This document shows positions 1 to 64,000 of a stretch of 64,000 bases of DNA, one piece after another; within the stretch, counting starts at the first letter, position 1, and each line of letters starts with the position of its first letter. The stretch spans positions 33,156,508 through 33,220,507 of the forward strand of contig NC_088776.1 in NCBI RefSeq assembly GCF_954871325.1, read 5' to 3'. A program made the position numbers and the translations under genes. The notes under the pieces are model-generated. The model was not told the DNA's origin and did no database searches. It saw nothing but the letters and a program-made list of their open reading frames with translations. Source of the DNA: Gordionus sp. m RMFG-2023 (taxonomy: Eukaryota; Nematomorpha; Gordioida; Chordodea; Parachordodidae).

Positions 1-57
1 CCAAATCCCTTTTACCTGGCCTTCGGCCGGGTCTTATGTTTTAGCTATTCTATTAAA

Positions 58-188
58 TTATTCATAATTTAATAATAATTATTCATAATTTAATAATAAT
101 TATTCATAATTTAATAATAATTATTCATAATTTAATAATAATTATTCATAATTTAATAATAATTATTCATAATTTAATAATAATTATA
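58..188. repeat. 21-bp AT-rich tandem repeat
   Basis: About six head-to-tail copies of a 21-bp unit (ATTCATAATTTAATAATAATT) can be read directly. The copies are nearly identical, which suggests recent slippage or unequal exchange. No gene lies in it. Confidence 0.9.
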
Positions 189-507
189 TTTCTATTTTTA
201 ACTATTATTTACTAATTCGTGCTTATGGATATTACAAGCCTATTTTATATTATTTCAAGTTAGGTATATTATATTTAATAAAGTTTTTTAAATGTAAAGT
301 TGAAATAAAGTGTAATGTCATTTTTTTTTATAAAATTAGCGTTAAAAACTAGCCTCAGCTTAAATTCTCATACTAAGAAGAATATAATTTTTTTATTGAA
401 AATACTATAATAGTAGTGCGTATAAAATATTGACTAGAAAATGATTAAATTAACAAGTTTTTTTAACTTCTTATCAAATACAATATTATACAAAATATTT
501 TCTATAA

Positions 508-1440
508 TTATAATGTGATTTTTAATTTTCGTGGGAATGTTGCCAATTCATCAAGAATTTCGTTTGTCGTTGTAACGAAATCTCTGTGGATATTTAACAG
601 AGCTAACCCATTTAGCCGAGATTCAGTACTTCGTAAATATGTTTTCAACCTTCTCAAGTTGGAAAAAGTCCTTTCATTCGTACATGTTGTAATAGGCAAA
701 CATGCAAGAATATAAAACAACTTCAAAATATTTGGAAATTGAGACAAGGTTTCTTTACACCGATTGAGCGCATCAATAGCATACTCAGGAAAAATAGCTA
801 AACGTAGTAAATATTTATGCCACAATTCGAATTCACTGATTAAATTTATTTCAGTATCAATCTCATAGGAATAAAATTTTGCTAAATATTTAATTTTACC
901 AATAATGGCATTAGAAAACGAAGAAGGATCTTTGGGTAATAAAACTTGAAGATTGCTAAAGACTTATTTTTTATCTAAAAACCGTACTTATTTTGTGATA
1001 AAAAAGTATCTAAAAATGGGATGAAAATAGATATTTTATAATATTCTTAGTTGAGCCAATATTTATTTTACATCTCAATAATGGCCTAGGTGCTAGACGA
1101 GGTTTAATTAGTGTTATATCATAAAATTTAGCCTTCGATTCAACGTCTAGATAAACATTATGAAAATATTTATCTACATTCATTCTTATTGTATCTACCT
1201 GTTCATATATATTTCCGCCAAATCAATAACCTGAACCAAATCTAAACTTGGTTTTTGTAAATTTCTACAAAGTAGTGAGCTAAAAATAATTTATTGATGC
1301 AACTAGCAGCAATGATAAACTCTGATTGATCAATTGAATTCAATAATGATATCGCTTCTGACAACACATTACTTTTTTTCATGCTCAGCCTTATTTAACT
1401 TTTGTATTTCTATTTCTTCTGTTCTACAAAATGGAAGTAA
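508..1440 (-). pseudogene. hAT transposase remnant (C-terminal dimerisation region)
   Basis: The open part at 508-825 encodes the typical end of a hAT transposase of the ZMYM1-like class: ERTFSNLRRLKTYLRS, then LNGLALLNIHRD. This is the dimerisation region that packs against the RNase H-like catalytic core. Upstream coding sense, to about 1440, is interrupted by stops and frame changes, so it is a decayed transposon gene. The right end of the element is probably at 1762, where the reverse complement of a CAGGCGCGTA terminus follows a long G run. I could not place the left end. Confidence 0.75.
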
Positions 1441-1637
1441 AAATAAAAAATATTTAAAAAATTATAGATATATATATTAATAATTAAAATATTATTAAAA
1501 ATACTTATTAATTCTAACTCACTAATAATTTTGAATTTAATAAAATAAATTATCGTTTGATTTCAATCTCTTTGACTAAATATTTTTCCATTTTATTAAT
1601 ATTTTTGAATAATATATGTTGGAAAATTGATATTCAA

Positions 1638-1762
1638 ATATTTGTAAAATTTCGATTGGGGGGAAGGGGGGGGGGGGGGGGGGTAAAATTTTTATTAGCT
1701 TAAAATAATATTTATAAAAACAGCCAAATTTGCGATGGGGGGGGCCATTGGTTACGCGCCTG
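1638..1762. mobile_element. end of a poly-G hAT element
   Basis: A G run of about 20 bases and a second short G run are followed by GGTTACGCGCCTG. Read on the minus strand this is CAGGCGCGTA, the terminus of the hAT family seen complete at 25675-27512. It is probably the 5' end of the element holding the transposase remnant at 508-1440. Confidence 0.6.
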
Positions 1763-2236
1763 GTTGAATTTAACTATAAGTTAGAGGACAAATCTTACTT
1801 ATACAATTTTAGTGGCACCATGTGGAAAATAATTTTTTCAACTTATCCCTCACCCCCTCTTTGAATAAAATGTATTTTTATAGCTTTATATATAATAAAT
1901 GCTCATTTGGAAAGCAGAGTAGGGGGGATTGGCATTCGACACCTAAAAGCTAATGGCAATAAATCAAAATTACTTAATAATTCTAAATAAATAATATTCA
2001 TATCTCATTTTGTTCCCCTTTTAAAATTATAAATGTATTATACTTTCATTACTATAATAATTTTTCCTCCAAAAAATAGGCAAAAGATGTATCTATATTC
2101 AGAGAAGGGGGGGGGGTGCATAGGGCTTCTGTGAAAACTAAAAATCATTTTTGCATATATAAAGATTTATTTATGTAAAATAAATTTTAAATTATCATTT
2201 CTGGTCATACTGTAAATTTTAGAATTGATGTAAAGC

Positions 2237-3958
2237 CAGGCGCGTACGCAGGAATGGGGGGGGGGGGATAATAAAAAATATTATTGTTTTTTAAAAATAT
2301 CAAGCATAAATATATTAGGACTAATAACTATTTCTAATACACAATTTTAAATTTATGTGAATTATAAAAAAATTATATGTTGAACCACTTAAATGACCCA
2401 AAATAGAAATTTGAATTTTTTGAGCCTTCACACAAAAAGTTTCTTAGGAATAATTGCATTTTATATGTTATATATTTACAATGTAAAATCCAATCTTCGT
2501 TGTGATTGAGCTAATTTTTCAATTATCTCAGCCTTGCTTGTCGTCAAATGCCTATGAATATTCAAAAGATCCAAAACTTTCAATCTACTTTCAGATGTTG
2601 TACTTCTTGGTATGTTTTTCAGAGACCTGCAGGCCCGGCCCCCGGGCTGGACAGTATTTTAATTTTTTTAAATATAACCGAGCCGGGCCCGAATTTTTTT
2701 TAAAAAAACACCCAAGCCGGGCCTGAAAATTTTATTTAAAAAAAAGCCGGGCCGGGCCTGAAATTTTTTATGAAAAACACAGGCCTACCCGTAAAAAATC
2801 TTTAAAAAAAATCCGGGCCGTGCCCTGCAAATGGTACTTCTGCAGGCCTCTGTTATTCTTCTTAAAAAAGAGAATGTTCTCTCATTAGTTTACTAATGGG
2901 AAGAGTTTATAAACCCTTTTAATACATTGGGAATTTAATCTAAAATGTGTTTGAAATAATGTAGAGCATCCATAGCATTTTTTGGGACTATATCAACCAT
3001 TGTTAATCTTATAAACATAATTTTTCAGTTAGTAAGGCATCATAAAATATTTTAACATCTTCATAATAAAAATATAACAAATATTTTTTTTTCTATCACC
3101 ATCTGAAAAAGATTGGGAAGGCTTTTGTGGAAGTAATATTTGCAGATGTAAGTGCTGCATGATGAATTAAAAATTCATTTATTTGGGTTATAAATGTATC
3201 TGTATTTAAGATATACTCTTCTACTTACCCTATATAAATGTTTTAACGATGAGCTTGCCTTGCTACAAGTCGAGGGAGCCAAATATTAAACACGTGTAGC
3301 TCTGCTTTTGACTCAACAATAAAATATAAAATATGAAATTCTTCATCAACATTGCCCTAATTTTCTTGAGTTCTGATCTCTCCGCTATTCTCATCTTCTT
3401 AACCAAGTCAATGTCATGTTTTTGAAAAGTAATACTTAAAATAGTTATATAATTAAATAATACATTCTAATGAGAAATAAAATTTGGAATAAGCATTGAA
3501 TCCAATAATTTTCTTGCTTCTGAGGAAATATTTCTTTCAGGCCATTGTGATATTTCAGTAATAGCAAATAATTGGCTCTTCTAACTCCTTAAAAGCTGTT
3601 ACTGCTTGATGGCAGAGACTCTATCTCGTTGGACAAGGTTGCAATTTCTTTTTCCCTGTTGGACAAGAAGTTTCAGAAATAATAATTATTTGACTAGAAA
3701 TTTGAAAATGGTAGATAAATATTACGGCACTAAAAATTTGAATATAATAAGTAAATATTACACCGGAAAACTTGAAATCAATTAATTGATAAAATAACTT
3801 AGTAGATAAATGTGATAATAAACGAAATATTAACAAATATAAATTAATATAAACAATAATATTTTTGAAAAATATATCCGGCATCTGCATTTTTTGGCTT
3901 GGGGGGGGGGGGGGGGGGATTTGTCTTCCTGCCCCCCCCCCCGCTGCGTACTCCAATG
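2237..3958 (-). mobile_element. hAT element, poly-G family, copy 1
   Basis: Left end CAGGCGCGTACGCAGG plus a G run; right end, read inwards, CATTGGAGTACGCAGC plus a G run, so one terminus has diverged. Flanks TGTAAAGC (2229-2236) and TGTAAAGG (3959-3966) are an 8-bp target duplication with one mismatch, as hAT elements make. The interior matches the reverse complement of the copy at 25675-27512, including transposase fragments on the minus strand, and it carries the same nested GC-rich MITE (2620-2852). The transposase is decayed. Confidence 0.8.
2620..2852. mobile_element. GC-rich hAT MITE nested in hAT copy 1
   Basis: Ends CAGAGACCTGCAG and (reverse complement) CAGAGGCCTGCAG bound a stretch alternating GGGCCGGGCC-type blocks with A/T runs. 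Related copies lie at 26726-27052, 34702-34980 and, diverged, 13976-14123. The same MITE sits at the same place in the hAT copy at 25675-27512, so it was inserted before the two hAT copies separated. Confidence 0.75.
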
Positions 3959-3966
3959 TGTAAAGG

Positions 3967-6900
3967 TGATATGTACGACCAATAAACTATTTTTTAAAGT
4001 ATCATTTTATGTAGAATAAGGTTTATTCTTTTATATCAGAAGCATTTGAAAAAGTTACTTTTTTTACATGTTGTCTCATAAATTTTTAAAATCCTCGGTC
4101 TTCCAAATGTGAAATAAAGGATAGTTTAAACTCAAGGATTAAACGAAAAATCTGGTTTGGCATAAAATGAAACCTACGAATTTATTTCTATCTTTAAGCC
4201 CATAACCAAGGGGGAAACTCCCCTCCCCCATCTCAAAATTGCCTGTTCTCGTAAATATCATTTAAGCGAATATTTTCCTTACACCCAAGCCACCACCCTC
4301 ACCCTTCAATAAAATGTATAAATGAGAAGAATTTGAAAGAAAAATTAGTAAAAGTTCATAACTTTATAAAATAACAACTATAATTCAAAATTTTTAGAAA
4401 AGCGCTTTTTAAAAAATTCAGCGAAACCTCAAAATTTTTTTTATAAAAATATAATATGGCCAAAGGTCTTTAATAAGTAGACCGAAAGACCTCGAATATA
4501 ATTTATAGCGGAAAACTGCCAGATAGTGCCCCCTATAGGAAAATCCTGGATACGCTTATAAAATAGAATTGATAACATTCATGCAAGGGAAATTCCAGCC
4601 TTATAAAAAGGTGTTTTTAAAAAGCAGGGCTAAGAACCCGAATCCTGAGATCCAAGATTTTACTGAACCCGACCTTATTATTTAAAAATAAATTTTTAGT
4701 TTCAAGAATTGTTTTTAAAAATTTACTTTCAATATTAAAAATAATTTTTTATGATAATTATTTAACATGGAATCCTTTTTATTACATTTTATGTTAATAT
4801 TATAAAATTTTACCGCCATATTTTTTAGATTTTTTTATCATAGATAATATATATTAATACATAGTATCTTAGGGATATTTTTGTTTCCAAAAAAAGAAAA
4901 AAATCTCAAGGAAAAATTGATTTATCAAATTCAAGTTGTGATGCACTCTCAAAGTTAGGCAAAAAATATATTTTATTCTTTTATCTTTAAGGATATGTCC
5001 TGGTCTTATCCTATACAAGCTAATGCAATTTAAAAGAGGTAACTGATTTGGTTAAAATTTTTTATGTCACAATTTTTTAAATGTACACCTATCATTTTAA
5101 ATTTAAATAAAACTATGTTATTTCTTCTTTAACATTCAAAAATTATAGAATGCAAATTATCAAATATAATTTTGATTAATAAAGATATAAATATAATCCA
5201 AAGTGGTACCTCAATTTATAAAGTATTTAATAATCAAAAAAATTATTTTCTAGAATATGGCATAAGTAAAAAAAAGAAACCTCGACTTCTACAAAATAAG
5301 TTATAAGAGAATCTAATAAAATTGAGAGATTTTTTATTTAAAAAATTTATATTATGATGTCAGAAGAAGACCTGACAGATTCTTTGGTTGAGGTAGCCAG
5401 AATGGCCATCCTTTTTAATTATTGAAGAGTCAGGGTTTAAAAAACATAATTGATCCCATTACTAAAGTTATCAAACTGATGAACTTAAAGAAATAGTAAT
5501 AAAAATTAAAAGTCGAACAAAAAATAAATTGGCAGTAAAGTTAATCCTGCCAAAAGAGAAAATTATTCTGATGATTAATATTCAATATTTACGAGGAAAA
5601 AAAATTCATACGAAGAAATTTAGCGATGAAAGAAATAGAAAGAAATATAAAGAAAAATGATTTTAGTAATCTTGGAATTCCCGAAAAATTTATTAAGGGA
5701 GGGGGAGCTAATAAAGTTGTTTCGCCACTGGCCAGTTTTTAAAGTCATGTCACAATTCACTTCACTGTTAATAATAAAGGAACATGAGTATTAAAAAAAC
5801 AAAATTAATAAAAGGATTGATTAAGCCAATCATAGGTATAAAATATAGTACGTTTTTATTATGAATTTGATATATATTTTAATTATAATGTGTATATATA
5901 TATTTTGCTAAATTTTATTTTATGATCTTAAACAGTTATTCCTCCTTAGTCCTCAACATAGATTTATTTAATTATAATAATGTAAAATAATTAAATAATT
6001 AGAATCAGGTATATTTTAATAATAATTCCATTATATTTTTGTTTATTAAAATGTAAAATTACGTAATTTAATTTGGCAGAAGACTGGACTAGAATTAGAA
6101 AAAAATATAATTGGAGAAAGTAGACTTTAAAATTGGTTAAAATTAAATAAAGGGACTTAAACGGTTATAGATTTATGGGGTTGGGCTGAGCTAGTACATC
6201 AATTAGAACTTGCAGACCTCTTAATACATCTGGGTTTAATTTTGTGGAGCTAATTATGAAAAAAATCCGAATATTTAGTCCAAATTGATTTTTAAGGCTG
6301 TGTTTTAAGAATTTAGCAAATATATATGGAGTGATGCATTTTTGAACAAAAGAATAAGAAATTATTTAATTTGAAAGCCAAATATTATATGTTATTATTT
6401 TTTGTTTTTTTTACCTATTATTATTGGAATGCTTAGTAAAAAAAAAATGTGGCGCCTCGTCTTAAATAGAAGTTATTATATATAAAATAAATACAGCGGG
6501 CAGGAATTAATTATAAAATTTGGAAGATCAATCTAATTTTTATATTATTATAGGTTCAAATTAAAGTCCATCTTTTCATAATGTAATATTTGAAGAAAGA
6601 AAAAGTTCGAAAGTTTTATTTAAAAAAATTCAGATGTTATTATTTTACTATTTTGGTTTTATTTTAAGTAATATTTTTTTTAAATATACAAGAAAATTTT
6701 CATATTTATTTCATCTTTTATTATTATTTTATTATTAAAATATTTTACAGGTATTAAAAAATAATAATTTGTATATTTGTTTGTTTTTATTTAATTTGGT
6801 AAAAAAAAATCGTAATAAATAGGTAAATTATATTTTTTAGAAATGTTTATTTAATGAAACGAACTCGTGCCCGAGCTATTGATTTATCTCACACCTCTTT

Positions 6901-7165
6901 GCCTTTTTCTTCAAAAAAATATTTACAATCAGCTTTATATTATAGATGTGTATTATTTGATGGTTTTATTTAAAAGTGTAAAAAAAATATACACTGTAAA
7001 ACAAGTATAGTTATTTATAATATAAGTGTGAAGATGAGGTAACGTCAAAGATATATTCCGGGCCACTTAAACGGAAATTTAATAGGCTCATTGTAAAAAA
7101 TTAATCATGACATTGGGCGATGAAGAAAATAAATATAAAATAAAAGTAAAAACTTATTACACCAT
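3967..7165. other. AT-rich intergenic stretch, no gene recognised
   Basis: I see no reading frame with a recognisable domain here. The sequence is AT-rich with homopolymer runs and a few short GC islands. It is probably intergenic DNA with very old repeat debris. Confidence 0.5.
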
Positions 7166-7167
7166 GA

Positions 7168-7510
7168 TATAAGTTGTAACGATAAATTATCGAGAGTTAG
7201 TAGTTTTAATAAGTGGCTATCGAGAAGGGAATTACTCGCCCGATAGTTTATGCATAATGGACCTTATTAAACCCATTGGAGAAAAAATATTCGATAATTG
7301 ATAGAGAAGTGTTAGCTTTAATTCATGGTGGCTAGGTTCTTTATATGTTTATGATGAACGTTTCGTTCTAATTACCGTTTATGACAATTATTATATATGT
7401 ATTAGATTCTAAAAAACGGCTCATCAGCAGTCGTCTCAGATGTCTGGCTCGTTTGTCGATTCATGCTACTTATCGAGTGGGTTCAATTAGGAGATTTTTA
7501 CACGAGAAAT
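7168..7510 (+). mobile_element. Ty3/gypsy pol fragment (RNase H), fossil
   Basis: Plus-strand sense includes YSIIDREVLALIHG, the conserved start of the gypsy RNase H domain, and a later stretch resembling the RLxRWA region. It is a short broken remnant of an LTR retrotransposon, unlinked to the minus-strand gypsy fossil that starts near 7750. Confidence 0.6.
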
Positions 7511-7749
7511 TGACTTGAATAGTATTTAATAGTAAAAACATCGTTTAAACCGATTAATGGTCAACGTTGCTGGTGCAATTATTTTTCGATTTTACATATT
7601 TTCTTGACTAAATATAACAGTATAAAATTTCCTACTTTTAGATTTTTTTAGATAAAATAAAATAAGCATATGATTAATTTTACTATAGCTTATTTTTTTT
7701 TTTAATTTTTAGTTAAATAAAAACTATTATTTTATCATACATTCGATAA

Positions 7750-8335
7750 TTTTTAGAATTTCATTTATTACCTTTCCTCCAACCATTTTTATAAGTTAAA
7801 TTTCCTCAATAAACTTCTTTGTTAATTTACAGTTTCTTGATGAATAAGGTATTATAGTATTTGTACCTCCTTCATTTACTGTCACAACAATTTCTGTACC
7901 TCCGATAAACATGAGTCGGAATAATTAAACTATTTCTTAGTTGATCTGCATGTTTCTGCAATTTTCTCCCGGGAATTTCAAAGATATATGAATAAAACCC
8001 TGTCCTCTCTTTTATCAATCCCTTTCTCTTTGGTATTTTTATTGTTTAACCAAACAGGTTGTGAAATCTTGAATTCTTTCTCTTTCGATTGTATCATAAT
8101 TTTTAGTTTGTCTCTCATTTGATTTTTTCAATCTCATGTATTACATTCCGTTATCTAATCCAAACTAGTTTTCAATTGTCTTCTAAACATAACCTTGGCA
8201 GTAGATCTCCCCGTAAAACTATGTTCCTTCAGTCAATAAAACTTGTGACAAAGTCTCTTCAGTAGCAGAAATTGACTCTCTTGCTGAGTAATATTGACCT
8301 TTCAAAGTATTGTACACTAGGATTAGCCAAGATTT
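7750..8335 (-). mobile_element. Ty3/gypsy integrase C-terminal region, fossil
   Basis: Minus-strand sense shows the TGRSxAxxMFRRQLKTSLD-type motif found between the integrase core and the chromatin-binding tail of gypsy elements, then a tail resembling the usual GDxVWxRN segment. It continues the pol region seen at 8940-9837 and 22898-23870. It is old and broken in many places. Confidence 0.65.
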
Positions 8336-8940
8336 TCCTAAGAGGAAGGGGGGGGGGGGGGTAATTAATAAATTTCTGGGGGCTTTGCCCCAGACTGCCT
8401 TTTTATCGGACTTTAGGCTTATTTTTACCTGGTGATCGGCCGGCTTTCTTTAGTCTATAAATAACTAGAAAATATTTTTATATGATAGGAGGTTAATTTT
8501 AATAACAACTTATTTTCATTATTTAAGATGTACGGAATAGTTACCAAGAGATGATATCAAAAAATAAGCTGAACAAATAGAAAATATATTTAAATTAGTT
8601 TGTATAAAGTATAATAAAATCCATATATATACATTGATAAAAAATAAAATGTTTTTCCAAAAAGATATGAATTATGATCATTAGTTTTAGTTTAAAAAAA
8701 TTATTAACTTTTACATTCTTTCATTCAAATTATTGTTTAAGATATATGCATACATTGAGGGACAGGGGATGGGAAGGGGGCTAAGGAGGAAATTTTTTAT
8801 TAAAATAATATTCACAAAATGTGACATATTTTGGAAGGGAAGATTTCCCTTTGCCCCCTCCCCCACCGCCACACCTATGTAGGGTACGCTCAGCAAATGC
8901 ATTTATTTTCGGATGATAGGATGTAGAACGTATATAACAT
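8336..8940. mobile_element. poly-G repeat block inserted in the gypsy fossil
   Basis: A G run at 8348-8361 starts a block that interrupts the integrase sense. It holds GC patches (GATCGGCCGGC) and a MITE-like repeat at about 8716-8885, which recurs at 49022-49186. Exact borders are not clear. Confidence 0.45.
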
Positions 8941-9829
8941 ATGTATTTAATTCAAAGTAACGACCTGACTTTTCAAATATTTTGGTATTCCAAAATTAGC
9001 AAACCATTTCTTTAGACGCTTGATCATCGCCTTACCTAGGGCATTTTGCATCAGATCAATCTCTAGCTATTTTGAGTAGGAAACTACCCCAATTAACCAG
9101 GAAGGCAAAATCAATATGAATTCGCTCCAGAGATTCTTTACCTATAATTCATGAATGCAGCGGTATTTCTTAAATTCCTGGTCTATTCTAGCATCCAGAA
9201 TATCATCTCATATAAATTTCAACGGAATTATTTCTAGCACTGCATTCCTTAATTTAATATCATTCTCCTATTCCATTCTATGATATCACAGTCGACAGAT
9301 ACTCTTCTGATTAAAAAAATATAATTTCTTTATCTTTATGGTGATCAAAACTTCGCCAACTTTGCTGAATATGCCATGATATATTATTTTAATTTATTGT
9401 TAAATCTTGTTTTGACTCTTTTCGTAAACTATTTTCTGACAAATGCATGTCATCTAAATTTATCGTTCGAATTTACAAAGCATGTTGAAAATCTTGATTC
9501 TCTTCCATACCCAATATCGGAGTCTTATTAATGCTTCCACGATCACATTACTTTCAGGTCTATATTCGATTGCAAAATAATAAAAAGCCAAGCCATTCTC
9601 CAAGCCTAACGAGTCAAACGACTATTAGAAATTTTAGATCTCGTATCTTCCTAAATAATCGGTCTAATGGTTTGTGATCAGTTCGAAATAAGAATTTTCT
9701 ACCAGAAATAAATGAATAAAATATTTCTATTCCAAATAAAAGGGCTCGAGCTATTTCTCAATCGAAGCGTAGTGTTTCTCTTATTCCGTGATGCGAAAGA
9801 GAAAAGTTTTTTCGTATACGAATTGATGT
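8941..9829 (-). mobile_element. Ty3/gypsy RNase H and integrase N-terminal region, fossil
   Basis: Minus-strand sense reads, in element order, EKHYASIEK, FRTDHKPLDRLF and YFAIEYRPE, all hallmarks of gypsy RNase H, followed further down by an integrase core segment (WFANFGIPKYLKS). The domain order matches a gypsy pol running leftwards. The preceding reverse transcriptase lies at 22898-23870, on the far side of a 13-kb nested insertion. Old, with many breaks. Confidence 0.75.
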
Positions 9830-9905
9830 AACACAGCTAGTGTTGTTAAACGTTGAGCCGTTTTTTAAAAACGGCGAACTCAATATTTTATTAAGAAAAA
9901 ATATT

Positions 9906-9986
9906 GGGTATGACTAAATAATGTCTTGCTTAACTGTCTTGCTAAAAAGCAATTAATCATAATCAATCATAATTTGATGATATAAT
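9906..9986 (+). repeat. left terminal inverted repeat of the Foldback-like element
   Basis: This pairs with 22665-22745 on the opposite strand. It holds a 20-bp subterminal motif at 9911-9930, one mismatch from the exact motif at 22721-22740. A short internal duplication of TGTCTTGCT is unique to this end. Confidence 0.8.
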
Positions 9987-10838
9987 TGTCCTAGTATGTT
10001 ATTTTAAAAACGCATAATGTCAATCATATGGATTGAATACATCTGATTGGGGGAAAAATTATTATTATTTAATGTAAAAAAATAATAATTATTATTCATT
10101 ATTAAAGTTTTGAAATTTAAAAAGAAAAAATATAATTATTATGAATTTATTTTTTTCGATATATATTTTTTTGGAATATGGATTTTGATTGATTCTTTCT
10201 TTTTGATGATGAAAATAAAAGTTTTGAAATTTGAAGAAGAAAAAATTATTAGAAGAAAAAAATCATTTTATAAATTACGATACGTGTATAGTGTTGACCG
10301 TGACTTAGGATTCGATATACCTATTCGTTATTATAAGGTAAAAACCACATTTTTATTTTACATATTATTATTACAAGTTAACTTAAATATAATAAAAATG
10401 GCTTTTACTCTCAATTATATAACTTAACAATCCAACATAATTCTTTCTAATAATATTAAATAAATACCATTGACCATTAACGCCTATCCATATTTAACAT
10501 AACCCATTTATTCAAAATTATATTTATCCATAATAAAACAATATAATCTATTAGGAAAAATATAATATAATCAATCATAATTATCTATTTCTTCATCTCC
10601 CAAAGGTCCATTCTTAGTTCCTCGCTGACATCTTCTCGAATTAATCCAAACTCTTCATTCCAAAATGGCTAACCAAAGAATCCTTACAATCCATCCATCA
10701 TGTGATCATCACCTCCTCTTCTTCCCCCAAGGAAAACTTAATTTTCCTGTCAGAAAATAACTGATATTTGATGTATTATATTAAATTTATTTCTTCTTTT
10801 TTTCAACAGTTACAACAATTATATGTTTCCTTAGGACA
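9987..10838. mobile_element. ~850-bp insertion in the left arm
   Basis: The inverted partner arm lacks this segment. There the sequence passes straight from GATGATATAAT to ATCTTTTAAA. The segment starts TGTCCTAG and ends CTTAGGACA, short inverted ends, with TAAT on both sides as a possible 4-bp target duplication. A 105-codon frame at 10110-10427 is K/F/Y-rich and unrecognised. The family is unknown. Confidence 0.55.
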
Positions 10839-11269
10839 TTAATATCTTTTAAAAAAAAAATTTCAAAAACTTTTTATTTTACATAAATCAATTTTTAATT
10901 AATTAAAAAATTGATATTAAATATCAAATAATTTAAAATTCTATTTTTACTAAATATTATTGGAAAAAAAATATATTTAATAGCTTATTACAACTTAAAT
11001 TTTATTTTAAATTACAAAATTTTACAAATTTATATCCATAAGAGGGCGTTAATTACATAAATATGAAAATATATTCTTAGGAAACCAGAATAAATATTGG
11101 AAAGCGCTTTTTTTTTGTATTTGGGTGTAAATACATGTGAAAAACCGAAAAAAAATTTAAAAAATAGAGGTTTCTTTTAGATTTAATTAATGAGTAGGTT
11201 TAGAATCGAAAAATAGTAGAAAGTTTGTAAGGAACATATTGCTGGCGTTATTGATCAAAATCTCTTTAT
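10839..11269 (+). repeat. unique part of the left inverted arm
   Basis: This AT-rich segment is the reverse complement, with few differences, of about 22240-22680 next to the other end. It links the TIR to the satellite array. Its poly(A) and poly(T) blocks differ in length between arms. Confidence 0.8.
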
Positions 11270-13405
11270 TTTTGGTTTATACGTGTATATTTAGGTGTTA
11301 AACATTATCCTAAAAAATATTTTGAAAATATTATGATTTGACCGAATGCCGAGCTGACCACTTACTAAATATTCGATCTACCAAATTTGGTAGTAATAAT
11401 ATTTGTAAAATGCTCATTTTTGGTTTAGATATCTATATATACGTGTAAATCATTGTCCCAAAAAATATTTTAAAAATATGGTGATTTGACAGAAACCCGA
11501 TTTGAAACCGGCCCAATAACTAAATACTGTCTTACTGGCGTTATACATGGAAAATTCTTTATTTTTGGGTTATATGTGAACAAAAACGTGGTAAGCATTT
11601 TCCTAATTAATTTTTTGAAAATATTATGATTTAACCGAATGGCGAGCTCAAAACCGACCACTTACTAAATATTCGATCTACCAAATTTGGTAGTAATATT
11701 ATTTGGAAAATGTTCATTTTTGGTTTAGGTATCTATATATACGTGTAAATCATTATCGCAAAAAATATTTTAAAAATATCATGATTTGACAGAAAACCGA
11801 TTTGAAACCGGCCCATTGACTAAATACTGTCTTGCTGGCGTTATACATGGAAAATTCTTTATTTTTGGTTTATACGTGAACAATAACGTGTAAAGCCTTA
11901 TCTTAATTAATTTTTTGAAAATATTATGATTTGACCAAATGGCGAGCTCAAAACCGACCATTTACTAAATATTCGATCTACATAATTGGGAGTAATATTA
12001 TTTGTAAAATGTTCATTTTTGGTTTAGATATCTATATATACGTGTAAATCATTATCCCAAAAAATATTTTAAAAATATCCTGATTTGACAGAAAACCGAT
12101 TTGAAACCAGCCCAATGACTAAATACTGTCTTGCTGGCGTTATACATGGAAAATTCTTTATTTTTGGTTTATACGTGAACTATAACGTGTAAAGCCTTAT
12201 CCTAATTAATTTTTTGAAAATATTATGCTTTGACCAAACGAGCTCAAAACCGACCACTTACTAAATATTCGATCTACCAAATTTGGTAGTAATATTATTT
12301 GGAAAATGTTCATTTTTGGTTAATTTATCTATAAATACGTGCAAATCATTATCCCAAAATATATTTTAAAAATATCGTGATTAGATCAATAACCGATTTG
12401 AAACCGAAATACTGCCTTGCTGGCTTTATACATAGAAAATTCTTCAATTTTGGTTTATACGTGAACAATAACGTGTTAAGCATTATCCTAATTAATATTT
12501 TGAAAATATTATGATTTGACCGAATGGTGAGCTCAAAACCGACCACTCACTAAATATTCGATCTACCAAATTTGGTAGTAATATTATTTGGAAAATGTTC
12601 ATTTTTGGTTAATTTATCTATAAATACGTGCAAATCATTATCCCAAAATATATTTTAAAAATATCGTGATTAGATCAATAACCGATTTGAAACCGAAATA
12701 CTGCCTTGCTGGCGTTATACATGGAAAATTCTTTATTTTTGGTTTATACGTGAACTATAACGTGTAAAGCCTTATCCTAATTAATTTTTTGAAAATATTA
12801 TGCTTTGACCAAACGAGCTCAAAACCGACCACTTACTAAATATTCGATCTACCAAATTTGGTAGTAATATTATTTGGAAAATGTTCATTTTTGGTTAATT
12901 TATCTATAAATACGTGCAAATCATTATCCCAAAATATATTTTAAAAATATCGTGATTAGATCAATAACCGATTTGAAACCGAAATACTGCCTTGCTGGCT
13001 TTATACATAGAAAATTCTTCAATTTTGGTTTATACGTGAACAATAACGTGTTAAGCATTATCCTAATTAATATTTTGAAAATATTATGATTTGACCGAAT
13101 GGTGAGCTCAAAACCGACCACTCACTAAATATTCGATCTACCAAATTTGGTAGTAATATTATTTGGAAAATGTTCATTTTTGGCTTAGATATCTATATAT
13201 ACGTGTAAATCATTATCCCAAAAAATATTTTAAAAATATCGTGATTTGACAGAAAACCGATTTGAAACCGGCCCAATGACTAAATACTGTCTTGCTGGCG
13301 TTATATATGGAAAATTCTTTATTTTTGGTTTATATGTGAACAATAACGTGGTAAGCATTATCCTAAATTATTTTTTGAAAATATTAAGATAAGACCGAAT
13401 ACCGA
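11270..13405 (-). repeat. left satellite array, about 7 monomers of ~287 bp
   Basis: Tandem monomers lie in the opposite orientation to the right array. Many contain the perfect palindrome CTACCAAATTTGGTAG. Three carry an exact copy of the element's terminal motif TGACTAAATACTGTCTTGCT (11817-11836, 12116-12135, 13277-13296). A two-monomer block of 575 bp is duplicated almost identically (about 12230-12800 and 12805-13375), a sign of recent unequal exchange. The ~65-codon frames in monomers are not genes. Confidence 0.9.
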
Positions 13406-13703
13406 GCTCAGATAATCTTAATTATAATTAATTTTTAATCTCCAAAAAAAATAATTTCTATAAAAAATCATCCCTCCCTTCACTTCCATCGAAAATTCTC
13501 GGGTTCCTGTTATTTTTTTATTTCATATAAATTAAAAATTTATACAAAATTATAATTTTTTAAAAAAATAATTTGGCATATTCCTAAAAAAATAAAAATT
13601 AATGTGCATAAAAAAATAATAAACAAATAAATAAATAATTTTAAATATTTTCTGTTAAAATTTATTATTATTATATAATTATAAATATTCTTTTTGTGAT
13701 AAA

Positions 13704-13945
13704 ATGCCTGATTTCCTACCCTATATGAATCGGTAAGTTTTATAAAATTATAAATATTAAATTTTTTTTATATTAGATTAATAGAGAAGCCATCTCCTGA
13801 GGTGGCTCTCGAAATTCTTAAAGAGATAAAAAGTGAAGATATTGTGCCTATGATGTATCATTCTTCAAATGGACTAGTCGGGAATGTTGATGTAATTACT
13901 AGGCATATATTAGAGAGAATTCAACCAACAATATTATTGAAGTAA
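13704..13945 (+). CDS. unidentified two-exon frame in the loop
   Basis: ATG at 13704 opens MPDFLPYMNR. A GTAAGT donor at 13733 and a TTAG acceptor ending at 13776 bound a 44-bp intron. The second exon reads on to TAA at 13943-13945, giving 65 codons with balanced composition, including EVALEILKEIKSEDIVPMMY and NGLVGNVDVITRHILERI. A second possible donor (GTAAAT at 13942) would extend the gene further. The intron size matches MRPL1 introns in this window, so it looks like real spliced coding sequence. I do not recognise the family. It may be a captured host gene fragment or part of the element's own gene. Confidence 0.4.
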
Positions 13946-13975
13946 ATATAAATATATATATATTACAAAAACAAT

Positions 13976-14123
13976 CAGACTTTTAACCTTGGCCCCGGGT
14001 ATATGTAGCAGGTTATATTTTAATTTTTTAAAATATAAAAAAGACAATGGCCGTACCAAAAAATTTTACCCGGGTTGGTATTTTTTTTAAAAATTTGGCC
14101 AGGCCGTTTAAAAGGAAAATCTG
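13976..14123. mobile_element. diverged GC-rich hAT MITE in the loop
   Basis: Ends CAGACTTTTAACC and (reverse complement) CAGATTTTCC enclose CCCGGG and GGCCAGGCC blocks like those at 2620-2852 and 34702-34980. No clear target duplication remains. Confidence 0.5.
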
Positions 14124-14249
14124 CTTTTATATGAATATTGATTAGATAATATGAACTATATTAAACTTTTATTTGAATCATTTTTAATTGTTTAAAAAAT
14201 AATGAATATTTTTTTAAAAACAAACTATATTATTAAGATTTTCACCAAG

Positions 14250-14515
14250 GAAAACGATTGGTGATGGATGAAGAAACGCACCACATTTATTTACGTATTA
14301 TAGCCGCAATCGAGGTCATACTCAATAGAGACTTTTATGATTTACAAAATGTTAATTATATTGTACCAGTTTCCATGAGAGAACGTATTTTATTTTATTC
14401 TTATAATCATACTTTAAATAACATACTTAAAATAAGGGATTGGTCGGGCATGATTATTATTTTTGTTTTAAGTGGTATACGCCTATTAAATCTTTTTGTC
14501 CCCCTTTATCATTAA
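14250..14515 (+). CDS. unidentified reading frame in the loop
   Basis: An open frame of about 88 codons reads through LVMDEETHHIYLRIIAAIEV and NVNYIVPVSMRERILFYSYN. An AG acceptor-like site precedes it at 14248-14249. Composition is protein-like rather than random AT translation, but I recognise no domain. It ends in a stop, and sense appears to continue in another frame for about 30 codons. It may be an exon of the same gene as 13704-13945, although the phase of the obvious splice sites does not join. Confidence 0.3.
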
Positions 14516-14584
14516 ATTTATTAAGTACCCCTGATATATATGGTCGGGATATTAGCAGATGTTCTGATATAAAAATAACATAAC

Positions 14585-15100
14585 GTGGATTCTTGTAGTA
14601 TACCCGATGATATTTTAAGTATTTCTATAAATCATTTTATTCATTTACAAAAGCTTAATTTCAACCCACATGATAAAATAGTTAATATTGATAGTTCATT
14701 TGAAACTATATCTATTAATGAATCCCATGATTTTATAATTATTACGGATAATGTTAAAAAATCGAATTTAAATTATATAAACTCTTCCCCTATTAATGAT
14801 ATCAGCGGTAATTATGATAATAAATCTTTTAATGAATCGCATGAATTTACTCCTATAAAATCAAATTTAAATAATATAAAATTTTCCCCAATTAATGATA
14901 ATTATGATATAAAACCTATTAACGAATCGCCTAAATTTATACCTATAAAATTAAATTTATATAATATAAAATTTTCTCCAATTAATGATAATTATGTTAA
15001 TAAATCTATTAAAGAATCGCATGAATTTACACCTATAAAATCAAATTCGTTTATGAGCTCGCCATTCGGTCAAATCTTAATATTTTCAAAATTTTTTTAG
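14585..15100 (+). CDS. low-complexity repeat-protein frame in the loop
   Basis: The frame encodes about 170 residues rich in N, I, S and K, with at least three imperfect repeats of roughly 33-36 residues built on NIKFSPINDNY, NESHEFTPIKSN. The underlying DNA repeats in tandem at about 14786-15045. The last ~17 codons run into the first satellite monomer, so the true end is probably lost or differs. No known domain. Confidence 0.3.
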   Translation: MDSCSIPDDILSISINHFIHLQKLNFNPHDKIVNIDSSFETISINESHDFIIITDNVKKSNLNYINSSPINDISGNYDNKSFNESHEFTPIKSNLNNIKFSPINDNYDIKPINESPKFIPIKLNLYNIKFSPINDNYVNKSIKESHEFTPIKSNSFMSSPFGQILIFSKFF

Positions 15101-18100
15101 GATAATGCTTAAGACCTTATTGTTCACTATTAAACCAAAAATTAAGAATTTTCCATGGAGAGCGCCAGCAACGCAGTATTTCGGTTTCAAATCGGTTATC
15201 GGTCAAATCACGATATTTTTTAAATATTTTTTGGGATAATGATTTGCACGTATTTATAGATAAATTAACCAAAAATGAACATTTTCCAAATAATATTACT
15301 ACCAAATTTTAGATCGAATATTTAGTAAGTGGTCGGTTTTGAGCTCGCCATTCGGTCAAATCTTAATATTTTCAAAATATTAATTAGGATAATGCTTACC
15401 ACGTTATTGTTCACGTATAAACCAAAAATGAAGAATTTTCTATGTATAACGCCAACAACACAGTATTTCGGTTTCAAATCGGTTATCGGTCAAATCACGA
15501 TATTTATAAAATATTTAATGGGATAATGATTTGCACGTATTTATAGATAAATTAACCAAAAATGAACATTTTCCAAATAATATTACTACCAAATTTTAGA
15601 TCGAATATTTAGTAAGTGGTCGGTTTTGAGCTCGTCATTCGGTCAAATCTTAATATTTTCAAAAAATTAATTAGGATAATGCTTACCTCGTTATTGTTCA
15701 CGTATAAACCAAAAATGAAGAATTTTCTATGTATAACGCCAGCAAGGCAGTATTTCGGTTTCAAATCGGTTATCGGTCAAATCACGATATTTATAAAATA
15801 TTTAATGGGATAATGATTTGCACGTATTTATAGATAAATTAACCAAAAATGAACATTTTCCAAATAATATTACTACCAAATTTTAGATCGAATATTTAGT
15901 AAGTGGTCGGTTTTGAGCTCGCCATTCGGTCAAATCTTAATATTTTTAAAAAATTAATTAGGATAATGCTTACCACGTTATTGTTCACGTATAAACCAAA
16001 AATGAAGAATTTTCTATGTATAACGCCAGCAAGGCAGTATTTCGGTTTCAAATCGGTTATCGGTCAAATCACGATATTTATAAAATATTTAATGGGATAA
16101 TGATTTGCACGTATTTATAGATAAATTAACCAAAAATGAACATTTTCCAAATAATATTACTACCAAATTTTAGATCGAATATTTAGTAAGTGGTCGGTTT
16201 TGAGCTCGCCATTCGGTCAATTCTTAATATTTTTAAAAAATTAATTAGGATAATGCTTAACACGTTATTGTTCACGTATAAAGCAAAAATGAAGAATTTT
16301 CTATGTATAACGCTAGCAAGGCAGTATTTCGGTTTCAAATCGGTTATCGGTCAAATCACGATATTTATAAAATATTTTTTGGGATAATGATTTGCACGTA
16401 TTTATAGATAAATTAACCAAAAATGCACATTTTCCAAATAATATTACTACCAAATTTTAGATCGAATATTTAGTAAGTGGTCGGTTTTGAGCTCGCCATT
16501 CGGTCAAATCTTAATATTTTAAAAAAATTAATTAGGATAATGCTTAACACGTTATTAAAATGAAGAATTTTCTATGTATAACGCCAGCAAGGCAGTATTT
16601 CGGTTTCAAATCGGTTATCGGTCAAATCACGTATTTATAAAATATTTAATGGGATAATGATTTGCACGTATTTATAGATAAATTAACCAAAAATGAACAT
16701 TTTCCAAATAATATTACTACCAAATTTTATATCGAATATTTAGTAAGTGGTCGGTTTTGAGCTCGCCATTCGGTCAAATCTTAATATTTTTAAAAAATTA
16801 ATTAGGATAATGCTTAACACGTTATTAAAATGAAGAATTTTCTATGTATAACGCCAGCAAGGCAGTATTTCGGTTTCAAATCGGTTATCGGTCAAATCAC
16901 GTATTTATAAAATATTTAATGGGATAATGATTTGCACGTATTTATAGATAAATTAACCAAAAATGAACATTTTCCAAATAATATTACTACCAAATTTTAG
17001 ATCGAATATTTAGTAAGTGGTCGGTTTTGAGCTCGCCATTCGGTCAAATCTTAATATTTTTAAAAAAATAATTAGGATAATGCTTAACACGTTATTGTTC
17101 ACGTATAAACCAAAAATGAAGAATTTTCTATGTATAACGCCAGCAAGGCAGTATTTCGGTTTCAAATCGGTTATCGGTCAAATCACGATATTTATAAAAT
17201 ATTTTTGGGAATAATGATTTGCACGTATTTATAGATAAATTAACCAAAAATGAACATTTTCCAAATAATATTACTACCAAATTTGGTAGATAGAATATTT
17301 AGTAAGTGATCGGTTTTGAGCTCGCCATGGTCAAATCTTAATATTTTCAAAAAATTAATTAGGATAATGCTTAACACGTTATTGTTCACGTATAAACCAA
17401 AAATGAAGAATTTTCTATGTATAACGCCAGCAAGGCAGTATTTCGGTTTCAAATCGGTTATCGGTCAAATCACGATATTTATAAAATATTTTTTGGGATA
17501 ATGATTTGCACGTATTTATAGATAAATTAACCAAAAATGAACATTTTCCAAATAATATTACTACCAAATTTTAGATCGAATATTTAGTAAGTGGTCGGTT
17601 TTGAGCTCGCCATTCGGTCAAATCTTAATATTTTTAAAAAATTAATTAGGATAATGCTTAACACGTTATTAAAATGAAGAATTTTCTATGTATAACGCCA
17701 GCAAGGCAGTATTTCGGTTTCAAATCGGTTATCGGTCAAATCACGTATTTATAAAATATTTAATGGGATAATGATTTGCACGTATTTATAGATAAATTAA
17801 CCAAAAATGAACATTTTCCAAATAATATTACTACCAAATTTTAGATCGAATATTTAGTAAGTGGTCGGTTTTGAGCTCGCCATTCGGTCAAATCTTAATA
17901 TTTTTAAAAAAATAATTAGGATAATGCTTAACACGTTATTGTTCACGTATAAACCAAAAATGAAGAATTTTCTATGTATAACGCCAGCAAGGCAGTATTT
18001 CGGTTTCAAATCGGTTATCGGTCAAATCACGATATTTATAAAATATTTTTGGGAATAATGATTTGCACGTATTTATAGATAAATTAACCAAAAATGAACA

Positions 18101-21100
18101 TTTTCCAAATAATATTACTACCAAATTTGGTAGATCGAATATTTAGTAAGTGATCGGTTTTGAGCTCGCCATGGTCAAATCTTAATATTTTCAAAAAATT
18201 AATTAGGATAATGCTTAACACGTTATTGTTCACGTATAAACCAAAAATGAAGAATTTTCTATGTATAACGCCAGCAAGGCAGTATTTCGGTTTCAAATCG
18301 GTTATCGGTCAAATCACGATATTTATAAAATATTTTTTGGGATAATGATTTGCACGTATTTATAGATAAATTAACCAAAAATGAACATTTTCCAAATAAT
18401 ATTACTACCAAATTTTAGATCGAATATTTAGTAAGTGGTCGGTTTTGAGCTCGCCATTCGGTCAATTCTTAATATTTTTAAAAAATTAATTAGGATAATG
18501 CTTAACACGTTATTGTTCACGTATAAACCAAAAATGAAGAATTTTCTATGTATAACGCCAGCAAGGCTGTATTTCGGTTTCAAATCGGTTATCGGTCAAA
18601 TCACGATATTTATAAAATATTTTATGGGATAATGATTTGCACGTATTTATAGATAAATTAACCAAAAATGAACATTTTCCAAATAATATTACTACCAAAT
18701 TTGGTAGATCGAATATTTAGTAAGTGATCGGTTTTGAGCTCGCCATGGTCAAACCTTAATATTTTCAAAAAATTAATTAGGATAATGATTGACACGTTAT
18801 TGTTCACGTATAAACCAAAAATGAAGAATTTTCTATGTATAACGCCAGCAAGGCAGTATTTCGGTTTCAAATCTGTTATCGGTCAAATCACGATATTTAT
18901 AAAATATTTTATGGGATAATGATTTGCACGTATTTATAGATAAATTAACCAAAAATGAACATTTTCCAAATAATAACTACCAAATTTTAGATCGAATATT
19001 TAGTAAGTGGTCGGTTTTGAGCTCGCCATTCGGTCAATTCTTAATATTTTTAAAAAATTAATTAGGATAATGCTTAACACGTTATTGTTCACGTATAAAC
19101 CAAAAATGAAGAATTTTCTATGTATAACGCCAGCAAGGCAGTATTTCGGTTTCAAATCGGTTATCGGTCAAATCACGATATTTATAAAATATTTTATGGG
19201 ATAATGATTTGCACGTATTTATAGATAAATTAACCAAAAATGAACATTTTCCAAATAATATTACTACCAAATTTTAGATCGAATATTTAGTAAGTGGTCG
19301 GTTTTGAGCTCGCCATTCGGTCAATTCTTAATATTTTTAAAAAATTAATTAGGATAATGCTTAACACGTTATTGTTCACGTATAAACCAAAAATGAAGAA
19401 TTTTCTATGTATAACGCCAGCAAGGCAGTATTTCGGTTTCAAATCGGTTATCGCTCAAATCACGATATTTATAAAATATTTTTTGGGATAATGTTTGCAC
19501 GTATTTATAGATAAATTAACCAAAAATGAACATTTTCTAAATATGGTAGATCGAATATTTAGTAGGTGATCGGTTTTGAGCTCGCCATAGTCAAATCTTA
19601 ATATTTTCAAAAAATTAATTAGGATAATTCTTGACACGTTATTGTTCACGTATAAACCAAAAATGAAGAATTTTCTATGTATAACGCCAGCAAGGCAGTA
19701 TTTCGGTTTCAAATCGGTTATCGGTCAAATCACGATATTTATAAAATATTTTATGGGATAATGATTTGCACGTATTTATAGATAAATTAACCAAAAATGA
19801 ACATTTTCCAAATAATATTACTACCAAATTTTAGATCGAATATTTAGTAAGTGGTCGGTTTTGAGCTCGCCATTCGGTCAATTCTTAATATTTTTAAAAA
19901 ATTAATTAGGATAATGCTTAACACGTTATTGTTCACGTATAAACCAAAAATGAAGAATTTTCTATGTATAACGCCAGCAAGGCTGTATTTCGGTTTCAAA
20001 TCGGTTATCGGTCAAATCACGATATTTATAAAATATTTTATGGGATAATGATTTGCACGTATTTATAGATAAATTAACCAAAAATGAACATTTTCCAAAT
20101 AATATTACTACCAAATTTGGTAGATCGAATATTTAGTAAGTGATCGGTTTTGAGCTCGCCATGGTCAAACCTTAATATTTTCAAAAAATTAATTAGGATA
20201 ATGCTTGACACGTTATTGTTCACGTATAAACCAAAAATGAAGAATTTTCTATGTATAACGCCAGCAAGGCAGTATTTCGATTTCAAATCGGTTATCGGTC
20301 AAATCACGATATTTATAAAATATTTTATGGGATAATGATTTGCACGTATTTATAGATAAATTAACCAAAAATGAACATTTTCCAAATAATAACTACCAAA
20401 TTTTAGATCGAATATTTAGTAAGTGGTCGGTTTTGAGCTCGCCATTCGGTCAATTCTTAATATTTTTAAAAAATTAATTAGGATAATGCTTAACACGTTA
20501 TTGTTCACGTATAAACCAAAAATGAAGAATTTTCTATGTATAACGCCAGCAAGGCAGTATTTCGGTTTCAAATCGGTTATCGGTCAAATCACGATATTTA
20601 TAAAATATTTTATGGGATAATGATTTGCACGTATTTATAGATAAATTAACCAAAAATGAACATTTTCCAAATAATATTACTACCAAATTTTAGATCGAAT
20701 ATTTAGTAAGTGGTCGGTTTTGAGCTCGCCATTCGGTCAATTCTTAATATTTTTAAAAAATTAATTAGGATAATGCTTAACACGTTATTGTTCACGTATA
20801 AACCAAAAATGAAGAATTTTCTATGTATAACGCCAGCAAGGCTGTATTTCGGTTTCAAATCGGTTATCGGTCAAATCACGATATTTATAAAATATTTTAT
20901 GGGATAATGATTTGCACGTATTTATAGATAAATTAACTAAAATGAACATTTTCCAAATAATATTACTACCAAATTTTAGATCGAATATTTAGTAAGTGGT
21001 CGGTTTTGAGCTCGCCATTCGGTCAAATCTTAATATTTTCAAAAAATTAATTTGGATAATGCTTACCACGTTATTGTTCACATAAAAACCAAAAATAAAA

Positions 21101-22230
21101 AATTTTCCATGTATAACGGCAACAACGCTGTATTTCGGTTTCAAATCGGTTATCGGTCAAATCACGATATTTATAAAATATTTTATGGGATAATGATTTG
21201 CACGTATTTATAGATAAATTAACCAAAAATGAACATTTTCCAAATAATATTACTGCCAAATTTTAGATCGAATATTTAGTAAGTGGTCGGTTTTGAGCTC
21301 GCCATTCGGTCAAATCATAATATTTTCAAAAGATTAATTAGGATAATGCTTACCATGTTATTGTTCACGTATAAACCAAAAATGAAGAATTTTCTATGTA
21401 TAACGCCAACAACGCAGTATTTCGGTTTCAAATCGGTTATCGGTCAAATCACGATATTTATAAAATATTTTATGGGATAATGATTTGCACGTATTTATAG
21501 ATATAACAACCAAAAATGAACATTTTCCAAATAATATTACTACCAAATTTTAGATCGAATATTTAGTAAGTGGTCGGTTTTGAGCTCGCCATTCGGTCAA
21601 TTCTTAATATTTTTAAAAAATTAATTAGGATAATGCTTAACACGTTATTGTTCACGTATAAACCAAAAATGAAGAATTTTCTATGTATAACGCCAACACG
21701 CAGTATTTCGGTTTCAAATCGGTTATCGGTCAAATCACGATATTTATAAAATATTTTATGGGATAATGATTTGCACGTATTTATAGATAAATTAACCAAA
21801 AATGAACATTTTCCAAATAATATTACTACCAAATAATATTACTACCAAATTTTAGATCGAATATTTAGTAAGTGGTCGGTTTTGAGCTCGCCATTCGATT
21901 AAATCATAATATTTTCAAAAAATTAATTAGGAAAATGCTTACCACGTTATTGTTCACATATAAACCAAAAATAAAGAATTTTCCATGTATAACGCCTTTA
22001 AGACAGTATTTAGTCATTGGGCCGATTTCAAATCGGTTTTCTGTCAAATCACGATATTTTTAAAATATTTTTTGGGATAATGATTTACACGTATATATAG
22101 ATATCTAAACCAAAAATGAACATTTTCCAAATAATATTACTACCAAATTTGCTAGATCGAATATTTAGTAAGTGCTCGGTTTTAAGCTCGGCATTCTGTC
22201 AAATCATAATATTTTCAAAATATTTTTTAG
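15051..22230 (+). repeat. right satellite array, about 25 monomers of ~287 bp
   Basis: Monomers start at intervals of 287 bp (for example near 15329, 15616, 15903, 16190). Each is a diverged dimer: a ~150-bp half starting GGATAATGATTTGCACG and a ~137-bp half starting GGATAATGCTTA, both with an ACCAAAAATGAA block and a CGGTCAAATC block. Some monomers lack about 18 bp after CACGTTATT (near 16553, 16823, 17667). Higher-order units of 844 bp (three monomers, about 16740 to 18430) and 1,416 bp (five monomers, about 18435 to 21260) are visible. This is the inverted counterpart of the left array. Confidence 0.92.
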
Positions 22231-22239
22231 GATAATGTT

Positions 22240-22680
22240 TAACAAGAAAAATGAAGAGATTTTGATCAATAACGCCAGCAATATGTTCCTTACAAACTTT
22301 CTACTATTTTTCGATTCTAAACCTACTCATTAATTAAATCTCAAAGAAACCTCTATTTTTTTTAAAAAAAATCTGTTTTTCACATGTATTTACACCCAAA
22401 TACAAAAAAAGCGCTATCCAATATTTATTCTGGTTTCCTAAGAATATATTTTCATATTTATGTATTTAACGCTCTCTTAAGGATATAAATTTGTTAAATT
22501 TTGTAATTGAAAAATAAAATTTAAGTTGTAATAAGCTAGTAAATATATTTTTTTTCCAATAATATTAAGTAAAAATAGAATTTTAAATTATTTGATATTT
22601 AATATCAATTTTTTAATTAATTAAAAATTGATTTATGTAAAATAAAAAAAATGTTTTAAAATTTTTTTTTAAAAGATATT
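22240..22680 (-). repeat. unique part of the right inverted arm
   Basis: Reverse-complement match to about 10839-11269. The arms differ at several single positions and in homopolymer length, so they are not being kept identical along their whole length. Confidence 0.8.
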
Positions 22681-22745
22681 ATATCATCAAATTATGATTG
22701 ATTATTATTAATTGCTTTTTAGCAAGACAGTATTTAGTCATACCG
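22665..22745 (-). repeat. right terminal inverted repeat of the Foldback-like element
   Basis: Reverse complement of 9906-9986. It contains the exact 20-bp motif TGACTAAATACTGTCTTGCT (minus strand, 22721-22740) placed 5 bp from the element end, as at the left end. Confidence 0.8.
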
Positions 22746-22905
22746 AAAAATATTAAGCCGGTCTTAAGATTTTGCTCATGGCACAAATGGTTTGAACATC
22801 TATTAACGACTTCTCGAGGCTTGTACAATGTTTTTCTGGCTAAATATTGAGTTAGCCGTTTTTAAATTTGGCTCAAATCGAGCATTTTAACAGACTAAAC
22901 AAAGC

Positions 22906-23870
22906 TCTTAATCCTGAAGCAGAACCGTAGCATTCCTAAATTATCGTCAACTGCGCGTTGTAAGGAATTAATGTTTCCTCGGATGACAATAATTTTTTTA
23001 CCTACATAAAGGAATCTTATTACTCTTACGACCACCGTCAAGATACTTTCACGCTAGTTAATCTATGCAATATCGCAGCTTTACTATGTAGATTTCGAAT
23101 AAAACGTTTATGAAAATTCACGAGTCCCAGAAAAGATCTATGTTATTGTACATTCTTAAATTTTGGTGCATTCCGGATAGCCTACATTTTTTCTGAATTA
23201 AGATGTATACCAGATTTATCAATAATCACACCTAGATACGGATTTTTGTAAAAATTGAACTTCCGTCAAATTTGCCTTAAGAATAGTCATCTACTCTGTC
23301 TAACATGATTCGCAAATTTTTTATGTGCTCCTCATCGTTTTGACCAGAAATAATTACGTCATCTAATCTTATAACATCATCTTTATTATCTGGAATATAG
23401 TAGGTGCACTTGCCAATCCAAAGGTTATTCTTCAATAATGAAAATATTTTTTAGATTGATGAATCGAAAAAAATGAATTAACTAAAAAAAAGGTTATGGT
23501 TAGAAACTCTTGAGACTCCGATTCTACTTCCATGCCTATTCAGATCTATCACGGTAAATTAATTACCACCTTAGATTTTCTCTAACAAATTATCTAAGAT
23601 AATAATAACATGATAGTCATACAATAAACTAAGATTAAGTGTAACTTTGAAATCAGCTCTAATTCAAATATCGTCATTCTCATGGATGCTATTACGGTTG
23701 GCTGTGACCAATTACCCTAATTGTAATCGAATCAATCTTTTCCATAATTTCCGCAGCACTAGTCGGCTCAATTTTATTTCAAACCAAGTGGATATGGCAC
23801 CCTACGTGGAAATGATCGAGGGACAGCTGTATCCTTTTAATGCACATATAGTCCCCTTTTATAATTAAAA
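22906..23870 (-). mobile_element. Ty3/gypsy reverse transcriptase region, fossil
   Basis: Minus-strand sense includes RLDDVIISGQNDEEHIKNL, the catalytic-loop region of gypsy reverse transcriptase, with a FTVIDLN-like segment upstream and the connection-domain segment downstream. It belongs with the RNase H and integrase pieces at 8941-9829 and 7750-8335; the nested MITE and Foldback-like element separate them. The N-terminal parts are missing towards 24050, where another LTR element begins. Old, broken in many places. Confidence 0.75.
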
Positions 23871-24049
23871 ATTGCTTGATGTTTGCTATGCTACGCAACA
23901 TTTTTCTTTGCCATTAGCGAGATTCGCTGTTTTAGATTGGTCCAACAAAACATTCCTAACCGAAATCCGCACTTGTTTTATCTTAACTCAATGAGGAATA
24001 AAGGCATATATATTAGTGTTCATTATTACCACATGTAGGGTCTTTATCT

Positions 24050-24511
24050 ATAAAATATTTATAACTTTTTAATTTATATGACTCTAAAATAACTCTATAT
24101 TAATATTTATTAATATATATATTTAATCTCTCCGATTATATATATATTCCTTAATATATTAATTCTCAATTGCTTCTCTTTAAAATTTAATAATACTTGC
24201 TATTTATTCTACTTTATTTCCATAATTTCTACAAAAATTTATATATCACAATAATTTTTACCATATATTGTCATAATTATATTAATGAATACAAAACATT
24301 CGTTTCTTTGTTATTACAAAACCTTCCGCGCCGATTATCATATAAAAATCAATATAAACAAAAATCAATATTATTACTAACTAAAAATATATTTATAATG
24401 ATTGACATCTATCAATCATTTAAGAATAATAGTTTAAATATATATAAAATATACAATATATATATATGAAATATAAATCACATACAATATATATATATGA
24501 AATATACATCA
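24050..24511 (-). repeat. LTR, 3' copy on the minus strand
   Basis: Nearly identical to 30249-30708. It is very AT-rich and holds alternating TATATA runs. Open frames within it (about 24197-24469) are repeat sequence, not genes. Confidence 0.85.
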
Positions 24512-24586
24512 CGACCGCCCTAAAAAAATCCAAGACGGGGTAATAAAAAAAACGTGTGAAATTAAATTTTTTTACATTTATATATT

Positions 24587-25110
24587 TTATTTTTCTTCCT
24601 TCAACATTTCATCTTCCTCAGTATCCATAGGATTGAATCTCTTTTGCGCATCAATTTGGTTAATCACTTTAGATATAGTGGATCCTACTTTGATCGAATT
24701 CTTGTTTGTATTGGATATTTTTCCATAATATTTATATTTATTTTCCATAGGTGAATCTACTCCTACCACTGTCTTAGCTTGTATACCATTTGCTCTTTTA
24801 AACGTTCCATCATAATTATTCGGTGGCCACGGTCTATTTCCATATTGTTTACTACGAGATTCATCATTTATTTTATGATAATCTTTGTACGTAACCTCCG
24901 ACGTTACATTATTATTTTTACCACAAAAATAACTTGGTCCTGGAATTTCATCCATTTCACTAAGATGATCTTCACAATCTTGAGCTTGTAGCACACGGGT
25001 TGGAATAGTGCACTCCTTTATTTTATGTCCATAGCTTTTACATCTAAAGCAACGATGGAATACTTCAGCTCTTTGTTTTTTTATTCCAATTTTATTTTTT
25101 TTATTATTTT
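24587..25110 (-). mobile_element. 3'-end zinc-knuckle region of the LTR element, fossil
   Basis: Minus-strand sense carries one CCHC knuckle, CFRCKSYGHKIKEC, followed by about 130 acidic and polar residues without a recognised domain. Its place next to the 3' LTR is unusual for a gag domain. It could be an extra open reading frame of the family or a shuffled gag end. Confidence 0.5.
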
Positions 25111-25674
25111 CACATACATAATGTGTTCTTGCAAATCTAACTTATAATTCATTTTTTTTATACACTAATTTATAAAAAAAAATTTTACTTTAAAATAAAT
25201 ACTCTAATTTATTTTTAAATTTTAATTTTGAAAAATAATTTATTAAATTTTCTTTTTAAAAAATATGTTACTTTTCACTTTACATTTAAAATAAGAAATC
25301 ACTAATTATCCATTTTCAATATTTTTTCTTTGAACATATAAAGAATTCACTATTACCCCTATACCATTCACATTAAAATAGTAATAATTTTCTCGAAAAA
25401 TTATTTTTCAAAAATATGTTACTTTTCATTTTACTTGTCTAGCGCATGAAATATAAAAACATTTGTGTCTTTCTCCCTTTCTTTTTAAAAATAAATAAAA
25501 TATCACTTTTCTTATAAACACATAAAACATATTAGTCTTAATATGAAAACACACTTATGTTTTTTTTTAACAAATAAATAAAATTTCACTTTTCTTATAA
25601 GCACATAAAACATATTAATCTTGTCCTCTTTATAAAAAAATGGTATAAAATTGTTTTATATGATCTCCACAAGT

Positions 25675-27512
25675 CAGGCGCGTACGCAGCGGGGGGGGGG
25701 GCAGGGAGACCCCCCAAAGCCAAAAAATGCAGATGCCGGATTATATTTTTCAAAAATATTATTGTTAATATTAATTTATATTTGTTAATATTTATTCTTA
25801 TCTCATATATACATATATATATATATTTTTTTAATTACATTTATTTATCACATTCATCTACTAAGTTATTTTATCAATCAATTTCGATTTCAAGTTTTCC
25901 TTGGCGTAATTTACCTATTATTTTCAAATTTTAGTGGCGTAATATTTATCTAAATTTCTAATAAAATAATAATTATCTCTGAAACTCCTTGTCCAACAGG
26001 GAGAAAAAAATTGCAAACTTGTCCAACGAGATCGAGTCTCCGCCACAGTAACAGCTATTTTAGAGTTAGAAGAGCTGATTATTAATGCTATTACTGAAAT
26101 ATCACAATGGCTTGAAAGAAATATTTCCTCAGAAGCAAGAAAATTATTGGATTCAATACTTATTCCAAATTTTTTTTCTCATTAGAATGTATTATTTAAT
26201 TATACAACTATTTTATGTAATACTTTTCAAAAACATAACATTGACTTGATTAAGAAGATAAGAATAGCGGAGAGCATTTTATTAGAACTCAAGGAAATAG
26301 AGCTAGTGTTGTTGAAGAATTTCATATTTTATATGTTATTGTTGAGTCAAAAGCAGAGCTATATTTGTCCCCCTCGACTTGCAGCAAGCAAGCTCATCAT
26401 CAAAACATTAATATAGGATCAGTACAAGAGTATTATAAAACAAATGTCCCCTCTCCCAACCTTTTTCATATAGTGATAGAAAAAAAATATAAATATTTGT
26501 TATATTTTTATCAAGAAGATGTTAAAATATCTTATGATGCCTTATTAGCTGAATAACTATGATTAAAAGATTAACTATGGTTGATACAGTCCCAAAAAAT
26601 GCTATGGATGCTTTTTATTTCAAACACATTTTAGATTATACTCCCAATTATTAAAATGGTTATATATATATTAGCAGCTCTTTAGTAAACTAATGAGAGA
26701 ACATTCACTTTTTTAAGAAGAATAACAGAGCCTTGCAGAGGTACCATTTGCAGGACCAGGCCCAGATTTTTTTTAAAAATTTTTTCCGGCCCGGTTTTTT
26801 TTAAAAAAATTTTCAGGCCCGGCCCGGCTAGCCCAGCCCGAATTTTTTAAAATAAATTATATTTATTTTTGATATTTATAGCTAATAATGGCGATTTCAA
26901 ATATTTGGTTTTAAAATATACAACTCGGCTCGGATATTTTTTCTCAAAAAATTTTCAGGCCCAGCCCGGGTGTTTTTTAAAAAAAAATTACGAGCCCGGC
27001 CCGGGTATATTTAAAAAAATTAAAATTCGGGGGCCGGGCCTGCAAGTCTGTGAAAAACATACCTATGAAATACAACATCTGAAAGTAGATTGAATGATTT
27101 GGATCTTTTGAATATTCATAGACATTAAACGCCAAGCAAGGATTGATAATTGAAAAATTAGCTCAAAACATACAAAATACAATTATTCCTAAGAAACTTT
27201 TTGTGTATTAATTTATATTTACAACATTTAAATTTTTTATACTTTATATATTTTAAAAGCTCAAAAAATTCAAATTTCAATTTTGGGTCATTTAAGTGAT
27301 TCATATCGTGGGTTATATTCACTTTATATTTTATGATTCACATTTAAATGCCGGTTTATATATATAATTTTTTTAATTCACATTAGTTTAAAATTGTGTA
27401 TTAGAAAAGTTATTAATCCTAATAAATTTATGCTTAGTATTTTTAATTAAAAATATTATTTCTTAAAAAATTTATTATCCCTCCCCAGACCAAATTCCTG
27501 CGTACGCGCCTG
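25675..27512 (+). mobile_element. hAT element, poly-G family, copy 2
   Basis: Termini CAGGCGCGTACGCAGC and (reverse complement) CAGGCGCGTACGCAGG are flanked by a perfect 8-bp duplication CCACAAGT (25667-25674 and 27513-27520). A G run lies just inside the left end. Plus-strand fragments of a ZMYM1-like hAT transposase occur at about 26060-26740, for example AITEISQWLERNISSEARKL and SVQEYYKTNVPSPNLF, in different frames with stops, so the gene is dead. It is inserted in the LTR element and carries the GC-rich MITE at 26726-27052. Confidence 0.88.
26726..27052. mobile_element. GC-rich hAT MITE nested in hAT copy 2
   Basis: Ends CAGAGCCTTGCAGAGG and (reverse complement) CACAGACTTGCAGG. Same insertion point as the MITE in copy 1. 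Copy 3 (61080-62345) lacks it: there AAGAATAA runs straight into AAACATACC. Confidence 0.75.
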
Positions 27513-27659
27513 CCACAAGTGTATATTTTTGATAATTTTATCATTATCATGATTAATTTTACATGGAATAACTGGCTCACATTGCCTTTTATTTTTCTTC
27601 CACAAAAAGAAACAAATTCTTTTATTAACATGGTCATAGCCTTGTATTAATATTTACTA

Positions 27660-28060
27660 ACTGAGACCAATATTAACTAATCCTACTTAAGAATTTTTTA
27701 TTTCTATGTATTCATATAAATTTACTCTTAAAATTATTGAATTACAAAAATATTTATTAAATGAGATAGACATCCACTAATCCCAATTAAGCATATTCTC
27801 ATTGTTATTTATTGATAAAAATTTATCTTTAACATTATTTAAATATAAAAATAAATTTGTCCTAAAAATTTATAGGAACTAACCTTCCGGTTTTTAGGAA
27901 CTGAATATTTATCTTCTTTATTATATACTCTAATAAATTATTATGACTTACAAGAAATAGTTTTGTCCCAAAAATTTTATAGGAACTAACCATTCCGGTT
28001 TTTATGGACTAACTATTTATCTTTATTATAAACACTAATAAAATCATTATGACGTACCCC
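27660..28060. repeat. tandem duplication inside the LTR element
   Basis: A block of roughly 120 bp around TAGGAACTAACC and TTCCGGTTTTTA is repeated (about 27840-27960 and 27965-28050), with weaker related copies upstream. It lies between the protease region and the nested hAT, in non-coding DNA of the element. Confidence 0.6.
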
Positions 28061-28080
28061 CACAGTACTATCATCAAATC

Positions 28081-28899
28081 TTATGTTTCACAATTTATTC
28101 CCAATATTCTCAATAACACAACCTTTCTCCCATTTTTTTTATGGTCAAAAAGTCTTCCCCAAATAATTTGACCCACAGTGAATTTTATATTGCTTTTACC
28201 ATAAGATAATATATTGTCAATCTCTTTTGACTTAAGAAAATCTAAAGGTAATCTGGTTCTTCTACCCAAAAATAATTCAACATTTTTATTCATTATCCAT
28301 AAATCTAAAATTATAGGAATATCATGGAAAATAACATCCCACTGAGTTCTACCCAAAACTTTGATTTCAGATCCATCAAATTGTTTTATACACATATTTT
28401 GTCTCTCAACAATACCATTCGGCCAATATTTATAAAAATTTTCACTAGACATTATTGAAATACTTGCCCCGGTATCAAATAACATTTCAACCATTTGTCC
28501 ACCAAATTTTAAATTAATATGAGGACATGAACTCTGTTCCTTTGCTCCCTCAGTTATTAAATTTTTAGACATTTTAATGGGCTGAATGACATTTATTTTA
28601 ATCTCATTGTCAATATAATTGATATTCATACCTAAATTCTTCTCAGAATTTAAAAGTCTCTGAATTTCATTTATGGTTTTATTTAAAATTTCCCCTGGAT
28701 ATATATCACTCATTTGATTACAATAATCCTTTTTATTCAGATTACTGTCTAATTTAAAATTCTTTATTTCATCAAAATGACAATAAAAATTCCCAACATT
28801 ACAACTCTTTTTATTAGAGTTAAATTTCAATGTATAATCCTCATTCCCATGATGATTATCTATTTTAATATATATATCCACAAAATTTAATATTTTCAA
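28081..28899 (-). mobile_element. retroviral-type aspartic protease region, fossil
   Basis: The region carries the active-site signature LFDTGASISIM, which is D-T/S-G with a following small residue as in retropepsins, and downstream hydrophobic strands with a FLGRR motif in the place of the flap and second-strand region. It follows the gag-like region at 28960-29920 on the same strand. The enzyme would cut the Gag polyprotein of the element. Confidence 0.7.
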
Positions 28900-28959
28900 A
28901 AATTAATTTATCTATTTTTATATGATTCTCTTTCAAATCATATAGACACTGTGACCCAC

Positions 28960-29920
28960 TCACACTTGGATACAATGGATAGCAATGTGTCCCATTTCTT
29001 CACATTTGAAACACATTCTATCATAATCTGTATTAGATATCTCCATTTTATCTACATTTTTTATAATAGGACTCTGTATATTTCTAACCACCGGTTGTAA
29101 CACTACCGAGGTTCTTTGCGGAAAACCACTTTTGAAATTGGCTTCTTTCACCATGCAATTTCTTTTTATATGTCCTACAAAACCACATCTATGACACACT
29201 ATGTCATTTTTTTCACTTGGTTTTGCAGTCACATTTTCATTAGTTTTTCGGTCTCTTGAATAACAATTTTTACCAATATGTCCTTTTTTTCCACAAAATT
29301 CACAACTTTCAATCACATTATTATTTTTGATTTTTAAGTTGGAAACATCTCTGGATAAATTTTTCATATTTTCTTTCATTTCTCTAATTTCACTTAAAAT
29401 TATAGATTCCTCGGTACTTTGTCTCAAAGTATTATCTGTTTTATTATTTTTCAAAATTTCTTCTGGCTTTTTACTTAAAACCTCAGAAATTTTCTCTTTA
29501 AATTCAATCACAATTGAATCTATTTTTTTATTGATATCCTCCGATATTTCAATGTTTTGAAGAAATTTAAATACGTCACCCGTATCTAAATTTTTATCAT
29601 TTTTTTCTTCAACATTTTTTTTAACATTTAAATTTTTTAATTCTAACAAAATTATATGTAAACTATTTTTTATATCTTCATTAATACCTGGAGATTTCAC
29701 CAAAACTTTAGGAATTAAATTTTCGGTATTTGTATTTTTTTATATCAATTTCTCTATTTTTAAGAGATCTTCTTTTTATTTTCCTTATTAATCGTTTCAT
29801 TATAATTAAGATTATATAAAACACAAAAATAATTAATGCAGTAATGACATTATTAGTCATATCCACTTTATTAAAATTCGAATTAAATATTTTATTAAAA
29901 TTACTCTTAAAATTTGACAT
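28960..29920 (-). mobile_element. gag-like region with three CCHC zinc knuckles, fossil
   Basis: The predicted polypeptide has a lysine- and glutamate-rich, partly coiled-coil-like first half. Three knuckles follow: CEFCGKKGHIGKNC, CHRCGFVGHIKRNC and CFKCEEMGHIAIHC. Such knuckles bind element RNA during particle assembly. A membrane-like hydrophobic segment in the short frame at 29708-29920 is of unclear meaning. Confidence 0.75.
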
Positions 29921-30248
29921 TTTATAAAAGCCATTTTTTCATTAATTATCCAAAATTTAAAATTTTATCTTATATATATTTCTAATTTTAATCCAAAAAT
30001 CCTACTATTGCGTTGTGTAATTTAAAAATCAAATAAAAAAAATTTTCTTACTTTTAAATATCCAGAATCCACTATTATTTTGAGGAACCCGGTCCTAGAA
30101 AATATTTTTCTTGCTTAATAACGTCTGAAATTTATTTTTATAAAACTCTCTTGTTTTATTTTTTTCTCTAAATATTTCAATTTTTATATTTTTCTCAAAC
30201 TTATTTTTTCCCTAATAAGTGTTAACGAATCCTGGTACCACTGCACCA

Positions 30249-30708
30249 ATAAAATATTTATAACTTTTTAATTTATATAACTCTAAAATAACTCTATATT
30301 AATATTTATTAATATATATATTTAATCTCTCCGATTATATATATATTCCTTAATATATTAATTCTCAATTGCTTCTCTTTAAAATTTAATAATACTTGCT
30401 ATTTATTCTACTTTATTTCCATAATTTCTACAAAAATTTATATATCACAATAATTTTTATCATATATTGTCATAATTATATTAATGAATACAAAACATTC
30501 GTTTCTTTGTTATTACAAAACCTTCTGCGCCGATTATCATATAAAAATCAATATAAACAAAAATCAATATTATTACTAACTAAAAATATATTTACAATGA
30601 TTGACATCTATCAATCATTTAAGAATAATAGTTTAAATATATATAAAATATACAATATATATATATGAAATATAAATCACATACAATATATATATGAAAT
30701 ATACATCA
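30249..30708 (-). repeat. LTR, 5' copy on the minus strand
   Basis: Near-identical partner of 24050-24511. The outer flanks do not show a clean target duplication. Confidence 0.85.
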
Positions 30709-31189
30709 ATCCACATCTAACGGATGGACACCATACGCGATAAATGGACAAGTTGGTTTAATTTTTGGTTGTCCAACAATACATGTCCATATATCAACTT
30801 GATCAATGACGCAAGCACATCAATGACAAAATTGAATTCAACATCCAACCCATTAGCTGCAGTTAGCTTTTCTCGATTCTTTCGATTTTATTAAACCTTT
30901 CATAATTATGAATAGAATCACTTGATGACACTATTATATAATTGAAGTTAGTTGATTTATAATAAACTGGATAGTTAAACGTCGCATTTGTGACTTGCTA
31001 TCTTTCTTCCCTGTTATGACTCACATTTATATAACATTTTATTTTATTTTATTACAATCTTTATCAAAAGTATAATTTTATTTGGCTTTATTACATCCTT
31101 TATCAAACATATTATTATATTTGGCTTTATTATAGCCCATTATCAATATCCGTTTTAAATGGATGTTTAAAATTATTATTATCATCATT

Positions 31190-31345
31190 TTTTTTGCCCA
31201 TTAGAATGGTGGAGATTGTATGGGGAACATTATCCCTTGTTGTCAAAAATGCCTACATATTTCGTTCATTCAGGGATCATCGGCGTCATGTGAGAGATTA
31301 TTCTCAGTAGAGAAACCATTAGAAAGACTTTATGCTTGAAAAACC
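31190..31345 (+). pseudogene. hAT transposase C-terminal scrap
   Basis: The sense WWRLYGEHYPLLSKMPTYF, then after a frame change GSSASCERLFSVEKPLERL, matches the WW...P.L and SERLFS motifs of the hAT dimerisation domain. The fragment is short and decayed. Confidence 0.65.
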
Positions 31346-31499
31346 GATTATTTTTAAATTCGGATTTAGCATAATTATATTTATCTGGTTCAAAGTAGTT
31401 ATAACGGGATATTTAACTCTTTCCATCTAATTTATCAAATTTAACATTGGATAAGTCTGCCAGTTTTTCTTATGCTAACGTCACTATTTGAAGCGAAAT

Positions 31500-31790
31500 C
31501 ATCACTAGACTAAATCACCACCATTCAAGGCTAAATGACCCCCATTACAGACCTTATAACCAAACCTTAAAGTAAAAGAGCCAAATTACGAGCGGCATTA
31601 ACATTATTAATGGACAATGGAATTATAAAATTTTGACAAATGTAAATTTTATGCGGAAGAGATAGAAATTTTAGGGCGTATAATTAAACAAAGAAAGAAT
31701 ATCGCACACTACAAAACATCTAGATGCAATCATCAGTATTAAATAAATTTATTAGCACTATAAATAAGATCATACAGTGACACTTAATCA
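31500..31790 (+). mobile_element. Ty3/gypsy reverse transcriptase scrap, fossil
   Basis: Plus-strand sense resembles the end of a gypsy reverse transcriptase (FYAEEIEILGRIIK, as in the KCEF...EVEFLGH motif). It is short, broken and unlinked to the minus-strand gypsy fossil. Confidence 0.5.
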
Positions 31791-32175
31791 TAAAAACTTA
31801 CCAGAAGTTTTGCTTGGATCATTCACCTAAATATAGAAAAATAATCATCCAATCTATTCATCAATTAAAATAAAAGGTTTATTATATAAATAAAATATTT
31901 ATTGTTTTTTAAGACATTGATTATATTTTTTATTTTATTAAATATTGGTGTTTTCTATATAAAATAATATTTATATGACAGTATCCGTGATAATCGCTAG
32001 ATTTTCTAAAAATTATTTTTCCATAACTAGGGTCAGATTATATTAAAAACAATATTATACATCATAGATTGAATATAAAAGTTACCTACTTATCAATTTC
32101 AATCAATCAAAATTTGATCATTGCAGGCATGGTGTAGCACTAACCCACTTTTTAAATATTTGATCATCAATCCAT

Positions 32176-35100
32176 ATGTCTATATTTCAAAAAATAACTT
32201 CATATGTTTTGCAAAAAAACTTTAATCGTAAAATATTCGTGATCTTTTTATTTTTATCATCTTATTATTAGCCATTTTAGTATATAGTGATATTGATAGG
32301 ATTAATTTATGGACTCCATTAATCCAAAGCCAAAGAGGGGCTAAACGAGGATATAGAGGTAGAACAAATGCAAACAGAAAGAAAAAGGCACCTAAAGCAG
32401 AAAACACTGATAAAGTGATTAAAGAAAAGACTTTCAACGTCAAGAAAAAAAAGTATGTTAATTTAATTTGCTTAAAAAATATTTATCAATAGTGTTATAA
32501 TTGATGATAATTTACCCATTAATTCATTAGACTATGAAGAATACTGCAAAAGAAAACCAACAGATAACATTTATTTATTAGAAAAATTTCTACCCAAGTT
32601 ATATGACCTAAAAGAGGCCATTATAGCACATAAAGATGTTGCAAGCCCTGCCATATATGACAATCTTGATGGTTTATTTTATATTAAAATGTTATTAAAT
32701 ATGAATACATCAAAAAAAGTTTGTTTTTTATGCAATAATATTTAATCAAGGCCTATTTAGAACAAACCATTGACTCCATTTTCAGGAATATTGTTATATA
32801 AAAATCCATTTGACTTTCCTATGAAATTTAACAATCGTATTTTGGCCTTTGCACACAAACTATCTGAGCAAGAAATGGCCTCTGAAGCTGGTGCTTTGAT
32901 AACTGGTTTTAAATTGATTTATTAATGTAACAATTTATAAGAAAATTTTAATTTGAGGTGTATGCAATTTACTAGCCAAAACCAAGTGCCTTATGAATAT
33001 AATTTTAGTTTTGGGTTAGCGGAAAAAAATGGGCCTAGGAATTGGTATGGTGTGTACTAACTAAGCTATAATTTATATTGGATGAAATAAAAAAGCATAT
33101 GAAATTTATTCTTATATTAATTTTATACTAATTTCTACTTAAATATCTGCTTTGTTCCTTTTTCTAACACTGTTATCCTGTAACAAATTGTAAACTTGAT
33201 ATTAGATGTTTAACACAACATTAATCAATTTGTACCATCTCATTTAAAATGCATATTTAAAAAAAACACAAACACTTCAATTTTGAAGTATTATTAGATA
33301 TCTACTGTTAAATTTCAGATATTGAGCATATCTAATTCAGTTTTTTTTATAACAACTTTTGAGATATTACATCTTCAGGATATTTTTACCCAACTCTTAC
33401 ATTCACTCTTTTCTGCCCCTTTATATAGAAATATTGTTTTAAATTCCATTACTAGATTTTAAGTACTAGCATCTGATATATGGAAGTTAGTTTTCAATAT
33501 TATATATTGCACAATATTTATTAAATCAATATTTACATTTTAAAATTTGATAATTTTTTTCCAAATGGAAGAACAATTATTTTGCTTCTTAAAATGCTCT
33601 ATTTATTTAATCTGATTTATTCATTTTCAACATTTTATTTTATAGGTGGCAAAGAGCTTGTCAAAAAAATTATCAAAGGAACTATTAAGAGAACTGATTT
33701 TGACCATGTCATATGTACACCAGAAATTTTACCTGAAATAATTAGTCTCAGAGGCATTTTGCGTAATAGTTTTCCAAACACATCTAAGGGTTCTGTTGAC
33801 ACTGATTTATGTGGTATGGTTAAAAAGTTCTCTAAAAGTGTTACCTACAAAACCGAAATTGTTGAAAATAATCTTTCCACTGTAGGCAGCAATGATAGTG
33901 AAATAGTACACAAAGCACTTTTGGAATGTATGTTAGCCAAAGTAAATAAAACATATATTTAAGATTGATTTAATTTATATAATTACTCTATGTTTAATTA
34001 TTTATTTTAAATCACTATAAATTAGTGCTAAAGCCATAGATTTTTTTTAAAAAAAACACTTTTATAAAGGTTTTATTCAAAATAATTATTTAAGCCTCGA
34101 GGTTTCATCAAAAGAGGACCTAACTTTGGCAAATTTTTTAGGCTTAGGTAATGAAAATCTTGATTTATCAGTTTTTTTTTAAATCAACTAAATTAAGCTT
34201 TTTTTAAACAACCCTACTACTTATAATTAAATAATAAAGTTTTTCTAATGAATTGGTGATTGAATGCATTTTAAAATTAGTTACGTAAATATAATATTTA
34301 AAATTCTTTTGTTGATAATTGTACATGTTGAAACTCTGAAATCACATATTCATCAATTTTATTTAATTTTACTAATTTATTCATTACTTTACCCTTTTTA
34401 ATCAATTTATATTAAATAATTAAAAATATCAAATTAATTGATTGCATTAAATATATAATAAAAAAATGTTCAAAATTTATTTATACAAAGATTGGAATGC
34501 CGTTAGAACAAATTGTTCAAAATTTTGAAACGTTAGTTGACACTCTCATGTCTCATAAGCCTAATACCATTGATCCTGGTATGTAATTTTTATTTGTTGT
34601 ATAATAAATTTAATGAAAGATTTTTAAAAAAATCATCACTTAAATATCGTCAGTCAGATATTTTGAGTCAGATGACGGATATTAAAGCCCTTTATAGAAA
34701 TCAGACCTACAGAGGTACCATTTGCACGGTCCAGACTTTTTAAAATTATTTTTCAGCCTGGCCTAGGTTTTTTTTTGAAAATAATCTTCGGTCCAACCTA
34801 ATTTTTAAAAAATATATTACATTTATTTTTAATTATAGCTAATAGTAGCGATTTAAAATATATGGCCCGGCCCGGATATGTAAAAAAATATTTTTAGAAC
34901 TGGCCCTTGCATATTTAGAAAAAATTAAAATACGGCCCCGCCCTTATACCCGAGCTTAGGGCCGGCCTGTAGGTCTCTGATAGAAATAATTAAGCTAAAG
35001 GAAAATATATTTAAACGATATTGCATTTTTTTTAAATGAAGCTCGATCAAAATTTTTAAATACTTTCCTTGACAACATATTAAAATTTTAATATAGTATT

Positions 35101-35322
35101 AATACTAAAATGAAATTTAAAATGACGACTATTATAATATTTGAGCTTGTAAAAATACTATATCATAATGAATTTTTTTTCATTTTTAAAAAAAATTGCC
35201 ATTACATTTTAGTCGATTTTATCATCAAAATTTATTTATCAACACCACCTAACCCCGAAGTTTTCGAAATATCGTTTAAAAATTTCTTGGAAAACCCTGT
35301 TGATCAGAGAGCAAGTGTATAA
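32176..35322 (+). CDS. MRPL1: mitochondrial large-subunit ribosomal protein uL1m
   Basis: Seven exons: 32176-32227, 32281-32452, 32493-32718, 32761-32905, 33646-33941, 34491-34578 and 35213-35322. All introns are GT-AG (53, 40, 42, 740, 549, 634 bp) and every phase agrees, giving 362 residues, near the usual length. Seen: a basic, targeting-like N-terminus; TDNIYLLEKFLP, like the DDVYLL region of animal MRPL1; ASEAGALITGGKELVKKI, the uL1 motif; TPEILPEIISLRGILRNSFP; KGSVDTDL; and a C-terminal IIKIYLSTPPNPEVFEI, as in the SPPS.E.FKI tail of arthropod proteins. The family binds 23S-type rRNA at the L1 stalk and helps tRNA exit. The start at 32176 was chosen because it alone gives a frame into exon 2. 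Intron 6 holds a hAT MITE (34702-34980). Confidence 0.92.
34702..34980. mobile_element. GC-rich hAT MITE in MRPL1 intron 6
   Basis: Perfect 8-bp target duplication ATAGAAAT (34694-34701 and 34981-34988). Ends CAGACCTACAGAGG and (reverse complement) CAGAGACCTACAGG enclose alternating GGCCGG-type and A/T blocks. It does not touch the splice sites of the intron. Confidence 0.85.
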
Positions 35323-35925
35323 TTTTATTTCAGTCTTATTTTTTTCCCCTCTAAATGTTTTAATTGTTATATGACGAATCTTATAAATATTGCATATTAT
35401 ATAATATGATGAAAATTATTGCAAATTTTTTTATTACACATAAATTTTTATATATAAACAAACCATAATAAAATACTTACATGTGTCAAAATATCATACA
35501 AATCATAAAATAAGATATCATTACAAATAGGTTCTAATTTATGAATCGTCTATTCTAGTATCTTCTTTTCCTTCTATTTGTTTAGATTTTTTCTGTTTGA
35601 GCAAGGTTTGTTCTTAATAGTCTAATTTATGTTTTATTTTAAAGTTTTTTTTTGAGAAAAATATTATATAATTTTTTAGATAATGTTCCGAAAAATGACA
35701 ATATATTTACAATGAAAATGTATCAATGTAAAATTGATGATAAATTTCTTGGGCGAAACGATAATTTTGAAATTTATTTTAAACGTGACAAAATTTGTTA
35801 ATCATATGTATAAACCATTCATATACGTTTTTTTACTATTTTATTTCATAAAAATTTTTTTTAAATTGCTTATTGGGATAAATAGGTTTATTAACAATCT
35901 ATAGTTGATTAAGGCATGCATAGCT

Positions 35926-36212
35926 TGTTGCGTAATTGGCTAAAATTCTCGTCTACGCCTAATTAGGCTTAGTCGAAAAATTGGCTAAAACTAATTAATT
36001 AAAAGTTAGGCATCGGCTTACTAATCGTCCGTCAGCGTTACGTAAAATAAGCCTATCCTTAATTAATATTTATTAAAATTATATATAATCATTTTTATAT
36101 TTATTATATAACCCTGACTAGCCAATGCTTAATTTTGATTAATTAGTTTTAGTCGGTTTTTCAGCTAAATCATTTTGGAGTTTGCTAAAATTAACCTATT
36201 GCGCAACACTGA
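35926..36212. mobile_element. hAT MITE with GTGTTGCG ends
   Basis: The inverted ends TGTTGCGTAATTGGCTAAAA and GTGTTGCGCAATAGGTTAA enclose a 287-bp AT-rich palindromic element rich in TTAGTCG and AATTAATT. Flanks GCATAGCT (35918-35925 and 36213-36220) are a perfect 8-bp target duplication. The left end seems to have lost a few bases. Confidence 0.75.
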
Positions 36213-36220
36213 GCATAGCT

Positions 36221-38610
36221 CATACCACAAATTAGTTGTGTGAATAATTTCCCAATGAGCTAAGTTATCTCAATAATATCAATTAATATGTTACTGCATG
36301 TTCCATTTATATACTAGAAGAATTAGCTAATAATTAATCTTAAATTTTTTCCCCGCTATAATAAACTAATCATTTTAATATATTGTGTAATTAAAAAAAT
36401 ATTTGAAATTTCTTATAATAATTTCGATCTGTCCTTATTTAAATAAATATTAATATTTAATGTTTTGACTAATACCAAAAAGATTAATTCTTACAGTTTA
36501 TATAAAAATACATATTTTAATAGTAGCTATTTAATATTGAAAATTTTTTTTTAATTAACCATATACTCAGAATGTATTAAAATTAATATAGATGAGAAAA
36601 TATAAAATATTGATAATTATGTATAAGTACTTTTTAATCATTTCAATATTGCTTTAGACAATTCGTTAATTTTATAATAAATATTAATATAAAATAAAGG
36701 TGTGTTCATTTCCTCTAATGTCTATAATCTACGATTTCATAGAGTATCTTAACAAAATCATGAACCCATATTTCAGAAGGTTTTTAGACGTGTTTTTAAT
36801 TATGCAAGCTAAATTAAAGAAAAGTAAAATATAGTAGGGTTTTTTAAAATTGATATATTAAAAATTGGAGATTCCCCGATCACAGAGAACCTTTTAGACC
36901 TCCATTAGCCGCCAAAAGACGTTGCCACTCCCCCGCCACGATGAGGCTGAAGGTAGTGATTTAGGTTATTATTTTATATTGCTTATTACTCTTTTTTCGA
37001 TAAAGTTAAGATTATTAATTATATTTTTGATATTTAGATCATAGCCTAAGCAGAAAAATTTAGCACTTAACACAGTTTTCGATGTCCTAAAGACATGTTC
37101 AACTGGTGCGAATTTTTTTTTAAACTTATTAAATATTATTTTTAATTGATTTTGTATAAATGAAAATAAAATTTTAATTAATTATTAAGATTTATATTAT
37201 ATTGAAGTTATTTTTCCCTAAAAGTGAAATTACTCCTTCCCTAAAGAAGTAACTTTAACGCTTTAAAGCACTATAAATTTTGAGATTTTCTTTTCGTATA
37301 TGATTGGTTTCTCTTTTTAAAAGGCGCCAACCAGGCAGAAGACACCAAGTTAGACTTTCAATTTATTCACACTACTAAGATCAATGCTGTGCTGAGAAGT
37401 GTTCAATATTTTCAGCTAATAGAATTTACTTATTTAAACATAGATAATTTAAAGCTAAAATTAACCCTTCCCTGGAGATCAATAAATATATACACAAATC
37501 ATGAATGTGGTTTTTTTTCATTCTCTTTTAAATCAGTCCCCTTTAAATAATATTCTTCGGACTAATAGGCATACAAGTACATGTACTTGCCTACAAACGT
37601 GCAGAGGGTTCCTTATAGTTTTCCCCAAATTTTTCTTTAATAACCAAGTAGGTGAAAATAAGAAATACTTAGCCTAGCTCGGTCGTATCCACAAGATAAG
37701 AGGGCATATACACTTAAATCTCGTACAACGTAATATAATTTTAAAATAATCCTAGAGGTAACAACAAACATTTAAAAATATGAAAAAACGGGGAAGTGAG
37801 TAAGGGATTACTTTTTAAATTCTTTTATTAAATAAAATAAAAATGGTCTATACTAAAAAAAAAACTTAACAAAAATATTTTAAATCATTTTCCAAAAATA
37901 TAATGCGAAATTTTGTCAAAAAATTGTTCAACTGGTTGAATTTAGTATCGATCAATTGGCAAGCTGCCGATATATATAGGTCAATATATTATTTTGTATC
38001 TATGCAACTCTGTTTAAAATTCATAAATTTTGAAAACTCTTAAATAATAAACTTAATTATTACATTAATCAAAAGAAAGTCATTTTAAACATCCCATCTG
38101 AATAATGTTCTGGACTAGATAAAATAATTCAATTTTATCATGACAGAAATATGTATAGAACAATAGTGTTAACGTTGCTATTGAAAGTGGCACGCTACAA
38201 AAGTGACTAAACTTTTTTGAGTAGCAGTCGGTAAAGTTATGGCTAAAAGGCGCTATTTATTAAGTTATTTTAAGTTTATATTTTAAAAAATTAAATATGC
38301 TCAAATCCTTTAGCCTCTTGCATTCATTCATATATTTAAAATTAAAATGATGATTGACGTCGATCGACATCTTATAATAAGATTAAATATTTCATTTCAT
38401 CTAGTTCTCCCATTGAGAGACTATTTAGTTTAGCTAAAGATGTTTTTTTCTAGATGAAAACTTAGAGAGACATTTCTCTTAAAATACAAAGCATATTAAT
38501 TAAAATTATATATAATTAATATTTTAATAAAATTATATATAATAAATATTTTATTCCGAAAATCTATTATTCTATGTAGAATTGATAATTAATACTAATT
38601 AGGATATTTA
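36221..38610. other. intergenic stretch, no gene recognised
   Basis: AT-rich sequence without a frame I can support. A small GC-richer patch at 36877-36955 and a 16-bp palindrome CAAGTACATGTACTTG (37574-37589) stand out. Confidence 0.45.
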
Positions 38611-40325
38611 GGTTCGTGCCGACGGCATTGGTGAGCTTGGCAGCTGCCCCGGGCGGCAGAAATCTGACGATTTTAATGGCCGCCAATATTTTTTTTGTTT
38701 GAATTTATGAAAAATGCAAATTTATTTAATATTTTTAAAGAAATTAACCTTATCTACTAAAATAGTAAAAGGAAAAAATGACCATATTTGGAAGAAATCC
38801 AGAAATTCATTTTGTACAAAGCCCATAATGGTAAAATTGCATCAGTTTCTTATCATGTCAAATTCGAAAAATATTTATAAATTGTTTAATCATTTTATGA
38901 TTTTTTTTTAAAAAAATAAGGCTTGGCATGTCCAGCCATATCCTGTTAAAACAAGAAATTTCATTTATTTTTTAAGTTATTGGAATTTTTTTTTATATTA
39001 TAATCTTAAAATTTATTATTTATTCCAGATGCTAGGTAAATTATAAGTAAAAAATAATAAATTTATAAAAATTAGGTAGAACTTTATTTTATTAATTGAT
39101 CTGGCTTTTGAAATCACCTAAAAAGCACTCTTTAGATATTATGATTAGTTTTATTTCAACATAAAAAAATGTTTGCACCATAGACAATAAACTTAGGTGT
39201 TAAATTTCCTCATCTGAATTGAGGTATTTTAATTATGCTTTCGACTATTATATGTTTAATAATATATATTATATACTAGTTTCATGCCCTTAAAAAATGA
39301 CAAACTAGATTTTAAAAAATAAATGTGTAATAGTGAACTAAATTTTTAAAATGTGCCAATAATTTTTTAGTTCATAGGCTATAAAGAGTGTTAAAAAAAT
39401 AACAAATTTAATTTAGGTGCTGAAAAATGAAAAAATAAGAAGCAAAAAGATGAATTTATTCATTCTCATAAAAGGGGCTCTTTTAACACTTTAAAAAATT
39501 ACATCGTGCACCCACATCTGAAATGTGAGAAATAATCGATATCAGCAATGAAAATATTGATGATTAAATTTTTTAACGTATACTCTATCAAGCGAAGATT
39601 TCGTTGTAAGAACATTTCAAGGAATATTTTGAGTTTTTATTCGATATACCTCATTGTTAAATATGTTTGAAATGGAGCTAAGAGAATATTATAATCAATT
39701 AAATTAACTGATCAAGATTCGTTGGAAAGCAATTAATGTAATAGATCTATTAACTGAATTAAAATTTTCAATAAAAATATTGCGTAAATAAAGTCCTTTA
39801 TATTTTGCGTTATATTTACATTACACTAATAGGTGAAATGAAGCTATAACAAATGTATCAATTATTTAGAAGATTATTCTTATTTTAATTACCATCGCAT
39901 CCCTAACACAACTTCTTAGAGCTCAAACTAATTAAGATTTACTTAAGATCCTGCATAGCTGCCTCACAAACCTATTCATGATTTTAATCGAAAATGACTT
40001 TGCATCGTTGTAGATTGTGTAGACACCCTCTTTTGCAAATAAAAAGACAAGGAGGATAAATCTAAGCAACTATTTTTTAGTTTTTAATGATATGATAAGC
40101 CTGTGATTATATACACGGTACATGCACTATACTAATTTTTTTGATATGCGTTATTCATATTTATGATTGAGATCAATAAATTTTGCCATATTATATTCTT
40201 TTAGTTCTTGTGAGAATATAAAAATTATTCAAATTAGTTTAGAGAAGTTGTAGATTTTTAAAGGGCCGCGGAATTAGTTTTTGCCCTGGGCCTTTAAAAG
40301 CCTCAGACAGTGCTGAGGACACTTA
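38611..40325. mobile_element. possible hAT-like element with GC-rich ends
   Basis: The left block GTGCCGACGGCATTGG followed by CTGCCCCGGGCGGCAG and the right block GGCCGCGG...CTGGGCCTTT...CAGTGCTGAGGACAC are the only GC-rich patches around. They resemble the two ends of a DNA transposon about 1.7 kb long. No clear target duplication or transposase motif was found between them. Confidence 0.3.
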
Positions 40326-40900
40326 TAGATATTTACATAAATTTTAATTTATAACAATCGAATATTATAGATTACTACATAATGTTTTTAACGAAAAATC
40401 GACCCACTTAGTCTAATGATTAATTTTATCTTTCCCAGCCCATCCCGCAATGTTAAATGGATTATAATTTTAACGGATCAGTCTGGACCAGTAATAATTG
40501 ATATCCGTATTTTCAAACATCTTTCATATAAATAATATCTTGATATTAAAATTTGACAATAAAAAATAATATTCTAAGATGAATATTTACTTGTTTGATC
40601 ATTAGGAATAATAGGGAGAGCAAAACTACTAAAACGAGCATAAGACCGACACCTGCATATAGACCATATATAAATATTTTTTCTTGACCTATGTTTTTTT
40701 AAATTATAAAATATAAAATCTTTAAATCTTCAATTTATTTAAATAAGGCTGTTTTATTTCCACAGTAATTGATTGCCAGTATTTTTGAAGATATTTTTTC
40801 AATAATAACAAAATAGTCACTATTTTATTTTCCAATATGAATTATAATATGTCAGTATATTAAGATTTTAATATAAAATTTATCTTTTCGATTTAGTTCC

Positions 40901-41700
40901 AACTCAAGGAAATTACCCAAAAGTTAATTTATTTAAATTTCTATTAGCCGAACCCAATCTCTCAAACCGTTAATTATCCCTCCAATATCTCTAACCTTTA
41001 ATCTTACTTATTAATATAATTATTTTAAATATATTTAAATCAATTTTAAAAAAATTTTCTCAAATGAATAGAGTTATTTGTCAAATTTTTTAGTAAATAT
41101 ATCGTTTTTTTCTCAATTTAATTAACAGATTTGCCAGTAAATATATATTTTTTAAATATATTTTATAAAGTCATTATAATTTTTTATTTTTGAAAAATTG
41201 CAGAATTTGAAAAGGATATATATATTTTGTTATTTCAATATTAAAATAATTATTATAAGATAAATATTGATTATAACAAAATTAATATAAAAACCTTTAT
41301 CTCATATGCATTATTGTATGGCAAATATATAACTAAATAATATAGTATTAATTTCTGTGGTATATACTATTAATGATCTATAAACTTTCTTGATGAAAGA
41401 AATTTATATTACTCAAAAGTATATTATATGACTTAGTTCCTGCTTTTAAAGTTAAATATACTTTCCAATAAATTAAGCTTAAAGCTAGAAAATATGATGG
41501 TATATTAAGGTAGTCTATCTAGATATATATTTTATATAAAGGTATGACACTTATTGATAATAACCCATTTTTAAGGAATCTGCAACTCAAGGAAATTTTT
41601 TAATTAGGTAAAATATATAAAGTTAAACAAGTAGGATTAAAGGTTAGAAATATGAGTTAGGGTTAATTAAAGGTTTAAGAGATATTGGTTAAGGGTAAGG
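40901..41700. repeat. inverted repeat with arms of ~65 bp
   Basis: 40951-41012 and 41626-41692 are imperfect reverse complements (TCTCTAACCTTTAAT in one, ATTAAAGGTTAGAAA in the other). A 14-bp direct copy AACTCAAGGAAATT lies outside the left arm (40901-40914) and next to the right arm (41584-41597). It is probably an old MITE, with AT-rich single-copy DNA between the arms. Confidence 0.45.
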
Positions 41701-43230
41701 TATGTATGGATTTTAAGGATCGAGTTAGACAAAATTTAAAAATATTTGTTTAAGTGGTGGTAAAATAATAATCATTATCATAATTTATCAGTGTATATAT
41801 ATTCTTTGGTAAAGGTTAATTGTATATAAAAAACATTTGAACATTATTTCAACAAGAAAATAAATTAACTTCTGCAATTAATAATTTAAATATTTGATTT
41901 ATAGCTTCAAAACAATATACAAACAGATAATATAATATTATAAATAAAAGACCATAAAAATATAAAGTAGAATATATATAATATTACTATATAAGAGGTT
42001 TTTCAGAAAAATGTAATAAATTCTATTAATAACTTGTCAAATATGACAGGTCATGTGTAAAAATAATTTCCTTAACTTTAACCATAATCACATTTAATTT
42101 ACCCCTATTAGCTGACCTTATTTTGTTGTTTGACAGTTAAATATTTATACATTCACCTATAAAATATTATCCAATTTTTTTAAACCTTTTACAAAAGTAT
42201 AAAATAAAAATCCAAAGTAAAAATTCTAGTTTATGTTTTGAAATTTTGCTGTAATATAAATAAAATATGAAACTACTATATTTACTTTTGCACCTTTTTA
42301 GTGTTAGTCATAAATATTTAGTAAAATTTTATAAAATTAATTGTATTGCTTGCCATATTTTATCTTTAATTAATAATATTATTGATGAAAATATAACAAA
42401 ATATAAACCGAATATATCATTATAATTGTAATTTAGTAGTAGTATTATTACAAAAATCTCAATCACAGAATCTAGCGTATGCGCTATCTTATTTTATATT
42501 ATATTTTAGAACCATCTTTGATAAGAAATAACGAATATATTTTTAGAACAGACATCAATAATATCTAATTATAATTTAGAAGATTACCAGACTTTAATAA
42601 AAAATATATATATTGAATAATTGAAGACATTATTTTAATAGTTTCCACAACAAATATATTTTAATATTTTGAATCATAAACCAAATTTCTATTTAAATAT
42701 AAATAATTTTTAATTTTCACTTTTTTGGTTAGGGATAGGAAGGAGGGTTCAAACGCCAGCCCTTCGTAATTTCGTGGCTATCCCATTATCCCATGTATTT
42801 TAAAAGATATTTTGACTAAAGAAGAAAATCTAAATATTATCCAAAATGAATTTGATTTGGTTCCACAATGGCTAAAATGTAGCTTAAACAATTTTTGCTA
42901 AAAATTATCCATTATTAAAAGAGGTTCAATTTAGTCCCACTCATTGGCTCTTTTGACTTAGGGTATGGCTAAAATTAACTCCGGGAATTATTTCTGTAAA
43001 AAAGAATTTGATATTTTTCCTTAAAATTAAAAGCAATAATCTATAAGTTAGACGTATAAAATGAGGTAAGATATTATTTTAGAAATATAGGTGTAGCTCA
43101 TTAACCTCGGTTCCCTACATTGCTAATAAATTTTATGATTACTAACCTGAAATAATTATAATTTTAAAATAAATTGCAAAAATTGAAAGCACACCAAAAT
43201 ACTTATATATGGTTGGTTTCTAAAATTAAA
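41701..43230. other. AT-rich intergenic stretch downstream of the Ig receptor gene
   Basis: No coding frame or repeat border could be supported. A short patch at 42735-42790 contains GGTTCAAACGCC, which looks like a polymerase III B box, but no tRNA fold surrounds it. Confidence 0.4.
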
Positions 43231-43586
43231 TTACATTTTACTTTGATCATATTTCATCGCTTGTACTTGGGAGGAGGTATTATTGATTATTTTTTGGGAA
43301 CCATTAAAATTAATGTTAGAACCATTCACATTGCGCCCTGAAGATTTACCCGCTAGCCACATCATTTGTTTAGTGTCTTCAGTAGTAATATTTACAATGT
43401 AAGTCACAATATCATCAATGCAAACTACATTATTTTTCGTTTCAGAGTATCTGGCCATTATGAACTTACGATTTTGGGGCTTATGTCTTTTTAACACTTT
43501 ACTGCATAACTCAGGGGGATTAGTCGAGGGATATGCCCATGGAGGGGGCGTTGGAACGAAGTTAAAATAACTTTCCGCATTTTGTG
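43231..43586 (-). CDS. proposed last exon of the Ig receptor gene (cytoplasmic tail)
   Basis: An open frame of about 118 codons ends in TGA at its low-coordinate end. It starts after an ATAG acceptor at 43587-43588 in a phase that joins the proposed transmembrane exon 45257-45424. The peptide holds a proline-rich PTPPPWAYPSTNPPE, basic KVLKRHKPQNRK, and a polar S/N/Q-rich end. This suits an intracellular tail, but no known motif is visible. It could instead belong to another gene. The downstream intergenic DNA shows no further exon. Confidence 0.4.
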
Positions 43587-43759
43587 CTATTTGTATTTAT
43601 GTAAAAAAATTTAAAAATCCACGAATTAACAAAATACTATAGACAAATTTTATTTTATATACAAATTGTCACATAAAAAATTTATTAAATTATATTAAAA
43701 ATTTTATTAAATTATATTAAATAAATTTATTAAATTATATTTAAAAAATTAAAAAAACG

Positions 43760-44120
43760 ATAGGCTTCCCATCGTATGAGATTAGTATTTTAACTTTTCT
43801 ATTTTCAATTGTAAAAGCGCACTTAAAATTAGTATTATTTTCTAAATAATCGCTCAACCTTACTGCTTGAAAATAAAAAATCAGCTATTTTATAATCGTT
43901 TTCAATTTAATCGTAACCAAATCTTATTTTGGTATTACATTTTTAAAAGATGCTAAGTCTATTTGGATACTTTTCTATGCTACATACTAAATTATAAGTG
44001 CTATAAACGTTACTTCAAAACGTTACATCAAATAAAGAAACGCGTTGCCATTACTCGTTACCTTTTGAAAAAAAGAACGCTCGTTACTGCCTATTTAAAA
44101 AGTAACGCGTTACTCGTTAC
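43760..44120 (-). pseudogene. hAT (Ac-like) remnant with GTAACG end block
   Basis: 44030-44110 repeats GTTACTCGTTAC and AACGCGTT, a terminal block common in Ac-like hAT families. 43780-43920 on the minus strand has KVERLF, the dimerisation motif. It is the reverse-complement relative of 58735-59185, so both derive from one internally deleted family. It lies in the proposed last intron of the Ig gene. Confidence 0.6.
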
Positions 44121-44214
44121 TAGATAAATTTAATAATATATTCAAAAATTTCCTATATATAATATAAATAAAATATACACAATAATATATTATAAGATGA
44201 GACCTGTTGTAATA

Positions 44215-44640
44215 TTCAGATGAATATTTTCGAAAAAAAATGTCTTATTCAAATTAAAAGAATTATTACAATATACTTAATTTCATAATATAGATAGACT
44301 ATGTATATGAGGATATTTCGAAGATGCAAGTTTTAAAGGAAAGATATATAGTTGAGATTTTGTGGATATAATTCACTTTTCAAGTTTTTGATAAGAATTC
44401 TTTTTTAATTTTTTTATTTATAACTAATTTTTCATAGTTTTTTTCATAGTTTTTTTACTATGATCTTTTTATAATGTTAATTTAATATATTTTTACTTTA
44501 TAAATTTATTTTATATTTAATGGAGATGAATAAAGGAAACCAAAATTATGTTATTACATTTTTGTTTCAAACTTCATACCCTTAATTCTATTTATCACAT
44601 TTTTTTATTTCGATTCAGCTAAGCCTTTTACAAGATCTTT
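44215..44640 (+). mobile_element. solo LTR, same family as 50817-51222
   Basis: It starts TGTTGTAATATTCAGATGAA and runs parallel to the 5' LTR at 50817-51222 down to a TACAAGATC segment. No internal region follows. It is diverged from the other copies and so probably old. Confidence 0.65.
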
Positions 44641-45020
44641 TTAGAATAATTTTTTTCCTATATACAATATAAATAAAATAATACAAATATAATATATGAT
44701 AAAATATTTTTAACAATTGATTTTAAAAATTTTGACCAGAAAAACAAGAGCGTTGCTCAACCCATCTTTAGCCGTGCTAACCACATTCAACTGGCGCAGA
44801 GAATGTTAATGAATAAAAATTTTAATTGAGGGAATTAATTAAAAATTAAAAAATATCCATACAGCTTAATAGATTATCTTCAAAAGAATCTTAATTCAGA
44901 TCCTTATCAAAAATTTTTTATCTTTATCAGAAATAATCTATGTGGGTTGTTTTTTTAAAGAAATCAAAGTCTGATTTTTATTCTTTAAGATATTTTCTCA
45001 AACTGGAAGTAAGTTCAAAC

Positions 45021-45241
45021 TAGTGTTGTTAAACGGCTCGTTTTGAGCCGATTTTTAAAAACGGCTAACTCAATATTTCATCCAGAATAGTATTACGCAA
45101 GCCGGAATATTTTGTTTGCAGAAGGAACAAAGGTTTGGACATCTATTAGTGATCTCAAGGCTTAGGCAATATTTTTCTGGCTAAAATATTGAGTTAGCCG
45201 TTTTTAAAAATCGGCTCAAAACGAGCCGTTTAACAACACTA
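45021..45241. mobile_element. hAT MITE family A, intact copy
   Basis: 221 bp with inverted ends TAGTGTTGTTAAACGGCTCG of about 60 bp, nearly perfect. It is flanked by an exact 8-bp duplication GTTCAAAC (45013-45020 and 45242-45249). This is the best copy of the family. Others are at 9838-22897 (split), 53465-53905, 54843-55052, 60848-61056 and 61629-61850. It lies 15 bp beyond the proposed donor site of the exon at 45257-45424. Confidence 0.92.
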
Positions 45242-45256
45242 GTTCAAACTTTCTAC

Positions 45257-45424
45257 CTTCGATGACCTTTAATTTTATCCGGGGCCAATAATATTTAAAT
45301 AGCGGATTAATTATTGCTGATTGTATATATTCATCTTCATTGATGTGTTTCGAATCTATTGAAATAAATATAATCAAAATATAAATTGTAAACACTATTC
45401 CAGCTGTATACCTTTTATCTATTT
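45257..45424 (-). CDS. proposed transmembrane exon of the Ig receptor gene
   Basis: After a good acceptor (TGCAAG, with a second AG 6 bp further) the frame reads KRYTAGIVFTIYILIIFISI, a clear membrane-spanning segment, then a charged stretch ending near FKYYWPRIKLK before a GTAGAA donor. Its entry phase fits the end of the C2-like Ig exon (54022-54435) and its exit phase fits the exon at 43231-43586. That places the membrane span just after the second Ig domain, as expected for a type I receptor. No homology proof is available, so the link rests on phase, strand, order and the hydrophobic segment. Confidence 0.5.
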
Positions 45425-45896
45425 CTTGCAGGATTAAACATGAAATTATTTAAAGCAATTTTTTTAAGTTTTAATATTATAATAGTTATCGTGGGAGTAA
45501 GATATCTCAAATGTTCTAAAATCGAAAGAGCCATATCAACATTTTCCATAATATATAAAATCATATATATGAGGGATCGAAAATGGTTGGGACATTTTTC
45601 GTTCAAAGCTCAATAAATTCAATAATATTAGACTAATCTGAATAAATAAAACATCTTCTGTATCCTAAAAGCATGAGTAATTTGAAATCATTATAATATA
45701 TATTTTATAAAATGTTTATTTTTTTAGAATTTAAAAAACTTTTGTCCCAACTATGACATACTCTGGGTACGTTGGGATAGTTGGTCCACTCATAAAACAG
45801 AGGTTAAATAAATTAAAAATCGCCATTTCATTAAGACTAGTGATATATAAATATATTTTTAATAGTTTATATAAAATATAATAAATTACTTGTATA

Positions 45897-48591
45897 TGTT
45901 GTAGCTGTTGAAAAAAAGAAGAAATAAATGTAATTTAATACATCAAATGTCAGTGATTTTCTGACAGGGGAATGGGAGTTTTCCTGGTGGAGGGAGAAAA
46001 ATGTGAAGATCACATGGGTTATTGTTAAAGAAAAGTCTTTTGTTAAAGATTTGGAGTGAAGATATTGGATTAATTGGAGAAGATGTCAGCTGTGAGGAAC
46101 AAAGAATGGACCTTTGGGAATGAAGAATATATGAAGCTGGATAATTATTATTTATAATCTTTATATTTTTTTTAATGGATAGATAAATATAATTATGAAT
46201 AAATATGGATCTTTTTATTGTTGCCGTCGACAGGATCCACTTAGGGATTAATGCGGAACACAATGCAATGTAAAGGATAAGAAAGTGATGCATGTACAGA
46301 ACCTGGAGATTCAAGAGTTATTTGTTATAAAAGGTAAGAACCATTTTTTTTTTCATGTAATTTTGAACTTTACTGTGAAACCACAACACAAGTAATAGAA
46401 ACTATACAGGGGTAAGTGAGATTAAGGGATGAGTTTAAGGGTTTCTATACTTATATATTTAGCTTACAAAGGTAAAGATGGAAAGTATGTAATGGGTATT
46501 AGGCAGGAATATGAAAATAAGATCAGGAATTTAAGACAGTAATATTTGGTATATTATATGTCTAGATGTATATTGTACATCCAATTTTGATTATTATTTG
46601 ATACGCCTTAAGACTCATTGTGAATGGAGGTATTCCGTCATAGAGAGCTAAGACCTCAAGATCAGCAGGACAGAAAGGATTGCTAAATTTTTAAATATTT
46701 GAAATTTAGGAAAATATATATGGAAATAGACTTTTGTAATAAAGTGTGTATTATATAATTATGCAATTTAGGTTTTTAAAGGGATGGACATGTGTGGGAT
46801 CATTTATTATTAATTAATGTTAATATATTATATTTGTAATTTAGTTTCAATTAAGGTTGATATGTTATTAAGGGATCTATTGAGGGTGAGTTAATGTTGT
46901 TTATTTTGAAGTAATTAACCATTTTTATGAAATTGGGTGTAATGTGAATTACACATATGATATATTTAATTATGAATGATAATTTAAAGGAATTGAAGTA
47001 TGATGAAGTCAGAATAATATCTATAATGTTATAGGTGGATAGTTATTTTGATTTAGTGCCTGCATTTGATATATATATAAATTGGGTATGGATTTATATG
47101 ATATATTAGATGATGTGTAAGATTTTTTTTTCCAAATTATGAAATCTTTATATTTAATATATATATATATATATTTTTAAATTATAAAATTTTATAAAAG
47201 GTTTTATTTGCAATTATTATATTATTTTTATGGTATGCAATGATGTGAAGGGAAAATATTTTTACAGATAAGGTCAGTCATGTTGATGGGTATGCCTTGA
47301 GGTAAGAATATTGTTTAGTTTGCATACTGGAGAAAGTTTTTTTTTGTGTATAAATTTTTTTTGTAAATTTATGCGGCATATTACATTTTTTTTATCTTTG
47401 TAATAATTTTATAGCACATCACATTTTACTATTTATTTTATGAACATTTTTTTTAAAGAAAAGACTCAATTTATTTTATATTGTGATTAAAAATTCTTTA
47501 CATATATACCATATAGCCCATTATATTTTCAATTTTTGATACTTTGCATTCTACATTTTTGTGAATTTGTGCTCATTGTGATGGCGGAGTTAGGTAGGAA
47601 TGGTATATTTTTCTTAGGATACTAATTCTTAGATGGAAAATATTGTATTTTCTACACATTATATATTTTTCCTCCTTATAAAATATTAAATTTATTTCTC
47701 ATATGTCTTGTAATTTTATTTAAAATCTTTGTTCGGCAAATTTTCATTATTTTTAATACCTAAAAATGGATTTTTATATCTATTTTAGGAGATATTTATA
47801 AAAATGTAGTTTTGATTTTGTTTACATGACAGAAGGACAATTACATGTGTTGAAATTGCATTTCACACATAGACCATGTGTTCACATTACAGTTATATGT
47901 AAGATCATTATTTCCTAATTACCATTAATCATACCCTAATGATGTATATTATGGATCCTATTTCTCAAATGTCTTAAAATGAATGAATTATTATGTTTTG
48001 ATATTACATTGTCCATATTAATGTTCCATAGAATATAAATGCAGATACCCCAATGTACATGTCATTATTGATAATATGTGTTTTCGCGATTATATATTGA
48101 AATATATCGGAGATATTATATTATAAATCATCATAAGGGGAGACGATTCGATAAATTCCCTGAACGTCTTCAAGGCGTCCCGATACAATTCAAAGAAGCG
48201 ATTCGATACAATTCAAAGGGCGATTCGATACAACACCACCACAGAGAGAGGGACGCTGGGCTTGTGAAGGGTGGGCGTGTTGTAGCTGTTGAAAAAAAGA
48301 AGAAATAAATGTAATTTAATACATCAAATGTCAGTGATTTTCTGACAGGGGAATGGGAGTTTTCCTGGTGGAGGGAGAAAAACGTAAAGATCACATGGGT
48401 TATTGTTAAAGATTTGTTGGAGATTTGGAGTGAAGATATTGAATTAATTGGAGAAGATGTCAGCTGGGAGGAACAGAGAATGGACCTTTGGGAATGAAGA
48501 ATATATGAAGCTGGATAATTATTATTTATAATCTTTATATTTTTTTTAATGGATAGATAAATATAATTATTAATAAATATGAATCTTTTTA
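45897..48591 (+). mobile_element. short LTR retrotransposon, complete ends, no coding region seen
   Basis: LTRs at 45897-46217 and 48278-48591 are almost identical apart from one short insertion-deletion. Both start TGTTGTAGCTGTTG and end ATCTTTTTA. A 5-bp target duplication GTATA flanks the element (45892-45896 and 48592-48596). The internal 2.06 kb holds no recognisable gag or pol, so it looks like a non-autonomous LTR element (TRIM/LARD type). A GGGTGGGCG purine tract precedes the 3' LTR. LTR identity implies a young insertion. It lies in the proposed intron 3 of the Ig gene. Confidence 0.88.
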
Positions 48592-49021
48592 GTATATACA
48601 TTAATATAAAAGCATGGTAATAATTTCCAAACAAGTATAAGAAATTTATTTAGAAAAAGTAAGTAGGTATATAATTGATATTCCTCTATTATGTAGAATT
48701 AGTTACACTAGGTAAAATTCCACTTTTACAAACATATTTGACAGTTAGAGAATATATTACAGTTAATATTTTAACAAATATCAATGCTCTTGATAATAAA
48801 TATAGGAACAATTTGCATTTAATTATTTAACGCCATCTATTTATCTTAAATAAATATTAAAAATTAATCTTCATATTATTTATCTCACAATGTCTTTAAA
48901 AGATATTTTCTGATGTCCTTATCAATATTTTATATTCTGTAAAATATATAATTCGCTATATCTGTAAAAATTACTTGATTGTCATATGATAATTGATAAA
49001 ATTAGATATACTGTAAATCTA

Positions 49022-49186
49022 TTCTTTCAAATTATTGTTTAAGTTATATGCATACATTTTTGGGGGTCAGGGAGTAAGAGGAAGACTAAGGGGGATATTT
49101 TTTATTAGCTTAAAATGAGTGATAAATTTCTGAAGGGGGGGGGGTAGGAATTTCCCCTTGCCCCCCCCCCCCGGCTACGCCTATGG
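49022..49186. mobile_element. poly-G MITE-like repeat, second copy of 8716-8885
   Basis: It shares TCAAATTATTGTTTAAG and ATATGCATACAT at one side and a G-run/C-run pair at the other with 8716-8885. The end CCATAGGCGTAGCC resembles the CAGGCG terminus of the poly-G hAT family. Borders are not certain. Confidence 0.5.
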
Positions 49187-49714
49187 TTGTAGGTGACGAT
49201 AAATTTATAACTGGTTTTCGGATATAAATTTAAGATTTTTTCACAATCTTCTGTACAGAAGATATCCCTCTCCTCTTTATTGTGATTTCGCATAATTAGA
49301 AAGTGGTAAAGTGATCTAAAATGCGTGTCTCAACTATGACCGAGTCCACTAACTTTATAAATATCATTCAGAATCATATTATTCCTATTTATTGATTCTG
49401 TAAATTTCTCAGATTAAAAAATAAGGTTTAACTTTTCTAAAAAATTTTTATTAAGATTTTAAAGGTTTTACTTATAAATATAAACGATCAAGTTTCCAAT
49501 TATTTTTTATTATATTTGGTATGTCAAAACACATTTTCTTCTGTAAAAATTAATACTAAATATTTATCAAATCTTTTTTAGCCAATAATGTATGACGTAA
49601 TTATCTATCTTTAACCTCAAATTTCCAGTTTTATATAATAAAGCTCAAATTATAGTTGGAGTGACCTAACGTTCTCCTGTACTTAACTACCCCGGTTTCC
49701 CCTACATATCATAA

Positions 49715-50000
49715 TTAATAGTAACCATACGATATATCTATGAACGACTTGTCATTATCTGAAAATCTCTGTAATTCTGATTTATCAAAAGATTCCCCAA
49801 ATTGGCCATTTAATAAGACTATTAATTTCACGGAGTTATAAAAAGAGTTCTTATTGTTATAACTGGTTTTCAGATATCTTCCCATTTTTTCCTTAAAAAT
49901 GGCAGCACAGTTTCGAGACTGCCCATGTTTATCCCACAATTGAGTAAAATATTTGAGTTGGGACATAATTTTACAATGTATAGACTTTGGGCCCTTAATT
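49715..50000 (-). CDS. unassigned exon-like frame inside the Ig gene intron
   Basis: An open frame with an ATTAAG acceptor-like site upstream reads SQLKYFTQLWDKHGQSRNC, then FKEKMGRYLKTSYNNKNSFY, with protein-like composition. A weak second frame at 49200-49293 on the same strand has a related KTSYKF stretch, cut by the poly-G repeat. I thought of the UQCC2 assembly-factor family (W...GRxL...), but the match is too thin to name. Entry phase does not fit the Ig receptor exons. It may be a nested small gene or a pseudogene. Confidence 0.25.
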
Positions 50001-50816
50001 TTCTTTATTCGTGTAAAAAATGTTTCATATTGGGGTCAGAGTAGGTTAAATCCTCTTCATCTGAAGAAATATAAATTATATAAACTGTTTATTTGTCGAA
50101 GAGTTCACATCCCTGATTAGCACTCTATTTTTAAATATTTAACTCCAATTTAAACAAATACATTAGTATTTTATTTAAATAGCTTTCTTACGAATCTTTA
50201 AGGCTTATTTATAAATATTATTCTCCTTGTGGCATTAAATCATTCTCTTATAATTTCCTTCCTTTCGCCTTAAAGCATAGACAAAATAATTAAATGTCAA
50301 AATATATTATATTATATTATATGGAAAATGGTGTATATTCTAATAATTAATTAGATAATCCTGCACGTCAAATGAAACAAAACCTAATACATTGAATATA
50401 TGGTTGTTTTAAAATTCATTATACATTCATTTTTACCCCGATTTTTGAGTTTACAAAAAGTTGTGCTTATTTTCAAATTAATTTAAAGTTTATTTTTGAA
50501 TTAGTCCCATTTAATTCTGAAAAAAACAATACAAAATCAAAGGACGAACTTGGTAAAAATAATTTTTTAATTTTTTTATTTGGAAAATAAATGATTTTAG
50601 ATTGAGGTTATTTAAGGATTTTTTATTGGTCATGACATGAGGGTAAAGCATTTGGGCTAGGTTCCACATTAGTGTTAGATTTTATTTTGATTAGTCAATA
50701 CACGATATTATAATTAATTATAGCCGAAGATATAAATCTATGATGAACTATAACTCGACCGAAAGTCGGGAAAAATTAGGCAGAAGGCCCGGCCGGTCAA
50801 TGAAGGGTATGGGGAG

Positions 50817-53464
50817 TGTTGTAATATTCATATAAATACTTTTAAACGAAAAATGTCTTATTCAAATTAGAAGAATTATTACGATATTATAGACTATGTA
50901 AATGAGGATTTAAGGAAAGATATATATTTAAGATTTTGTGTATATTATACTTTTTAAATTTTGGAAAGAATTCTTTTTATTTTTTAACTTTAATTTTTTA
51001 TAAGTTTTACTATAACCTTTTATAATGTCAATTTAGTATATTTTTACTTGATAATTTATTATTTTATAATTAATAAGATGAATTAAGGAAAACAAAATTT
51101 TGTTATTTTGCTTACGAATTCAATCTTCATACTCTTCCTTATTTAATCTATTATCTTTTTTATTTAGATTTAACTATGTTTTTTATCTTCTACAAGCTCA
51201 AACCTTCAACTCTATCTCTGCAGTGGTGCCGAAGAGAAAATGCGTTACTGGGCTACTTTGGAAAAATTTCAATCGAATGCCAGACAATGGTTACATTGGG
51301 ACAAAGAGTGTTGTTAAACAGCATTCTAATGAAAAAATTCCAAAAATAAAAAGGTAAGAAAAATATTTAGAGAAATATAATTGAAATTTAAAGAACATAT
51401 TTTTTTAAAAAAAGAAGAAAATTTATCGTTTAATTAAATTTACTTTGGATAAGAATATTTAGAATTATATAAATCAAATTTTAAAGATGGATGTTGAAAA
51501 GAAAGAAATTATCATAGCTCATTTAGATCTTGGACTATTTTTTGTAAATATTGATAATATTAAGGTATAAAATTGTATAGGAATATAATTATCTAAAATG
51601 AAAAACAAAGAATTATAAAGGTAGCATTTAAAATAGATAAGATATAAAGAAATTTGTGTATTTTATTTAAAGGTGATAATTTATGCAATTTATAGTTAGT
51701 TACTGGTAAACATTGAATCGATAACTAAAGATAACTATGACAAATAAAAAAGAACATGATTAAATTAATTTATTTGTAATAATAAAGTATAAATTATAAT
51801 GGCAAAGATTAAGATTAGTTTGGTTTAAAGATACCATAATTTGAAAGATTCGGAGAATAAGATTAGAAACTAAGATGCATATACTATTATTGTTAGAAAA
51901 TATGTTGATGTTATAATTAAATTCTTATTACAGTTTACGTTTAACTTTTATTTTAAGGGCTGCGAGAGATAAACAGCCGCAATGATCTGATAAAGTTGAT
52001 AATATTAATATTTGGTTGTATATTATCCAAAATCTTCATAACGAAAAACGAAAACGGCGTTCATCATTAGAATTCATACCACAATCGAGCTCAATTAGAG
52101 ATCGGAATTTTATTTTGGATCATTAATAAGATTTGAGGTCAATTATGCAACATTTTTTCTAATAATAAAAGAAAGAAAAACAAGCGAAAAATATGGAAAT
52201 ACCAAAGAAGAAATGAAAAAGGCTATTTTAACTTGTTTTAATGAAGTTTTAGATATGGAGAAAATTAAGATAGAAGGGGAATAAAGAAATAGTGTATTTT
52301 TTGAATAATGATGATATGGATACGAAATACTTCTTTAGAGAAAAAGAAATGCTTAATATTTAATTAAAATAAGAATAATTACAAGAGTGTAAAATTTTTT
52401 AAAAAAGCATGAGAATATAAAGGGTTTTGAAAAAGGAAGAATGTGTGCCCAAAAAATGATAGAGTTTTTGGGAAATGTTTGTCAAGTGAAAATTTAATGA
52501 TTATAAAAAGTTGTTATTTAACAACGTGTTAGAATTATGAGAATCATAATTTTATGTGTTTGAAAATTGATAATAGACATAATTGATTTGTTTTATAACA
52601 AGTTGTGCTAGAATTATGAGAATCATAATTTTATGTGTTTTAAAATTGATGATAGACATAATTGATTATACTATAATTATGAGAATCATAATTTTGTGTG
52701 AGAATTGATGATAAACATGATTGAGTTGTTTTTAACAACGGGTGCAAAACTTATGAGGAGATAAGTCAGTTGTTTTTCATTAACGAGTGTGAACAAAAAG
52801 AAGAATAAAAAAGATATTTATTCCAGTTGTTTTTGACCAATGGGGATGAGCCGCATAAAAGAGAAGAAAAGAAATAGATATTTTATTTTTTTGTAAAGAA
52901 CATGCGCATACAAGGATTTATTAAGTAAAACGAAATAAATGCTTAATGCCAAAAGTAGAAAAAAATAATTTTTGGGGGTAAAAATTTTAAACGAAGAGAT
53001 TTTTAGATTCATAATAATCAAGAGAATTTTAAATTAATTCAGCTTTAGACATGGTGACAAAAGATGAGGATCAAAATATCTAAAGGACGACAGAAAATGG
53101 TTCAATGAAGATATGGGTCTAGGCTAATTGTATAAATTATTTAGTATATTTGTACTATGTATTATTAATTTAAGATTTAGAGAAAAAAGTAGCAAATATT
53201 TCAGGAGTTAAGAGAGAAGTTAAGCAATTTAATAGATTATGTTAGGCAGAATTAGATTAGAGAAGTTAACCTTAGACATTAAGATGAATTTGATATATTT
53301 ATATATTACAAGATCATTAAAGCAGAAATGGAAGAGAAGTTGGTCATTTGCAGAATGGTGGGTTTATATTAAGTGGAACTGGACGGGTGTTGTAATATTC
53401 AGATAAATACTTTTAAACGATAAATGTCTTATTCAAATTATGAGAATTATTACGAGATTATAGA
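50817..53464 (+). mobile_element. LTR retrotransposon, degenerate, fossil
   Basis: The 5' LTR (50817-51222) starts TGTTGTAATATTCA and ends TGCA. A TGGTGCCGAAG primer binding site follows one base later (51224-51234). The 3' LTR begins at 53388 after a purine-rich tract and is cut short by the MITE at 53465. The ~2.2-kb interior starts with a gag-like frame after the primer site but shows no recognisable protease, reverse transcriptase or integrase. The LTRs are diverged and the element is broken in many places. Family not determined. Confidence 0.7.
52511..52740. repeat. tandem repeat with an ATTATGA...TCATAAT palindrome
   Basis: The hairpin-capable ATTATGAGAATCATAAT occurs three times (near 52533, 52613 and 52675) in a block repeated at intervals of about 80 and 64 bp. 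The block is bounded by TTTAACAACG on both sides. It lies inside the LTR fossil at 50817-53464. Confidence 0.75.
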
Positions 53465-53905
53465 TAGTGTTAGGCTCGCTCGTTTTGAGCCAACTTTTAA
53501 AAACGGCTAACTCAATATTTTAGCCAGGAAAATAATGCCTAAGGTTGCATTCATAGTGGAGACGGATCCGATTTTTACATCCGTTCCGTCAAAAGTCAAT
53601 CTCATTAAAAATGATATATATGTTCATAGTGCGTCCGTTCCGATACCTTCCGTCTTAAAAACGGATCCGGCAAATTTTGAAGTCAAAACATTTTGACTTT
53701 TTGATCCGGCAAATCTTAAAGAGCGTTATAACGTTACTTACAATTTTTTTTATAATCTATGAACATATATATCATTTTTAATGAGTTTGACTTTTGACGG
53801 AACGGATGTAAAAACGGATCCGTCTCCACTATGAATGCAGCCTAAGCCTCAAGATTTCGATAATATGTTTAGACCTTTGTTCCTTCTATGAGCAAAATCT
53901 TCACC
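53465..53905. mobile_element. hAT MITE family A, interrupted and truncated copy
   Basis: It starts TAGTGTTAGG and follows the family consensus for about 75 bp. A Harbinger-like MITE (53543-53842) interrupts it; the family sequence then resumes (CCTCAAGATTTCG, CCTTTGTTCC) and stops before the right terminus. The MITE itself cuts the 3' LTR of the fossil at 50817-53464. Confidence 0.7.
53543..53842. mobile_element. Harbinger-like MITE, 300 bp
   Basis: Long inverted ends of about 85 bp, GGTTGCATTCATAGTGGAGA on the left and GGCTGCATTCATAGTGGAGA on the right, are flanked by TAA on both sides (53540-53542 and 53843-53845). A three-base TAA/TTA target duplication is the mark of PIF/Harbinger elements. 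The inner part repeats ACGGATCCG. It looks whole and young. Confidence 0.85.
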
Positions 53906-54021
53906 CTAACTATTTTCCTTAATGAATACATTAATCTGAATTAAAAATTGTTCTTGGCATTGAACGTGACATTTATAATAAAGATGTCACCCAATATATA
54001 AATTTAAAATCAAATAATTAC

Positions 54022-54435
54022 TTGTTAAATTTAAGTTAATTGAAACTTGGTGTTCACCACGTTGGTTCAAGTTTAGATATTGCACACTAATGCACGTTAT
54101 ATTTTTGCCATTGTCACTTTGATGTAATATGTACTTTAAAATGCCGGAATCTTCAGGACTACCCATCGACCCCATTGCAAGTATAGGGATTTCTTTTTGA
54201 TCCAATCTCCATTCAATCTTAGCCTTGGGCTGACCATTTTTTGCAGTACAGGTAAACATTTTAACATTTTCTGGTTCCCCAAGAGTAACCAAAATCCCCT
54301 TTGTCTCCATATCGGAAATATTTAAATTTGCCTCTTCTAATTTTGGAGGTTCGGGAGGAGCCAACTGGATATTAAAAACTTTTGACTGAAAACTATTTGA
54401 TGCATCCAAAGTTATAATAGGCTCATCGTTGGGTA
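54022..54435 (-). CDS. Ig receptor gene, exon 3 (C2-like Ig domain)
   Basis: 138 codons between an AAAG acceptor (54436-54437) and a GTAATT donor (54021). It continues the exon at 59561-59944 in phase. A linker with PPEPPKLEE leads into a CD80-like C2 domain: first cysteine in MFTCTAKNGQPKAKIEW with its tryptophan, second in NGKNITCISVQY. The PPEPP linker and C2 type recall the second Ig domain of Kirrel and nephrin adhesion proteins. The protein would act at the cell surface in cell-cell recognition. Several NxS/T sites are present. Lengthening this frame past the donor gives only about 10 residues and a stop. Confidence 0.8.
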
Positions 54436-54842
54436 CTTTAAATAAAATATAAAATTATTTCACAAAAATAACTTAAATTTTAGTCTTTATTATTTAATTT
54501 TTGCGCAATTCGATAATTATCAAATGTGACATGAGATTACTATTCTTATCTTGCATCCTAAAATACTTGAATATATTTTTTGTCGAATTTATAAATTGCT
54601 ACCAGGCTTAGAAAACAAGGATTTAAGATTTTTAAATAATATATAGGAATTACTATTCAGTAGCATCTAGGATTTATCCAAAGTGGGTATGAATTTAAGA
54701 AAGGGACTTCACCCCCACCCCCCATTTGACCGATCTTTGGCACTCCTATAGAAAATTATAATATTATCAATTTTTTCATGATTATTTTATTTTGCTTTAA
54801 TATATAATAACATCTCTGTTAAAGTTGGCGAACTATTGGAAT

Positions 54843-55052
54843 TAATATTGTTAAACGACTCGATTTGAGATTTTTAAAAACGGCCAACTCAATATTTTAG
54901 CCAGAAATATACCGCCTAAACCTCGAGATTTTGCTAATGAATGTCCAAACCTTTGTACCACCCATGCTCAAAATCATTAGGTTTGCGTAATATTTTGTTG
55001 GATAAAAGTTTGAATCAGCCATTTTTAAAAATCGAGCCGTTTAACAACACTA
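54843..55052. mobile_element. hAT MITE family A copy in Ig gene intron 2
   Basis: Ends TAATATTGTTAAACG and (reverse complement) TAGTGTTGTTAAACGGC. Flanks ATTGGAAT and ATTAGAAG are a decayed 8-bp duplication (six of eight match). Confidence 0.75.
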
Positions 55053-56300
55053 ATTAGAAGCATTTATTCTAAAATCAATGCTAATATTTCTTGCTCTATT
55101 AGAGCATGCGTGCTTGTAGCCGCTATAAAGGAAAAAAATTATAGTAACAAAATGTTAGCTAACCACGATTAGAAAACCATTTAATCTGATAATTTTATGA
55201 TTGTTCAGTGCTTTGAAAATTATTTTAAAGGTAAAATAAAAAAGTTATTAGCTATAGAAAGAAAAATATAGAAAACTAAAGACGCATAATTCTGAATCTT
55301 ATATTAAAACATTAAGTATAATTAGTACATTTTATTGCTTCATTCTGTTTTGTAGAAGATGATTTAAGAAAGCAGGTTGGGGAGGGGGGGGGGCTAAAGA
55401 ATTATTAGAAAGAATAATTTAAAATAGCATCATACCAGAACGGAGAATATAGAAGTTCTAAATATTTGTTTGAGTTAATATTTAGTGCCTTATACTAATT
55501 AATTCTTCAATCAATTTTATCAACCAAAAAAACCGAAGTCAAATAAAAACTGATACCATGCAAAGCATAAAGTAAGCCAAACTTCGGAACCTAACTTTGA
55601 TTTATCCATAATTAATAAGTATTTAGCATAGTTTAGGACTTCAACCCATTTGATATATAGTTTTTTCAAAAACCGATTATTGACAAAATAAGATATAATT
55701 GTCAAGATTGGCGTCATGATAGAACGGAAATTATAAAAGCACTAAATATCCGGGTGCGCCGATTGTAATGGCGGACCAGTATTTAGACTGACTAATTCTT
55801 CAATCAGTTTTTACAGTCAATGAACAGTTATAAGTGAAATAGTAACTAACATGCCCTAAATATCGGATTTAAAATTGCGATTCCAAAATTAATTATGCCT
55901 AAATGCATTTAGGCTTCCTATTCCTCGATTCAAAATATTTTTGATTCTTATGATTCTATGATCTTTATGGATATTACTTGTTCTTTTCGGTATATGTAAC
56001 AGATAAAGAAGTAAAATATTATATTTTAAATCGAGTTATATTTTCAAAATTATGATATAAATCTGACTAATATTAAGTCACAAACTTTCGAAAGCACTAA
56101 TTTTAAAGCTTGGGCAAATATATAATTAAATAGTATATAATTTAGTTTAACCTTCAGCCGTTTGGACTGTAAAATCAAACAAAAATTATTAAAATTTATA
56201 TCAAGGTTCAAGATAAACAAAAAATCTAGGAAATTATAATAAAAAAAAATTAAAAAAAAAATATGTAAAAATTTACTAGTACTGTAAAATAATATCGATG
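55053..56300. other. intron 2 of the Ig gene, no gene recognised
   Basis: A G run at 55384-55394 and an imperfect direct duplication (about 55430-55520 and 55710-55815, sharing TAATTCTTCAATCA) are the only structures noticed. Open frames here are AT-rich chance frames. Confidence 0.4.
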
Positions 56301-56430
56301 CTAGTACCATTGTTACTAACGGCGTTACTTTTTTGAGGAAAACGCCATTTGTTACTTGTTTTAAAAGGTAGCGAAAAAAGCGAACGCCATTCCGTGACTT
56401 ATTTCAAAAGGTAACAAGTAAAGCGTTTCA
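56300..56430. mobile_element. end block of an Ac-like hAT element
   Basis: GGCGTTACTTTTT, AAAACGCC and GGTAACAAG repeat in both orientations, as in the end blocks at 44030-44110 and 58735-58840. This is probably one end of a hAT copy whose interior is lost or lies to the right. Confidence 0.4.
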
Positions 56431-57339
56431 TTTTTTTGGAGTTTTAAATTTTTTCTTAAAAAATATGGAAAAAATATTTTTTATTTTATTTTATATTAAT
56501 ATATTTTTTTAAATTTTACAAATAATTCAAGTCGAGTTTTTAATTCAAATCAACTATTTTATATATAATATTATTGTTGCTGACTATTATCAGTAAAGAT
56601 TAATAATCTAACAAATTAAATCAATTATGGTATATTAATTTTTATTCTCTAATTAATTTATTTTTTAAAGAATTCATGTCAATAGTACCTTTCCTTTATA
56701 TGAAGATGATTTGTCCTTACAACATTTTTTACACAAATAAAAAAAATTAAAGGCATGAAGTCAGCACTTTCTAAATGTAGATTGTGTTTTAATTCAAATA
56801 TTTCAACCTTGATGTCCAGCAGCTCAAATCCAAGAAAACATATGAAGACAGAGATATGAATTCAGATTAAGTTCTATTAAAGATAAAAAATAGTTTGATG
56901 CGCACCTGAATGAATATTTTTTGAAGATGATCTAATAAGTTATTTTGAAAATAAAGATTTTCTTTAAATATTTTTAATAAATTTCCCCAATTAAAATTTA
57001 TATTTATTCATTAAATATAATGCAACCCTCTCATCCTCTGCGCCAGTTAAACAATTTAGCTCCACTAAGGCTATGTTAAGCACTAAACGCTTGTATCTGA
57101 TCAAAATTTCGAAAATCAGTTGTTGTCATAAAAAAATAAAAAATTATTACAGAAGGAACTTATTTTATTATGATATTCAATAAGGTGGCCCATTATATTT
57201 ACCATTATCCTTGGTGTTTAAACATTTATAGATTCGAACCAAGTTTCTAAATATCTAGTGTTTAGATGATGACTTCAACGCCCATTAGTGGGTGATACCT
57301 CTTTAATAAACACCATTCTTGACATTATAAATAATTGCC

Positions 57340-58620
57340 CATTATAGGTTTATATCATAACATGTCAAAATCAGATCACCAAATCTATTGTCTCGATCCT
57401 TCCTTTCAAATATATTACCATAGAACTTACCCATCTTGGTTCTCCAATTGGTGATCTCACTGCAATTAAGACCTTTTTAGACAAAACTAGTTCTAATCTA
57501 AATGGAAATACAATCAATTTTAAATAAATTACTCGCTCATCAGTCTTTCTTTCTGCTTAAAAATTATTCTAGCATTCTCGAGATTATATATTCTATGAGA
57601 TCAGCCCCAATATTTTAATACCAAGCTCCTGTTTAAGCATGAGTTGCATATCCACTCAATGGAGGCTATCGTCAATAAAATTTTTAGATAAACTATAGCC
57701 TCAGGCCTCTCTTTCATGCAAAAATTGCAGGATCAATTTCCATCTTTCATTCCTCATCTCTCTTGCTGCTTTTATTTCATCAAGATCAAACAGTTCAAGT
57801 ATAATATACTGGTCAAGATCTTGATCTAGAAAGCGGTATTCACACTTGGGTGAGCAATTGTCAACCTAGCATTATCATACCAATATCTACCCTTCAGAAA
57901 GCTTGGGATATTCCCCTAGGGTCTACTCCTTTAATTTCCTTTTATCGAGTGATTCATTAGAACAATGTCCCCGCCAAGCTATGCTGAATTCTAAATCGGG
58001 CTACGAATGGCTGAACGATTCAAAGCAAAAATGTTTTTCTTCCTAGTGAAGAACTTATAGCTATCACTCTTTCTCAGGGCGATATATTGCTTCCTTCCAA
58101 ATGTATTATTAGTTCTTTACTATCTGATTCCAAAGGATATAAAAGGCGCCTCCCATCGTATACATAAATAACTTAATCTCAAAACCTCTTAAAAGGGCCA
58201 ATATCCTAATATTATAAATACTCTAAAATCATTTAAGTTAAAACAACAACATAAAAATCGATGGTATTCGTCTAACGCCATGGGCCTTCCAGTTGCTTGG
58301 AATTACACAGGAATTGATATTTTGGCACGATCCAACAGAAATGCCTCAGCCATTAGTTCGACAAAAATCTTGGAATATTCAGACATCGCTAAGGTTATTT
58401 TTATTCCACTTGTCACCAATTCTTTTAGTGTTTTTGGTTTTCCTTAAATTTATCACATTATTAGGGAGAAAATTAAGGCAAATAAGGGGCGAATCGTAAT
58501 GAAGCCTTTTATTTCAAACAAGCAACGAGTTGATTTAAGATAGTATAAGTAAATCAATTAATATATGGCGTTGCATTGCTATTCATAATTCCAATAGCAA
58601 TGCAATTGGTCCCACCTTTG
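57340..58620 (+). pseudogene. non-LTR retrotransposon (LINE) 3' portion
   Basis: Plus-strand sense in changing frames follows the C-terminal half of a LINE-type reverse transcriptase polyprotein. It begins with LGSPIGDLTAIKTFLDKTS, then QASLSCKN, YEWLND and ISIGLRLG-type segments, and VAWNYTGIDILARS, in the place of the endonuclease-like tail. The end follows the QRxSxAxQRGNA pattern in decayed form near 58560-58610. Stops and frame shifts are frequent, for example the clean stretch at 58293-58499 is out of frame with the preceding sense. It lies in intron 2 of the Ig gene, opposite strand. Confidence 0.65.
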
Positions 58621-58734
58621 TTTACCTAGTTTAATTGATTTTTTTAATATATGTTATCTTTGTATTCTTTTATTTTATTATCTATGGGAAAAAAATAAAT
58701 AGAAAGAAAATGTATAAGCTTAGTATATTTTTTA

Positions 58735-59185
58735 AGTAACGTGTTAATTATTTTGATAAACAAGTAACGCGTTTCGTTTTTCTTTAGGTAACGAGTAACG
58801 GTGATGCGTTATTTCAAACTTATCGAGTAATGCTTTTTTTTTTGAATTAACATTTACAGGACTAATTTACTATCATTAAAAAATTTAACTTTTTATTATA
58901 TTTTAAAATATGAAACTCGATGTCTCTGGCTGTAGTTTTGATACTCTTATAATTTAGTAGCGGTTTCATCTAAAAAGTATTCAAATAGGCTTGTGACATC
59001 TTTGAAAATATGATACCGAAATAAGATGAAATAGTTAAAGTTAAATTGAAAACGATTATAATAGCTGATTTATACTCAAGCCCTAAGGTTGAGCGATTGT
59101 TTAGTAAAATAATACTAATCCTAAATGTGTTTTTACAATTGAGAATAAAAAGGGTGAACGCCTATCTCGTACATAGCGAGTAATG
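58735..59185 (+). pseudogene. hAT (Ac-like) remnant with GTAACG end and transposase tail
   Basis: 58735-58840 is a GTAACGCG-rich terminal block. After about 200 bp of decayed sequence a clean frame reads ADLYSSPKVERLFSKIILIL to a stop at 59181. This is the SxxVERLFS dimerisation motif of Ac-like transposases. The central part of the transposase is missing, so this is an internally deleted copy. Reverse-complement relative at 43760-44120. Confidence 0.7.
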
Positions 59186-59560
59186 TTTATTCGTCGATTT
59201 TTAAGATTATTTTTGTGCACTTTTTAAAATAAAAGAAGAAATTTATGAGATTAGACAATTAAGAAAGGGGATTTATGAAATGGAAGCAAATTTTTATCTA
59301 GATCTTAATATAATTTTTTTTTATCTAATCATGATTTCTAAGGATGGGGGAGGGGGAGGTTGCCTCTGTGACTATCACATCGGAACTTCATAAAAATAAG
59401 GCTCTGATAACAATAATAAATTAAATCAAATTGGCTTGGAAAATTAATCATACATCTAAAGTGATTTACTAATAAAATACTATTTTGGATCTTATATTAA
59501 GATAAATATAAATTTATTCAAGAAAAGTATAATAAATCTAACATGTATTTAGTTTTATAC

Positions 59561-60077
59561 CATGTCGGTGAACTTCAATAGTTTTAGACGTAAGCATAGG
59601 CCATGTACTCGAGTTTTCGGCGGTCAATATACACTTACGCTTGCCTAAATCTTCTCTAAATGAAGTGTTAACAACTTCTAAATTGTAAAAATTGCTTATA
59701 CCACCTTCAATAAGTGAATAACGTCTCGAATATTTATTAGGGTTATCATATACGATATCATTTATAACCCAGCGAAAGTAGGAAGCTGGAACATCCACCA
59801 TGATGAGTGAAGAATGATTATTTTTTTGTTTGACTCGTTTAACTACGTTGCACCACAAAAATAAACTTGAATTTTCGACTATGTAGACATCTTGTGGAGA
59901 GGTTTCTAATTCGAAATATGTGTTGTTGATTGAATCTACTCGATCTAAAGTCATGATTATATAAGTAAAATTATGTAAAAATATAGTATTTTAAATATGT
60001 TATGTGATATTACCTTGCGAATGGACATCCTTATTGATTAGTAAAAAATTTAGTGTCGTGAATGTTAAAACGAACAT
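59561..60077 (-). CDS. Ig receptor gene, exons 1-2 (signal peptide and V-like Ig domain)
   Basis: Exon 1 (60014-60077) starts at ATG and encodes a short hydrophobic leader, MFVLTFTTLNFLLI, ending near HSQ. A 69-bp GT-AG intron follows. Exon 2 (59561-59944) encodes an Ig fold: first cysteine in LFLWCNVV, tryptophan in YFRWVIND, then RRYSLIEGG and NFYNLEVVNTSFREDLG, second cysteine in KRKCILTAEN. The pattern resembles the first Ig domain of Kirrel/roughest-type adhesion receptors. The exon ends CAT-G before a GTATAA donor at 59560, in phase with the exon at 54022-54435. Intron 2 is 5.1 kb and full of transposon debris. Confidence 0.8.
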
Positions 60078-60847
60078 TCAAAATAACTTGCAATTACATA
60101 ATATGCATTTAAAATAAGTGCATTTATTTTACATGATCTATAAATTTTAAAAGAAAATTACTATAATAAATGGAAATTCGAAATGTATTATATCTTTTGC
60201 TCTAATAAAACACATTCCAATTAAATAAAAATTTCTCCTTATATCAATCAAGATCTCCGCTAGATGCTGTTACTGGCGCTTATTATTTGTGCTTATTCAA
60301 ACACATTATCCTAAATTAAAAAAATTTCTAGATAATTTGTATGAGAAACTTAGATCATATTCGTAACCTGTATTCTATAACTTTTATTAACCTAAATATT
60401 TTATCCTTAAGAAAGATAGGAAGAGTAAAATGAAGTTAAAATATTATATTTGAATAATATTTAATATATTTTATTCTCTCATTATATGAGAGACCCTTAA
60501 AGGTCCCATGATCAACCATTTCTACATCCTCTTTTTCAATGACGATATTAGGATATTCAAACCAAATTAATAATAAAAAAAAGGAAATTCAAATAGTAAA
60601 TAAAATACTTATCAAAAAAAGGAAATCATAATCCCCTCTTGCTCCAAAAAGTTCAGATGCTAGTTAAGTATTTTTCATATATTCCAATTTATATTTATTT
60701 TTCACATTCACAGCAGAATTAAATACGCTATACTAATTTAAATTCTACCAATCCACCAAACTATTTGAACCTTTTTCAATGCAAAAATAAAGTAAAATAT
60801 AAAAATATGACATCGATTTGTTTTAGACTATGAGAATAGCTAAAATC
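60078..60847. other. upstream region of the Ig receptor gene
   Basis: The 5' flank of the gene, AT-rich, with no repeat border or further exon that I can support. A promoter must lie here or beyond, but no clear core motif stands out from the general AT content. Confidence 0.35.
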
Positions 60848-61056
60848 TTGTGTTGTTAAATTTCCGATTTGGACCGATTTTTAAAAATGGCACTCATTAT
60901 TTTAGCCAAAAATTACCTTAAGCCTTGGATTTTGCAAATAGATGTCCAAACCTTTGTGCCATCAAGTAAATTCGGGCGTGCAAAATATTATTTTGGATAA
61001 AATATTGAGATAGCCGTTTCAAAAAATCGGTTCAATAGCCGTTTAACATTCCCACT
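60848..61056. mobile_element. hAT MITE family A, diverged copy
   Basis: Left end TTGTGTTGTTAAA, inner CCGATTTTTAAAAATGG and GATGTCCAAACCTTTG match the family; right end GCCGTTTAAC...CACT. Flanks are too decayed to show the duplication. Confidence 0.65.
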
Positions 61057-61079
61057 GAAATCATTGTATTGGGATTTAT

Positions 61080-62345
61080 GAAAATTGGGGCAAATTTTGA
61101 TTACGAATTTCATTAATTAAATGTCATTGTTGAGTCATAAGTAAATTATGAATTTAATATTTTTTTTCCTCGACTCGCAACATGGCAAACTCATCGTTTC
61201 AATATTCATATAGGATTAGTGGAAGAATGCTATATACACTTTATCCCTCTCCGGGATACTTTTGTAACTCAAATTAATAAAATGTTCTTGATTAATCAGA
61301 CAGCACTTACAAATTTGCAAATTATTACCTTAGAATCCTTCTGAATCTATTTCAAATTTAATAAAGAAAAAAATTATATATTTGGAAGATTTCATTGTGG
61401 GGATGTTATGCATTACTGGCTGAGTGCAAGCAATGATATAAAAGGTTACATATGGTTGATAATGTTCCAAAAAATACTATGACATGTTTAGCATAATTTC
61501 AAACATATTTTTAACCATTGTCTTAATATATAAAAATTATTATATATTTTGGCAACTCTACCCATTAGTATAATTCCATCAATGAAAGAACATTTTTTTC
61601 TTTAACAAGAATAAAAACATACCTGAGATAGTGATGTTAAATAGCTCAATTTGAGCCGATTTTAAAAATTCCTAACTTAATATTTTAGTCAGAAAAATAT
61701 TGCCTAAGTCTAGAGATTTCACAAATAGTTGTCCAAACCTTTATGCGAACTATGAGCTAAATATTCAGGCTTGAATATTATATTTCTGGATAAAATATTT
61801 CGTTATTTGTTTTTAAAAATTAGCTCAAATCGAGCTGTTTAACCATACCACGGAGCTACCTCTGAAAAAGATGGAATGAGTGTTAGCCCTTCTTAATATA
61901 GATAGGAAATTGATAATTGAAAAATTATCTCAATCCCAAAGAAGATAGAATTTTCCATTATAAATTTATAATATGCTTCTTAATTATATTTTTTCCAATT
62001 TTTTATTATACCATAATTTTTTTCATTACTTTGCAAGTTTATATGTACCGAAAATTCTTAAGAATCTTTTTATGCATTAATAAAAATTTGCAACATTCTT
62101 TTTTAAATATAATTTAAATTTATTTATCAAATTTTTTAAATGAGTAAAAATTTTATTTTTTTTTTTACAAAGATTACAAACATTTAATAATAGTCATTAA
62201 TTTATATTTGAATTTGTGTATTAGAAATTGTCAATATTTTATAACCACTAGTCCTCTTAAGATATTCTTAAATAACTCCTAGAATAATTCTAAAAATTTA
62301 ATTGTAAACACGTTTCCTTATAGAAATTCCTGCATACGCGCTTCT
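61080..62345 (+). mobile_element. hAT element, poly-G family, copy 3 (partial)
   Basis: It matches copy 2 along TGTTGAGTCA...CCTCGACT.GCA, the TGATATAAAAGGTTA..GGTTGA region and the right end TTCCTGCATACGCGC. It lacks the GC-rich MITE seen in copies 1 and 2 and instead has a family A MITE (61629-61850). The right terminus is followed by an extra TATACGCGCTTC repeat. The left end is not seen. Confidence 0.6.
61629..61850. mobile_element. hAT MITE family A, diverged copy in hAT copy 3
   Basis: It starts TAGTGATGTTAAATAGCTC and ends with the inverted CGAGCTGTTTAACCATACCA. The inner GTCCAAACCTTTATG matches the family. Flanking ACCTGAGA and, slightly beyond the right end, ACCTCTGA may be a decayed duplication. 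Confidence 0.65.
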
Positions 62346-62530
62346 ATACGCGCTTCTCCCAAACCAAGCAAAGAGTTTTTCTAATTGTTTCTTCTATAAG
62401 ACATGTATGGCAAATTAAATCCAGTTAAGATACGCTCACAAGAAATATATGTATACCCTGTTAATCACATCACCCATTATATTGATAGGATATCAAATGG
62501 CAATATTAAATTTTATTAAAAACATTTTAA

Positions 62531-62786
62531 TTATTCCGATCAAATATTCGATCACATTATTAGAATAATTTGATTTGAATAAAGTATATTAGTCGAAAAA
62601 TTTGTCAGAATATTGAATTATTCTAATAATTCGTTAAATATTTGAATTATTCATATTATTCGAATTGAATAATTTTTTCCTTTATTCGTGTTCGAACAAA
62701 CAAATAATTTACTATGTGTATTCGTTACTATTCGATCAAATCGAATTATTAATGAATCGAATATTCAATTCGTTTTGAATAGGCCG
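62531..62786. repeat. ATTCGA-rich palindromic repeat
   Basis: The hexamers ATTCGA, TTCGAA and TCGAAT and close variants recur about 15 times in both orientations, so much of the block can pair with itself. It resembles foldback-type MITEs built of a short motif. No target duplication identified. Confidence 0.6.
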
Positions 62787-62789
62787 TTA

Positions 62790-64000
62790 ACTTATAGTTT
62801 TCAAATTTAAAAATCACTCCCAATTAATAATGTAAAATTGATCGATTCTAAGTCCTCATATATTACAACAGCATAAAGAAAACCAAATTGTAATAATATA
62901 AATAATTACAACAAACAAGTTAATTCCACTTATATACATAATGATATCGTTTTTCGATAATAATTTTCATTAAAAATTGTATCAAGATGTATCGAGAAAA
63001 TAATTGTATCTACTTCTACACCTTGATATATCTTTAAAAGAATATCTATATTTTTTAAGCAATGTATTGATATCGATATTTACATTTTAAAAGTGTCCAG
63101 GCCCTTGCAAACAGCATTATTAATTTCTGGATATGCCTATGACCATTTCCAAGCAAAACTATTTTTTTGAAACTGAAAAAATTAAACAGTTTCTTCCAAA
63201 TAAGGATCAGCTACCTTTATTTTTCTCGCTTTGAAGAAAACTACTTGTTTTGAAATGTTTTATGGTTTCCTTTACAATTATAAAAATTGTTTGTCATTTT
63301 TATAATTAAAGGCGGAAATTAGTTTAAAATATAAATTCACTCTAAAAAGGAGGAGACAAAACTTTTTATTAGACATGCATTATTATGTATATCTTAACTT
63401 TTTTAATGAATATATTCTTTCCTTTTAATTAGTATTTTTCATTTTTATAGTTGAAAAATATAAGCCGCTATTGGATTTTTATAAAGACATTTAAAATTGC
63501 TTTAAAAAAATTAATTTTAATATTTGATAATGCAAATATATTATTTGTAATAAAAAAATGATATTATTTGTATATAAATAAAGGAATAATGGAGGAAGGA
63601 GGAATAACTTTAACATTGTTCATTAATCTATTATCTCTCTATCCTTGGCCAACATTTCATGCTCTACATAACTAACTGGTTTTATTTTTATTTTCACTTT
63701 TATATATATATAATTTATATAATATTTTAATTATAAGGAATAAAAAAAATTTACCTGAAAAATAAATAATTAACTTTTCACAACTATTAGAAAAATAATG
63801 ACTATTTTTCTTTTAATTAACAGCTTTTTTGATATTTCCTATAAAACTAAATTGTTTATTTTGATTGAGCGCTAATAAAAAAAAATTATATATATACAAT
63901 TATGCATTTTTTTAATGCAATTGGTTTAAGAAATGGGCAGGCACTGCTTCTATTTTAAATATGTTCAAATTTATCATTGCCCCACAAAAACACCTGTCAT
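62790..64000. other. AT-rich end of the window, no gene recognised
   Basis: A palindrome-rich patch near 62940-63090 (TGATATCG, ATCGATA, TATCGAGA) is the only structure noticed. No frame with a recognisable domain. Confidence 0.4.

Follow-up and report, generated by a model that had tools for sequence, protein, structure and literature searches.

Positions 9906-22745 of the window (the whole 64,000-nucleotide stretch of Gordionus DNA that was analysed) are a single inserted unit with inverted ends, inverted arrays of ~287-bp monomers and a 1.6-kb core. It is probably a non-autonomous member of a family of cut-and-paste transposons of the Mutator superfamily (MULEs) with Foldback architecture, whose arms appear to be serial repeats that the transposase would recognise and that are sometimes left behind as satellite. 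Family members usually run in the order terminus, ~400-bp subterminal block, ~287-bp tandem array, core, inverted array, inverted subterminal block and terminus, and the core of better preserved members holds a gene region that encodes an OTU-protease domain and a MULE DDE transposase. This enzyme is predicted to act on the ends and to insert the entire unit, generating a 9-10-bp duplication. The monomer motif ACTAAATACTG-NN-TTGCT is the most likely recognition site, to judge from the agreement between ends and monomers, and the arms would then be many such sites in series. Unequal exchange or slippage among the units of one arm probably alters arm length, as the higher similarity of monomers within arms suggests. 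Arrays that lose their ends may persist as ordinary satellite, a direction suggested by the two cases read.

The origin of satellites and the reason why Foldback transposons bear repetitive arms are both open questions. Duplication-bounded copies, end and monomer variants that mostly match, members with transposase domains and end-less arrays are all present in this one genome, and together they make both the binding-site idea and the path from transposon to satellite directly testable. When the ends vary, the monomers' version of the end sequence tends to vary with them, a hint that the satellite may be part of the transposon's working machinery.

The features of the window element and its target are as follows.
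9837..9905, + strand: left part of the host MITE, the target (joined-flank alignment)
9897..9905, no strand: left copy of the target-site duplication, AAAAATATT, 9 bp, read from the sequence
9906..9986, + strand: left terminal inverted repeat, starting GGGTATGACTAAATA
9987..10839, + strand: nested insertion in the left arm, a later arrival outside the family structure
10840..11239, + strand: subterminal block of the left arm, ~400 bp, matching its right-arm counterpart at 93%
11239..13410, + strand: left satellite array, 7.4 units of ~289 bp (Tandem Repeats Finder, 90% match)
13411..15048, + strand: core (loop), a relic of the OTU/MULE gene region after internal deletion
14258..15100, + strand: ORF remnants of 85 and 171 aa, both colinear with the OTU region seen in more intact copies
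15049..22281, - strand: right satellite array, 25 units of ~287 bp, in opposite orientation
22281..22681, - strand: right subterminal block (element annotation)
22665..22745, - strand: right terminal inverted repeat, reading inward CGGTATGACTAAATACTGTCTTGCT
22746..22754, no strand: right copy of the target-site duplication, AAAAATATT, 9 bp
22755..22892, + strand: right part of the host MITE, the target (joined-flank alignment)

The outer ends match at 98% (9933-9986 against 22731-22678), and the arrays are reverse complements of each other (10840-13410 against 22681-20151, 90%). Tandem Repeats Finder places the right array at 15049-22244 (287 bp x 25.2, 94%) and leaves a core interval of 1,638 bp between the two arrays; the ~7 and ~25 copies and 1.6-kb loop of the original prediction agree with these measurements. 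The left terminal inverted repeat also contains an additional, incomplete copy of the CTGTCTTGCT motif. The nested insertion, which the first description of this DNA had missed, has relatives at seven other places (74-86%) and no counterpart in the right arm or between the terminus and subterminal block of other annotated elements. At least part of the subterminal block is present in every other annotated element, and 24 other full-length copies of the core (86-91%) occur among 40 candidates scored. The GC content of the window is 26.3%.

When the flanks are joined, positions 137-343 of the joined sequence align to window positions 45020-45235 (78%) without a break at the junction (205). Less similar matches that also span it are at 54849-55052, 61635-61828 and 60854-61048 (72-74%) and at another locus, L025 (70%). 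Because the joined flanks align in this way to other MITE copies, the empty site is itself a MITE, and removal of the element does restore its host, as had been claimed together with the perfect 9-bp duplication (AAAAATATT at 9897-9905 and 22746-22754). The suggested check on other copies with paired ends was also positive. Duplications of the Mutator size (8-10 bp, mostly 9) flank the family, with a perfect 9-bp duplication in 12 of 17 elements compared with 1 of 272 mispaired flanks in a best-of-offset control, so these duplications are not due to chance; three elements (L014, L021 and L023+24) have none and two more are imperfect. The duplications and the empty-site MITE establish that the whole unit was inserted. 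Inverted duplication of a satellite block by palindromic amplification, with no transposon, would also make the arms mutually inverted copies, but this explanation is contradicted by the duplications. It is rendered extremely improbable by dispersed copies that share termini and are flanked by 9-10-bp duplications, the insertion into a MITE and the transposase in the cores of other members. A flank of L014 that resembled the 3' part of a tRNA gave no tRNA with ARAGORN.

Opposed arrays lie between paired ends in 15 of the 17 elements read end to end, and these have the Foldback-type architecture of long inverted tandem-repeat arms around a core, except that L013 among them is coreless. The other two, L010 and L015, carry one in a single arm only. 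L027, which has one end only, and L053/54 and L055/56, which were read later, fall outside the 17. Arms range from 1 to 25 units, with ~100 estimated in one ~37-kb member on C1. A further 14 loci, spread over several chromosomes and differing in their flanks, share the architecture of the window element, most with site-specific duplications. Given this recurrence and the restored MITE, it is very unlikely that the inverted arrays were produced in assembly by the collapse or false joining of a satellite region, even though the window arm lengths (7 and 25 units) are those of the assembly and monomer matches accumulate on the small contigs C71-C73 (C72 is 24,246 bp). One core/array junction is common to five elements, which places the window copy in a deletion-derivative lineage.

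Coding domains are found in other members of the family. OTU (PF02338) is detected in the cores of L028 (E = 2.1e-6) and L055 (E = 1.3e-6), and MULE (PF10551) between the ends of L025+26 (E = 2.8e-8) and L055 (E = 1.6e-7), all above the Pfam cut-offs; the original prediction that the element is Mutator-related is borne out by this transposase domain. Searches with a 240-aa piece of the transposase match 26 database proteins at 27-41% identity, several of them annotated as MULE, and D36, D108 and E228, which we take to be the DDE residues, are invariant in an alignment of this piece with ten database proteins (11 sequences). The 24 top-ranked genomic matches to the piece are 71-100% identical; 11 of them lie at most 10 kb from a core copy and 4 more at most 7 kb from a terminus, as judged by comparing the lists by eye. 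No fully open OTU+MULE frame was seen; in the best copy a single stop separates the two parts. In the window core, only ORF remnants occur, the second extending into the right array, and neither (85 or 171 aa) has a significant Pfam match. Since the coding domains are in the cores of other members and the window core is without them, the window element is a non-autonomous derivative that has decayed, and the coding cores in better condition sit in other copies.

Other core contents do not appear to belong to the family. The 2.4-kb cores of L009 and L012, considered as alternative coding cores, share a reverse-transcriptase sequence (97.6% alike; RVT_1 in the L009 core ORF, Pfam E = 3.3e-33) and are taken as a retrotransposon insertion foreign to the family. 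A hAT fragment in L025+26 was treated as nested. A promoter and terminator scan of the core gave no excess over shuffles.

The right terminus and one window monomer share an exact 20-bp match, TGACTAAATACTGTCTTGCT; none of 5,000 random sequences reached 18 bp (maximum 14). When as many as four changes are tolerated, the terminal motif ACTAAATACTG-NN-TTGCT occurs once per monomer in 190 of the 197 monomers that are at least 93% covered by one reference unit, and 41 hold the exact 20-mer. The sharing is limited to ~20 bp, with flanking bases AAAAAG at the ends and GGCG in the monomers. The NN dinucleotide tends to agree between the two: all 22 monomers of elements with AA ends have AA, 17 of 18 with CA ends have CA, and 83 of 155 with TC ends have TC. 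The window is a partial exception (22 of 30 monomer motifs are CC and both ends TC); L011, L019 and L021 are also mismatched, and L015 is tied. Agreement across subfamilies among 31 elements was equalled in none of 20,000 shuffles, a test that overstates independence because the elements are related by descent and the changes are few (5 in the end variant and 7 in the monomer variant on a subterminal-block tree). Of 38 elements, the 7 whose examined piece contained no monomer motif do not enter the test, 20 extra pieces were picked for AA, CA or CG ends rather than randomly, and the tree excludes 6 of 40 elements that had no long subterminal match. In L047 the sole "monomer" match is altered in its 3' context.

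This agreement allows a tentative reading in which the monomer is a functional component of the transposon. Every unit would be a putative recognition site, and the array a multi-site platform that coevolves with the enzyme and the ends; free arrays would be released platforms that the transposase may still bind, coupling satellite and transposon evolution. Somewhat more doubtful is the same Foldback MULE with monomers that have no binding role, its arms arising by duplication of the end region and its motifs kept alike by descent or gene conversion. The monomers are indeed homogenised within an arm (94.9% identity, compared with 92.4% between TC-type elements), the motif is no more conserved among them than the rest of the unit, and the variant has few independent changes. 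A similar short stretch shared by the outer terminal repeat and the repeat unit (37 bp, ~80%) is described in part of a report on the Tetris element (PMC4079207). Conversion tracts, however, would have to be confined to the motif, given that only ~20 bp are shared and the flanks differ. There is little sign of arm-to-arm conversion even within one element: opposite arms are 92.9% identical, compared with 92.4% for arms of other TC-type elements, and are the more similar in 6 of 10 elements. An earlier gap (93.1 compared with 90.3%) was mainly due to subfamily divergence, as it mostly disappeared on restriction to TC-type elements. Finally, the monomers trail the ends at L019 and L021, which fits selection following the ends at least as well.

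Monomer arrays in one orientation without detectable ends occur as 25.5 kb on C5 and as one 24.2-kb contig. The latter array fills its small contig to both ends, and the former was read at its edges, with its interior supported by matches. Their monomers are homogeneous (95.2% within and 95.0% between the two sites), and the 30 read from the two arrays are all of the TC variant and closest to TC-type elements (92.3%, compared with 89.1% for L019-L021 and 82.6% for AA types). The existence of these arrays fits the suggestion that the element may seed satellite, the direction of seeding being inferred only. Homogeneous end-less arrays are also what would be expected if they were ancestral and the arms were satellite captured by a MULE. 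This is unlikely, as the monomers bear the motif of the element's ends, most of them in the form that their subfamily has, and the divergent AA and CA subfamilies also have arrays, while the end-less monomers are TC throughout and closest to TC-type elements.

Drosophila FB (Foldback) elements have tandem-repeat inverted arms and 9-bp duplications, as the Gordionus element does, and differ in repeat units far shorter than ~287 bp; the likeness is one of description, not sequence. Literature searches listed no title describing the Gordionus family, which is no proof of absence.

Long repeat units, which the original prediction contrasted with those of Drosophila Foldback elements, have a precedent in Tetris of Drosophila virilis and D. 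americana, a Foldback element whose ~220-bp terminal repeats form kb-size satellite arrays. According to the passages used from PMC4079207, Tetris likewise has an outer flanking domain, inverted tandem-repeat arms of variable copy number, a middle domain, 8-10-bp duplications, repeats in long satellite arrays and a short stretch of homology that links its outer end to the repeat unit; it differs in that no transposase was found for it and three structurally complete copies were reported. The Gordionus family, likened to it by description and not by sequence, has more duplication-bounded copies, OTU and MULE cores, a 20-bp end motif in its unit and agreement of ends and monomers across subfamilies. 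Tetris is thus a close precedent for Foldback arms that seed satellite, and the end motif in monomers and the NN agreement across subfamilies are new here.

Foldback elements are grouped with Mutator in the cited parts of PMC4079207 and PMC3169594. Tm1 of root-knot nematodes (Mutator/Foldback) has composite inverted arms, variable tandem repeats, 9-bp duplications and a Mutator-type transposase closest to aphid and mosquito proteins; it differs in its 13-15-bp repeat unit and asymmetric 7-bp terminal motifs, and the passages used from PMC3169594 do not name OTU for it or mention satellite arrays. Phantom MULEs, whose hosts include arthropods, share 8-10-bp duplications, and a table in PMC6446971 has the entry "mini-satellite after the transposase ORF (aphids)". 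It gives their terminal repeats as 18-613 bp and their additional domain as FLYWCH, SWIM or none; a FLYWCH zinc finger beside the transposase is stated for them in a passage of PMC3169594. Pfam listed no FLYWCH match in the 781-aa L055 ORF (E up to 1) and showed no SWIM either, an outcome that the "none" of PMC6446971 allows.

Galileo offers a working model for arms of putative recognition sites, since some of the tandem repeats in its Foldback-like arms contain additional transposase binding sites; it differs in its P-element/THAP transposase, of another superfamily. In Galileo-G, the binding site is missing from two of four repeats (passages of PMC3688188).

The original prediction of a 12.8-kb transposon inserted as one unit at window 9906-22745 is borne out by inverted ends, two inverted arrays of ~287-bp monomers and a 9-bp duplication. 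Its excision in silico also restores the host MITE, as claimed: the joined flanks align without a break over the junction to four further copies of the MITE within the window and to one in L025, another family locus. The left arm carries a nested insertion with relatives in at least seven other places (74-86% identity; 40 of 610 genome candidates scored), and its segment 10506-10817 recurs within the window at 45897-46204 and 48278-48578. Repeats at window 2272-3907 and 25710-27465 lie in opposite orientation and are ~85% alike over several blocks.

Window features outside the arrays and core:
9987-10839, nested insertion in the left arm, ends TGTCCTAG...TTAGGACA
45011-45257, host MITE copy by sequence match, also matching its own reverse complement
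54836-55052, host MITE copy by sequence match
60847-61048, host MITE copy by sequence match
61629-61843, host MITE copy by sequence match

The distinct family proposed from this copy was recovered in the genome (287 Mb, 267 contigs), where the window occupies C2:33156508-33220507, by its paired ends and 9-bp duplications. A 38-base terminus pattern (up to three mismatches) has 64 matches, versus 0 with a reversed control. With 33 terminus hits from a similarity search, whose copy numbers are lower bounds as 40 of 610 candidates were scored, there are 97 end sites, which form at least 14 facing pairs no more than 25 kb apart. These pairs and three more elements were read end to end. A perfect 9-bp duplication flanks 12 of the 17, versus 1 of 272 mispaired flanks, and imperfect ones flank L011 (8/9 bp) and L013 (7/9 bp); members thus insert as units with a 9-10-bp duplication. 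Comparison of the flanks gave no duplication for L014, L021 and L023+24 despite both ends being present, and these may be recombinants, products of ectopic recombination or inversion breakpoints. The architecture is common to the family: 15 of the 17 have opposed arrays, some insertion-interrupted, with a terminus and subterminal block on each side. An array is confined to one arm in L010 and L015, and L013 lacks the core between its arrays. Arm length varies, with arrays of 1.1-25.1 units. A larger member, read at its two end regions (L053, L054), spans C1:21809389 to about 21846315 (~37 kb). Its left arm, with 48 exact plus-strand motif copies across 28 kb, is estimated at ~100 units; the core and a 1.5-kb right arm follow. 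The right tip is truncated, and AATCTTC lies on either side.

The window core (1,638 bp) has at least 24 other full-length copies at 86-91% identity (40 of 150 candidates scored). The window element, L011, L014, L023+24 and L027 have an identical core/array junction that L028 and L025+26 do not share, and this marks the five as a single deletion derivative. Other, better preserved cores have coding capacity: L028 (E = 2.1e-6) and L055 (E = 1.3e-6) for an OTU domain, L025+26 (E = 2.8e-8) and L055 (E = 1.6e-7) for a MULE transposase domain, which thus lies inside family members. One element has both:

C5:14311317-14324762, L055/56 element, opposed arrays with both ends present, read except for interval 14319101-14322799

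Here an OTU part (242 aa) and a MULE part (781 aa) follow as open stretches in one frame with one stop between them, inside the opposed arrays; the flanking duplication counts for little as evidence, since it falls within a run of A. A 240-aa transposase piece matches 26 database proteins at 27-41% identity, and D36, D108 and E228 are invariant in its alignment with ten of them. Other MULEs are abundant in the genome (at least 150 matches; 150 of 651 candidates scored), and the link between family and transposase therefore rests on location. Of the top 24 matches to the piece, 11 have a core copy no more than 10 kb away, another four have a terminus no more than 7 kb away, and nine have neither (lists compared by eye). 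A ~90-bp tandem repeat, apparently variable in copy number, occupies the open frame between the OTU and MULE parts in L028, L055 and window 14809-15047. In two separate elements, L009 (2689-5075) and L012 (3074-5427), the core position holds one and the same reverse-transcriptase sequence of 2.4 kb (97.6%). Because they share this insert and adjoin on the subterminal-block tree, one insert-bearing element may have transposed onward.

The ~287-bp unit is a diverged dimer: in one window unit the two halves align over 141 columns at 74% identity (score 50.4; shuffled mean -0.5, s.d. 4.1). In that unit TGACTAAATACTGTCTTGCT exactly matches right terminus positions 6-25. This motif, common to ends and monomers, occurs once in 190 of 197 monomers with up to two changes on each side of the dinucleotide and is missing from seven; the 20-mer is exact in 41 and AAATACTG-NN-TTGCT in 156. 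A 24-base monomer pattern with the dinucleotide free has 1,449 forward and 1,162 reverse matches genome-wide, versus 0 for the reversed control. The 100 places listed, all on C1, form 14 clusters: seven have matches on one strand, and seven have matches on both strands with plus left of minus, the foldback order, one of these including a neighbouring minus copy as well.

The dinucleotide of ACTAAATACTG-NN-TTGCT depends on subfamily, and ends and monomers agree across subfamilies. It is readable in both for 31 of 38 elements. AA-ended elements have AA monomers (8/8 elements, 22/22 monomers), CA-ended elements CA monomers (8/8, 17/18), and the single CG-ended element has one monomer, also CG. 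TC-ended elements are mostly TC in 10 of 12 (one a tie; 83 of 155 monomers TC, 51 CC), and both CC-ended elements mismatch their own monomers. Agreement is 0.78 versus 0.24 in end-label shuffles that ignore element kinship (reached in 0/20,000). Because the elements are related, the subterminal-block tree (34 of 40 elements) is a fairer view: an AA clade, a CA grade and CC/CG intermediates precede mostly TC elements, with five variant changes in ends and seven in monomers. At the CC-ended intermediates monomers lag behind ends, and the window element is a partial exception (22 of 30 monomer motifs CC).

Mean monomer identity is 94.9% in the same arm, 93.1% between opposite arms of one element and 90.3% between different elements. 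For TC-type elements alone, opposite arms (92.9%) compare with different elements (92.4%), and opposite arms are more alike than other elements in 6 of 10. These figures support homogenisation inside one arm but hardly support exchange between arms.

A search for the monomer as free satellite located two candidates: C5:19116096-19141579, ~25.5 kb of monomers in a single orientation (interior known from matches only), beside which no terminus, subterminal block or core was detected (4.1 kb left, 5.4 kb right), and contig C72 (24,246 bp), with an array at either end and matches between. Monomers are 95.2% identical within these sites and 95.0% between them. Because all 30 monomers read carry the TC variant and resemble TC-type elements most (92.3%; L019-L021 89.1%; AA types 82.6%), they suggest, without proving, release of both arrays from TC-type elements.

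The transposase would bind both terminal and array copies of the motif, on the model of the secondary transposase sites in Galileo arms (PMC3688188). Arrays would grow by unequal exchange, and those that lose their ends would survive as satellite, a path already proposed for Tetris. Tetris is a satellite-seeding Foldback element with ~220-bp repeats (PMC4079207), and in Tm1 Foldback arms are already joined to a Phantom-like transposase (PMC3169594). The window-element family unites features of both in one genome; what is new relative to Tetris and Tm1 is its linked end/monomer motif.
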